This document shows positions 1-64,000 of a stretch of DNA of 64,000 nt, in pieces. Location of the stretch: positions 341,326 to 405,325 of the forward strand of contig JBBHKE010001973.1 in the NCBI GenBank assembly GCA_037447655.1. Direction: 5' to 3'. Each line of letters begins with the position of its first letter. Position 1 is the first letter of the stretch. The position numbers and the translations under genes are program-made. The notes under the pieces are model-generated. The model was not told the DNA's origin and made no database searches. It was given only the letters and a program-made list of their open reading frames with translations. Origin of the DNA: Zygnema cylindricum. Its lineage: Eukaryota > Streptophyta > Zygnematophyceae > Zygnematales > Zygnemataceae.

Positions 1-184
1 CCGAAAGTAGGATCTGATGGCCTAGAGACATTCGAAAGAGAGGTAGAGGAAGTAGAAGGAGATGGTGTAAAGGTACCTGCTCAAAAATGATATACTTTTG
101 AATTTTCTCATTCCTTTCAGCTGCATCCATACTAATAACATCCACAGATTGACTCTCTTCTTTAATTTGAATATTCTTGGCTGT

Positions 185-910
185 TTAAAGGCATTTTCTC
201 TGAGGGTTATCTCTATAGCATGCAGATTCATCATCATAGCCTAAGAAAACTACAAGTATAGATTTTGGGCTAAGCTTCCAATTTAGAAGATTATCCAAGA
301 TAAAGCATTTGCTACCAAAGACTCTAAAATGACCAACATTTGGTTTTTTGCCTGTCCATACTTCATAAGATGTTTTGCCCTTAACAGTTAAGTTTTCTAC
401 TCTATTTCTGATGTAGGAAGCACAATGAAAAGCTTCCCCCCAAAACTCTGGATCCACACCTTTATCGGCCATCATAGAGCGAGCACATTCAGTCAAAGTC
501 CAATTAAGTCTCTCGGCCACACCATTTTGTTCCCGTGTGTACGGAGCAGTAAATTCACGAGAGATGCCATTTTATTTCAAGAAATCAGCAAAGGCATGGG
601 ATATATACTCTCCACCATTAACCATCGGCAAAGAAAAAATAGATTTGTCGTGAAGTTTCTCCGCCCAGATTTTGTAGTGCTTAAAGTGAGTGAAGACTTC
701 GCTCTTCTCCTTCATGAAGTATAAGCGGTTGTACCGAGAGTAGTCATCTGTAAAGGTGACAAAATAGCGGCTGCCACCAAGAGAAAGAACTTTGGAAGGG
801 CCGAAGACATCAGAGTGAATAATACAAAGGAGATTTGTGGCTGGATGATTAGAAACTTGTGGGAGGGGAAGCTTGTGAAGCTTTTCAAGAGAACAACTAT
901 CACAAACATG
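185..910 (-). pseudogene. Copia-1 integrase fragment
   Basis: The retroviral-type integrase core is readable across at least one frameshift. The first acidic block is HSDVFGP, the second is around NGGEY, and the third is EQNGVAERLNW, followed by the region ending FRVFGSKCF. This matches the D,D(35)E integrase of Copia Pol, which inserts element cDNA into the host chromosome. The longest single open stretch is 185-520. It is broken and non-functional. Confidence 0.75.
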
Positions 911-913
911 AGA

Positions 914-1271
914 CTATTTTTGACCAAGCTTGACTCCCTCTATCATATCATTCTTTATGATCTTAGTAAGTCTCTTATGATGTAAATGACGAAGTATTTT
1001 ATGCCACAAAACACTATCACATAGGACACTGGAGTAAGCAAAATCAATTTTATTAGCCAGATCCATGCGGTACAAAAAGTTTGGGCCTCTTGTTCCTACT
1101 AGAGCTACTCTTCCATCCTTGCTCACTTTTTTCTTGCCATTTTTTTTGGAGAACCTCAAAGCCTTTGCTTTCAGCTACAGACGTAGAAAACAATTTTTTC
1201 TTAAACTTTGGAACATACAAGACATCGTACAAAGTTCTCTTAACAACCTTTCCATCTATCACACAATCCAT
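914..1271 (-). pseudogene. Copia-1 protease C-terminus and pre-integrase fragment
   Basis: Two overlapping frames on the minus strand encode a protease tail (TLYDVLYVPKFKKKLFS, the usual 'VLYVPxLxxNLLS' block after the catalytic Asp) and then a GAG-pre-integrase zinc region (LWHKILRHLHHKRL). A frameshift separates them. The catalytic DSG motif was not located in an open frame upstream. Confidence 0.65.
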
Positions 1272-1972
1272 ATCTATATTTCCTTTGGCATTTGATTCAA
1301 CAGCATAGCCAGAAGCATAAAAGATTTGACTTACAATAATAATAACATCTCCTTAAACCAAGACTTGTTCCAGCACATGTGTAAAGAGCTACCGGAATCC
1401 ATTATCCATCCGAGGTCCTTTTCTCCTTCCATCATGTCGAGTTTGGCAAGAGAAAAGAACTCTTTGTCATAAGTTTTCGGAAAACGGGTCACATCAGGTT
1501 TTTCTTCCTCAATCTTCTTCTTCTCTAATTCTGTATCTTCCGCTGAAAATGCAAGAGCTTTATTCGGGTTTCTATGAGGAATAGAAGGTCTTCGATGTCT
1601 TTATCCTTTCTCAATGATACCTGTTTCAATTTCTTTTATATACAAAGGACAAGCTTTGAAAGAGTGACCATCATTATAGCAATAAACACATTTCTCAAAC
1701 TTGGGATTAAACTGATTCCATTGATATCTACTTTCCCTCTAAAATTCAGCCGTGAAGGCTATAGCTGGTTTCCTAGATCCTAAAAGTGTTTGAGTGGCTT
1801 CTTCTGACAAGATAAACTCTATAGTTGTTTGCAAAATCCAAAGAGGTTTAGACAATTTTTTCATTTCATCAGAGGCTCTTTTATATGCACTAGGTAGCCC
1901 CCTTTTAGAGAATCATAGCCTGATGATAAGGGGAGAAAGTCCCCCATAACATGCATTTTCTAAAAATATTAC

Positions 1973-2330
1973 TCAAAACCGATTAGTGTATTCCACCATG
2001 CTACCGCCAGTGTACTTATACTCATATATCTGACCAATAGTTATAATCTTATGCTGGTCACTAGCTCGAGCATATGAAGATTTCAAAGCATCCCACAAAT
2101 CTGATGCCTTTGTAACATTAATATATTTCATATGCAATTCTTTTGATATCATAAGCTTTAATAAATGCAAAGCTTAGTCATTTTTTTTATCAAAGGTGGC
2201 ATCAGATTCTGATAGGGATCCATTTAACACATCAATAAGTTTCACTTGCTTGAAGTAAGACTTAACCAAATCTGCCCAATACACATATTCACGTCCATCA
2301 AAGACTAGAATTGGTAAAGGCGGGCCCGTG
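1973..2330 (-). pseudogene. Copia-1 gag fragment
   Basis: The minus-strand translation gives a Copia gag N-terminal region. It starts near 2330 with a Ser-rich leader and a segment containing FDGREYVYWADLVKSYF. After a stop near 2175 it continues with KASDLWDALKSSYARAS, typical of the UBN2/retrotran_gag fold. Gag forms the capsid of the particle. At least two in-frame stops are present, so this is a relic. No zinc knuckle was seen in the remaining sequence down to about 1300. Confidence 0.7.
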
Positions 2331-2627
2331 ACCTGTTGTTATGAGACAACTGCTGGTACTGAAGATGAAGAAGAAGCAACAGTAATATTAATTGTAGAAC
2401 AAAACAAGAGAGGAAGCTTTCACAAATACCAATGGCAAAACAACAACTTTGACAGACAATAACTTTCAACACATGGACAAAATAATCCTAAAAATATACT
2501 ACAGTGTAGATATTGTTGGTTTTTGGAAAGCTTTGAGTCTAAGCAAATTTATAGGACGGCAGATAAATAGATCTATATGGACACACGTCATCTCTTGAAT
2601 CATAGTCAGGTTTTTGGATTGTACCGA

Positions 2628-2860
2628 CAACGCAGCTGCGACACAGATGGAACAAGCGCAGCTGCGGTTATTTTTGATATGCTGTACGGACAAACGCAGC
2701 CTGCGACGCAACGGTTCAAACGCAACTGCGGTACATGACAACGCAGTTGCTACACAACAAGACAAACGCAACTGCGGCTAATTTTTGTATGTAACAACGC
2801 AGCTGCTACGAAGCTACGAATACTTGAATGTAATCAAGAATTGGATTACGCTGCTGCGAT
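2628..2860. repeat. Cluster of CGCAGCTGCG-type palindromes in the LTR U3
   Basis: About seven to eight imperfect repeats of ACAACGCAGCTGCG and variants (CGCAACTGCG, CGCAGTTGC) are spaced about 25-40 bases apart just upstream of the TATA box at 2864. The core CAGCTG is an E-box-like palindrome. The position upstream of a retroelement TATA box suggests U3 enhancer repeats (inference). Confidence 0.6.
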
Positions 2861-2863
2861 TGA

Positions 2864-2871
2864 TATAAATA
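2864..2871 (+). promoter_or_regulatory. LTR TATA box
   Basis: TATAAATA lies in the middle of the 2514-3274 LTR, directly after the CGCAGCTGCG cluster. This is a standard U3 core-promoter arrangement. Confidence 0.5.
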
Positions 2872-3347
2872 GAGTCAACGGATGAGATTCACTAAGCTAG
2901 GCGACAAGTATTTGATCAAATCACTTGTTTAGGATTCTCAGTAATATTGATTGTATAGTGGTAAATTAGTTTTAGGGTGATCAGGAGCACTTAGACCTTA
3001 GTGACAGTTTAGTCCTTTTGGACGTATGTTTAATGAACACTTGTATCGGCGGTACAACACTATGTAGTAGGAAAACTGAGTGAAGAGTATAAGACTTAGG
3101 ACGTAGAACATTTTATGTATCCAGACTTCCAGACTGTGAAATCTGCAAACTGTTTTTGGGAAACTTGTGAGTTGCATATCTTGGTGTATGTTGAATCAAT
3201 TGAGCTGAAACTTTGGGAGTTGTTAGTCTCTGTGATATTATATATTGTGGTATAGTTTGAATCAGTTTGGTTCATTGTATCAGATTTGGTGAGCTGTAGA
3301 AAACAGCTGTTTAATAGGATTCTTGATTAGCTTCTGTAAGTGAGATA

Positions 3348-3418
3348 ATGTCTACTTCCACTACTAATGTTGATGCTTCACCTGCTCCAGTGGTTGTAGA
3401 ACAACAAACGAGTCATTA
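3348..3418 (+). pseudogene. Truncated gag start after the plus-strand LTR
   Basis: An ATG at 3348 opens a Ser/Thr/Ala-rich stretch (starts MSTSTTNVDASPAPVVV) closed by TAA near 3416. The composition resembles the gag leader of Copia elements. It resembles the leader in Copia-1 on the opposite strand. Only the first two dozen codons survive. The downstream sequence to 3520 has short gag-like composition but no open frame. Confidence 0.4.
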
Positions 3419-3419
3419 A

Positions 3420-3926
3420 TTACCTCAGACGGTACAAATATTTCCTCCGTGGGTACAAATATTACCTCCAATCTTACTGATATTTCATTCAAACTTTGCA
3501 TTCTAAGATTCTTTCAAGATTTTATGCATGTAATATTAACCTATGTTTTCAACTAGAATGAGCCAAGCAAATAAAAAGTGGTTTACTGTCGCGACCTAAT
3601 GGAAGGCAAGCCTTTCAGTAAAATTTTCCATACAATTATTGAGACGGCTAATGGAAGTCCACCCTTAGAGAAAAACCTCTCGAAATTATGATCGGTGCCA
3701 CGTAGTTAGTATTCATATTTTGAAAATCTAAAAATATTCTTCAAACGTAAAATCTGAACGATAATATCTGTATTAGGGGAGGTGGTTAATGATTTGTACG
3801 AAAAATTTGCGGCCATATTTTAATTTTGAAAATGGAAATCAAAATTTCGAAACAGAATGACAAAAAAACGCCTCAAACTTTGAAGGTCGGTGGATGTCAG
3901 ATGGAGCGTGCGATGATACTTTGTGT
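3420..3926. other. Stretch with no recognisable gene
   Basis: AT-rich sequence with no open frame of interest and no clear repeat. Confidence 0.5.
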
Positions 3927-4754
3927 TAGTGTTGGGTATCGAGGACCTTTTGCGATATTCAATATATATCGAATTTCAGGTACCCGATAATCGATATATC
4001 GCTTCGATATATCGAAAATCAAAATATCGCGATATATCGCCATTGTATTGCCGATATATCCTATCGTCAATATATCGAAGCATTTATATAAAAAATGAAA
4101 ATTTTCACAGTTCTCCAAGGTCACGTGCCTTCGGACACGGTGACCGTAAATTTTTTTGCCGAAAAGAAATACGGTTTTTTCCTGAAAGTCAGCAGTGTGA
4201 AGGAGATCTCTACATTGACGCGATACACTTAAATAATACGCAAGTACACGTACATAATACGCAAGTACGGATTTCCATACGAAAATGGTCGGTTTTCAAA
4301 TCTTTGACGATTTTAGAGATCTGATCGTCAACTTACATGGAACCACTCAAATCAAAACATGTATGCAAAAACTTGTTTACAGAAGATACGCGATGTAGAA
4401 ATTTTGCTTTCCGTACTATTACAGAGACCTCATGTAACCATACCCTAAATAAGTAATTATATGAATTACATAATTTGTACTTTTTTGTCGGTTATATTTT
4501 GCCGCGTCTACCTTTAAGTCATGGAAAAACAATCACGTCGTACGTGGCGTATCAGACAATTTGGTTTTTTCGCTAAAATAACATATTATATTAAAAAATA
4601 AAATATTTAGTTTAAAAATACTATATATCGCGATATATATCGCGATAATTTATGTTTGTCTGGGTACGATATATCGAGGAGTCTGCTCGATCGATATTCA
4701 ATATATCGAATATCGAGATTATCGCGATATGAATTTACCAGATACCCAACACTA
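3927..4754. mobile_element. MITE-like element with ATATCG-rich inverted ends
   Basis: Exact 12-bp terminal inverted repeats GTGTTGGGTATC (3929-3940) and GATACCCAACAC (4741-4752) are flanked on both sides by TA (3927-3928, 4753-4754), the target duplication of Tc1/mariner-type elements. Subterminal regions (3940-4080 and 4620-4745) are loaded with interspersed ATATCG/CGATAT words, so each end can fold on itself or pair with the other. The 824-bp interior has no transposase ORF, so it is non-autonomous. Confidence 0.7.
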
Positions 4755-4947
4755 CACCTTGAATCGTTATTAGCGTATAGAAATTATTAGTGTAAAGAAA
4801 AAATTAACGTCATTCATTCTAATTTAGTTCCAAGAGACGTGGCAGATTATCCCTTAAATAGTGTAGTTTATTATATTTAAGGTATCAATGTCAAAATTTT
4901 GGGGTGCCGATATAGCGTACATAAGGCTAATAACGATTCACGGTGTA
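4753..4947. mobile_element. Short TA-flanked MITE, copy A
   Basis: The element 4755-4945 starts CACCTTGAATCGTTATTAGC and ends with its near-perfect inverse, bounded by TA at 4753-4754 and 4946-4947. Its left TA is the same dinucleotide as the right TA of the preceding ATATCG-rich element, so the two elements abut. It is almost identical to copy B at 5320-5517. There is no coding capacity. Confidence 0.8.
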
Positions 4948-5317
4948 CTTTCTGTATCCAGCGTGGCAGGAGGCACATGGCCTGTACGACATACGATGTG
5001 TACGCTTGCGATCGCTTGTTCATTGTGGATATTAATTTGATTTTTCACGTGTACCAATGGTACACGATGTGCGCGATTGCTTCGTGGATCTCAAAAGTGA
5101 AATATCCAACGGTCAGTAATTACGCCTACATCATTGGAGAATCCCGACAGCTTTCCAGTAACGATGATTCGTCTGACAAAAAAACAAAATTTTGTACGAA
5201 TATGTACGGCATCCAATAACGTACCCCACTTTTCGTGTAATGGAAGGTTACCCTAATAGAGATACAAGAGATACACGGTGCACCAGATTTAGCAAGCTAC
5301 AGCCTAGTACTGTACTC

Positions 5318-5519
5318 TACACCTTGAATCGTTATTAGCGTATAGAAATTATTAGTGTAAAGAAAAAATTAGCATCATTCATTCTAATTTAGTGTTAAGA
5401 GACGTGGCAGATTATGGTCCACGTCCTGAAATAGTGTAATTTATTATATTTAAGGTATAATGTCAAAATTTTGGGGTGCTGATAAAGCGTACATAAGGCT
5501 AATAACGATTCACGGTGTA
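5318..5519. mobile_element. Short TA-flanked MITE, copy B
   Basis: The element 5320-5517 is bounded by TA and has the same terminal inverted repeats and interior as copy A (4755-4945). By eye only a handful of substitutions and a small indel separate them. It is directly followed by a GTAC/TACTG-rich tract. Confidence 0.8.
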
Positions 5520-5600
5520 CTGTGCAGTACTCTACCGTACTATACTTTACTGTATTGTACTGTACCGCATTGTACTGTACCGTACAGTACTGTACAAGGT
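5519..5600. repeat. GTAC/TACTG-rich short repeat
   Basis: The tract is a run of GTACTGTAC-type words (for example ACTGTACCGTACAGTACTG) directly after MITE copy B. A similar (TACAG)n tract sits beside the MITE at 62.4 kb. Confidence 0.7.
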
Positions 5601-5910
5601 TTGTAGAAAGCGCATGTGAGTGCGCCAGCTTTCGATGAGGAAACGACAAAGCACATGACGATTCTGCCGGATTTTTATTCCGGTCAAACTTGCTCAATAA
5701 GACACACAGAAAAAGTCAAACACCAAAGTAAAGTACCGTTGCCGCATTCGTCCCCCCCCGCTAAGGACAAATAAAGCCCCAATACCCTTCCAGCACCATC
5801 TCAGACCTTCCCATCCCTCCAAACCAAAAAAAAAAAAAAAAAAAACAAAAGAGTGTGACACGTCGTCACGTGGCATTACACGACTCCCACCAAAAATTCC
5901 CTCTGACGTC

Positions 5911-6166
5911 ATGTCTCGCCGTACAATTTTCCTCCCGCTGCTCCTCCTCCTCCTCCTATTCGTCCGTACGGACTGCGCAACTGTCAAATCTTGCAAGACC
6001 CTTGGCGGCAAGGATTTCCTCCTATCAAAATCCGCCTCGTGTCGATCCCTCGTGAAGTGTTTCACCAAAAAAGACACTTTCAGAGGGCTCAACAGATTTC
6101 CATGTACGGCCTTATTTCTCAAACAGTTGAGAATGAGAAATAATAAAATATGTGTTTCTAAAAAGG
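5911..6166 (+). CDS. Possible first exon: signal-peptide-like, Cys-containing ORF (weak)
   Basis: The ATG at 5911 opens a frame beginning with a basic stretch and a poly-Leu core (MSRRTIFLPLLLLLLLFV), like a secretory signal peptide. About 60 residues with five cysteines follow. The frame reaches a good donor context (AAAAAGG|GTAAGG near 6165) just before a large purine microsatellite. This mirrors the exon/microsatellite layout of the PPR and glycosylase genes in this window. Beyond the donor, the frame continues only into poly-Arg/Gly/Glu microsatellite. Other frames (for example an ATG at 5855 with a Ser/Arg-rich leader) and the minus strand are also open here. No family was recognised. 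Treat as a candidate. Confidence 0.25.
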
Positions 6167-6181
6167 GTAAGGTCAGGGGTT

Positions 6182-6545
6182 TTTGGGAGGAGGGAGGGAG
6201 GGAGGGAGGGAGGAAGGGAGGGAGGGAGGGAGGAAGGGAGGGAGGAAGGGAGGGGGAGGAGGGACGGAGGGAGGGAGGGAGGGAGAGAGGAGGGGGGAGG
6301 GGGGGGAGGGAGGGAGGGAGGGAGGAAGGGAGGGAGGGAGGGGGGAGAGAGGGGGGGAGGGAGGGATGAGGAGGGGGGAGGGGAGGGAGGGGAGGAGGGA
6401 GGGAGGGAGGAGAGAGGAGGGAGGAAGTGCGAAGGGGGGGCAGGGGGGAATCTTGGAAGTCCGGAATTTTTGGAGAGGGCGGGAGGGGGGTAGGGGAAGG
6501 GGGAGGGAAGAGGGATGGTAAGAAAGAGCCGAGGGGGGAAGGTGG
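6182..6545. repeat. (GGGA)n-type purine microsatellite
   Basis: About 360 bases of imperfect GGGA/GGA repeats. They create long Pro/Ser/Leu ORFs on the minus strand and Gly/Arg/Glu ORFs on the plus strand, which are not genes. Confidence 0.95.
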
Positions 6546-6599
6546 GGGGAGATATGCAGCTGACACTTGCCCAAATGTAGTGTGTGGTAAGAAAAAAGA

Positions 6600-9254
6600 A
6601 ATGCTCTAGTGATGTTTTGACATTTTTGTCCTTTTGTGGATTTTGATGGTATGGGATGACAGGGTCTTGTTAAGGATTTCGTTTTGGCGAATTCAAAGAG
6701 AGGAGAGAAAAATATGTGAAAAAAAATGATGTGAGTATAACAAAAACAAAAGTCGAGGGAAGAAGGCAATGAGAAAGAGAAAGGAAGAGGAGGTATGGAG
6801 GGAAAGAGTAGACAAAGGTAGTCGTGAGTGATAATGAGGGAGAAGGAGTGAGCCAGATGATGAGAGGTAAACGAGGAAAGAGAAGGTAGGAAGAGGGACA
6901 GAGGAGTAATTCTTGAGTGACTTTCTTAGAAGGGGAGGGTGTAAAGAGAGAGAGAAAGAGAGAGAGAAAGGGAGAGGGAGAGAGAGAGAGAAAGACCTTT
7001 GGGGAAAGAGTGCCTTTAGGGAGTTCCAATAAGTGGGTTTAGGAAAACAAAAGGCGAATGGTGGACCTTTCGAAGATCCAATTTAATTGTGTAAAAGGGT
7101 AAAATGGGACTTACTTCTTGTCATAGGAGTAAAATGGATATATTTTCTAGGGAACAACTTGATCATGTTGGGAAAATCTATGGAGAGCCTATTTATGCTT
7201 ATTATGATATGTGACTGTGTATTCCCGTAATGAGAAGGGGATTTCTAGCATTTGCATTGTGTGAATCGACGTATCGACTAAGTGTTCGCGTGTGTGTTTA
7301 GGTTCGGTTGTGTATTTTATGTTTAGTGTTGTTTCGTGTTAGTATCGTACAAACAGACCATTGAACGGTTTAGTTTCGGTGAATTATGTCTTAGCATTCT
7401 TGTACTATGTTTGTCTCTTGGTATGTTTGTGAGTGACTTTCTCGTGCGTTTGTGAAGAAAGCTAAGGTAGGCTGGCCTTGCAATAGTTGTATACTTATTG
7501 GTAAGAGAAGCTTTTTGAGTGTAAGAGAATAAGAACTTTGTAAGAGGGAGAGTACGAAAAGCTTTAGCATAATGTATGCGTATTTGGTTGAGACACTATG
7601 GTGATGTGTTATGAGATATCTCTTGTGTGTTGTGAGTTTGTAATTGCTTCCGCTTGTGTGTGTGTGAGGTGTTGCCCACGCCCGTGTGAGAACAATCCTA
7701 TCATATTTCACGATTTTTTTCACTCTATCACAAACCATTTTTTTTGTTATGAAAATGTAGATTTGTTATCTAGTTCGTATTTGGAAAAGACAAACCAAAG
7801 AGACAGAAAATCGAAAGTTTATATTACACTTAGTCGATAAGGTGCAGGAACTGATGATTCTTAATTTACATTTATGACATAATCAAAGAGCTATTAGACT
7901 GAACTGAAAAAAACTAAAAAAATCTTAAGATGTTGAGAGGCTAATTTTTCTTTTAAGGCGATTTTCCATGGTTATGGAAAGAAAACTTTCAATTACATAT
8001 CGAGTGTTGTTAATTTTGTTAGCAAACATTTTTGTTCGTCCATATTATTGAAACAAAGACACATCTAGATTTCAGTAACTTCATCATGAATTATGGTTTT
8101 TGGAAAACTCGGAATACTTAAAAGTTTAATTTTGTGAGCGTCAAGAAGAAAAATGGAGTCGACGCATTAAAATACAAACAAACAAACAAACCAAAAACTG
8201 AATTAAAACAAATTTTATTGAGATTAATGTCTGAATTTTCAGGGTTGAGAGTGTGTAAATTTACTATACTTCCGATCGTTATTAGAGTAAAACGGTTCTC
8301 TGAAGAATGGTCCTTCTACTAAAAATCATAACCTAGGGATAATAAAAATATGAAGGCAGTGTCCCGTGCCTCGTAGTTGAATATAGTTTTGTGTACTTTG
8401 TTTTAATAGCTTGCTGACCCTAAAAATCCACGAACCCCACTAATGGTTGGTAGCATAATAATGTCATACGTAGTCAAACAATTATTACAAATTGTTTGAT
8501 GTTGTAACAAGCAATAGTTTGGCAATATTTATCAGTCCCAAACTTCAACAATTTAAAGTAAAACATCATAATACCAAAATACCATAAGATTTTGACGCCC
8601 CGGATGTAACTTATGTTCATTAAATACCCTACTTTTTTTGTTTAAGGAAATTAATAAATATTTATCCACTCCCAAGTAAATTTGGGACGGTTGGGACTTA
8701 CATTGTGTGAATCAATGTCAATGTCGATGTCAATGTAGTAATGTTGGTTCGTATATAGTGGGTTCAATTTGGTCGAGCATCACATTGTGCATTTCCTTTC
8801 ATTTTGTTTCATTGTACTTTTCCACGTGTACGGTTTGTTTCATTTTGTGCGAGTTAAGTTTGCCGTACATGACTTCTACTAGTTTCGTTTCGAGTTGTTC
8901 CGTTTGACGTCGTTCCTTAATTAAAATCTACGTTAAACAATATGTTCTTGGATTAGATTTTTCTATTCAATTCTGTGGATAAGTTAAAAAACTAAATTTT
9001 GAGGGAGTTAATAAGAATTAAGAATGTATGAAAATGTATAAGTAAAGACTACATAGTCTGGGTATATTTCAACAAGTGTACATCGCTAGGGCATAATGGT
9101 CAAATAGGCATATTGGACGGGTTTGTGTCAGATTTATACTAGATCGGTTTCTTAATATGTTTTGTATATTTCATGCGTACACTAAATACGTGCCCGATCC
9201 AAACGCACGATTTTGTTTATGTAAATTTTATTAGTCGTTGGCGTGTTTGCATGC
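6600..9254. other. No gene recognised; purine-rich then AT-rich spacer
   Basis: 6660-7030 is GA-rich (notably 6940-7000, a GAGA microsatellite). 7030-9250 is AT-rich with no convincing exon on either strand. The small open frames here lack domain or splice support. Confidence 0.5.
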
Positions 9255-9458
9255 TACACCGCTCATCTTTATTAGTGCTAATAACACTAATTCGGTCACG
9301 ACTATTTCTGGCCAAAAGTCCCAAAATAGAGTTCACAACACTATTTAAGGAAGCGAACTACAATCTGCCACCGTCTCCTTGGACTAAATTAGTATTATTA
9401 ATTATAATTTCGCATTAACACTAATAAATCTTTAACGCTAATAACGATGAGCAGTGTA
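9255..9458. mobile_element. Short TA-flanked MITE, copy C
   Basis: The element 9257-9456 starts CACCGCTCATCTTTATTAG and ends with its inverse (CTAATAACGATGAGCAGTG), flanked by TA at 9255-9256 and 9457-9458. It has the same terminal consensus (CACCG..ATC.TTATTAG) and the same length (about 200 bp) as copies A and B, but a diverged interior. Confidence 0.75.
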
Positions 9459-9785
9459 GTTTCGTGTTTGATGTTTGAGTGTCTCACGGAAGTAAGTGGA
9501 GAACATCTAGTGGTTGTTGTGCCTTTTACACTTGGGTAGTCTTGAGGTAGTGAGGAATTCGTCTCTAGGGCTGAAGTTTGGGTGAGAAGAGTGAGTGAGA
9601 AGAAGCGTTAATAGAAGAAGTTTAATATACTAATATTTGGTCGATTTTTGTGTACTCTCATCCAATTGTGCTTTTGCTTATGAATAGTGTTATTTCTACA
9701 CACTCTGGGTCGATTTTATAACCCATTATATCATTTAGTATTGGAGCGAGGATAGTGCCCTATAGAGTGTTAAGTAATCTAACAT

Positions 9786-10010
9786 ATGGGATGGAAAAAA
9801 TCCACACCTTGGTCGTCGTTGAGTCGTAAGACCCTATTGAAGCCTTTAGAAGATATCCCGTATCCCTTCGAGGACCCCAATGAAAATGGTTTCAAATTTC
9901 GAACTTCGTATGAACAATCTCTTCCCATTGACCCATTCAGGCAAGAGAAATATGGGGAGTTAAGCAGTTCAAATGATTGGCTTCGTGATCTATTCGAACG
10001 CTTGTTATGA
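9786..10010 (+). CDS. Unrecognised small ORF, 74 residues
   Basis: An in-frame TAA lies directly upstream (9780-9782), so the ATG at 9786 is the only start. The product is hydrophilic and has protein-like composition with three Trp, alternating acidic and basic residues, and segments such as EDIPYPFEDPNENGF and NDWLRDLFERLL. It has no signal peptide or membrane segment. The opposite strand is also open over the same span, which weakens the case. No family was recognised. It could be a single-exon small protein, a first exon, or a chance frame. The flanking sequence shows no repeat. Confidence 0.3.
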   Translation: MGWKKSTPWSSLSRKTLLKPLEDIPYPFEDPNENGFKFRTSYEQSLPIDPFRQEKYGELSSSNDWLRDLFERLL

Positions 10011-11850
10011 TACATTGAGGAGAAGGTTTAGAACAAGAAAAGGGATAGGAAAGGATGAAATCCACTCAACGAGACGTCAAGTCCTTAGTCTAGTGGTGAC
10101 AATTTTAAGAGGGGAGGTGAAGATGTTAAGAAGGAAAGGAGTTGTAAGGGCAAGCAAAAGGATGAGGAAATTTTGGACATAAACGAAAAGAGAGCGAGGA
10201 AGAAAGAGAGAGGGAGGGAGAGAGAGGGAGAGAGAGGGAGAGGGAGAGAGAAAGAGAATGCGGAGAGTTTTCATATGTCCGAAAAATCTGTCCTCTTCAA
10301 CAAATTGAAGTTCGCTATCTACAAGAAATACATTTGAGGACAGTTAATCTTTAAGTATCTTTGGAAACGTGTAAGTGGAGAAGAACCTAAAATAAAAGAT
10401 CGCAAGGTAAATATTGCGAAGGCTCGACGATATTGCGACTACCACAAGACTCATCCATAGAAGTACCATTTTTTTTGTTTTTCTTTTTTTTTTGTCAACT
10501 TCTTTACCCCCTCCACCCCCCCGCCCCCTTTTTCCACAATAACTTAGTACTTAGCAAAAGTCTCAACTTTTTCTTTCTTATTTTGTACCCATATTTTGAA
10601 GTTCTTTTTTTATTTATTTGTGATTATACTAGCCATCATTTTTTCCTTTGTTCCCTTTGTTTTCCACATTCGTGAGAACATGGTACCATTTTTTTAAGTA
10701 TTCCTCTTTGGAATCGATAATGAAAAAGTAAATTAATCAAATATAACTATTGAATGTATGCTTCACTATATAGTCAGTATAAAAACGTTAAAAGTTTGTG
10801 ACAAATGAAAGTGACGAAGTATTGGTTCGCTATGCTACAAGACAAATAAGTCTAATGAATACAATATGGGTATAGATAGCAGGGAGAGAAATGTGGTTGC
10901 GTAAAAAAAACTCCAAAAAGAGTCAAATTCTTTTATACAATAGGTAATATGCTATATAAATACATAAAACAACTCACGCAAATCATCATGAAGGCATATG
11001 ACGAAATGGTTAGTATAGTGACCGTTGTAGCTAAAGGTAGTTCGAGCCTTGGCCGACTTAATTTTCACAAGGTTTTTTTTTAAGGGCTTTTCATGTATTT
11101 TTTAAGGGTTTTTAAGCTTATTTTCTGGTTTTTTTGGGTTTTTATAGCCAAAACTCAAGTGTGAAACATGCGAAGCACCAAATTTTGTAAAATACTACTA
11201 ACATATGGTATGTACATGGGTAACTTATTTATTGGAAAATAAAAACAAATTTTATTAAAATAAAAAAAATCATTATTTAAATAATCACGCATCCACAATA
11301 AAAAGGGACATAAAAAAAGGAACACACTCCTTTTTTTCAAAAATTTCACGAGGGTTTTTTTTCCAACTCAGGAAATATTTTTTTTTGTGTTTTTGTTGTC
11401 GTGATAGGAAAAAACAAAAAAAAGAAAAAGACAAATTGCAAAATCAATAAACTAAAAAACTGTAAAATAAAAAACTTCCAAATTGTGGAAAAAAAGGGAA
11501 AAAAAAAAACCTTGTAAACAATGCATGTGAAAAAATCTGCAAAAAAAAATTGCAAAAAAAAGAAAAATATAATGTTCGAAAGAAAAAAATGAAAAAAAGG
11601 GAACTTGAAAACTTACGAGCGAAAGTTCCTTCATATAAACAAACATTTTAAATTTCTATTTCTTTCTTTCTTTTCTCTCCCTCTCCCTCTCTTGTTCCTC
11701 TTGCTCCCTTCTTCCTCTCCCTCTCTTCCTCTTCTTATTCTTCTGCTCTCTTTTTTCCCTCTCTCATTTTTCCTCCTCTCTCGTTCTCTCTCTTTCTCTC
11801 TCTCTCTTTCGCATTATTTCGTATTCACAAATACATATTTTATTTAATCC
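10011..11850. other. No gene recognised; low-complexity spacer
   Basis: The spacer contains GAGA (10190-10260) and pyrimidine (11660-11810) microsatellites and poly-A/T runs. No exon with splice support was found. The 3' end of the minus-strand glycosylase gene lies at 11851. Confidence 0.5.
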
Positions 11851-11957
11851 TTAATTTTGGACTTTTCCCCTTTTTTTTTGTCCTTTACAATGAAGACGGT
11901 CCGAGAGAGATTTTGGATTCAAAGTTTTTCGATCGAAAGCTCTCACACAAGTATACC
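11851..11957 (-). CDS. Glycosylase last exon e (GYTCVRAFDRKTL...)
   Basis: The acceptor AAACAG precedes 11957. The exon begins with GG, completing the Gly codon from the micro-exon, and reads YTCVRAFDRKTLNPKSL then DRLHCKGQ, ending in TAA at 11851-11853. It corresponds to the family terminus 'GYVCVRGFDRETRGPRPLMARLHFPASK'. The acceptor lacks a good pyrimidine tract. The frame is also open upstream to about 12036, so the exact exon start is the weakest border. Confidence 0.8.
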
Positions 11958-14900
11958 CTGTTTTTCCATTTTTACCCATAAAATAAAAAATAAAATAATA
12001 TATTATTATGTTTGTTAAATAAGACAAAAACGACAAATTTTCTCTCTTTCCCTATTCCTCTACCCCTCTCTTTCCCTCTCCCTCTACTCTTCTCTTTCCC
12101 TCTCCCTCTATCCCCTTCGTCGTCCTCTCTTCCGCGCCCATTCCACATTTTATTTGTTGTTATTTATTTATTTATATTGTTTATTAATTAACAAAAACGT
12201 AAACAAAAAAAAAAAAGTAATTAATGAAAGAATTAATAAAAAAACATATAAAAAAGCAAGTGACTGATATACAAATAAATTAAAAAATTTAATAAACAAA
12301 TCAATGTATTAACAACCAACGTAGATAAATATCCAAACAAATAAATAAGTAAATAAACAAATAAATAGATAAACAACTAAATAAATAAACAAATAAATAA
12401 ATAAAGGAATAACAATAAATTATGAAAAATAAATTATAAATATTGAATAATAAATAATGAATAATGAATAATAAATAATGAATAATAAATAATAAATAAT
12501 AAGTATTAGATAATGAATAATGAATAATGAATAATGAAAAATGAAAAATGAAAAATGAATAATGAAAAATAAATAATAAACAATCAAAAGTAAACAAATA
12601 TTTAAATAAGTGAATAAGTAAATAAATAGATAAACAACGAAAAAAAAAAAAAGTGAATAAATAAATAGATGAACAACTAAATAAATAAACAAAAAATAAA
12701 AATAAAGGAATAAATAAACTATGAAAAATAAATTTTAAATATTGAATAACAAATAATGAATAATGAATAATAAATAATGAATAATGAACAATGAATAATG
12801 AATAATGAACAATAAATAATGAATAATGAATAATAAATAAGAAATAAGAAATAATAAATAATGAATAATGAATAATGACAAATGAATAATGAATAATAAA
12901 TAATAAATAAAGAATAATAAATTATAAATATTGAATAATAAATAATGAATAATGAATAATAACCAATCAAAAGTAAACAATTATTTGAATAAGTAAATAA
13001 GTAAATAAATAGATAAATAACCAAATAAATAAAGAAATAATAAATAATAAACCAAAAATAAACAAGCAAACAGATGAATAGATAAATAAACAAATAAATA
13101 GATAAATAACCAAATAAACAAATATTAATAATAAATCAAACAAACAAATAAATAAATATAAAGTAAACAAACAAATAAATAAATAAACAAATAAATGAAC
13201 AAACAAATAAAATAAATAAAAAAATAGCCCTAAAGGGATACAAAGGGGCCCACCGTGCCAAAACAACGCTCTAATCTCGCAGACGTTCAAACCTGAATAA
13301 GACAAAATATAGAATAATGACAAAATAGAGCATAGAGACAAAAGATAAATACAAATAAAGGAATATCGCTCAGATCCAACGAACAAAAAAATGGAAATAA
13401 ACATAGATAACGAAACAAATCAACAAACTGCATCCAGGAAAAAAAAAATCTACTTAATAAAAAAAAAAAAAAAAAAAAAAACCAACAGACAGATGCACAA
13501 GAAAAGAAAGAAATCTGCTTAAAAAGACAAAAAAAAATAAAATTAATAAATAAATAAATAACAAAAAATCAATAAATAAATAAATAGAATTAAAAATAAT
13601 AAAGAATAGTAAAAAAAAAAATAAAGAAAAAATAAAAATAATAATAAATAAAAAAAAAAGAAAAATCGCCCACCCTTGGTGATGGCCTGAGTGGAAGTTC
13701 CAAAAAAGACGAATCTTCGGCGCAGTTTCCAGAGAAGCTTCCGGGAAACTTCCACTGGACACAGACTGCTCTCGTGGTCCGCAAAGACCTGGGGGGGGGG
13801 GGGGGGGGGGGGGGGGAGAGGCAGAGAGGGAGGGGGAGAGGGAGAGGAAGAGGGAGAGAGAGGGGGGAGAGGGAGAGAGAGGGAGAGGAGGGGGAGAGGG
13901 GGATAGGGGGAGGGAGAGGGGAAGAGGGAGTGGGAGAGGGGGAGAGGGAGAGGGAGAGGGGGAGGGGGAGAGGGAGCGGGAGGGGGAGGGGTAGGGGGAG
14001 GGAGGGGGAAAGGAAGAGGGGAAGAAGAGAAGGCGGAGAGGGAGAGGGAGAGGGAGAGGGTAGGGGAGGAGGGAGAGGGGGAGAGGGATGTATAGTAGTT
14101 GATGACATGGCAGCAGACAAAGTGGATGAAAAAGGACAAAGGTAGAAAGGGACAAATAGAATTTCCTGGTTAATTGGGAATTACAAGACATTCGCTTTAA
14201 GTAGAATGAGAAAGTCACAGCTGTGACCTTTCAAGATCCAGGAGGCTAATGTGACACTGAAAGGTCACTTGGCTCTTTTGCCGAAAAGGCAAAAGGTAAG
14301 ATCCTTAGTTGTCAGAGGGCTAAGGATCAGATCTAGTGTAAGTGCTGCAGACTCTGCAGTGTGCGCTTCTAAGAAGTGCCAGGAGCTTAAAGCAGAAAGA
14401 AAAACATAGGAAACTAAAAACTGAAACTGAAGCAAAAAACTGAGCTAGGTAGATGTCATAGGCTATTCCGCTATGGCTAGCTAAATAACGCAAACTGGAA
14501 TACCAGTTTGCGTTTATTGATAAGGTAGAGCTAGCCTGAAGATTCTAACAAAGAAATAATCTCAACACCCCCCCTCTTGATTAGAATCGAAGGCCGGAGG
14601 AGGAAAGATGTAATTCGAACTGAGGCCGAGCAAGAGCCTTTGTGAGGAAGTCAGCTAGCTGCTTGGAAGTGGGACAGTATATGAATTTCACAGTGCCAGC
14701 TGCAATGGCGTCGCGCGTGAAGTGGAACTGAATGTCAATATGCTTCGTTCTGCGATGGTGGACCGGATTGCCCATGAGGGCAAAAGCGCCCTGGGAGTCG
14801 CTGAAGATGACAGTGGCATTAGGTTGAGAAGACTGGAGGTTGGCGAGGAGAAAGAGTAGCCAAATTGCTTCCTTTGTGGCATGGGTAGCCGCCATATATT

Positions 14901-17900
14901 CTGATTCGGTTGATGAAAGGGCAACGGTCGGTTGCTTTTTGGAAGCCCAGGAAATGAGAGCGCCATGAAGGGAAAAACACACACCAGTCGTGGAGCGCCG
15001 GGAATCCATTTCGCCCCCCCAATCCGCATCGCAGAAACCAACCAGTTCAGGGGAAGAGGAACCGGTGAAGGTGAGTTTGAGGGTTTTAGTCCCCTGGAGG
15101 TAGCGGAGAACTCGCTTGGCAGCAAGGAGGTGATCTGTAGAAGGGTTAGAGACAAATTGACTCAGCTGTCCTACCGCTACTGCTATGTCCGGACGTGTTC
15201 CTGTCATGGCATACATGAGACTACCTACAATAGAACGATACAGGTCATGTGTTGCACCGGGGACAGGCCCACCGGAGTTCTTTATAAGTTTGACATTCGG
15301 GTCCAATGGGGTAGAGACTGGACTGCAGGCTGTCATTGAAAATCTGGTGAGGACTTCATTAATATATTTTTCTTGAGAGAGAAATAATGTTTTGGAGGGT
15401 CGGTCTCTACCTACAAAAATACCAAGGCAATATTCAACCTCTCCTAAGTCAGTCATGGAGAAGTGAATGTTAAGCATGGCTTTTACAAGGTTAATTAGGG
15501 AAAGAGAAGGACTGGCTAAGAGTAAATCATCAACATAGATTACCAAGATGACCAGGGATTCCTTATTACCTCGTAGAAACAGTCCAAAATCTGCATCAAG
15601 CTTGTAAAAACCTTGCTTGAGGAGAACAGCTTCCAGGTGCTTATTCCAAACCCGAGGCGCCTGCTTCAAGCCGTAGAGGGATTTGAGAAGGCGACAGACG
15701 AGGTGTTCGGCGCCTGGTACGATATATCCTTCTGGTTGTTTGATGAATACTTCTTCACTTAGGGTGCCGTAAAGGAAGGCCGTCTGGACATCCATGTGAT
15801 GGATGTGCCAGTCACGGGCAGCAGCAAGAGAGAGGAGAATGCGAATGGAGGTAAATTTGGCGACAGGAGCGTAGGTTTCGTGAAAATCCACCCCTTCCTT
15901 TTGTAAAAATCCCTTCGCGACGAAACGAGCCTTAAAACGATCAAGGGATCCATCGGCCTTAGTTTTGATACGGAAGACCCATTTGGATCCTATGACCTTT
16001 CGACCGTGTGGAAGGGAGGTAAGTTCCCAGGTGCCATTCTTTTGTAAGGATGCAAATTCTGCATCCTTTGCTACTTTCCAGGAGGCAGCATTTGGGCCAT
16101 TCATGGCGGCCGAAAAGGAGAGAGGAACGTCAACAGTGGCAATGTTCGCTGTGCCATTGGTGTCACGAAGCTGTCGAGCATGAAGTCTCTCACTTTTTCT
16201 GATGGGTAGAGCAGAAAGAGTGGGCAGAGTAGAGGCAGCAGTAGTAGGCACAGGATCGGCTCTTGGAATAACGTATGGGGGAGCATTAGGATTGTCCGGG
16301 GAAAGGGAGTAAGGATCTGAAATTGTGCGAGTAAGTGTGGGAGGAGAGGATGGGAAATGTGATTCTGAAGCTGTTCTGGTAAGTGTAGAAGGAGGTAGAA
16401 GAAGAGTGGGGTGGGAGAGTGAAGGAAAATTGGCCGAATTGGGAGAAATCGCAGGAGGAATGATAGATAGGAGTGAGGAAGGAGGTGTGTCGGGAGCTGC
16501 TGATAGAAGAGGTGCTGATAGAGGAGGAGGGGCAGGTGAAGAGGATAGAAGTTTGAGAAGAAGAGGAGTTTCGTTAAAACTGACGTCACGGCTGAGAACG
16601 ATTCGACGTTCGTTGGAGAGCCAAATACGGTATGCTTTAGATTCGGTGGCAAAGCCGACGAGGACGCCAATCTTGGCACGGCTGTCCCACTTGCCGGCCG
16701 GAGTGAGGTTCTTGACCCATGCGGTGCAACCGAATATACGGAGATGGGAGACGTCCGGTTTAATTCCGGTCCAGGCTTCATAAGGTGTTTTGCCAGGTAG
16801 GGCGGAGGTTGGGGAAAGGTTTCGGAGGTAATTCGCAGTGGTGACAGATTCAGCCCAGAAATTAGTCGGCAGGGCAGCAAAGTGTAGCATGGATCTTGCC
16901 ATGCTGACGACTGTACGATTGTACCTCTCAGAAACTCCGTTTTGTTGTGGCGTATGGGCGACTGTGGATTGGTGAATGATGCCGTGGAGACTGAGGAACC
17001 GCGAAAATTCCGTTGAGAAGTACTCCCCTCCATTGTCGGTTCGCAGACATTTGATGCGACAGTTAAGGGAGTTTTCGACGAGTGACTTGTAATCTTGAAA
17101 TTTTTGGAATGTATCAGATTTTCGACGAATGAGAAAGAGGAGGCAATAGCGTGTAGCGTCATCAATAAACGTGACGAAATAAAGGGCGTTGGTATGGCTG
17201 GGTACGGACATGGGACCACAAAGATCTGAGTGGACCAATGTAAGGGGGCCGTCAGATTTTGAAGTGGAAGAAGGAAAGGACGGGCGAGTTAATTTTCCTT
17301 GGACGCATCCAGAGCAAAAAGGGAGATTCTTGGATGAAAATGAATCTAGGCCGTTCACAAGGCCTTTGCTAAGTATTTGCATACTGGAGGTGGAAAGATG
17401 GCCGTAGCGAAGATGCCATCGGGAAAACGACTGAGGGGACGAAGATATCGCAGAGTTGGCAGATCCGACGGGTTGAAATTGAGATAGGATGTATATGGAT
17501 CCGGATTTGACTCCAATACCCACCGGGGTTTTATTGGATGAAAGGAATGTGACAGTGGTGGTGGAAAAAACTGCGGTGGCGCCTTGTTTAAGGGCGGCGC
17601 CAACAGAGAAAAGATTTTTCTTTAATCCAGGGACAAATAAGACGTGAGAGAGGAGTATCGGTGATGGCATATGCGGGCGGCCTAGAGTGGAAATATCGCC
17701 GATATGGGTGGCCGTTAAAACGGCATTGTTGCCAAGTAAAATCGGCATGGGAGAATGAAGAGGCGATAAATGCGTGAACCAATCGGAGCGTGAGGATAGA
17801 TGATGGGACGCCCCAGAATCAACGATCCAAGTATCATGCGGGTTAAGAGAATCGGTTAGTGCGGATGTGACCAGGGCATATTCAAAATCTGGTTGTGAGG

Positions 17901-20348
17901 AGTCAGCCGGAAATTGTCCAACGACAGGTGGGACGAAATGATAAGGAGAATTGTTGTACGACTGTGTGATAGGCGGCGTTGGAGAATATTCGCTAGGGGA
18001 AGTATTGACGTATCCAGGCGAAGAAGCGTAGACGAAGGGATTTGACGACGCAAAATAGTCGGGAGCGACCGGAGGAATGGCCTCAGCCGTAGAGGCGTGA
18101 CCATGAGGAGGGCCGCGGCCAGGCTGGCGGCCACGTCCACCTGTTCGACCAGGATTCCCCTGTCGATCTGCTTACGTTTGAGTGCAGGACAATTGTCAAT
18201 AACGTGGTCAGGTTCCCGGCAATAGCGACAGGAGGAGATCCTGGGTGGTCGGGTGGACGGATGGTAAGCTGCCAGGGCGACACCAGGGGGCGGTGGCATA
18301 TTTTGTTGTCTCCTCGTGTAATAGGCCGGTAGTGAGAGATGGAATGGTGATCGTGACAGGGGAATTATCAATCGATGAAATGAATGCGGCGTAGGAGGAC
18401 GGCAGTCCTCCCAAGATCGCCGTAATAATATCTTCATCAGTGACGGTGGAACTGATACTCTTCAGACGACCAGCCAGAGATTTGATATTCTGGATATAAT
18501 CCTGCATGTTCTCGGAGGGAAGTTTCTGAGAAGAGATCAGTTGACGACGGAGAAGGAGTTTGTTGGACCAAGATCTGTTTTCGTAGGCATTCGTTAGAAG
18601 CGTCCAGGCGTCATGAGCAGAGCTAGCGTCACGGATGAGTCCAAGTTGGGAAGGCTCAAGAGCCAGAACCAATCGCGAATGCGCGTCCTCATTGCGAACG
18701 CGCCAAGCAGTTTTGGCGGCGGCGTCCGAAGGTTCTGCCGCACTTCCGCTGATAATAGACCAAAGCTTTTCCCGTCGCAAAAGATGCTCAATTTGAAACT
18801 TCCATCCGTAGAAGTCCGTGCCGTTGAATTTAGAAACGGTATTAGAGTTAGCATTGAAAGGCCCATAACCTTTAGTAGTTTATGACATGGTAGCAGACAA
18901 AGTGGATGAAAAAGGACAAAGGTAGAAAGGGACAAATAGAATTTCCTGGTTAATTGGGAATTACAAGACATTCACTTTAAGTAGAATGAGAAAGTCACAG
19001 CTGTGACCTTTCAAGATCTAGGAGGCTAATGTGACACTGAAAGGTCACTTGGCTCTTTTGCCGAAAAGGCAAAAGGTAAGATCCTTAGTTGTCAGAGGGC
19101 TAAGGATCAGATCTAGTGTAAGTGCTGCAGACTCTGCAGTGTGTGCTTCTAAGAAGTGCCAGGAGCTTAAAGCAGAAAGAAAAACATAGGAAACTAAAAA
19201 CTGAAACTGAAGCAAAAAACTGAGCTAGGTAGATGTCATAGGCTATTCCGCTATGGCTAGCAAAATAACGCAAACTGGAATACCAGTTTGCGTTTATTGA
19301 TAAGGTAGAGCTAGCTTGAAGATTCTAACAAAGAATTAATCTCAACAGGATGGGGGTGGGGAGAGAGAGAGGGAGAGAAAAACCTCAGGTCAACATTATA
19401 AGCAGGCTAGAACAATAGACAACGGAAGAATGGAAGGACAGGGAAAAGGGAGGGCAGAGAGAAAGAAGCGAGGGAAGGGGGGAGCAAGAGAGGGAGAGGG
19501 AGAGAGTGGGGGGGTGGAGGGAGGTACCTCGTTGGTTTGGAAGTAGGTGCCATTGAGAGGGAAGCTTCCCTCCATCGCACTACGGCACCCAAACTGAAGG
19601 AAGAGAGGGAGAGAGAGAGGGGGGGAAACAGGGAGACAAAGAGAGAGAAGGGGCGAGAGAGAGACAAAGGGGGAGAGAGAGAGAGAGAGAGGGAAAGAGA
19701 GAGGGAGAGAGGGAGAGAGAGGAAGGGAGACAGAGGGAGAGAGAGAGAGGGAGGGAGAGAGAGGGAGAGAGAGAGCGAGAGAAAGAGTGGGGGAGAGAGA
19801 GAGACAGAGAGACAGAGAAAGCGAGAGAGAGAGGGAGGGATAGCGAGGGGGAGAGGGAGTGTTAATCATTGACCAAAAACGTACCAAATTGTAAGAAGTG
19901 TGAGGGATAGGTTGTGAGAGAGAGAGAGAGGAGAGAGATAAAGTGAGAGGGTAGGGAGGGAGAGAGAGAGAGAGAATAAAGATCGTAGACCAGAAAAGTA
20001 CAAATTGTAATTGAAATAACAGAAAATAAATGAAAATAAACAAATAAATAAATAAATAAATAAATAAAAATAAAATAAATAAATAAATAAAAACCAATAT
20101 ATGTATAAACCAAAAATAAAAATGGAAAAGAATAGAGCTCCTCACCAGCCACGTTCCCTTCACCGAATCCTCTCCCTCCTTCCCCTTCGAAGCGCACTCA
20201 ATTTCCACCTCTCGCCCTCCCTCTCCCTCCCCCTCCTTCCCTCCTTGTCTCTCTCCCTCTCTCCCTCCCTCTCTCTCACCCTCCCCCCCATTTGCCGAAA
20301 TTGGACAACCGGATTCGTCCACAGCTGGCATGCAGCTTGGGACTTCAC
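11851..20348 (-). CDS. DEMETER/ROS1-like DNA glycosylase, C-terminal exons only
   Basis: Five minus-strand exons (20348-20146, 19593-19528, 13788-13674, 13292-13254, 11957-11851) join with consistent phases (0, 0, 1, 1) and GT-AG borders. They encode the conserved C-terminal RRM-like domain of plant DEMETER/ROS1 5-methylcytosine DNA glycosylases. Blocks are EDSVKGTWL, SFPLNGTYFQTNE, VFADHESSL, FVFFGTSTQAITKG, ALFWHG and YTCVRAFDRKTL. In DEMETER the corresponding blocks include FPLNGTYFQVNEVFADH and YFGTS (established knowledge). These enzymes excise 5-methylcytosine in the nucleus for active demethylation. The HhH-GPD catalytic and Fe-S regions were not found. Upstream exons may lie beyond the Copia array at 21-30.6 kb, outside the window, or be lost. 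The 5257-bp Copia-2 insertion lies wholly inside the intron 19527-13789. No lesion is seen in the five exons. Confidence 0.85.
12150..13230. repeat. Degenerate (AATAAATAATGAATA)n array in a glycosylase intron
   Basis: About 1.1 kb of interlocking AATAAA, AATGAAT and AACAAAT words, with two longer paragraphs (about 12300-12710 and 12700-13050) resembling each other. It fills most of the intron between exons d and e. Minus-strand ORFs over it consist only of Phe/Ile/Leu/Tyr/Ser. Confidence 0.9.
13254..13292 (-). CDS. Glycosylase micro-exon d (39 bp)
   Basis: A 39-bp exon with acceptor TTATTCAG and donor CACG|GTGGGC. It completes the Gly codon split from exon c and encodes LNVCEIRALFWH plus the first base of the next Gly. 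It matches the family segment 'LTTEEIQYCFWRG' in position and spacing. The phase (2 nt in, 1 nt out) fits both neighbours exactly. Confidence 0.85.
13674..13788 (-). CDS. Glycosylase exon c (VFADHESSL ... FFGTSTQAITKG)
   Basis: A 115-bp exon beginning after a poly-C acceptor (CCCAG) with VFADHESSLCPVEV, then LLWKLRRRFVFFGTST. It ends in phase 1 at AAGG|GTGGGC. In family members VFADH follows NE directly, so exons b and c were adjacent before Copia-2 enlarged the intron between them. The IDVPRDWIWNLPRRTVYFGTS consensus is diverged here (VSRKLLWKLRRR). Confidence 0.9.
13789..14085. repeat. Purine (GGGGGA/GGGAGA)n microsatellite
   Basis: A G-run of about 27 bases, then GGGAGA repeats. On the minus strand it is the polypyrimidine tract before glycosylase exon c. 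It is also the left flank of the Copia-2 insertion site. Confidence 0.95.
14091..14567 (-). repeat. Copia-2 3' LTR
   Basis: 477 bp. On the minus strand it begins TGTTGAGATT right after the polypurine tract and ends CTACTATA. It contains the same gag ATG context (ATGTCATCA, 14108-14100) as the 5' LTR. Confidence 0.9.
14581..17900 (-). CDS. Copia-2 Pol polyprotein (protease-integrase-RT-RNase H), open
   Basis: A continuous frame of over 1055 codons runs in from the gag side. In order it holds an aspartic protease (WIVDSGASHHLSSRSDW), a pre-integrase HHCC region (WHLRYGHLS ... CSGCVQGK), a D,D35E integrase (HSDLCGP, RTDNGGEY, QQNGVSERYNR), RT with catalytic YVDD (VIYVDDLLLASPSL) and preceding HHMDVQTAFLYG, and RNase H ([25 protein letters not shown]). 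The stop TAA overlaps the start of the polypurine tract. Copia Pol is normally cleaved by its own protease to copy and integrate the element. All the catalytic motifs checked are present. The defects are confined to gag. Confidence 0.93.
17856..18888 (-). pseudogene. Copia-2 gag (stop at codon 3, two frameshifts)
   Basis: The gag reading starts at 18888 but meets TAA at codon 3. The UBN2 gag domain (REKLWSIISGS ... SRLVLALEPSQL ... LTNAYENRSWSNKLLLRRQL ... ILGGLPSSYAAF) is then open to about 18310. A frameshift follows, and a second frame carries the CCHC zinc knuckle CRYCREPDHVIDNC (C-x2-C-x4-H-x4-C). Another shift near 18160 leads into the protease. In intact relatives (28209-25003) gag and pol are one frame. 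Capsid production from this copy is therefore impossible without partners. Confidence 0.85.
18860..18870 (-). promoter_or_regulatory. Copia-2 primer-binding site (half-tRNA type)
   Basis: GGTTATGGGCC directly follows the 5' LTR on the minus strand. It is complementary to the anticodon stem-loop of initiator-Met tRNA (…GGGCCCAUAACC…), as in Drosophila copia, not to the tRNA 3' end. It lies inside the gag reading frame (Gly-Tyr-Gly-Pro). Confidence 0.75.
18871..19347 (-). repeat. Copia-2 5' LTR
   Basis: 477 bp and collinear with the 3' LTR at an offset of 4780. It carries the gag start codon at 18888, only 18 bases before the LTR end, and a TAA as third codon (18882-18880) that the 3' LTR copy does not have. 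Confidence 0.9.
19353..20145. repeat. Purine microsatellites and an AAATA tract in a glycosylase intron
   Basis: GAGA/GGGAGA repeats (19353-19510, 19600-19860, 19910-19975) and an (AAAT)n run (20030-20095) surround the 66-bp exon b. On the minus strand they form polypyrimidine tracts. Confidence 0.9.
19528..19593 (-). CDS. Glycosylase exon b (SFPLNGTYFQTNE)
   Basis: A 66-bp exon of 22 whole codons. The acceptor is CTTCCTTCAG and the donor is AACGAG|GTACCT. It encodes FGCRSAMEGSFPLNGTYF and QTNE, one of the most conserved blocks of the plant DEMETER family (consensus SFPLNGTYFQVNE). Confidence 0.9.
20146..20348 (-). CDS. Glycosylase exon a (Cys-containing region to EDSVKGTWL)
   Basis: The acceptor is a strong pyrimidine tract ending CCCCTCAG before 20348. 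The donor is GGCTG|GTGAGG after 20146, which closes a complete Leu codon. The frame reads EVPSCMPAVDESGCPISANG, a Gly/Glu/Arg microsatellite-encoded stretch, then EIECASKGKEGEDSVKGTWL. The end aligns with the family's Cys-rich linker leading to 'VRGTLLIPCRTAM'. The purine-repeat middle may be coding or may be a small intron. That part is uncertain. Confidence 0.6.
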
Positions 20349-20349
20349 C

Positions 20350-20960
20350 TGAGGGGGGAGGGGGGGGGAGGGAGAGAGGGGGAGGAAGAGGGAGAGAGGA
20401 GGTAGAGGGAGGGGGAGAGGAGAGAGGGGTTAGCGGGAGAGGGGGAGAGGGAGGGAGAGGGAGAGTGGGAGGGAGAGGGAGGGAGAAGGAGGTATATGGA
20501 GGGAGAAAGTGGGAGAGAGGAGGGAGAGAGGAGGGAGAGCGGAGGGAGGCGGGGGGAGAAGGAGAGAAGAAAGATGGGTTGGGGTAGGAGAGAGAGAGAG
20601 AAGAACTTCGATGGAAACATCGAAGGGTAAAAATGGGGGGAAAAAAATTGGTTCTAAATTGGCAACACTAAATAGGGTTTTAAAAAAGGGCCAAAATAGG
20701 GTTACAATTTGAGATTAAATTTTATTTAACAATTGAGAAGAAGAAAGGAACCTAAAAACCCAACGAAAAAGAAAAAGCATAGAAAAGACGAGGGGCTTTT
20801 TTTGCCTCTTTCATTATTACCCATTTGAGCCCAATTTGAAACATGGTCAAGTTTAAATAGTTTATGTACATACTATATACTATATAGTACATTGTAGTTA
20901 CTATATCCTATATATCATATACTTATACACGAAATACAATATACTGTATACTACATACCA
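20350..20960. other. Purine tract then AT-rich spacer, no exon found
   Basis: 20350-20600 is GGGAGA microsatellite, the pyrimidine tract of exon a on the minus strand. 20610-20960 is AT-rich with a TATAC-rich end. No upstream glycosylase exon was seen. Confidence 0.6.
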
Positions 20961-20962
20961 TA

Positions 20963-21419
20963 TGTTGGACTTAGCCCTTTGTTAGAAGCTTTTCTTGTTT
21001 TTCTCAGTTAACTCTGTTTTACTTAATAACGAAAACTAACATTCTAGTTTACGTTATTTAGTTAGTTCCTTTATTCCAATTTACATTATTAAGTCAGTTT
21101 TCCTTTTATGTTCTTTTAGCTTAATTTAAAACGTCCAGCTTAGCATCTAGTGCCAGATCCGATCCTAAGCTGTCCACCGCCTACTTAGAGATCTTGTCTC
21201 TTGCCCTTTCGGAATTATGTGTCAGATGACCTTTCAGGTCACCTACGGTCTCTAGACTTTGAGAAGTCACTTCGTGTCATTCTCTGCTCTACTTAACTGC
21301 CTAAATCTTTTGTATCAATTACCTTCTTAATCAAAACAATTTGTTTTGCTCTCTCTTTTGTCTTTTTCACTTTTACTTTCCTTCCTACTTCATCTGCTGC
21401 CATGTCATTCACTACAATA
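20963..21419 (+). repeat. Copia-3 5' LTR
   Basis: It begins TGTTGGACTTAGCCC and ends ACTACAATA directly before the primer site. No partner LTR exists in the window, so its borders rest on the TG start and the PBS position. It contains the gag ATG (21402). Confidence 0.7.
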
Positions 21420-22381
21420 GGTTATGGGCCTTTCAATGCTAATACCGTTGCTAAATTTAATGGCTCGGATTTCAAAGGATGGAAATATCAAATCGAGCAT
21501 CTTTTTCGTCGCGAAAAACTCTGGTCCATTATTAACGGTAGTGAGGTTGAGCCATCCGACGCTGCTACCAAACCTGCGTGGCTACTCCGAAATGAGGAGG
21601 CTCACTCTCGATTGGTTCTAGCCCTTGAATCTACCCAACTTGACCTCATCCGCGACGCACACTCGGCTCATGACGCATGGCCATTGCTGTCCAATGCTTA
21701 CGAAGTTAAATCCTGGTCTAACAAACTTCTCCTTCGTCGGCAGTTGAACACCTGTCAGAAACTGCCAACCGAATCTATTCAACAGTTTGTTCACAATGTC
21801 AAGTCTATTGCCGGCCGACTCAAAAGTATCGGTGCTACAGTTTCGGAGGAGGATATAATTTCCGCGATCCTAGGAGGCTTACCTACCTCCTACTCTGCAT
21901 TTATTTCATCTATTGACAACTCTTCTGTAGTCATCACTATTCCGTCACCCACGAAGAAACTAAGCAAAATCTTCCCCCGGTTCCTGGTGTTGCTCTGGCA
22001 GCTATCACTCCGTCTAACCGGCCACCTAAGACATCTTCTTGTCTTTACTACCGTGATATGACTCACGTCATCGACGACTGTCCGGCTCTTCGACGAAAAC
22101 TCGAACGACAAGGAGGATCTGATCGAACGGGAGGACGTGGACGGAACAATATGCGCGGTCCTAATCATGGTCACGCCTCAACGGCCGAAGCTACCTTTCC
22201 TCATTCCCAAGAATATTTTGCGCCGACAAATCCTTTCATCCATTCTCCAGTGTACGGCCACAATATGATCGGTGATACTCCACAGATGACCCCGGTCGCC
22301 CAACCGTACCATCATTACTTATACGGTCAAGCTATCCCTCCTCCAATTCCAACTATCCCTATTACTCCGACACCTGTTTAA
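21402..22381 (+). pseudogene. Copia-3 gag (deletion, damaged zinc knuckle, stop)
   Basis: It starts MSFTTIGYGPFNANTVAKF and runs through the gag domain (EHLFRREKLWSIINGS, SRLVLALESTQLDL, ILGGLPTSYSAF). Near 21950 a deletion removes the 'LTARLLHEE' segment and shifts frame. The zinc knuckle reads CLYYRDMTHVIDDC, so the second Cys is replaced by Tyr. A TAA at 22379 separates gag from protease, whereas intact relatives are one frame. Confidence 0.85.
21420..21430 (+). promoter_or_regulatory. Copia-3 primer-binding site (half-tRNA type)
   Basis: GGTTATGGGCC is complementary to the initiator-Met tRNA anticodon loop. It lies in the gag frame as Gly-Tyr-Gly, six codons after the ATG. Confidence 0.75.
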
Positions 22382-22459
22382 TATCCTTCACATCCACCGG
22401 ATTACGGATTTGCTCTTGCCACATCCGCGGTCTCACATTCACCTGTCATCGATTCCCCT

Positions 22460-23506
22460 ATGCTGACCGATTTATGGATCGTGGACTCTGGCGCTTCACA
22501 TCACCTCTCCTCACGCTCCCATTGGTTCACATCCATATCGCCACTTCGTCCTCCGATGACGATTTTGCTAGGAAACAATGTCGCTTTACCTGCCACTCAC
22601 CATGGACAAATCTCCACTGCCGGTTTTTCCACCGCCAAGTCACCAATCACTCTCTCTCATGTACTGTTCGTCCCCGGTCTCAAAAAGAATTTTTTTTTTC
22701 TGTTGGCGCCGCACTTAATCAAGGCGCCACAACTGTCTTTTCTACTACCATTGTCGCTTTCCTTTCCCCACACAAGTCTCAGTTGGGACTTGGCATAAAA
22801 TCAGGATCAATCTATATCCTTTCCAACTTCCAATCTGTTGGATACGCCAACATGGCCACATCCTCATCTTCTCACACATTGGCGAAATGGCATCTTCAAT
22901 ACGGTCATCTTTCCTCTTCCAGCCTCCACTTATTAAGCAAAGGCCTTGTCACTGGCCTTGACTCATTTACCAACAAAAATCTTGATTTTTGCTCAAGATG
23001 CGTCGAAGGCAAATTGACTCGACCATCCTTTCTGTCTAGCAAATCCAACTCTAACGGTCCCTTGTCATTAATCCACTCTGACCTTTGTGGCCCGATGTCA
23101 GTACCCAGCCAAACTGGAGCACTCTACTTTGTTACATTCATTGACGATGCAACCAGATTTTGCCATCTTTTTCTCCTACGTCGAAAATCTGACACCTTTC
23201 AAATATTCCAACAATACAAATCATTAGTTGAAAAATCCCTTGACTGCCGCATCAAATGTCTCAGAACTGACAACGGCGAGGAATACTTCTCTACCGAATT
23301 CTCCAATTTTCTAACCACTCACGGAATAATTCACCAATCAACAGTTCCTAACACCCCACAACAGAATGGAGTTTCGGAGAGGTACAACCGTACCGTAATC
23401 AACATGGCACGTTCCATGCAGCACTTTGCAAAACTGCCCACCATATTTTGGGCAGAATCCGTCACGACTGCTAATTACCTACGAAATCTATGTCCCACCT
23501 CCGCCC
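22460..23506 (+). pseudogene. Copia-3 protease-integrase, truncated by an insertion
   Basis: The protease block WIVDSGASHHLSSRSHW is open from 22460. An expanded T-run near 22695 (AATTTTTTTTTT) causes a frameshift. The integrase then continues: WHLQYGHLS, HSDLCGPMSVPS, RTDNGEEY (the usual GG is GE), QQNGVSERYNR, FWAESVTTANYLRNL. The frame enters the Copia-4 LTR at 23507 and stops at 23529. Confidence 0.88.
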
Positions 23507-23924
23507 TGTTACAGGTAAAGCCATTGTAACAAATAGAGTGGAGAGAATGGGAACAGACAGAATGCTCTGTTTTAATGAATGTTTTAAAACTGATACAAAA
23601 CAAAAGGAAAGGATAAGCTAAATAGAGAAAATATCTCGAGAGTGTCCTCACGAGAATTAAACCGTACTTTCCTATTTTGAAGAGGCACTTGACCTTTCGG
23701 CCAAGAGCCAAGGTGAAGATTTATAGACATATCTTGACCCGAATCTTATCACGTAAAACACATTGATTGTAAAAACCAGAAGGACTGAAACACTGAAATC
23801 CTAGATACTAGGACAGACTGCAGAGTTCTAAATATCGAAATTCTAGATGACAGAATTCAGAATTTCGCTATTTAAAAACATTGAACAGAAACGTAATCTT
23901 CTATCAAAGACTACTCTTCTAACA
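23507..23924 (-). repeat. Copia-4 3' LTR
   Basis: 418 bp, with perfect TGTTA...TAACA ends. It abuts the integrase reading of Copia-3 at CCGCCC|TGTTAC. The minus-strand end includes the gag ATG context. Confidence 0.85.
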
Positions 23925-23937
23925 CCCGCTCTCTTTG

Positions 23938-25002
23938 TTAGAAGGTAAGACCAGCAGAAGCTCGATGCAGTTCGAACTGAGGTCTATGGAGAGACTTGGT
24001 GAGGAAGTCCGCCATCTGGAGAGAAGCCAGGCAGTATTGAAAGGTGAGAATTCCAGTTGAGATAGTTTCCCGTGTAAAGTGGAACTGAATGTCTATGTGC
24101 TTGGTTCGTCGGTGATGAACTGGGTTACTCATTAGCGCGAGGGCACCTTGGGAGTCATTGAATATCTGAGTTGGGGAAGTTTTGGGAAATTGAAGATTTG
24201 CAAGGAGAGATCGGAGCCAGATTGCCTCCTTGGTAGCATGTGTCGTTGCCATATATTCAGCCTCATTTGAGGACAAGGCAACGGTAGGTTGCTTTTTGGA
24301 GGCCCAAGAGACAAGAGCTCCTCCGAGTGAGAAGCAGACACCAGAGGTGGAGCGGCGGGTGTCAAGGTCTTCCCATTTAGTCCGCATCGCAAAAGCCAAT
24401 AAGGGTAGGAAAGTCGCCACCGGAGAAGGTAAGGCGTAGGGATTTGGTGCCTTGAAGATAGCGGAGGACTCGCTTAGCCGCAAGGAGGTGCTCAGGGGTT
24501 GCGTTAGAACAAATTGACTAAGCTGCCCGACTGCAACAGCAATGCCTGGCCTAGTGCCAGTCATAGCATACATGAGACTGCCGACCATGGATCTATATAA
24601 GTCATGGATGTCTCCGTGGACACGCCCACCATAGTTTGAAGCAAGTTTGGTGTTTGCATCTAAAGGAGTGGAGACAGGAGTACAGTTTGACATAGAGAGC
24701 CTTTCTAGGACCTCAGAGATATACTTCTCTTGAGAGAGGTGAAGGGTTTTGGTATGACAATCACAGGTTACTAAAATTCCAAGGCAATATTCTTATTCCC
24801 CTAAATCTGTCATTGCAAAATAAGAATTAAGCATGTTTTTGACGTGCAGAATTGCAGACAGAGAGGGACTAGAGAGAAGAAGATCATCGACGTAAATGAT
24901 GTTGATTAAAAGGGACTCGTTTTTACTTTTGAAGAATATACCAAAGTCGGCTGCAAGCTTACAAAAGCCTTCACGTATGAGGATGGCTTCAAGGTGTTCA
25001 CT
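23938..25002 (-). pseudogene. Copia-4 RT C-terminus and RNase H (broken)
   Basis: It continues the frame after the TGA at 25003-25005: RT with YVDD (IIYVDDLLLSSPSL), a second stop where relatives read GELEYC, then RNase H with ALSSNEAEY (relatives SSTEAEY) and [10 protein letters not shown], ending [13 protein letters not shown] at 23938. A frameshift lies in the '[22 protein letters not shown]' region near 24510. Confidence 0.88.
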
Positions 25003-28000
25003 TCAAACGGGAGGGGCTTGCTTCAAGCCGTAAAGAGATTTGAGGAGGCGACAGACGAGATGCTCATTGCCCGGGGAGATATAACCTTCGGGTTGGCGAA
25101 CAAATATCTCTTCCTTGAGGGCGCCATAGAGGAACGCCGTTTGCACATCCATCTGATGGACGTGCCAATCTAAAGAGGCGGCGAGAGAGAGAAGGATGCA
25201 GATGGAGGCGAATTTGGCCACAGGTGCATAAGTCTCTGTAAAGTCAAGCCTTTCTTTTTGAAGAAATCCCTTCGCAATAAATCTGGCTTTGAACCGATCT
25301 AGGGTTCCGTCAGATTTTGTTTTGACTCTAAACACCCATTTAGCGCCGATGACTTTTCGATCTTTAGGGAGGGGTGTAAGCTCCCAAGTTCTATTTTTTT
25401 GGAGAGACGCGAATTCCGCATCTGTAGCCGCTTTCCATTCTGCGGCATTCGGGCCTGCCATTGCCACAGCAAAGGTTGGAGGGACATCGAAAATATTGGC
25501 GACGCCATGAGTGGTGCGCCTAGCTTCGATTCTGGCGCTTTTCCGGAGGCCAGAGGACTGAACAGGCAGAGAGGCTGCAGGAAGTACACTGGGAATAATG
25601 TAAGGAGGCTCATTTGAGCGGATGGGAGAGAGGGAGTAGGGATCGGAGAGGGTCTTTTGTAGAGATAGGGAGTGTGATGAAAGGAGAGGAGTAGATGAGG
25701 TTCGGGCAAGGGAAGAGGAGGGAGAAGAAAGAGGAGGGGTAGAGACGGAGGGAATGGAAAGATATGTGGGGGATATTACTGAAACTGGAGCTGTTGGAGG
25801 AGGCGAGTTGTGAACGGAAGGAGAAAGGGAAGGAGGAGAGGGGTAAAGGAGTTTGTTTAGCAAGGGAGTTTCATCAAATGTGACATCGCGGCTGAGTGTG
25901 ACTTGGCGTTCTTGGATTAGCCATATTCGGTATGCCTTTGACTCGTTCGAATATCCGACCATGTAGCCAAGTTTTGCACGGCTGCTCCATTTTCCAGCGG
26001 GCATAAGATCCTTGATCCACGCAACGCTACCGAATATTCGTAAGTGACTGACGCTCGGTTTTATGCCTGTCCAAGCTTCGTGAGGTGTGAGATTTGGGAG
26101 AGTAGAAGTCGGGCATAGATTTCGGAGATAATTTGCCGTTGTAACGGATTCTCCCCAGAATATTGTTGGGAGGCCGGCAAAATGGAGCATGGAGCGTGCC
26201 ATGTTGATGACGGTACGGTTGTACCGTTCAGCGACGCCGTTCTGTTGAGGTGTGTATGCCACTGTAGTTTGGTGTGTGATTCCATGAGCAGAGAGAAACG
26301 AGGCGAATTCCGTGGAACAGAATTCGCCGCCGTTGTCTGTACGGAGAACTTTGATTCGAGAATTGTGGAAATTTTCTACTTTTGCTTTGAATTGTTGAAA
26401 CGTAGCAAAAGTATCTGATTTTCGGCGAATTAGGTAGAGGTGACAGTAGCGTGTGGCGTCGTCAATAAATGTTACAAAATATTGAGAGCCATTGTGACTC
26501 TGAACTGACATTGGTCCACATAGATCAGAGTGGATTAAATCAAGTGGTCCGTTGGATTTGGACGTACTTGAGGGAAAAGATGGTCGAGAAAACTTTCCTT
26601 CGACGCAACCGGAACAAAATGGAAGTTTCTGATTGGCCAAAGGTTCCAGTCCAGTCACAAGACCCTTGGTCAAGTCATGGAGACTGGATCCGGACAGGTG
26701 GCCATATCGGAGGTGCCACTTTGAGAAGGTAGCTTGTGAGGAAGCGACGGCCATGTTGGCGAATCCAATGGGCGAGAAGGACGAGAGGATGTAGATGTCG
26801 CCTCTTTTAACTCCGAATCCGACCGTAGATTTTGTTGGGGATAAAAAGTTAACTCGATCGGAAGAAAAAACGGCTGTTGCTCCTTGTTTCAAGGCCGCAC
26901 CGACAGAGAAGAGATTCTTTCGTAATTCCGGTACAAAAAGGACGCTGGAAAGAGTAATACTGGTTTGACGGTTGGAGTTGGAAGGTGTGACTGTACGACC
27001 AATATGAGTGGCTGTGAGCGTACTGTTGTTGCCAAGTACGATTGGCATTGGTGGACTGAGTGGAGTCATAGATGAGAACCAATCGGAGCGGGATGATAAG
27101 TGATGCGATGCTCCCGAGTCAACGATCCAAGCGGAGTCAGGGACCTGTGATGATTGTTGTACCGCGGAGGACAATGCGAATCCGTAATCGGATTGCGTCA
27201 TTGATGGTGGCTGATTGGGATTGTCCACCGGTGAGTGGAGTACGGGTGGTTGGGTAGACGCCGACAATGGATAAGTAGGAACGTATCCTGGGATTCGCGA
27301 ACCGGAGTGATCCGCCAGATGAGTTGGGCCGTACGGATAGTGGGATGCGACAAAAGGATTGGTCTGGGAGAACTCCAAATTTCCAAGAGCAAATGTACTC
27401 TCAGCAGATGAAGCTTGGCCGTGGTATGATCCACGCCCTCCAGGATGACCTCGTCCACCAGTACGGCCGGGTCCACCTTGTCGTTCATTTTTGCGTTTAA
27501 GCGCCGGACAGACATCTATGATGTGATCTGACGCTCGGCAATAGCGACAGGTGGTGGAGGAAGATTTTGGGGGCCTGGGATTGGGTGAAAAGGTCGCCAG
27601 GGCGACTCCTGATTTTGTTTGAAACGATTGTTTCATTTCCTCGTGAACCAGTCGCGCAGTTAGGGTCGGAATGGTTAGAGCAACTGGAGAGTTGTCAAGG
27701 GAGGAAATGAGGGAGGAATAGTAATCCGGTAAACCTCCAAGGATAGCTGAAATAAGATCATCATCGGAGATTGGCGATTTGATACTTTTAAGTTGACCGG
27801 CCAGCGACTTGAGGTGTTGGACGTAGGTTTGAATAGAATCAGTAGGCAACTTGCGATAAGTATTCAGCTGCCTCTTGAGAAAGAGCTTGTTGGACCAGGA
27901 CTGATTCTCATATGCAGAGGTCAAGAGTGACCACGCATTGTGAGCAGAAACTGCGTCGCGGACAATGTCGATCTGTGATGACTCAAGCGCGAGGACAAGC

Positions 28001-28209
28001 CGAGAGTGGGCTTCCTCGTTTTTAGCGAGCCAAATTGTTTTGGCAGCAGCGTCAGTTGGTTCGAGTTCGCTGCCACTAATGATCGACCACAGTTTCTCAC
28101 GACGAAATAGATGTTCTATCTGGTATTTCCAACCGTAAAAGTCTGTCCCATTAAATTTGGCAACGGTGTTGGCGTTGCCGGGCCCATAACCTGTTACAGG
28201 TGAAGCCAT
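25003..28209 (-). pseudogene. Copia-4 gag-pol, open for 1068 codons then stopped inside RT
   Basis: The single frame starts at 28209 inside the LTR with MASPVTGYGPGNANTVAKF. In order it holds the gag domain, CCHC knuckle CRYCRASDHIIDVC, protease WIVDSGASHHLSSRSDW, pre-integrase WHLRYGHLSGSSL, integrase (HSDLCGP, RTDNGGEF, QQNGVAERYNR), a Pro/Ser-rich linker, and RT up to LYGLKQAPPV. There a TGA replaces the Trp of the usual 'PRVWSEH'. It is the best guide in this window to the native gag-pol fusion layout. The rest of RT and RNase H follows in 25002-23938 with further lesions. Confidence 0.92.
28181..28191 (-). promoter_or_regulatory. Copia-4 primer-binding site (half-tRNA type)
   Basis: GGTTATGGGCC(C) abuts the LTR end ...GTAACA. 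The 12-base match to the complement of initiator-Met tRNA GGGCCCAUAACC is exact, and the site is in the gag frame (Gly-Tyr-Gly-Pro). Confidence 0.8.
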
Positions 28210-28931
28210 CGTAGCAAATAGAGTGGAGAGAATGGGAACAGACAGAATGCTCTGTTTTTAATTAATGATTAAAAACTGATACAAAACAAAAGGAAAGGAT
28301 AAGCTAAATAGAGAAAATATCTCGAGAGTATCCTCTCAAGAACTAAACCGAACCTTGCGATTTCCGCGCTACGGACAACCGGTGGGAGCGGTGAGAAGAT
28401 GTGGCGCACGCGTCCACGTCGCCCCCCTTTCATTCCGCTTTACGACGCGCCGGGCCGCGCGGACATCGTGTGTATAAATATGTTCAGGGTTTTTTTCTCA
28501 TTCGTGTTTTTTTTTATAAAAAAAAAAACACGACCACTCAAAAACCCTAAAGTAAAATGTAAGGTACCCGGGCGGTATCTTGCGAACGGTGAGAATAACG
28601 CCTCTTTTGGGTGTAAAATACGATTCTCACCGCTCCCACCAACCGGGCCAACTCGTAAGAAACCTTGTCTGTACTTTCCTATTCTGAAGAGGCACTTGAC
28701 CTTTCGGCCAAGAGCCAAGGTCAAGATTTATAAACAGATCTTGACCCGAATCTTATCACGTAAAAACACATTGATTGTAAAAACCAGAAGGACTGAAATA
28801 CTGAAATCCTAGATACTAGGACAGACTGCAGAGTTCTAAATATCGAAATTCTAGATGACAGAATTCAGAATTTCGCTATTTAAAAACATTGAACAGAAAC
28901 TTAACTTCTATCAAAGACTACTCTTCTAACA
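28192..28931 (-). repeat. Central LTR of the Copia-4/5 array (with insertion)
   Basis: 740 bp, with the same TGTTA...TAACA ends as 23507-23924. It is longer because a 303-bp foldback-like segment (28358-28660) is inserted. Apart from that the two LTRs are highly similar. It serves as the 5' LTR for Copia-4 and the 3' LTR for Copia-5. Confidence 0.85.
28358..28660. mobile_element. Foldback-like insertion inside the central LTR
   Basis: It is absent from the sister LTR. It is bordered by a 7-bp direct repeat AACCTTG (28351-28357 and 28661-28667). The interior has a 17-bp inverted repeat GGTGGGAGCGGTGAGAA (28381-28397) / its complement (28624-28640) and a central A/T hairpin (about 28490-28550). 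It is GC-rich at the left and has no transposase. The family is unknown. Confidence 0.6.
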
Positions 28932-30458
28932 CCCCCTCTCTTTGTTAGAAGGTAAGACCAGCAGAAGCTCGATGCAGTTCGAACTGAGGTCTATGGAGAG
29001 ACTTGGTGAGGAAGTCCGCCATCTGGAGAGAAGTCTGGCAGTATTGAAGGTGAGAATTCCAGTTGCGATAGTTTCCCGTGTAAAGTGGAACTGAATGTCT
29101 ATGTGCTTGGTTCGTCGGTGATGAACCGGGTTACTCATTAGCGCGAGGGCACCTTGGGAGTCACAGAATATCTGAGTTGGGGAAGTTTGGGGAAATTGAA
29201 GATTTGCAAGGAGAGATCGGAGCCAGATTGCTTCCTTGGCAGCATGTGTCGCTGCCATATATTCAGCCTCAGTTGAGGACAAGGCAACAGTAGGTTGCTT
29301 TTTGGAGGCCCAGGAGACAAGAGCTCCTCCGAGTGAGAAGCAGACACCAGAGGTGGAGCGGCGGGTGTCGAGGTCTCCCCCCCAGTCCGCATCGCAAAAG
29401 CCAATAAGGGTAGGAGAGTCGCCACCGGAGAAGGTAAGGCGTAGGGATTTGGTGCCTTGCAAATAGCGGAGGACTCGCTTAGCCGCAAGGAGGTGCTCAG
29501 GGGTTGGGTTAGAAACAAATTGACTAAGCTGCCCGACTGCAACAGCAATGTCTGGCCTAGTGCCAGTCATGGCATACATGAGACTGCCGACCATGGATCT
29601 ATATAAGTCATGGATGTCTCCGTGGACAGGCCCACCAGAGTTGGAAGCAAGTTTGGTGTTTGCATCTAAAGGAGTGGAGACAGGAGTGCAGTTTGACATA
29701 GAGAACCTTTCTAGGACCTCAGAGATATACTTTTCTTGAGAGAGGTGAAGGGTTTTGGTAGGACGATCACGGGTTACTAAAATTCCAAGGCAATATTCCA
29801 ATTCCCCTAAATCTGTCATTGCAAAATAAGAATTAAGCATGTTTTTGACGTGCAGAATTGCAGACAGAGAGGGACTAGAGAGAACAAGATCATCGACGTA
29901 AATGATGATGATTAAAAGGGACTCGTTTTTACCTTTGAAGAATATACCAAAGTCGGCTGCAAGCTTACAGAAGCCTTCACGTATGAGAATGGCTTCAAGG
30001 TGTTCACTCCAAACGCGAGGGGCTTGCTTCAAGCCGTAAAGAGATTTGAGGAGGCGACAGACGAGATGCTCATTGCCCGGGGAGATGTAACCTTCGGGTT
30101 GGCGGACAAATATTTCTTCCTTGAGGGCGCCATAGAGGAACGCCGTTTGCACATCCATCTGATGGACGTGCCAGTCTTGAGAGGCGGCGAGAGAGAGAAG
30201 GATGCGGATGGAGGCGAATTTGGCCACAGGTGCATAAGTCTCTGTAAAGTCAAGCCCTTCTTTTTGAAGAAATCCCTTCGCAACAAATCTGGCTTTGAAC
30301 CGATCTAGGGTTCCGTCAGATTTTGTTTTGACTCTAAACACCCATTTAGAGCCGATGACTTTTCGATCTTTAGGGAGGGGTGTAAGCTCCCAAGTTCTAT
30401 TTTTTTGGAGAGATGCGAATTCCGCATCTGTAGCAGCATTCGGACCTGCCATTGCCAC
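28926..30458 (-). pseudogene. Copia-5 RT-RNase H, 5'-truncated
   Basis: A 510-codon frame covers the whole RT (WELTPLPKDRKVIGSKWVF ... HQMDVQTAFLYGAL ... IIYVDDLVLSSPSL) and RNase H ([32 protein letters not shown]). Near 29045 a one-base loss shifts the last 30 or so codons out of frame relative to Copia-4. Protease, integrase and gag are missing upstream, with the body ending near 30636. The RT catalytic residues are intact. Confidence 0.9.
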
Positions 30459-30692
30459 AGCAAAGGTTGGAGGGACATCGAAAGTGGCAATATTGGCGAC
30501 GCCATGAGTGGTGCGCCTAGCTTCGATTCTGGCGCTTTTCCGGAGGCCAGAGGATTGAACAGGCAGAGAGGCTGCAGGAAGTACACTGGGAATAATGTAA
30601 GGGGGCTCATTTGAGAGGATGGGAGAGAGGGGAGGTACAGCACCGACATTTTAACATTCAAGGTATACGGTACAAAACCCCATCTCTATTAT

Positions 30693-30886
30693 GGTTTAAA
30701 AACATCGCTATTAGTGTTGATGAAATTTTCGTATCTTAAAACATCTCTTAAGGACGGTTGATATTGAAAGGTAAGATCCTCAGCTTCCGATTGACGGTCT
30801 CAAATTGAAAATCAAAATCGAACATGAGTGTACGGAGAAAAGATGCTTTGAGTGGCGAAAATATTATTTAACACTAAATATTGGTG
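30693..30886. mobile_element. Degenerate MITE of the CACCG...TATTAG family (copy F)
   Basis: The left part (ATCGCTATTAGTGTTGATG near 30704), a TTAAAACATCTCTTA block, the core GAAAGGTAAGATCCTCAGC, and the right part (GTGTACGGAGAAAAGATG ... AACACTAA ... GGTG at 30883-30886) match the 41991-42215 element in order. The ends are decayed. Confidence 0.55.
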
Positions 30887-31649
30887 GGCAGCTCACCTCT
30901 ACCCGCTCTTTCTTTTTCTGTTAATCGAATACTCAAGTTTCGGCCAATTTCCTTCTTACCTTTTGTGGCCATCTCCTGCCATCTTGGCCGCCCAATTTGG
31001 CGTGACACTAGTCAGGCAACAATATTACGCAAGCTCAGCTCGTTTTGGCAGAAACTCTTTGTCGCCGACAGCCATGGTTTCCTCCTAAGGTTTTTTGCCA
31101 TCCTCTTCGCGTATCCGGCGCCAAACTTGGCGTGCAGGAGTCCTACAGAAAGTATCTTCAAGGACCTTTCTATTAGTGGGCAACTCGGCTCCATCCGTTC
31201 TCCCGTTTTTTCATAATCGGCTCTGCCAATTTAGGCCGATTTAATTTTTTCCCTTCTTGGAGATCTCCAACCATCTTTACCACTCAAATTGTCGTGATAT
31301 TTGCGAGTATTTCGTAGACTTTCTTATTTTCCCGACAGCTCGGATGCTTCGGCCATGGTTTCCTACTAGCGTTTTCCGGCCTTTCTTTTGTATCCGGCAC
31401 CGAATTTGGAGTGTGATCAGCCGCAAGTTTTTTCAACTACCTTTCTTTTATCACCCAAGGAACAAGTTTTATTTCATCTTTCATTTTACCTACTCGGGCT
31501 CACCAAGGAGAGCTTTCCGGGCGACTTTTTCACTTCCATCCACCGCGCCCAATCCCAAAACGGTTTTGGCTCGTCCCTTGGCTAATAGTCGCCTTCTGTG
31601 GAGTGGTCTCCTATTGAATTTTTTAGTTTTTTTCTCTTCTACGACTGAT

Positions 31650-32045
31650 GGAGTTTTCAGCCTTTATCGCCCCTCCTCGTCTTCGGGAACAACCTCACAT
31701 TCAACTTTCTACATCTCTTTCACCACTACCTCCATCACGACCCCCAACTTCTCTTGGCGGTTCATTGGTATCGGATGTCGGTCCATCAAGCCAAACATCA
31801 CATCCTCCATCTTCGACCCCTTTATCGCTGACCCATTTGGTTTTGGAGACGACAACAATTCCCGTACCCAATACGGGGCCTTCCCGAGTTCCGTGTCTTG
31901 GGTGTGGCAAGTTGTACGCCGCGAGGGCGGTATCTCAAGACATTCGAAAGCTTGCCCAAGGACCAAGACTGGCATTCCCCCTTGTTCCCCTAAACATCCT
32001 ACGCACCCTCCTGTTCGTCGTAAACCGTCTCCGTCTAATAAGTAA
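31650..32045 (+). pseudogene. Non-LTR element N-terminal zinc-finger region
   Basis: Two frames overlap here. One gives CLGCGKLYAARA and, after a +1 shift at about 31926, the other gives GGISRHSKACP. Together they make a C-x2-C...H-x4-C finger, as found at the N-terminus of some non-LTR retrotransposons. It is followed by a Pro/Lys/Arg-rich segment, consistent with nucleic-acid binding. The frameshift makes it non-functional. Confidence 0.5.
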
Positions 32046-32215
32046 TTTATTCGACGCCATGATGTTCTGGGGTGCTATCACTTTGGCTACCCACATCCGC
32101 GTCTCTACACCCGTATTCCCTATCATCTTCGAGAACCTATCTAAACAACTTTGCGTCTGCCTTTGGAGTTATTGGCTAATGATTTTTATAATGAGCGGCA
32201 TGGCATTTACTATTC

Positions 32216-33720
32216 ATGTTTTCGCTTTGGGTTTTAATTTTGCCACCCCGAGGGGGAGCTAGTGGAGCTCGTGAGACGAGGGCTCGATGTCAACGCTTTC
32301 TACGTGGCGATCGAGAGTCTTTACAACAAGAGCACACGGATCGAGTTATTAGCCTTTCTGTCACACCTCCTCGTCGTCTCGCCCCATTACCGAGTTATAC
32401 CGCTAGACTGCACCGAGCTGTCCACCTTGGTCGTTCGGGTGAGTTTTCTCGGGCCGCGAAAGCTCTTCGACCTTTCACACCCTCTCCCTCTTCAGAGGAA
32501 ACTGTTGACGCATTACAATTGTTGCATCCGCCTGCACCTGACTACATCCTCTCATTTGTTGAAGGGCATGAGCCTCTTGAACCATTTGATTTTGATCGTG
32601 AAGCCTTTACCAAGGCCCTCATCAAGTCCCCTCACCTTTCGGCGGGCGGTCCCTCTAGGATGGTTTATGAATTACTCCGTGATATCTTTCCTCCTGAGAC
32701 CCCATCCCAAGGATTCGACCTTTTCTTTAAGGTAGCCTCGGGGATGGCTCGTGGTCACATTCCACAAAGTGTAGTCCCGCTTCTTTCTGTCGCTCGACTT
32801 GTGGCTGTTTCTAAGCTTGCCGGGGGGATTCGTCCAATTACTATTGGTGAAGTTTTGTTCTGCTTGGTGGCTCGTGCTATTTGCATCCAACTCCAAGGGG
32901 CGTTTCAAGACCAATTTTCACCGCATCAATTTGGTGTTGCTACGAAAGGGGGTTGCGAGGCGGTTTTACATGGTTTGCCAACTGTTCATCGATATTGGGT
33001 GGTCCTTCACGTGGATGTGGCTAACGCTTTCACTACAATCGATCGTAATGCTATTTACGGGAACTACGACATGCACCTTCACCTATCAACCAATTGTTCC
33101 CTTTTGTTCGATCTTTTTATGCTCGGCCTAGCTCGCACCTCTTTCCTCTTGGGGGTCCGTTGGGTGATGTTGCCACTTTAGAGTCCGCAACCGGCACTCG
33201 CCAAGGTGATCCCTTAAGGGCACCCCTTTTTGCTCTTTCCCTGCTTCAAGCATTACGAGCGTCATCTACAGCCTTCCCAGGTAGTTTATTTCGTTAAGTG
33301 GCCAATGACACGTATATCGTGGGTCCGCGCGATCACATTTTTTTTTGCTTTCTCTCATTTCGCGGACCAACTTCATCGGATCGGGCTCTCTGTTAAACCA
33401 TCTTAGTGTGTGGCTTGGTGCCCACGAGGTTTGCCGTCGGATTGCCCACTCCCCAACGATTTTCGTCTTGCATCTCACGATGAGGGTATCAAGGCTTTAG
33501 GGTGCCCTATTGGTGGTTCTTCTTTTATCAACCAGGTGGTTCAGGATGCGCTGTTGGAGGATCTTTCTCACAGCGACGACCTCCCTAAGTTGTTGGATGC
33601 ACAACTGGCGTTTTCGATTTTGATCCGTTGATTTGCCCAACGCCCTCTTTATCTTGCGCAGACTCTACCACCCACAACATATTTTCTGTCTTCCCTTAAG
33701 GATTTTGACGACAAACTTTT
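32216..33720 (+). pseudogene. Non-LTR reverse transcriptase (inactivated)
   Basis: The upstream part reads RRLAPLPSYTARLHRAVHLG, LRPFTPSPSSEETVDALQL and GPSRMVYELLRD. RT blocks follow: ITIGEVLFCLVARAI, FGVATKGGCEAVLHG, motif A HVDVANAFTTIDR (two Asp), then after frame changes GTRQGDPLRAPLFAL and VANDTYIVGP. Relatives of this type carry A-D-D at the last site, and here the first Asp is Asn and a stop precedes it (33295-33297). A third frame (33410-33631) holds the thumb region. The enzyme is dead. Confidence 0.8.
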
Positions 33721-33866
33721 GGGTGTGCTCTGTAGAAACTAATGGTTTTTTATTAGTATTTTCTAGGTCTGAAAAGAAATATAGAAGCCGAGGCAGTCTA
33801 TCTCTAACTTCTCTCTCCAACTTCTCAAACTTGTCGCAGTCACTGAGAAATTGGAGAGGAAGCTAG

Positions 33867-34618
33867 AGCCATGGCTACCTTGGCTATCCTAAGGTTTACG
33901 GGAATTTTTTATTAGGGTTTATTTATTTAAAAGGTATGTGCCGGCGGCAGGATTTGATCCTTGGACCTACCGGCCGGCAGACAGGAAATACCCGGTAGCC
34001 TTAGCCGTTTAGTCTAGGATTAAAATTACGTAGTATATAGTTTGATAATTAATTAAATATGTATACGTACGATAAATCATTTAAATGTAATAGATTACGG
34101 GATACATAGATCCGGTAATATATAAAGTACGGATTACGGTACGAACTAAAAATCAATACCGCGCATTTGTTTTGTAATTGAAACAAATACAGCGCATGTA
34201 TTTATTACGGCTACGATTAAATCCGAATATAATCGGACGGCCAGAATTAGCGCCAAGGTCGCGGAGGAAGATTTCGGCGGTTTGTGGCCATCGCCACATC
34301 GGATGACGCGTGGCGAAATTCCGTTGGATCGTGGAATCTCCGGAGATTATGGCACCGAATCCGGATTTGACATGTGTCGACATTTAGGCCATGTCGTACA
34401 ATGTCCGTACCTAAAGTACACCGGCAGCTGTACTTTTGCGTACGGAACTCAATTCTGATTGGTTCCGTACATCAGTAGATAGAGTCTGTGAGAGAGATAG
34501 GACTTAGAAAAATTAGAAGATAGGACCCCCTCTCCCAGAGAGCTTCTGTATAAAAAGTCAACTTTGACCCTCCATAACTTACTGCTCAGGGGAGCAAATT
34601 CAGAGATTCTTTTTGCTA
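33867..34618. other. No gene; tRNA-like segment and a TATA-like box
   Basis: AT-rich sequence follows the non-LTR element. A tRNA-like segment is at 33940-34010 (minus). A TATAAAAAG box near 34549 lies upstream of the assembly gap. The rest shows nothing definite. Confidence 0.4.
33940..34012 (-). repeat. tRNA-like (Pol III box A/B) segment, SINE-head candidate
   Basis: On the minus strand CGGCTAAGGCTACCGGG (34007-33991, box A-like) is followed about 30 bases later by GGATCAAATCC (33960-33950, close to box B GGTTCRANNCC). The cloverleaf is not complete enough for a functional tRNA, so it is more likely tRNA-derived. Confidence 0.4.
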
Positions 34619-34628
34619 NNNNNNNNNN
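34619..34628. other. Assembly gap (10 N)
   Basis: Ten N characters, beside pyrimidine microsatellites. The true length is unknown. Confidence 1.
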
Positions 34629-34798
34629 CCTCTCTCTCCCTCTCTTCCCCCCCCTACTCTCTCTACCTATTTCAGACGTAATTATTTTTTAAGTCTTATG
34701 TAATGTGTTCCAATATTTTATTAATGCCGACTTTATCCATCTCTCTCATCCCCCCCCTTCTCTCCCTCTCTCTCCCCCTCTCTCCCTCTCTTCCACAG

Positions 34799-34876
34799 GC
34801 AAATATTCCTGAAGAAAATAAAAATTCGTCTTCGGAGTCGAGTCCCCTTCTTTCATCGGATTTAAAAGAAGAATAA
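34799..34876 (+). CDS. Orphan terminal exon (25 codons, ends ...SSPLLSSDLKEE)
   Basis: A strong acceptor (CTCTCTTCCACAG at 34798) is followed by 78 bases, open to TAA: ANIPEENKNSSSESSPLLS then SDLKEE. The acidic/Ser-rich tail holds an SxxLL-like motif, similar to dileucine sorting tails of membrane proteins, but identity is unknown. Upstream exons could be lost in the gap at 34619 or disrupted by the non-LTR element. It might be a chance frame. The splice context and codon-like composition argue mildly for a real last exon. Confidence 0.35.
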   Translation, partial: ANIPEENKNSSSESSPLLSSDLKEE

Positions 34877-34879
34877 ATA

Positions 34880-36060
34880 TTGTTTGTACCCAGTTTTTTT
34901 TTTTCTTGTTTAGTTTTTTTGATTTATTTGTTTGGTTTTTTTTTCTGGTTTGTTTTGCTGTTTAGTTCTTTTGGTGTACCAATACAAAACATTTTGAAAG
35001 TTTCGAGTAATCTCCCTTCCCCTCCCTCCCTCTTTCCCCCTCTCCCCCCCTCCCCTTTTGTTTATTCCTTTTTTCTTTTTAGTGTGTGGTTAGTTCGAGA
35101 GAAGGGCAACAGTACTTCCAACATTTTAGTTTTTCTATTTTGTTTTTTTTTTCTTATTTTTCAAGGATACTGTTCTTTTTTCAGAAGAACGGAAACTTTA
35201 ATACTGTGAATTGAGTTCTATTTGTATATTGGTTTTTTAAAGCAAAAGAGTTTATATATAAAAACTAAAAGAGAGAGAGTGAGAGAGAATGAAGCAGTTC
35301 GGTGGACCTGATTGGATTAATTTTTATACAAATTAATCTTGTTGGTTTTTGGTTTTTATTTTATTTATTTTGGGTGAAATTTTTGTGTTTGCTTTTTTTT
35401 CAAATTACTATTTTTTTAATACAAGTTTTATTTTTTAATATGGTGAAGAATTGAATTGCTTATGCGAATTCTATAGAAAAACATTTTTCATTAAAAATAA
35501 ACTATTTTGGTGTTTTGCGGTTGAGACAAATTTAATAATCAAACTGCAAAATTCTGTTTGTATATTTTTTTTTTCTTTTTATCTATTGTCTATGTCATTA
35601 TTTTGCAAGATTTCATAATGTTTTGTAGGTTATTGTTTTGGAATTAAAGAAAAACTTAGAAATTTTCTTAATATGTTTCTCCTGAAAGTAAATCGAAATT
35701 ATCAACATAATTTGAAAATAAATCAGTGTACTTCTCAGACGAAAAATATTGAAAAGAGTTAAAAGTTACTTTTGGAACATGTGAAATGTTGTCAAATTTC
35801 ATAGAATTAAAATATAATGTTCATGGCAATGCACATATTTATATGGATATTACAATATACACATATAAACATACATAGATGAAAGAGAGAATAGTGAGAA
35901 TATGAGAGAGTAAATGGTTAAAGAAAAGGGGTGGGGGAAAAGAGAAAGTATGGGAGTGGATAAGGGGAAGGGAATGGAGGGGGCTAACTGTGAGCTATGT
36001 ATGACGATTCAGTGGCTATGTTTAATTTAGTGTTGTGTATCGGTGAGTTTCTTATGGACG
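34880..36060. other. AT-rich spacer, no gene recognised
   Basis: T-rich and C-rich runs (34990-35060) and AT-rich DNA. Nothing with coding or repeat support was found. Confidence 0.5.
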
Positions 36061-36068
36061 GTAAGTCC

Positions 36069-36400
36069 TTTTACCGCTTATCGTTATTTCTTATTAGAGT
36101 CGAAGTATTTTCTCCGCTTAAAACATCTTTTCTTCGTGCACACTTGTCGGATTGTCAATTGGAGACTGCCAATAGGAAGGTGAGAATCTTGCCTTCCAAA
36201 AACAGTTATCGGATTGACAATACGTTATTTACCTGCCATCTTTTTGTATTATTAATGTACTATTTAATAAAGTCAGCCACTATTTAATCAGGATTGTTAC
36301 GTCTTAAAATATACATCATACGAAATTTGACGATCATACGAAATTTTGGTAATTCCGCAAGAAAAAAGCCGCACGGAATTTTACCAAAATCTTGGCTAAA
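36069..36400. mobile_element. MITE-related half (copy G) and a neighbouring hairpin
   Basis: 36069-36220 matches the left half of the 41991-42215 element (TTATCGTTATT, TTAAAACATCTTTTCTTCG, GGTGAGAATCTTGCC). 36338-36395 holds an inverted repeat, GAAATTTTGGTAATTCCG against its near complement. There are no clear TA-flanked ends. Confidence 0.45.
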
Positions 36401-36821
36401 ATCGCGGATGGCACCATTGGTTTGTGCCTTTTCCTTTTTACGATGTTTTTGTATCGGTAGCATTTTGCCGATACTCGAAAAGCGAAAAAAACTTAAACAC
36501 TAATAAATGTATACTGTGAATCAGCCAATATCGTTGAACTTTACGAAAGCGACAAAATATCGAAAAAAGAAAGTACAGTATTTTGACCATCCCGTATCGT
36601 ATATCGCGATTCTGTCCTCTAGAAAAAAAAAGAGAGAGAAAGCGAGGAAGGAGAGGGGGAGAGAGGGAGAGAGAGAGAGAATAAAAACATAATAATAATA
36701 AAAACAATAAAGCGAGAGGAACTTTTTTATATTAAAAATAATTATAAATGAAAATAAATATATTCATAGGATAAAACCAAAAGAGAATAAAAATGAAATC
36801 CTTTCCGAATTCATATCTTCT

Positions 36822-40291
<3,470 letters not shown>

Positions 40292-40990
40292 TTTGTTTAA
40301 TCTTTTAATGGGAATATGTGAAGGTAAAGTGTGAATTTTATGTGGTTCGCATAGAGTTACTTATTATTGATTTGATAATGGGTTTTGAATAAAAGAGGAA
40401 TCTTAGGAAATGGACGTTAAATTCTTTTTCAAAAAGGGTAGTGGAAACTGTCCTTGATTCCTTTATCTTTGTGGATATTGTCCTTAGTATTGTAATGAAA
40501 TATCATGATTTTTTTTGGGGAACAACCATGACGACAACTCTTTCGTTATTTCTAAAACCTCTTGTTGTTATTAATACCACCTCGGTTTGATATTTTTACC
40601 ACTTCTTTTGTTAGAATGACCACCTCCTTTTGTTCTTATTACCACCTCTTTTTGTTCTTATTACCACCTCTTTTTGTTTTTATAACCACCTCTCTGTTGT
40701 TATTACAACCTCTTTACAAACAAATGTGGACGGTTATACTTAAATGAAAAGCTTTTTCATACATTATGACGTTCAAAATTGTTGATTTTAACGGAAAACA
40801 AAAAGTGTGCAAAACGTACGGCTCTTCAAAGCTCCAAATCCCAAAAAAATTACGTCCAAAGAAAATGATAAAAAGAAGCGTATAAATTGAAAGAGTGGAG
40901 CGTCCCTCTGAGTTCTTTGTTTTGTACTATTCGTAATTCCACTTTCTTGTATATGAGGATTTCATGGATCTCCCTATTTGAGGATTTCTA
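40292..40990. other. PPR 3' flank with a short ACCACCTCTTTTTGTT repeat
   Basis: 40570-40715 holds about five imperfect 22-bp repeats of TTATTACCACCTCTTTTTGT. No gene was seen. Confidence 0.5.
40388..40393 (+). terminator. Candidate polyadenylation signal of the PPR gene
   Basis: AATAAA lies about 100 bases after the PPR stop codon. Confidence 0.4.
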
Positions 40991-40999
40991 CAGGGTGGA

Positions 41000-41241
41000 C
41001 ATGATTATATGGAAAAAATACACACTAATAACACTAATAACGATTAGTGGTGTAATTCGGCGCCCATGAAATTATGACCCTCGGACTTAAAATAGAATTA
41101 ATAATTTTATTTTGTATTTTGCTAATATAGGCACATTTTACTTAGCGTCAACTACAGTAGCCTAATCCGACAAGTGTGCACGGAGAAAAGACGTCTTAAG
41201 AGGCGAAAAAAACTTCAACACAAATAACGATTAGCGGTGTA
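41000..41241. mobile_element. Two MITE right ends in tandem (copies D1, D2)
   Basis: AACGATTAGTGGTG|TA ends at 41054 and AACGATTAGCGGTG|TA ends at 41241, both matching the right terminus of the short MITE family. D2 also keeps the GTGCACGGAGAAAAGACG block. Left ends were not recognised. Confidence 0.5.
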
Positions 41242-41988
41242 GGTAACGCTTTGATATCTAGGGTTCTATTTCTCGCAATTAGGAAACGCTTCTCCCCTTA
41301 TAATCAAACCCTATCTCGCATAAATACGATAACATGGGTTGGTGCTTTGCTAAATCATGTCGTCTCTGTCACGAAGAGACACTGCTTATCTTAGTCACTA
41401 TGTAGCGACTTGAGATCTGGCGTTCTGCTCCCTCACTACGGGATTTCACTCCTTCACTGTCCATTTTGACTCTATTTTTACGGAGGATTTCCTTAAAGGT
41501 TGTGTTTATTCAGGTTTTTTTTATATAGCCGCTAAATCTTTTTCTTTGTTGGATCCACTTGGCTTCATAGTTATTTCGTATTGTATTCTCAATGCTTGAG
41601 TATTGGGAACTGGTACAGCTTGGACCTTCACTTTGGCTCAACACTTTACTTTTGATGACGTCAGCAGTTCCGATTCTCCCTTGTTTTTGCTTTTGGATGA
41701 TCATTAACACTAAAAGCCTCCATTTCTGTTTTTCTGTCCGAGACCACAGCAGTTACTGGATCCTGGAATGCCAAGAATTATAAACACCAAATATTGTGGA
41801 TGATTCATGGACTTGTTTCAAAAGGCGTCACAATTAATCTTCTGTCAGTTTGAAAGTCAAAGGTTTTGCGTATCTTTGATTGGTTAAAAACCGAGATGAA
41901 CGGACGTACTGACGCCGCAAAGCATTGGAATGGGCGAAACAATGCGTGCCAAACTGCCAACCCTACATGCCTACAGGGTACAGTGCAG

Positions 41989-42217
41989 TACACCGTGAAT
42001 CGCTATTAGCGTTGATGTTATTTACTTTTTTTCGTCTCTTAAAACATTTTTTCTCCGTACACACATGCCCGGTTGTGGATCTGACAGTTGCGATTGAAAG
42101 GTAAGATTCTCAGCTTCCGATTGGCGGTCACAAATTGAAATTAGGACAAGTGTGTACAGAGAAAAGATGTTTCAAAAGGCGATTTTTTTTTTAACACTAA
42201 TAGCGAAACCCGGTGTA
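41989..42217. mobile_element. Short TA-flanked MITE, copy E, upstream of mTERF-1
   Basis: The element 41991-42215 (225 bp), flanked by TA, starts CACCGTGAATCGCTATTAGC and ends with an inverted copy (CTAATAGCGAAACCCGGTG). The two halves are near-complementary along most of their length (CGTCTCTTAAAACATTTTTT against AAAAGATGTTTCAAAAGGCG), so it folds as one hairpin with a loop of about 80 bases. Confidence 0.8.
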
Positions 42218-42424
42218 CTGTACTTTTGTACTTCAAGTCTTCAACTCTTGGTTAATAATGTTCTTTCTGGCCGTTTAATTCGACAGCCGAAACGAACGGT
42301 TACGGAACATTTTGAATTTTTGATAGCGCCTGTCTTCCCTCCTTTTTACTCCTTTCTCTCTCCTGTTGCTCATCTCCCACTGCAATATTCTCTCTCCTCT
42401 TTCTCCTTCCCCCTTGGCCACCCG

Positions 42425-43708
42425 ATGGCTATGGCGTCCCCGTGCCTCCCTCCGTTCTCTGGTTCCCCGGCTTCTCTCCTCGCTTTGCTCTCTCCGTCCA
42501 GCCGGCCGCCAGCTCTCCCTCCACACGTGCCACAAGCCAAGCCAGCCGCACCCCCCCACCACTCCTCCTGGCAGCAGTTCGCCCGCCTGCACTGTCGCCC
42601 TCGCCGCCCACCCAAGGCCCGATGCGAGGCCGAAGACCAGCCCGGGGCGGGGGGCGGGGAAGGGCACGCCGCAAAACCAGGAGGGGATGCGGCAGAGGGA
42701 CGAGACCACGTGGCAAGGGGGAGAGAGCACGAGGCAGGGCCAGAAGATGACGTGGCAGATGTCACGAAGATTCTACTGAGTCTGGGATGCCCAGAGCCGC
42801 AGTTAGAGCGGCTTCTAAAGGGACATCCGGTCGCCCTTGTGAAAAACAAACAGCATATTTTTAGGAAGGCGACCATTTTCCGTAGGTACGGAATTGACTC
42901 ACATCAATACTTTAAAGCTTTGCAGAGAGGTTCTAAGCAGCTGCAAATCCTTTCTGGTACAGATGAGCAACATGAATCCGTACTCAACTATCTCCAAGGC
43001 AATTTGGAAGTGCAAAATTTGGGAAAACTTGTTTCGAGGAACCCTGCTCTTCCAAACTGTCTTCCTGTTACTCTTGACTCCAAATTGCAACTGTGGACGA
43101 GTCTAGATGTGCCCATCACTGCTTGTATGCTGGAGAAATATACAACCATATTATCTTATAGCGATACAGCCGTTAAAGAAGGGATAGAGGTAGTGACTCC
43201 ATTTTCCCTGATCCTCTAGGTGGAATTATTCTTTCAAAATTTCCTGCCTTTGGTTGTCAAAACCCCCGAGCATTGCAACAAAGGGTCAAAGGGCTTGAGG
43301 TGTTGTTTGGCAATGACATAGCGAAACGGCATTTGTTGAAGCAACCGCGCATTCTCATGGGTCCAACTTCCACAATACAACACACGTACAAACAGCTTCA
43401 ACAACATTTTGGAGAAGAGAGGCCGAAAAATGATTCGATTTCCCCCCGCCCTTTTAGCATCCTCCTGGGATACCCTCGGTCCAAAATTGGAGTTTTTGGT
43501 GAAGGAAATGGGACGCAGCATAGAGGATGTGGCTGCCTACCCAATGGCTCTTACATACTCTCTTGAAAAGCGATTGAAGCCACGTTATGATGCTCTGGTG
43601 AAGGCAAAAATAGAGAGTAACGACTATTCTTTCCAAGCCATCTTCAGTCCATCAAATGAGGCATTTGAAAGAAGATTCGGCGTTTCTTTAGTGTGGTGCA
43701 ACGTGTGA
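42425..43708 (+). pseudogene. mTERF-family gene 1 (two frameshifts)
   Basis: The start MAMASPCLPPFSGSPASLLAL leads into the same Pro/Ala/Arg-rich leader as the sister genes and a mitochondrial transcription termination factor (mTERF) fold. Near 43197-43204 one base is missing relative to the sisters (GTGACTCC against GTGAAATCC), giving a stop at 43217. Near 43418 two more bases are missing, restoring frame into LEFLVKEMGRSIEDVAAYP and LTYSLEKRLKPRY. Net loss is three bases, but the 215-bp interval is out of frame, so no full product can be made. Plant mTERFs act in chloroplasts or mitochondria on transcription and intron splicing. A sequencing error is possible but two are less likely. Confidence 0.85.
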
Positions 43709-44680
43709 GTGCGAAAAGTCAAGCATTCTTTCATTAAGGTTTTAGCCTCCGTAGGGAAGGTGTTTGTTATTCCAATGGTATTCATTCTACATTTTGCCCA
43801 TTGGTGAGGGTATGAAAAATGATAGCCGATTACTGTTATCAGTTTCTAAATCAATTGTGGATTCATTGTTATTAGTTATTTTAGATGCTCTCCTCATCTC
43901 ATGTACCAACATTGAAAGAGTGAACTTACACTGGGAGATTTGTGTTTGCACTTCTAGAGGTGAAGATGTAGCGGATCTGAAGGGAGGATGAAACAAATGT
44001 TGTTGTGTTGTTGTGTTTTGATGTGCTCCTTCATCCTATATCTGTTTGACGTTTTAGCTTGTTATGGAGGTGAGAAATACGTAGATTGCTAACAATCCGA
44101 GGATGACGTCTTAGTAAATTTGTGACTATAAGGGGGATGCTGGAGATTGTTAAAAGGTGGTGGGCATTGTCCCTTTGGTATAGGTCTCCTTGTCTAAACT
44201 AATTGCCCCTATAAGCACCAATTTCTTCTTGCTTTTGAATGAAAGATACAAATTCATGTGACCTTGTTTACTTGGCTTTTTGTCTTACATTAGGTTTTTA
44301 ATAGAATTGAATTAGACATTTTTGGAGTTTGTTTAGTTTGTAAAAAAAATAGTTAAATGTCAATTGTTACGTGAAAAGTGTTGATTCCTTTTCCTGCTAG
44401 TGTTGTCCTTCTCCCCCTTTCAAAAGTATATCTTGGAGGAAAATATAGTCAACAACCAAATATGCACAGGTTTCTCTTCATTATGAGTAGTATTCAAAGA
44501 ATATAACGAAATAGTTACTATTTTTGCAACTTTTCTTTATTGCGTAATGGTGTCTTTTGCAAATTTGGGGTATCAAGATCATATACTATCATCTTCACAA
44601 GTTCACTTTGGTTTTTTTTTGTTCTACTGCAGATGCACCAATTCTTGAATTGTGCCTTGGAGAACAATGAGGCGACGTCG
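43709..44680. other. mTERF-1 3' flank (duplicated non-coding sequence)
   Basis: No ORF of note. It is largely homologous to 51279-52010 downstream of mTERF-2, ending in a TTCTACTGCAG acceptor-like site at 44631. Confidence 0.5.
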
Positions 44681-44802
44681 TCATGCCCTTGTGAAGGCAA
44701 AATTGTGGGAATCGCCATTCCTTTATCCACAATCCAACAAACGAGGTGTTTGAAAACAAATTTGAAGTTTCTTTCGGTGTGCAAAGCCTTCCTTCGTTTG
44801 TG
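44632..44802 (+). pseudogene. mTERF 3'-end remnant (unit 1)
   Basis: After an acceptor-like TTCTACTGCAG the sequence reads RRRRHALVKAKLW, then in another frame TNEVFENKFEVSF. These match the sister C-termini 'RYHALMKAKIES' and 'SNEAFEKRFNVSLM'. Only the last 50 or so codons of an mTERF gene are left, with a frame shift. It is either the stump of a deleted gene copy or a decayed alternative last exon. A parallel remnant is at 52019-52175. Confidence 0.6.
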
Positions 44803-45572
44803 ATGTTTTTAGCCTTGCTGTAAAAGGTGATTTGTCCTCCATGTTTTCCATTGGCATTCGTTTAGACGCTTGGTTGTCGTCCCGTATCCCATTGGCAATA
44901 TTGCCCTTTTGGCCCCGTGGTGAGGCTGTAACGAATTTGGCCATGGGGAATGAATGCTGGTTGTTGCCGTTGTGATTCCAAGATGAAATCATCCTTTTTG
45001 GTTCTTTTTGTATGCTCTCATCATGTGAACAACAGAAAAGTGAGCTTGCAATGAAATGTGTGATTCTTTGCAGAGACGAGGTTGAAGGAAATGTGGAGGG
45101 AGGCATAAAACGAATGTGATTTCCTTTGATTGTTTCAAGTTAATACTTTTTGAATTCGCCCGATCCTTGTCTCGTTTCTGGAAGCCGGGAAGAATTGAGG
45201 AAGGGAAGATTCGAGGAAACCACATTGCCAGAAATCTGAAGTTAAGCTTCCAGTAAGTGTGTGATTCTAAGTGGGATGGTATTGTGTAGATTTTGTGCAG
45301 TGTCGAATGGTGATGTTTTTGCTTTGGGACATTCAACTCAACCGACTGGAAATACAGTCATCTACTTTTTTTCGTCTGTGTTAGAGGCAGTCAATGTATT
45401 GTGACATTTTCGCATGGTTTCTTTTTTCAAATTAGGGCTGGAAATGAATAGGGTAGAAATAGAGAGTTTGTTTGGCTTTTACATAGGAGGTAAAAAATTG
45501 ATCTGAAATGAGTAAGCTGCAGATGTGCAGAAATTGCTTTGACTACCCATTCAAACCAAGCTGGATGTAACA
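44803..45572. other. Duplicated non-coding flank
   Basis: Homologous to the mTERF-3 3' flank (57530-58330). No gene was seen. Confidence 0.5.
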
Positions 45573-45892
45573 GACTCGTTAATTCCAAGTGCACCGGTTT
45601 CTCATTTTACCATTTTTGAGCATCTTGTTTTTTGCGAATACGTTGAAATGGTTGTTAATTCTCGCAACTTTTCTTTGCTGCATTCATGTTTTTTATTTTG
45701 AGGTACTCGTGATCATGGTGTCCTATCCGCACGACTCGTTGAGTCCAAGTGCACCGGTTTCTCATTTTACCATTTTTGAGCATCTTGTTTTTTGCAAATA
45801 CGTTGAAATGGTTGTTAATTCTTGCAACTTTTCTTTGCTGCATACATGTTTTTTATTTTGAGGTACTCGTGATCATGGTTTCCTATCCGCAC
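45573..45892. repeat. Tandem 160-bp duplication
   Basis: Two copies (45573-45732, 45733-45892), nearly identical and starting GACTCGTT..CCAAGTGCACCGG. The homologous region of unit 3 (about 58325-58490) has only one copy, so this duplication is specific to unit 1. Confidence 0.85.
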
Positions 45893-46592
45893 AATTTTGA
45901 CAGTTTATGATACGTTTGTTGATGTGGTTTTGAAATTCCGCAACATGAGTAATTGAATTTGTCCTCTCTAGCTAAAGAGTTTTTCGTCAAATATGTGAAT
46001 TTTTGTTTTCTTGTTTCAATTTAAGGTCATAACTTAATTGGCTCATTCAGGGTGGTGACACGCTGGAAATAGATACCCTGTGTTTATCGAGTGACTCTTC
46101 TCCCTTTTTGGTCTCTTTTTAAATCTCAGTTAATAATAAGATCCCATTTTTTTATAGGCTGGGCCAAATTGAATTTTCTCATATTTATTTTAGAAATTAT
46201 TCCTTCCCTGCCGCTCTTCAAAGAAATGGAACGACTTATTTCGGTTGAGGTAGAAAAATTGACTCCCCCCATTTTTTATGAACACGTCATTTCTCAAAGG
46301 TACCTATCAGGTATGGGTAGGAGGTCTTTAATATTCAAATGTCAATTGATGTTGAGGTTCTCTGGTTTCTATAAAATTTTCCTGCAAATAACTTTTTGTA
46401 TAGAATAGAGGACATATTTAGAATTTCCGGTACATACTGCATCAAGAAACGAAGAATCAAGATTGTCCTAAAATGAATTGCTCTTTTGACCGAAACATGT
46501 TTTAGATGGAAATCCTGAGTCCACTTATTAGTTTTTGGAATATGACTTCTCGTGATGTTTTTTTGGCTGTGGTTGGTTGGTTTTTCTGTCAC

Positions 46593-46683
46593 AGCTTTAC
46601 GACAAATTTGTGGTATCAAGGATGAAATGGATGAATTAAATGCGAGCATTCGTGAACGAATTGCTCCATCCATTAATTGCTAG
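46593..46683 (+). other. Possible short last exon conserved across duplication units
   Basis: After TTTCTGTCACAG the frame reads ALRQICGIKDEMDELNASI then RERIAPSINC and TAG. Homologous sites after TTTCACAG are at 52350 (unit 2, stops early) and 59166 (unit 3, disrupted). It could be an ancient 3' exon of the mTERF transcription unit or chance. No family was recognised. Confidence 0.25.
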
Positions 46684-46699
46684 GAGTTCGCGATGTTAC

Positions 46700-48160
46700 A
46701 CGTAATTGAGGCAAAATAGTAAAATGAGAAGTGCTTGAATTCTTTTGGGTATTCTTTCGGAATTCAACTTCTCTGTCTATTTTTCTGCTTTGTCATTTTT
46801 TCTCCTCCTTTACATGGCACTTTGATCTCTGCCTCTCTGTTTTTTGTATAATCTAGTCCTGCAATTTTCCAGAATCGTTTCAAAATGTAAACATTTGAGT
46901 GGAAATTGATATCGTTCCGGGCAAATTTACCATCTTTGAATTTATGGACTGAAATGGTTTGTTACCATAATTCAGTGACTGCAGCTAGTCATTTGGCTGC
47001 TTGGTCTGCCTAACACCTAGTACTCTCCGGTACTTGTGTGGGCGGATTTACTGGGTGTATCTTTAATGAATATTTAATGAGTATTTGATGAATATGTCCA
47101 CATTTAAGAAATTGAGCCTGTCAGGATTTACCGAGTGTATATCCGGTCAATGTCTCCAACTTTTGTACGATGGAAGTGTCAGCATTCCCCAAAATCTGGT
47201 CTTTGGTATGGTTCCACACTCAGGAAATTGAGTCCCTCAGGGCTTCAACCTGGGACCTTTGACTAGAATCTTCAATGCTCTAGCCACTATGACACCAACC
47301 CGAAAGTCGAGGTGGGCGGATTTTTACTCATTTATTCCAAGTACAACACAAGACTGATTAAAAAACTGGAATGGTAAACCATCTGAATCTGTGGGCATAG
47401 AAGGGGCGACAATGCTCAAAGTGAAAAACTATTATTCTAAGCGCATTTAAGTGCATTTGAAGTGTGGACGGACCACATTACACCCGGGTATTGAATGTCA
47501 CATCTTGCTCAATTCAACAAGAAGCAGTTCTATTCCATCAAATCTAACCTCCGCATGTAAGAAGTTTCATCAAATTGTGAGTTGTGTGACTATTTCTCAT
47601 GTGGTAACTTAGAGTCTTGATGTTGGGAACATAGATTGCATACAAGTATATATTATAGGTGATATGTTTAGCTTGTTAGTTGTTTCTGGTTACTTTTTAT
47701 GGAAACAAAACAGGTTTTTGTCTTTTTTTTTTTTTTGTGCTATTAAGTCCACCGTCAAATTTGGGCGGATCAATATTTGTGGAAATCTATGTGATGGATT
47801 GAATTCGAGATGGTTGGTAACTAATAATTCTTTAAGCTACTGCAAGTGTACTCAACATGTTGCTTAATAAAAGAATTTGTCTTTTTTTTTATTCACCTAG
47901 TTGTAGTTTTTTTTAGTGTCTAGTGCGTGATGTTTTTGACTTAGTTGACTTCTTTATATTTTTGACTGACTGTATTTAAAAACATTTGCCAGTTGTAAAG
48001 TGAATCTCATTCCATGCCTGTGTTATAAAACAATTAACTACCTGGTGGGAAAATTAGATATACAATATAGTTGACGATGATTATGGTGGTGGTTTGTTTG
48101 GTAGCCTACATTCCGGTGATTAAGGTTTTTTATCCCACAAAGAAATAAACTAAGAAAAAA
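46700..48160. other. Unit-1 distal flank
   Basis: Non-coding, and homologous in part to 52470-53350, 55000-55850 and 59300-60400. It contains the tRNA-like insertion at 47225-47305 and the block ATGGTAAACCATCTG at 47371. Confidence 0.5.
47225..47305 (-). repeat. tRNA-like (box A/B) segment, SINE-head candidate
   Basis: On the minus strand TAGTGGCTAGAG (47289-47278, box A-like) precedes GGTTGAAGCCC (47250-47240, one step from box B GGTTCGANNCC) with about 30 bases between. The spacing is right for a Pol III promoter, but no complete tRNA cloverleaf was drawn. It is absent at the homologous place in unit 2. Confidence 0.45.
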
Positions 48161-48169
48161 GGGATTCTA

Positions 48170-49060
48170 TTTCCCAATGTAAAGTGCATGAATAACTTCC
48201 TCCGAACTCTTCAAAAAGGTAAATGCTTCTTTTTCCAAGTCAAACCATTTTAGAGGATCACGCACCTCAACTAATGGAAGGACGTCTTCACGGGCTGGAG
48301 GATGTAACAAACGAAAAAAATTGACAGTTGCTTCCGAAGATGGAGATGGGGTGTATGGTCGAAAAAAAATGCTAGAATGACCAAAGTGGACAACCCATTG
48401 TAGTCTAACCATGGAGCTTCGTAACGTGGCATGTCGACGAGCGAGTGACATGAAAAGACTAATAAAACACAAACACACAGGATAAAAAGTAAAAAGCACG
48501 ATGGTAAACCATCTGAGTGCGGGGGTACATAAGGAGTGGCATGGCCAAAACTGAAAAACTACAAGCAGGGGAATAAAAAACAAAGAAAGCAACGGGAACA
48601 CATAAAAATGGCAAATAGAATAAAAGCACCCAAACTCAAAATGAAAAGCACGGCAACCCACTAAACCAGAACTTTAACTCCAACCCCAACTCAATTAAAT
48701 ATCTACGAAAAGCAACCCCGTAAGTCCCCCCAGCCTGGGGGAGCACGTTGAGGGAGTTCCGGAACATGTCGACGATCCATAACCGCAATAGTCGACCGAA
48801 GGAGAATAGAAGCCTGCGCCCGCTGTAGCTGTAAAGCCACAGATAACCGCTGACGATAAAAAGAAGCAAGGACCGAAGGAGGAGGGCTCCCAGGTCCTTG
48901 TCGCTCGAAAGCACGTCGAGCACAAGTATGGAGAAACTCGTCTAACGCAACACCCAAACAACCAAAGATCTCAACCGCCATCGGAATAAAGTCATCCATA
49001 GGGTCCAGGTGGGCATAATCATGCTCCTTCACCGTAGCGGCATCACAAGCCTCCACCCCA
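48170..49060 (-). mobile_element. Non-LTR retrotransposon fragments, rearranged
   Basis: On the minus strand, a C-terminal domain (49056-48703: DYAHLDPMDDFIPMAVEIFG ... LASFYRQRLSVALQLQRAQ) is followed by about 200 bases of 3'-UTR-like sequence. After that comes an N-terminal RT region (48460-48200: FRPYTPSPSSEATVNFFRLL, FDLEKEAFTF) matching 32430-32620. C-terminus before N-terminus suggests a head-to-tail junction of two copies or a rearrangement. All parts are broken. Confidence 0.65.
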
Positions 49061-49997
49061 ACATGCCGAGCCGCATGACTAACGCCTTCAATGCTGTAAA
49101 ATATATAGGAGCTCTCAAAAGTGCATCGTCCTCAATAAACCAAATTTTCCTTTTATTCGTGCATTTTATTCTCGGCGAAGGTCTTTTATCATATCACGAG
49201 ACATCACTTCTCCTCGTCACTTTGTAACGTCTTGAGATCTACGATTCTACTCCACTACGTGATTTCACTCCCACTAACCAGTTTGACTCTATTTTAAGAC
49301 TTTCCTGGAAAATTGTGTATACTTGGTTTCTTCTATTTAAATTTGTAAAAACCATTTTCTTTGCCGGTTTCGTTTGTTTCCATTGTTTATTCTCAATCAT
49401 TGAGAAAGGGGAACTGGTACGACTTGTTGGATCTTCATTTTTGTTCATCACTTTACATTTAATGACGTCATCGGTTTCTTCCCTCTCTTGTTTTGGCTTT
49501 CGCATGGTTATTTACACTTAAAAACCTGCATTTTTTGGTTCAACCAGAGACCACAGCTGTCTGGATCCTGGATTGTGTGCAAATATAAACACAAATATTG
49601 TGGACGATTCATCGACTCTTCACTCTTGTTCCAATAGGTGTCACAATGAACCTCCTGCGAGTTTGGGGCTATGGCTGTGTACCTTCGATTGCTTGAAAGG
49701 ACGGACAGGCGTACGGACTTAAGACGGGTGCACGCATGGACGCTCACACGCATACATTGGTATGGGCGAAACAATGCGTGCCACAACCTACATGCCTATA
49801 TGGTACCTTTGTACGTCGACTTTTGGTGAAAGATGTTCGTGTCTGCCGTTTAGTTCGGCCGTAATGAACGGTTACGATACATTTAAAAATTTCATCACCT
49901 TTTTCTTTCTTTTTTCTCCTCCGTTTCCTCCCTCCTCTCGCTACTGCCGCCGCTGCAACATTCTCTGTCCTCTTTCTCCTTCCCAATTTTCAATCCA

Positions 49998-51278
49998 ATG
50001 GGCTATGTGTCTCTGAGCCTCCTGCATTCCGTCTCTGGCTCCCTTGTTTCTCTCCACGTGGCACTCTCTCCGTCCAGCCGCCTGCCAGCTCTCCCTCCAC
50101 ACGTGCCACAAGCCAAGCCAGCCGCACCCCCCCACCACTCCTCCTGGCAGCAGTTCGCCCGCCTTCACTGTCGCCCTCACCGCTCACTTAAGGTACAATG
50201 CGAGGCCGCCTACCAGCCCGGGGCGGGAGGTGATGAAGGTGACGTCACAAAAAGACTGTCTGAGGCAATCCAGTTGCAAGGTGACTTGGCAAAGGTTAGC
50301 AATCAAGTGGCAGTTTCAGAAGTTGACGTGGCAGATTTCACAAAGATTCTGCTGAGTCTTGGATGCTCCAAGCCGCAGTTGAAGCGGCTTCTAAAGAGAC
50401 ATTCTGTCGCCCTTGTAAATAATAAGCAGCATATTCTTAGGAAGGCGGCCATTTTCAGTAGGTACGGAATTAGCTCAGAACAGTTCCTTCAAATTCTGGA
50501 AAGAGAGTCTCGTCCAAATCAGCATTTACTTTCTGGTCAAGATGGGCAACATGAATCCGTACTCAACTATCTCCAAGGCACGTGGAAAGTGCAAAATTTA
50601 GGAAAATTGGTTTCGAGGTACCCTGCTCTTGTAAACTGTCTTCCTGCTACTCTTGACTCCAAATTGCAGCTGTGGACGAGTTTAGATGTGCCCATTACCC
50701 CTTGTATGTTGGAGAAGTACCCATGTATATTAGCACATAGTGAGAAAACTTTGAAAGCAGGGATAGAGGGAATGAAAGCCATTTTTCCTGATCCACTTGG
50801 TGTAACTATTCTTGCAAAATTTCCTCTCCTAGGTTGTCAAAATCCCCTAGCATTGCAACAAAGGGTCAAAGGGCTTGAGGAGTTGTTTGGTAATGACATT
50901 GCAAAACGGCTTTTGGTGAAACTCCCTTCCATTCTCGTTGCTCCTACTTCCACAATGGAACACACGTACAAACAGCTTCTACAACATTTTGGAGAAGAGA
51001 AAGTTCGAAAAATGATTCGATTTTCCCCAGCACTTTTAGCCTTCTCCTGGGATACCCTTGGTCCAAAATTGGAGTTTTTGGTGAAGGAAATGGGACGCAG
51101 CATAGAAGATGTGGCTGCATGCCCAACGGTTCTTACATACTCTCTCGAAAAGCGATTGAAGCCACGTTATGGTGCCCTGATGAATGCCAAAATAGAGATT
51201 GGTGACTGTTCTTTAAAAATCATCTTTGGTTTAACAAACGAGGCATTTGAAAGAAGATTCAATGTTTTGTTTATGTGA
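49998..51278 (+). CDS. mTERF-family protein 2, intact, 426 residues
   Basis: A single open frame runs from ATG 49998 (context CAATCCAATGGGC, the same place as in the sister genes) to TGA. The leader MGYVSLSLLHSVSG.. and the first 65 or so residues hold no acidic residue and are Ser/Pro/Arg-rich, fitting import into chloroplast or mitochondrion. From about residue 108 (DVADFTKILLSLG) the protein has the helical mTERF repeats: SVLNYLQGTWKVQNLGKL, LEKYPCILAHSEKTLK, LVKLPSILVAP, FLVKEMGRSIEDVAACP and LTYSLEKRLKPRY, the last being a hallmark of plant mTERFs. mTERFs bind organellar nucleic acids and influence transcription termination, splicing or maturation. No intron is needed. Which organelle and target are unknown. 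Confidence 0.9.
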   Translation: MGYVSLSLLHSVSGSLVSLHVALSPSSRLPALPPHVPQAKPAAPPHHSSWQQFARLHCRPHRSLKVQCEAAYQPGAGGDEGDVTKRLSEAIQLQGDLAKVSNQVAVSEVDVADFTKILLSLGCSKPQLKRLLKRHSVALVNNKQHILRKAAIFSRYGISSEQFLQILERESRPNQHLLSGQDGQHESVLNYLQGTWKVQNLGKLVSRYPALVNCLPATLDSKLQLWTSLDVPITPCMLEKYPCILAHSEKTLKAGIEGMKAIFPDPLGVTILAKFPLLGCQNPLALQQRVKGLEELFGNDIAKRLLVKLPSILVAPTSTMEHTYKQLLQHFGEEKVRKMIRFSPALLAFSWDTLGPKLEFLVKEMGRSIEDVAACPTVLTYSLEKRLKPRYGALMNAKIEIGDCSLKIIFGLTNEAFERRFNVLFM

Positions 51279-53400
51279 AGTAAAGTGTGAGTTCAGAAAT
51301 TCCTGCATCCTCTCATTATGTTAGCCTGCTTGGAAAAGGTTTTTGTTTGTCTTCGTATTTTCATCACTGTTGTCAGCTTCCAAATCAATTTTGCAACCAC
51401 TGGTATTAGTTGTTTTATATGCTCTCCTCATCTCATGTACCAACATTGAAAGAGTGTGCTTACACTGGGAGACTTGTATTTGTATTTCTAGAGGTGAAGA
51501 TGAAGAGGAACTAAGGGAGGATGAAAACAGATGTTGCTGTGTTGTTGTGTGTCGATGTGCCCTTCCACTATCACAAGTTCCTTGTTATTGAAGAGAGCAA
51601 AACCTAGATCGCCAAAGTTCAGAGTAACGTGTTAGTAAATGTGTGATATTAGTGAGTTTTGTTGCTTTTTGATGAGTGACTCAAAGAAATGTGACATTGT
51701 TTACTTGACTTTTTGTTTTACATTAGGTCTGGAATAGAATTGAATTAGACATTTAGGAGGTCGTTTAGTTTGTAAAAAGAAGAGTTAAATGTCAATTGTT
51801 ACGTCAATAGCTTTGATTTCTTTTCCTGCAAATGTTGTTCTTCTCCCACTGGCAAAAGTATTTCTCGGAGTAAAACATAGTGAGCACTGGAAGATGCACA
51901 GAATTTTCTGCAACTTTTCTTTGTTTCGTTCCGGAGTTTTTTGCAACTATGGGGTATCAGGATCATGTACTACCATCTTCACAAGTTTACTTTTGTTATA
52001 TTTATTTGTCTGCAGACCTACAAGTTCATAAGTTATGCCTCGGAAAACGAGGAAGTGACATCGTCATACCCTCGTGAAGGCAAAAACTGTGGGGATTGCC
52101 ATTTTTTGTGTACAAGCTTCAAACCTACTAACAAGGTATTTGAAGACAAAGTGGTTTCCTCAGGCCATTTTTAAATTTGCTGGTATACACTGTGTTAAGA
52201 AACCAAGAATTAAACTTCGTTCAAATGAACTTCTCTTTTGATGGAAACATGGTTTAGATGGAAATGTTGATTCTACTTATATCTTTTAGGAATATGACTT
52301 CTCATGATGTTTTTCTGGTTTTGGTGGGTTGGTTTTCCTGTTTCACAGCTAAACGACAAAATTGTGGTATCGAGGATAAAATGGACGAATTATAGGCGAG
52401 GATTATCAGATAATTGCGAGGACTTTGCGAGCTTTTAACGACTCGTAATTGGGGCAAATTAGCGAGATGGGAAGTGCCTGAGATTTTTCGGGTAACAATT
52501 CATCTTTTCTGTCAAAATTTCTGCTTGGTGAAATTTTTCCACTCGATGACATTTTTCTGCTTTGTCATTTTTTGTTCTCCTTAGTATGCCAATTTGATCT
52601 CTGCCTGACTGTTTTGTGTATAAACTAGGCCTACTGTTTTTTAGGATTGTTTCAATATGTAAACAATTGAGTGGAAAGTGATATCGTTCCGATCTTGATT
52701 ACCAGCTTTGACGTATGAACTGAATTAGTTTCTAACCAAAATTCATTGACCTGCAGTTATTTATTCATTTGGCAGCTTGTTCTGCCTATTTTTTGGAACA
52801 TAAAAGTTTTTCGATCTTATCAAACTTAAATCACACCTATTTTTCTACAGTTTTTGGTATTTTAGTGGGAGGATTTGTGTATATGTACTGAATATCTCCA
52901 GCTTTTGGATGTTGCAAGCACATCTCTTCCATCTCTACTAATCTCCCTCGGGTTAGAATTATTATCTTTTTGAAAGTCGTGACTATTATGTATTGTTTTT
53001 ACTGTGGTAACTTTTCGGATTTACTCTTGGAAACTTGGTTAATTCGCAAAGATGAAGAGCTAAACACAAATACAGGTGAAGTATTTAGTTTGTTGGCTGT
53101 TCCTGGTCAATTTTGACAAAAGCAAAACAGGTCTTATGTTATTCATGCGTTGTTTTTTGTGTGCTATTAAGTCCGCCGTCAATTTGGACCGATCAATAAT
53201 TGCGGGAATCTCTGTGGTTGATTGATTTCTTGAATTTTGGTAACTAGAAATTTTTCAAGCTACAAAAAGTGCACGCAAAATGATGCGGAAGAAAATAATT
53301 GATTTTATTTTTTTCTTACATAACTGTAGATTGATGTGTTTGTTCAGATAGTGGCTTGGGTGGCATCAATATTTTCTTACGTTTTTGTTTTCACTGAATT
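51279..53400. other. mTERF-2 3' flank
   Basis: Non-coding and homologous to unit 1. It includes the mTERF remnant (52019-52175) and the TTTCACAG site at 52350. Confidence 0.5.
52019..52175 (+). pseudogene. mTERF 3'-end remnant (unit 2)
   Basis: After TGTCTGCAG the sequence parallels 44632-44802 (CGTCATACCCTCGTGAAGGC, TNKVFEDK). The frame is lost. It is the decayed tail of an mTERF gene or an alternative exon. Confidence 0.5.
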
Positions 53401-54960
53401 TCTTGTGTTGTTTCTTTTACTCAAAGGTAAAAGATGAAAGTTGTGAAGGACTGAAACCATTACAAACACTAAGCAACAAGTTAGGCATGACATTGGCAGT
53501 TAGAAAAACAAAAGGAAAAACAATTACCAAACTATACGAGCACTAAACACTACTCTATACTAAGATTGCTAAAGATTAAGTATGTCGTTGGCAAGGGATT
53601 TAAGACTATGCTACTAAGGCGAGAAGTATGAATATTGTTTACATACGTTGGGGTCGAGTCTGTTAATCCTCGACCATCATTCACAACCGCGTGCTGTCCG
53701 AAAAGGTTTGAAGCTTGGAAACATTGACGGGTGATGGAGACACGTTGGTGACAGAAAGTTGGCAGCAGTGTTGTGGATGGGTTGCCACACCCTCTAATTT
53801 CAAAACGAGAAGTCTCAAGAGGAAAAGTAGAAGGTCGCAAAGTTCTCTTAAGCGAATGGTATGAAGCAATCACCCGGGTCTTAGTGCTTGTATTTTTGAA
53901 GGTTGTTGCATCTCAGGGGAAGAATCTCAGCGCTAGTATGGAACATTGGCGTGAGGAAACATGGGATCTTGTAAGGTCTGTGAGAACTGCGTCACCCATT
54001 ATTTTTCATACAACTTGATTTTATCGGAAAGAACGATGGTAAACCATCTGAGTACATGACAAAAAAATGGGGCAGCAATGCTTCAACTGACAAACTACAT
54101 GCGGAGGGAAGCAAGCAAAAAGGACAAGCAAGAAAAAAGAAACGAAAACACAAAAAAAAGGACAGGTCAAACAAAGACACCCAAAGAAGCAACCACCACC
54201 AAAGGAGAGACCAAACAGATTGCTTAAACCAAAATGACCCATTTCTTACGTTCCGTGTAAATACACAAGATCACACGAGGGCGACGTTTACCCCAAGATT
54301 GAGAATGTGGCAACAGTATATGAGACACTTCATGTTTCACTCTGAATTTGGAACTGTGTTATGTGCTTTTGTACCCTCCTCGATGTGCAAGCCATAGAGC
54401 AAATGGAGTCTTTCAGCAAGTTATTGAACTTTACCGCGGCTGCCTTATCGTCGATATGTTGTAGCACCAATCACTAACTTGTGGCAATGAGGAAAGAGAA
54501 CGGAGGAACCTCACCTTGGGTTTCAGCTGTTGGAAAAGAATGAGTAGACAATAACAACTGTTGAAATGAAAATCCTTCATCAACGTGCAATACAGATGAG
54601 CTGAAATAAGAGTGTCGTCCACTGAAAACCTTGAAGAAAAGATAGATACAATTCCAACCCACCTCCTTGGGTAAGGTGTTGGCGCTACTTGTGACTGTAG
54701 GACACAAATTGAGACCCTTAAAAGAGACCAGTAAAGCAGCTTGTCTACGAGCAAGTAGTCCTTCCACGCGATCAAATATGCCATGGCTGAGAAGCTGAGG
54801 TAGATTCACGATAAGGTAATTATCAAAATATGAAAGAGATGAAAAGAGAGGAGTTTGGAGGAAGTGCGGTCCCAGAACTGTGGGTGTTGTGAAAAACATC
54901 GAGTTAAAATAACGAAAATCTGTAAATTTTAGAAAGTCCTCAAAGTAAGGATTTCGGTCT
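53400..54960 (-). mobile_element. Non-LTR retrotransposon fragment inserted in unit 2
   Basis: The minus strand 54899-54431 reads PLFSSLSYFDNYLI, comparable to YFLSSLKDFDDKLL at 33680, then LLARRQAALLVSFKGLNLC and, in another frame, MAYLIAWKDYLL. These are the thumb and C-terminal regions of the same element type as 30884-33770. The GATGGTAAACCATC block (54035) resembles 48500. Interior (53550-53990) frames are unassigned. It is broken throughout. Confidence 0.5.
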
Positions 54961-56140
54961 TACCATAGTTAAAACTCACCTAGGACTCATTTTTTATGAA
55001 GACTTTATAGTGGTTGCGGTACTTGTGCGGGAAGATTTATGGAGTGTAAATCCGGTGAATATCTTCAGCTTTTGGACATTTGAAGCAATCATATGCCATC
55101 ACTTTTTTTTTACCTCAGGTTAAAGGTTTTATGGAATTGTGAATCGTAACTATTTCTACCGTCATAGCACTGCAACTTTAATATAGATAATATTCAAAGA
55201 TGAACTGTAAAACATGAATACAGGTGAAATACCTAGTTTACAAGTTGTTCCAATTTTGACAATGACAAATTAGGTTTTTGCTGATGCAATTTTTTGTGCA
55301 ATTAAGTGCGCAGTAAAATTTGGACGGATCAATTTTCTTCTGAATATCTGTGATTGATTGAATTCGAGATGATTGGTAATTAGAAAGTTTTCAAGCTGCT
55401 GCAAATATACTCTACTAAGAAAAGAATTAGAGATTTTTTTTTCTTAAATAATTGTATATTGTTGTGGTGTTGAGACTGTGACTTGGATGGCAATTGTCCC
55501 GCGTTAATTTTTGACTTTTTGTCCTGCTCTAATTCTCCACCGCCTGTACTTGAAATCAATAACAAATATCAAAGTGAATCCCATTCCATGCCTGTGTCAT
55601 AAGCCAATTAACTTCCGAATGGGAAATCTCAATGTCGTGAAATGATGAGAATATCGATGATGTCGGTGATTTGTTTGCAATTATAAGTTTGAAGAGAATA
55701 CAATGCTGTTCATGAGGGTTCTTTTCCCACACAAAAATCAGTCTGGAAAAGAATCACTTTATTTTTCAAAGTAGTGTGTCCGAGTAACTTATTCCAGCTT
55801 CCCTGAAAAGTAAAAACCTATATTCCAAACTAACCTGTACCACCAACGCACATCCGGGAGACCTGATACAAATTCAAACTCCTGCTGAGCTCTGAATCTT
55901 CCGCAGCTGATTCGCCAACTGCAGTTACACAGCTTCAGTTACACAGCTACAGTTACACAACTACAGATGCTCTGAAACTGTATTACTGGAACTATTACAC
56001 CTAACAAGCGCAATCAAAATTGAATATTGAACCCGGTTCGTACCGAAGTACGAAAACATTTGAATTTCCGTCCAGCACGGCCGTCAAAAGATTGCTGACT
56101 TGGTCGTTTAACTAGACGGCCGTTAAATTGCCCAGATTTT
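54961..56140. other. Junction of units 2 and 3
   Basis: Duplicated flank, with the CATTCCATGCCTGTGTCATAA block at 55582. A small 15-bp tandem CAGTTACACAGCT (three to four units) lies at 55920-55966. No gene was seen. Confidence 0.5.
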
Positions 56141-59100
56141 GAATTTTTGGACAACCTTTTCCTCCAAAACACTTTCTTCACCTCTCCACTCTCTCTCTTA
56201 TTCTTCTCCCCTCTCTCTCATTCCCCCTTGGGCAATCCGATGGCCTGGGCGTCCCTGCGCCTCCTCCGTCCCTTCTCTCGCTCTCTCTCTTCTCTCCTCT
56301 CTTTGATCTCTCCGTCCAGCCGGCCGCCAGCTCTCCCTCCACACGTGCCACAAGCCAAGCCAGCCGCACCCCCCCACCACTCCTCCTGGCAGCAGTTCGC
56401 CCGCCTGCACTGTCGCCCTCGCCGCCCACCCAAGGCCCGATGCGAGGCCGAAGACCAGCCCGGGGCGGGGGGCGGGGAAGGGCACGCCGCAAAACCAGGA
56501 GGGGATGCGGCAGAGGGACGAGACCACGTGGCAAGGGGGAGAGAGCACGAGGCAGGGCCAGAAGCTGACGTGGCAGATGTCACCAAGATTCTGCTCAGTC
56601 TGGGATGCTCCAAGCCGCAGTTGGAGCGACTTTTGAAGAAACACTCTGTCGGCCTTGTAAAAAACAAACAGCATATTCTCCGGAAGGCAGCCATTTTCAG
56701 GCAGTATGGAATTGACTCACAGCAATTCTTCATTGCTTTGCAGAGAGATTCTAATAAGCGGCAGCAAATCCTTTCTGGTACTGATGAGCAACATGAATCT
56801 GTACTTAACTATCTCCAAGACACTTTGGAGGTGCAAAATTTAGGGAAATTGGTTTCTGCTTTGCCAATGGTTATAAACCTTTTTCCTGCCACAATTGAAT
56901 CCAAATTGCAGCTGTGGGCGAGTCTAGATGTGCCCATCACTGCTTGTATGTTGGAGAAGTACCCATCTATATTATCATCTAGTGATAAAAACGTTAAAGA
57001 AGGGATAGAGGCAGTGAAATCCATTTTCCCAGATCCCCATGGTGTAACAATCCTTCTAAAATTTCCCATCCTTGGTTGTAGAACCCCTGGAGCCTTACAG
57101 CAAAGGGCCAAAGGGCTACAAGAGTTGTTTGGCAATGACATTGCAAAACGGCTTTTGTTGAAACACCCGTCCATTCTCGTGGCTCCAACTTCCACAATGC
57201 AACACACGTACAAACAGCTTCAGCAACATTTTGGAGAAGAGAATGGCCTAAAAATGATTAAATTTTCTCCCACGCTTTTAGGCTCCTCCTGCGAGACCTT
57301 CGACCCTAAATTGGAGTTTTTGGTGAAGGAAATGGGACGCAGCATAGAGGATGTGGCTGCATACCCAACTGTTCTTACATTGTCTCTTGAAAAGCGATTG
57401 AAGCCACGTTATCATGCCCTGATGAAGGCCAAAATAGAGAGTGGTGACTATTCGTTAAGCATCATCTTCAATCCGTCAAACGAGGCGTTTGAAAAACGAT
57501 TCAATGTTTCGTTAATGTGACGTTAAGTGTGAGTTCAAAATTTCCTGCATTGTCTCATTGTGTTTTTAGCCTCCATGGTAATGGTGTTTGCTTGTTCTCA
57601 TTATTTCTATTGGCACTCATTCTGCCTTTTGCCGGTTAGCGAGGCTATAAAACACGAAGCCGATTACTGTTGTCAGCGTTTGAATCAATTATGAAATCAT
57701 CGTTTTTGGTTCTTTTGTACGCTCTCCTTTTATCAAGGATGGAACAGTGAACTTGCTATGAGATATATGTTACTCTGCAGAGAGGATGATAAAGGGAATC
57801 TGAAGGGATTCATAAAACGACTGTGATTCTCTTTGATTGTCACAGGTTATAACTTTTTGAATTCGCTCGATCCTTCTGTCGTTGCTCTATGCCGAGAAGG
57901 CTTGAGACAGGGAAGACTTGAGGAAGGGAAAGCTTGAGGAAACTACATTGTCAGAAATTTAAGATAAAGTTTCGAGTAAGTGTGTGATTGTAAGTGGGGT
58001 GGTATTGTGTGAATTTTGAGAAGGGTGCAGTGACGAATGCTGTTTTTGCTTTGGGATATTATTTTTTGACGTTTTTGTCATTCAACACAACTGACTGGAA
58101 ATACAGCCGCCAACTCTTTTTTTGTTTGCAGAGATTGTTGGAGTTTTGTGGCATTGTTTGCATGGGCCCTCTCAAATCAGGGCTGAAAAATGAATAAAGT
58201 AGATGCAGAGAAGTTTGTTTGGCTTTTTCAAATGAGTTAGGTGTTTGGTGTGAGATGATGAAGCTGCTGATGTGCAGAACTTGCCCTTATCCTACATTTG
58301 AAATAACAACTTTGGGTGAAACAGTCTTGTCAATCGCAAATGCACCGGTTTTAGAGTATACCATTTATAAGCATATTTTTTTAACTAGTAGGATGAACTA
58401 GTTGTTAACTTGCCACGCTTCTTTGCTGTATATTGGTTTCTTGTTTTAAGGTACTGGTGTTCATGTTGTACAACTCACACAATTTCACTTTTGTTCTTGT
58501 TTTTTGACAGTTTATGATGGGTTTGTTGACGTCGTTTTGGAATTCTTGAATATGAATTGTCGGATTTGTCCTCTGTAGCCAAAGAAATTGCAGGCCCAGC
58601 CTTCGTCAGACAAATATGTGAGTTTTTGTTTTCTTGTTTCGATTAAAATTCATGACTTAATTGGCTCGTTTGTATTTCAATTCAGGCTGGTGACCGGCGT
58701 GAAATAGTGTTCCTGTTTTTATAGACTGAATCTTCTCTCTTCCTGGGCTCTGTTCCATGCTGGACTATTTTCTTCCCTTATACTTGTTTTAGAGATCTTG
58801 AGTTTGCCTCAGTATTCACTGAAATTTTAGTATAAAGTAAGTTCGCATTTTTGCATAGGCCGAGCAAAATTGAATTTATTTCATTACAATTTTAGAAGTT
58901 AATCCTTCCCTGCCTAGGCTGTATGAAAATGGAGCGACTTCTCCTTTGGTTGAGGTAGAAAAAGTTACTCTCCCCATTTTATATGCACACGTTATTTCTT
59001 AAAGGTACCTATCAGGTACGGGTTAGGACAAACGTTAATCAACGTTGAGGTTCTCTGGTTTGGAGAAGAATACAGGAAATCCGAGTCCACTTATTTCTTT

Positions 59101-60480
59101 TAGGAATACGACTTCCTTCTTGTGATGTTTTTCTGGTTGTTGTTGGTTGGTTTTTCTGTTTCACAGTTAAACGACAAACTGTTGTATCGGGGATGAATGG
59201 ACGAATTAAAGGCGAGCATTTGTGAACAAGTTTCTCATTCATTGCGGGGAGTTTGCGAGGTTTAAAGACTCGTGACAAAGACTCGTGGCAAATAAGTGTG
59301 TCGAGAAGTGCCTGATTTTATCCCGGGTACAATTCATTTCCTCTGTCATATTTTCTGCTTTGTGACATTTTTCTGCTCTGTCATTTTTGGCTCTCCGATG
59401 TATGGCAATTTGATCCCTGTTTGGCTGTTTGAGTATAATATAATGTTATATTTTTCAGGATTGTTACAATGTGATATTGTTTCTGGCAAGATTACCAGCT
59501 TTGACTTATGAACCGAATTAGATTCTTACCAAAATTCATTGACCTGCAGTTTATTAGTATTTGGCGGCTTGTTCTGTCTATTTTTCAATCTTATCAAATT
59601 TAAACATACCTTGTACTCAATGTTGATAAAGATTTTTATACAGTTTTTGGTAGTGTGGGAGGATTTACCGAGTGTATATGTAATAATATCTCCAGCTTTG
59701 GGACGTCGCAAGCAATTCTATTCCATCTCTTCTAATCTCCCTGGGGTGAGGATTTTTATTGAATTGTGAGTCGTGACTATTTCTTGTTTATTTTTCTATG
59801 TGGCAACTTTGGGGTTTTACTCTCGGGAACATAGTTCTTCACAAGGATCAAGTGCAAAGCATAAATACAGTTGAAATTTCTAGTTTAAAATATTTAGTTT
59901 ATCAGCTTTTCCTAGTCAACTTCAACAGAAATTAAATAGGTTTTGGTCAATTCATTTTCTTTTGGTGCAATTTAGCCCGCTGTCAAATTTGGACGGATCA
60001 ATATTTGTGGAAAATTCTGGGATTTATTGAATTCAAGATGACTGGTAACTAAAAATATTTCAAGCTCATCGTACTTAAATTGTTGTGGAAGGAAAGAGTT
60101 AGTATTATTTTTTTTACTTGTATGATTTTTGACTATTGTGGTGTTCTGACAGGGTGACTTGCATTGCATCAATATTGTCAGACGATTTTTTATTGACTTA
60201 AATTTCCTGTTTTTTTTCTTTGACTTAGTTTCCTGCTTTCTTTTTTGACGTAGTTTCTTGCTTTGTCTTCTTGACTGTTTTTTTACGAAATTGTTGACAA
60301 ATTACAAAGTGAATGTCATTCCATGCCTCTGTCATAATCCAATTAACTTCCTTGAGGGAAAAAAATATATCGTTTGGCGGACACAATCTGACCTACAACA
60401 GTAATGAAGTCTATGTGTTTATATATTTTTATTATAATTTTGTGAGTTGTTATTTGTAGTTTCATGTTATCCTAGCAAAA
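55990..60480 (+). repeat. Segmental duplication unit 3 (mTERF-3)
   Basis: mTERF-3 and its 3' flank in the same order as units 1 and 2, ending near the CATTCCATGCCTCTG block (60315). Its 5' flank differs from those of units 1, 2 and 4 (no TTTTGACTCTATTTT block, no satellite). Confidence 0.7.
56240..57520 (+). CDS. mTERF-family protein 3, intact, 426 residues
   Basis: The start at 56240 (MAWASLRLLRPFSRSLSSLL) gives exactly the length of mTERF-2. The frame is open 31 codons further upstream, but only the 56240 ATG is conserved among paralogues. Residues 1-68 contain no Asp or Glu and many Ser/Arg/Pro, consistent with a transit peptide. Residues 23-108 are encoded by a 258-base block that appears identical to mTERF-1. 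mTERF helices follow from about 110 (ADVADVTKILLSLG) to LEFLVKEMGRSIEDVAAYP and LTLSLEKRLKPRY near the end. Role: organellar nucleic-acid binding in transcription or RNA processing (family knowledge). The target is unknown. Confidence 0.9.
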   Translation: MAWASLRLLRPFSRSLSSLLSLISPSSRPPALPPHVPQAKPAAPPHHSSWQQFARLHCRPRRPPKARCEAEDQPGAGGGEGHAAKPGGDAAEGRDHVARGREHEAGPEADVADVTKILLSLGCSKPQLERLLKKHSVGLVKNKQHILRKAAIFRQYGIDSQQFFIALQRDSNKRQQILSGTDEQHESVLNYLQDTLEVQNLGKLVSALPMVINLFPATIESKLQLWASLDVPITACMLEKYPSILSSSDKNVKEGIEAVKSIFPDPHGVTILLKFPILGCRTPGALQQRAKGLQELFGNDIAKRLLLKHPSILVAPTSTMQHTYKQLQQHFGEENGLKMIKFSPTLLGSSCETFDPKLEFLVKEMGRSIEDVAAYPTVLTLSLEKRLKPRYHALMKAKIESGDYSLSIIFNPSNEAFEKRFNVSLM

Positions 60481-60880
60481 TTAGTACGAAATAGGGATTC
60501 AGTTTTTCTTTGATATTTTTGGAGCTTTGCAAAGCCTTTGCAGGGTGGAAGGAAAAACAAACTCGAAAAATCTACACAATATGTGCAAATAATTCTGAAA
60601 TAAATGCCAAGACTGTTCCATACTTGCCACGATGATATTTTTGCTTTAAACAGAAATAATTTCCCACAAAAACTCCTTTTGGTGCACCCTACTGTATTAA
60701 GTGTTTCTGTTTGTGTTGGGGGCAGTTTGTTGGTATGTTTTTAGTAACCGGTAGTAAACAACCTTTGCCCAGAGGACAACAAATTAAATGACGAAGCATC
60801 TAATAACAAATATTAACGACAAAGTGAAGCATGTAATAGCGATGGCTAATAATACGTTCACCACTATGTTTTGCCTCCGG
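57521..60880. other. mTERF-3 3' flank and spacer
   Basis: Non-coding, with duplicated blocks shared with unit 1 (58325-58490 single copy of the 160-bp unit, 59150-59250, 59640-60330). No exon was accepted. Confidence 0.5.
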
Positions 60881-60889
60881 ATCCAGGTC

Positions 60890-61830
60890 TTTATTCCCTC
60901 ACTAAGAGACAACGCTGCTCCTCGTGACTAGGTCATGGGCTTTAATCGATAATTCTCCTCCCTCACTGCGAGACATCCCTTCTCCTCTTCATTATGTTAC
61001 ATCCTTCGATTTAGGATTCTACTCCCTCCGTGCAAGGTATCGCCTCCCAGATTGAGGATTCTACTCCATAACTACGAGACGGCGCTTGTCCTCATGACTG
61101 TGCATCGCCCTTCGAATAAAGGATTTTACTCCCTTACTATGAGACATATCTTCTCATGTAGTGAGATCAATGGTTCTATTCCCTTAGTGTAAGATATCGC
61201 TTCTCCTCGTCATTATGTTACACTCTGAGATCTAAGATTCTACTCCCTCATTGCACGACATCGCCTCTCAGATCAAGGATTCTACTAACAACGTTTCTCC
61301 TCGTGACTATATGACACCAAAGAATCTAGGATTCTACTTGCTTGCTACGAGACATCGCTTCCCCTCGTCACTATCTTACAGCTTGAGATCTAAGATTCTA
61401 CTCCCTCAGCGTGGGATATCACCTCTCGGATCAAGGATTCTACTCCATCACTACGAGACAACTCTTCTCCTCATGATTATGTGACACCCTCGAATTTAGG
61501 ATTCTACTTCCTCACTTTGAGACATTGCTTCTCCAAGTCACTAGGTCATGTCCAAAGATCTATGATTTTGCTCCCTCACTAAGAGACATCGCTTCTCCTC
61601 AACGCTAGGTCATGCCCTGAGATCTATGATTCTACTCCCTCACTATGAGACGTCGCCCCGCGAAATCGAGGATTCTACTCCATCACTACGAGGCATCACT
61701 TCTCCTCATGTATATGTAACTCCCTCGAATCTAGGATTCTACTCTCTCACTTTGAGATATCGCTTCTCCTCGTTACTTTGTAACACCTTGAGACATAGGA
61801 TTATACTCCCTCACCACGTGATTTCACTCC
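60890..61830. repeat. 42/64-bp satellite array with higher-order pattern
   Basis: About 15 head-to-tail monomers start GATTCTACTCCCTCACTA. Long monomers are 64 bp (…GAGACATCGCTTCTCCTCGTCACTAGGTCA…) and short ones 42-43 bp lack the TTCTCCTCGTCACT part. Several runs follow the order 42-64-64 (about 170 bp). One to two units occur upstream of mTERF-1 (41380-41460) and mTERF-2 (49190-49270). The array is expanded only here. Confidence 0.85.
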
Positions 61831-62352
61831 CTCACTATCCATTTTGACTCTATTTTAAGAGATAGTTTCCAGGAGCATTGTGTTTACTTAGGTTCTTTTA
61901 CTGGAACTAAAAAAACCTTTCTCTTTGCTGTTTTCGCTTAACTTCCTCGTCTATTCTCAATTCTTGAGAAAGGGGGACTTGCACGACTGTTGGATCGTCA
62001 TTTTGGTTCATCGCTTTACATTTGATGACAGTTCCTTGTCTCCCTTGTCTTGGCTCTTGCATGGTTGTTTACACTTAAAAAACTTTACTTCTTAGTTTCT
62101 GTCCGAGACCAAAGCAGTCGCATTGCTGGATACTAAATTGCTTAAAAATGTGAACACCAAATATTGTGATGATTTATAGACTCATCAAAAGGTGTCTCAA
62201 TCAATCTTCTGCCAGATTAAATAGTCACGGCTGTGTATCTTTTAGGGTTTTTTTAACTGCTTGAAAGCCGAGATGGACGAACGAATGGACGCACGCAAAG
62301 CATTGGTATCGGCGAACCAATGCGTGCCAAACTGCCAACCCTACATGTCCAT

Positions 62353-62386
62353 ATGGTACAGTACAGTACAGTACAGTACTGTACTT
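62353..62386. repeat. (TACAG)n / GTAC short tandem
   Basis: Five TACAG units followed by TACTGTACT, 20 bases before MITE H. Confidence 0.8.
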
Positions 62387-62405
62387 TAATACTCACTTAA
62401 TATAG

Positions 62406-62948
62406 TACACCGCGCATCGTTATTAGTGTCAAAGTTTAAATAGTGTGTAAGTAAATGTACCGTCATTGACGCTAATTAAGAATTTGAAAAAAAAAAAAAA
62501 AAGGTTTATTCTAATTTCAGTGTTAACGCTAATTTGGAACAGCAAAATTGGAAAATTTTCTGTACGATTATATACATTATTATATGTATCCGTACAAAAT
62601 ATAAAAAATTGTACACCGTAGTGAAATTTAGATATCCGTACATGTCAGACTAATTTACGTGTCAGACCAATCCCGTTTTTTTAGCGCACGTTCCTATGCG
62701 TACGCGTCCGATTTAATTCATTTTTTGTAAAATTTTCACTGGAAAAGGTACATTTATGTACGGTCTGACATCGACCGTACACCACACTATTTAGATCTTA
62801 ATGAAATTTAGTTATTTACGCTATTTTGTACGAACCCTCAATTAACGTCAAGGAAAAATTAAAATCATGTATCCTATTTGAGGAAAAAAATCAAAATTTT
62901 AAGAACCCAAATTAGTGACTTTGACACTAATAACGATGTCACAGTGTA
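62406..62948. mobile_element. TA-flanked MITE, copy H, upstream of mTERF-4
   Basis: The element 62408-62946 (539 bp) starts CACCGCGCATCGTTATTAG and ends ACTAATAACGATGTCACAGTG, its near inverse, with TA on both sides. It is longer than copies A-E, but its ends are the same and it holds no transposase. Confidence 0.7.
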
Positions 62949-63167
62949 CTACTGTGGTACTGTACTTCGACTCTTGGTTAAAAGATGTTCGTTTTGGACG
63001 TTTAATTCGACGGCTTGAACGAATGATTTCGGTACATTTTGAATTCTTGATCGTCTCTGCTGTCCTATTTTCATTCACTTCCCTGCTTCTTCTCCCATCT
63101 CGCTCATTCTCCCACTGCAAATACTCTCTCTCGGTCTCTCCTCTTGTCCTTTCCCATTTCCAATCCG

Positions 63168-64000
63168 ATGGCCTGTGTGTCTTTGAGCCTACTAAATTCG
63201 GTCTCTGGCTCCCCGGCTTCTCTCCACGCGGCGCTCTCTCCGTCCAGCCGGCCGCCAGCTCTCCCTCCACACGTGCCACAAGCCAAGCCAGCCGCACCCC
63301 CCCACCACTCCTCCTGGCAGCAGTTCGCCCGCCTGCACTGTCGCCCTCGCCGCCCACCCAAGGCCCGATGCGAGGCCGAAGACCAGCCCGGGGCGGGGGG
63401 CGGGGAAGGGCACGCCGCAAAACCAGGAGGGGATGCGGCTGAGGTAGACGTGGCAAAGGTTAGAGATGACGTTGCTGTGTCAGAAGCTGACGTGGCAGAT
63501 GTCACGAATATTTTAATGAGTCTGGGTTGCTCCGGGCCGCAGCTTCAGCAGCTTTTGAAGAGACGTTCTGTCGCCCTTGTAAAAAACAAACAGCATATTC
63601 TTAGGAAGGCGACCCTTTTCAGTAGGTATGGAATTGACTCACAACAGTTCCTCAAAATTTTGGAAAGAGAGTCTCGTCCAAATCGTAGTTTTCTTTCTGG
63701 TCAAGATGAGCAACATGAATCCGTTCTCAACTATTTCCATGGCACTTTGAAAGTGCAAAATTTGGGAAAATTGGTTTCTAGGTATCCTACTCTTGTAAAC
63801 TATCTTCCTGCCACTCTTGAATCCAAATTGCAGCTGTGGGCGAGTCTAGATGTGCCCATCACTGCTTCTATGTTGGAGAAGTACCCAAACATATTATCAA
63901 ATAGTGAAAAAACTTTGAGAGAAGGGATAGAGGGAGTCAAAGCCATTTTCCCCGATCCACTGGGTGTAACTATTCTTTCAAAATTTCCTGTCCTTGGTCG
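63168..64000 (+). CDS. mTERF-family protein 4, open to the window end (partial)
   Basis: The ATG at 63168 (CAATCCGATGGCC, the conserved start context) opens a frame of 277 codons with no stop before 64000. It begins MACVSLSLLNSVSG, passes through the shared Pro/Ala/Arg leader (the stretch up to about 63437 appears identical to mTERF-1 and mTERF-3), then VTNILMSLGCSGPQLQQLL, KVQNLGKLVSRYPTLVNYL, LWASLDVPITASMLEKY and AIFPDPLGVTILSKFPV. Sister genes need about 150 more codons, carrying the LEFLVKEMGRSIED region, beyond the edge. The product is probably organelle-targeted. Its N-terminal half is intact. Confidence 0.85.
   Translation, partial: MACVSLSLLNSVSGSPASLHAALSPSSRPPALPPHVPQAKPAAPPHHSSWQQFARLHCRPRRPPKARCEAEDQPGAGGGEGHAAKPGGDAAEVDVAKVRDDVAVSEADVADVTNILMSLGCSGPQLQQLLKRRSVALVKNKQHILRKATLFSRYGIDSQQFLKILERESRPNRSFLSGQDEQHESVLNYFHGTLKVQNLGKLVSRYPTLVNYLPATLESKLQLWASLDVPITASMLEKYPNILSNSEKTLREGIEGVKAIFPDPLGVTILSKFPVLG

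Follow-up and report, generated by a model that had tools for sequence, protein, structure and literature searches.

The locus described here raises the question of whether a set of very short exons encodes the end of a plant-type DNA demethylase and, if so, where the rest of the gene lies and what a retrotransposon in one of its introns could mean for it. We analyzed a window of 64,000 nucleotides from Zygnema cylindricum, for which a sequence-only reading had proposed five minus-strand exons of 203, 66, 115, 39 and 107 bp, with matching phases, that encode the C-terminal domain of a DEMETER/ROS1 glycosylase. All five agreed in position and borders: exon 1 (20146-20348) codes for (G)EVPSC...SVKGTWL, exon 2 (19528-19593) for FGCRSAMEGSFPLNGTYFQTNE, exon 3 (13674-13788) for VFADHESSL...ITK(G), exon 4 (13254-13292) for (G)LNVCEIRALFWH, and exon 5 (11851-11957) for YTCVRAFDRKTLNPKS..., ending in a TAA stop. 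The exons have AG acceptors, GT donors follow exons 1-4, and the junction phases are 0, 0, 1 and 1. Three of the five exons were matched by tblastn with AtROS1 at E-values from 8e-7 to 2e-10 (exon 2, 1.8e-7; exon 3, 1.8e-10; exon 5, 7.5e-7). The spliced 175-aa peptide covers positions 1-101 of the 102 in the Pfam RRM_DME profile (E=8.9e-43; bit score 145, cut-off 34.6) and matches AtROS1 in the PDB (7yho, E=1.2e-40). Both matches are well beyond chance, and the proposed domain assignment stands. The accompanying statement that no single long ORF betrays the gene needs amending, as a stop-free frame (19399-20667) runs from exon 1 through intron 1 into exon 2. The exons, of 39-203 bp, are scattered among long pyrimidine-rich introns.

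The homolog P0001 (86% identical) contains one 124-aa ORF that traverses all four window junctions, in agreement with the proposed phases, and spans both borders of the 39-bp exon 4. This ORF opens with a Met just ahead of the RRM domain, and window exon 1 has an in-frame ATG at 20331, two features that would suit a self-standing gene in which the five exons, under their own promoter, encode an RRM_DME-only protein. We consider such a gene extremely improbable, because a canonical acceptor stands ahead of exon 1, because an exon on another scaffold (C1170) supplies, in phase, the missing part of its first codon, and because it starts at the GEVPS point, which in P0002 continues ...LAIWSPG. The start of P0001, moreover, may be a short-contig artifact. 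Collinearity of the joined C1170 and window protein with ROS1 (construct 554-753; E=4.6e-56) also speaks against it.

By these matches, the preceding exons of the window gene are located on C1170. Together, the C1170 and window exons give one stop-free frame of 510 codons with AG/GT borders, where the nearest AG was taken as a guessed left border for the 900-bp C1170 exon; the other two frames contain 25 and 16 stops. The exon phase fits as G|GT across the scaffold boundary. The mid region of the joined protein contains PKLKxIxRLRTxHxVYExPD and PDDPCxYLLAIWxPGE, and the protein also carries an EPIIEEP motif, which by itself aligns with a low score of 7 bits.

The point at which the two scaffolds part lies inside a second Copia element, el2. 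Its 5' part (20963-23504, plus strand) sits in the intron that precedes exon 1, in antisense orientation to the gene, and is cut at 23504, where it ends against an opposite-strand Copia; the 3' LTR is at C1170:348659-349115. The el2 5' LTR in the window (20963-21419, plus strand) differs from this right-hand C1170 LTR at 15 of 457 sites, compared with 25 of 453 between the window and the left-hand C1170 LTR and 28 of 453 within C1170, the 34 informative sites dividing 19, 9 and 6 over these pairings. The target-site copy CCATA in the window (20958-20962, plus strand) is identical to the right flank on C1170 (349116-349120), and the left flank there reads GGCCA. When the empty site of el2 was joined, a 28-bp tandem repeat, with its left end at 20934-20962 (plus strand) and its continuation at C1170:349121-349171, was restored with 2.9 copies, 88% match and no indel; as the flank is repetitive too, 14 of 119 offset controls reached this repeat score. 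In a search that skips simple repeats, the window flank had matches, besides itself, in two blocks of C1170 and in an AT-rich stretch of C1959 only (3 candidates scored). The latter was rejected as a partner, as neither a DME exon nor an el2-like Copia lay in the 10 kb examined.

The shared target site, the split LTRs and the restored 28-bp repeat show that the scaffolds are chimeric inside el2 and that the gene, hereafter copy A, was in one piece when el2 entered this tandem repeat. We propose that the break would most likely reflect a switch of the assembly between repeat copies; misassembly is the likeliest source of the chimeric join. The break could instead be real, ectopic recombination or a nested insertion at el2 having orphaned the 3' exons and left a non-functional tail, with a second gene copy supplying the activity. 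Recombination between LTR elements is known to cause rearrangement, and neither scaffold has an N gap at its switch point (window 20349-34618; C1170:340001-360000). A simple reciprocal exchange, however, should have left the remaining half of the partner Copia in the window; none is seen there, and el2 stops at 23504. Furthermore, one open frame and AG/GT borders are retained across the eight exons that were tested from the two scaffolds, and each Copia end has a 10-N join in its neighborhood, about 9 kb away on C1170 (334578-334587) and about 11 kb away in the window (34619-34628), the window gap adjoining a repeat that is also present on C1170. A real break is thus unlikely. Very probably, the five window exons are the 3'-terminal ones of copy A of a DME/ROS1 gene, the break in el2 is an assembly switch, and the other Copia (Copia 1) is intronic.

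Exons for the HhH-GPD glycosylase domain had been expected further to the right on the minus strand. Neither tblastn nor phmmer --max with AtROS1 as the query (2,923 six-frame fragments of at least 12 aa; best E for the glycosylase part about 1 or worse) found a convincing one within the window, and none was found further up C1170 (351,400-389,673). Genome-wide, RRM_DME matches with E<=0.001 were confined to C1485 and C791 (3 matches, 7 candidates scored), and ROS1 glycosylase-domain matches readable as DME exons to C791 and C416. Judged by these similarities, the genome contains two DME-type genes that we found: copy A in the window, and paralog B on C791. The exon 2 homolog of paralog B, bounded by AG and GT, likewise codes for 22 residues, and its exon 3 homolog has borders and phase identical to those of window exon 3; the search for its exon 1 gave no convincing candidate. 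The 4Fe-4S cysteine exon of copy B lies at C791:51782-51856, and that of copy A was not found in the assembly.

The DME-type exons on C416 (E of 2.6e-5 and 0.004 genome-wide; 4e-9 and 8e-8 in extracted stretches) include a GMGLKS motif, which we take to carry the catalytic Lys, and run off the contig end. They probably belong to copy A, an assignment drawn from paralog counting and contig-end geometry only, since the copy A exons between the GMGLKS exon on C416 and the mid exons on C1170 were not found in the assembly. Those exons are expected to hold the Asp and iron-sulfur residues. A genome search with the Pfam HhH-GPD profile gave matches at C2171 (E 6.7e-4) and C1974 (0.047) only, and is insensitive to exons this short, as it missed both C416 and C791. 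Neither locus was retained as a DME candidate: C2171 is MutY-like, and C1974 has family matches without weight and weak ROS1 matches. A further locus, C962, matched at 29-32% with two stops (E 0.55 genome-wide; 1.5e-7 when four loci were compared with composition correction off) and could be a decayed relative. C1178 gave a weak match.

With regard to function, copy A is predicted from its family membership to be a 5-methylcytosine-excising enzyme, and the encoded RRM-like domain corresponds to the conserved C-terminal part of the glycosylase. Of the 101 RRM columns, 7 distinguish the window from P0001, and none of these falls in the 55 columns invariant among eight other DMEs, gaps being allowed in one (hypergeometric P=0.003). 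Counting against our main reading, 6 of these 55 otherwise invariant columns depart from the other DMEs in both proteins alike. At the position of the permuted CXXC unit of ROS1, exon 1 contains an in-frame purine microsatellite that codes for an E/G/R-rich insert. With an E-value limit of 10, the Pfam Perm-CXXC profile matched neither the window protein nor P0002 nor P0004; it did match P0006 (2e-15). As described in PMC11314353, this unit is also absent from some land-plant DML proteins and is a clade-limited, optional feature. For rice OsROS1a, PMC9569698 describes sterile mutants in which the RRMF domain is truncated together with the CXXC unit.

The sequence-only reading had also placed a young, nearly intact Copia with identical target repeats in one intron, and this was borne out. 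Copia 1 (14091-19347, minus strand) lies in intron 2, sense to the gene, and its 477-bp 5' (18871-19347) and 3' (14091-14567) LTRs differ at 9 sites, with CATCC on both flanks (19348-19352 on the 5' side, 14086-14090 on the 3' side). It shares with Ty1/copia elements the LTR pair, the 5-bp target repeats, Retrotran_gag_2, integrase and RVT_2 domains and a polypurine tract. It differs from them in that its LTRs end in TG...TA, not the usual TG...CA, and in that gag and pol, which share a frame, are parted by one or more stops between 18211 and 18171. Relatives of its LTR are common in the genome: scoring 40 of 107 candidates gave at least 48 matched places. Copia 1, with both LTRs and target repeats, would most simply be removed together with intron 2. 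It is likely a neutral insertion, tolerated because it is spliced out with this pyrimidine-rich intron: the flanking exons are intact, the equivalent intron of paralog B is about 0.7 kb long and has no Copia match to the window, and a low selective cost would be expected in a TE-rich genome.

A regulatory role had been suggested by analogy with the methylation-sensing element near Arabidopsis ROS1, in which case Copia 1 would sense methylation and feed back on the demethylase. Nothing in the sequence supported such a link for Copia 1 or el2. The element is young, in sense orientation and within an intron of the RRM-coding part, and Arabidopsis offers precedents: the ROS1 element sits in the promoter (PMC6186995), and intronic methylation of the IBM1 type promotes full-length transcripts (PMC8921224). 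The claimed parallel with ROS1 is nevertheless weak, because the Arabidopsis element occupies the promoter, as in MEMS, whereas Copia 1 separates exons 2 and 3 of the part that codes for the terminal domain. Any influence of intronic methylation at this locus would have its closer precedent in IBM1. As a proxy for methylation, CpG depletion gave a mixed and weak picture. LTR transitions at 2 of 12 CG-context sites compared with 3 of 463 other sites, and a CpG o/e of 0.32 in the 3' LTR, hint weakly at deamination, but the Copia 1 body is not depleted (0.91); for comparison, two mTERF ORFs have values of 0.53 and 0.60, the DME exons 0.76 and the window 0.77. With relatives of Copia 1 common in the genome and another Copia in the same gene, a sensor function seems very unlikely. 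Also very unlikely is an intron-based rheostat, in which methylation of the sense Copia 1 and the antisense el2 would decide between full-length and truncated demethylase.

Together, these results document DEMETER-type demethylases in a lineage outside the compared fern and flowering plants, with two paralogs, the conserved one of which has no recognizable CXXC unit. With its tiny exons, its pyrimidine-rich introns and a scaffold cut inside a Copia, a gene of this sort could be overlooked or garbled by automated annotation; the split target site offers a practical means of demonstrating a chimeric join from sequence alone. Were the rheostat true, a green lineage outside vascular plants would have a Copia-dependent choice of demethylase form.

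Among known systems, copy A would fall within the already described DEMETER/ROS1 glycosylase family, which it resembles in its near-full RRM_DME profile, its collinear mid region, its EPIIEEP motif and the DME-type glycosylase exons elsewhere in the genome. It departs from DEMETER, ROS1 and DML proteins in having a microsatellite-coded E/G/R-rich insert instead of a Pfam Perm-CXXC, and in being split over scaffolds. With the Arabidopsis ROS1 MEMS/Helitron sensor it has in common a transposon in or near a demethylase gene, here a Copia in a terminal-domain intron. The likeness to IBM1 lies in TE-derived sequence within a long intron ahead of the last exons; a rheostat of this kind would be analogous to that of IBM1 but would act on the demethylase itself.

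We found that the five DEMETER/ROS1-type (DME) exons proposed by the sequence-only reading on the minus strand of 11851-20348 (20348-20146, 19593-19528, 13788-13674, 13292-13254, and 11957-11851) are all present, with the predicted lengths, AG/GT borders, and compatible phases. The profile search proposed for their spliced 175-aa product matched Pfam RRM_DME over profile positions 1-101 of 102 (E=8.9e-43), and the product also matched the AtROS1 structure 7yho (E=1.2e-40, 143 bits). From 2,074 candidates of comparable length, a protein search returned 35 relatives at E<=1e-3, the best of which, P0001, is 86% identical to the window protein in the alignment. P0001 is a single 124-aa ORF spanning all four window junctions, and comes from a 1,306-base contig of RNA or DNA (source label 'lgn'). 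Window protein and P0001 differ at 7 of 101 RRM columns, with none of these differences (P=0.003) within the 55 columns invariant in eight other DMEs (gaps tolerated in one). At the same 6 of these 55 columns, both depart from the eight other DMEs. This pattern suggests that the RRM domain is under constraint in a divergent lineage.

Perm-CXXC was not found in the window protein, P0002, or P0004; P0006 carries it (E=2e-15). In its place, exon 1 holds an in-frame purine microsatellite coding for an E/G/R-rich sequence. The microsatellites of the gene are strand-asymmetric: the sense strand of the introns at 19594-20145 and 13789-14090 is rich in pyrimidines (C+T up to 97%), in contrast to the purine-rich coding insert of exon 1 (20146-20348). 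Perm-CXXC is also missing from some land-plant DML proteins (PMC11314353). In rice OsROS1a, truncation of both the Per-CXXC and RRM domains leads to male sterility, and deletion of Per-CXXC alone reportedly gives partly sterile pollen (PMC9569698).

The window gene continues on another scaffold, C1170. This scaffold carries three exons with AG/GT borders at 351391-350492 (its left border being a guess), 350158-350113, and 349659-349602. The last ends in ...RFPDDPCPYLLAIWQP plus one base, and window exon 1 completes that codon with two bases before reading EVPSC.... The eight joined exons form one frame of 510 codons with 0 internal stops; the two alternative frames contain 25 and 16 stops. Their product follows the ROS1 PDB construct collinearly over its residues 554-753 (E=4.6e-56). 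It scores 194 bits, whereas the window exons by themselves score 143 bits. C1170 yielded no RRM exon, and the window yielded no mid exon.

A Copia (C1170:343895-349115, plus strand) directly adjoins the last C1170 exon, and window exon 1 is directly preceded by el2 (20963-23504), the 5' part of a plus-strand Copia from the same family. Both el2 and the C1170 copy, the latter at its right end, are flanked by CCATA, but the left flank of the C1170 copy is GGCCA. Pairwise, 15 of 457 sites distinguish the window 5' LTR from the C1170 right LTR and 25 of 453 distinguish it from the C1170 left LTR, while 28 of 453 separate the C1170 LTRs from each other. Among 34 informative LTR sites, 19 join the window with C1170-right, 9 the window with C1170-left, and 6 both C1170 LTRs. 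When the outer flanks were joined with the target site kept once, an uninterrupted 28-bp tandem repeat of 2.9 copies ran over the joined site, with a match of 88% and 0% indel. The shift score of this empty-site join (0.89 versus 0.48 for the C1170-left control) was reached by none of 1,000 shuffles, but by 14 of 119 offset joins because the flank is itself repetitive. A genome search with the flank (three candidates scored) returned, apart from its own position, two blocks adjacent to the C1170 Copia and a single AT-rich stretch of C1959, where there were no DME exons. Within the Copia stretch common to both scaffolds, similarity is just 93.6% overall and ranges from 88 to 99.5% between 200-bp blocks; the left half present on C1170 therefore comes from a different copy. 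Together, the common flank, the LTR grouping, and the restored tandem repeat indicate, at the level of sequence, that the two ends of a single Copia insertion in a DME intron lie on different scaffolds. The break could possibly be a real, very recent rearrangement, which would need to leave the tested exons intact, but it is unlike a simple exchange; the window and C1170 scaffolds are chimeric, most likely through an assembly switch. An ~890-bp repeat, 92-93% alike, adjoins the window's 10-N gap (34619-34628) at 33730-34618 and recurs at C1170:353688-354575 and 359088-359974 and, by eye, at the C1170 right end; it is a likely place of scaffold mis-joins.

We found no convincing HhH-GPD or mid-region exon within the 64-kb window, including the part to the right of the gene. 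Across the whole assembly (352.8 Mb, 2,689 contigs), in which the window is C1485:341326-405325, RRM_DME matched at E<=0.001 in three places, on the window contig and C791 (seven candidates scored), and AtROS1 glycosylase-domain matches readable as DME exons lay on C791 and C416. Genome-wide, the Pfam HhH-GPD model matched one MutY-like place and one weak place, and nothing on C791 or C416. A divergent second DME, paralogue B (C791:43599-56245, minus strand), carries, in this order, exons for the glycosylase, iron-sulphur, mid, and RRM parts, and its counterparts of window exons 2 and 3 share their borders; its exon preceding the RRM was sought and not located. The C416 exons, with a GMGLKS...AFPV motif, end at the contig's poly-T end. 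They match the conserved, not the divergent, paralogue and therefore probably belong to the window gene. That gene's exons expected to encode the aspartate and iron-sulphur residues were not located in the assembly. At C962:126869-127135 (plus strand), an intronless alignment of ~30% to the Asp-to-cysteine region of the ROS1 glycosylase domain contains two stops, and is possibly a decayed relative or chance. In a 16-row tree, the window protein, P0001, and paralogue B separate with 96/99 from the remaining rows, eight of them vascular plants and five unlabelled, on a short alignment with 9 of 13 inner branches open and paralogue B as a long, partial row. Among the papers listed by literature searches on algal DME, we recognized none describing the window gene, and do not claim that none exists.

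A Copia had also been placed in one intron, and we located it at 14091-19347 in intron 2, in the same orientation as the gene. Between its 477-bp LTRs there are 9 differences (K2P 0.019), which would correspond to an age of 0.7 to 1.5 million years at land-plant rates, if these apply. This element, Copia 1, is flanked on either side by the target repeat CATCC, has a polypurine tract ahead of its 3' LTR, and contains gag, integrase, and RVT_2 domains, with gag and pol in a common frame interrupted by one or more stops. Used as a genome query, its LTR matched 48 places, with 40 of 107 candidates scored. Two of these are the element's own LTRs; four match at 92-96%, three of them on C2278 and the fourth on C1356; 34 match at 72-84%; and the remaining 8 are short fragments. 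Copia 1 is a young, low-copy branch within a common family. The LTR ends at 14091 and 18871 read TG...TA; the gag start codon (ATGTCAT...) seems to lie at the LTR 3' end, and LTR and gag may therefore overlap.

Further Copia sequence lies right of the gene (20963-30631), including two tandem minus-strand copies, 95% alike (23505-30631), of which the 5' copy is truncated at 30631; one LTR, interrupted by ~300 bp, seems common to both. An RVT_1 reverse transcriptase match at 32216-33181 (E=6e-4) is below the Pfam cut-off. A plus-strand PPR exon, whose peptide gave E=1e-13, occupies 39881-40230, and its gene (36822-40230) has a possible upstream exon amid microsatellites, 36822-37517, without a Pfam match. 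Four tandem plus-strand mTERF-type copies, 78-83% identical in DNA, lie at 42152-43219, 49998-51278, 56147-57520, and from ~62915 to the window end, which cuts the fourth; their flanks are duplicated too. Pfam mTERF was present in the ORFs at 49998 and 56147 and not found in the shorter ORF at 42152. A plus-strand ORF at 5911-6369 has a signal-peptide-like start (MSRRTIFLPLLLLLLLF) and runs into a GGGA microsatellite.

DME-type enzymes excise 5-methylcytosine, and their RRM-like domain is an essential C-terminal part. The window gene most likely encodes a putative enzyme of this type, with its RRM-like domain serving the same role, and would be transcribed through its TE-laden introns, which would then be spliced out. 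Methylation of the Copia could possibly regulate this demethylase gene, a question that the CpG proxy does not decide. The ROS1 promoter element (PMC6186995) fails as a parallel on position, since Copia 1 is intronic; IBM1 (PMC8921224), with its intronic methylation, would be the fitter parallel to consider.
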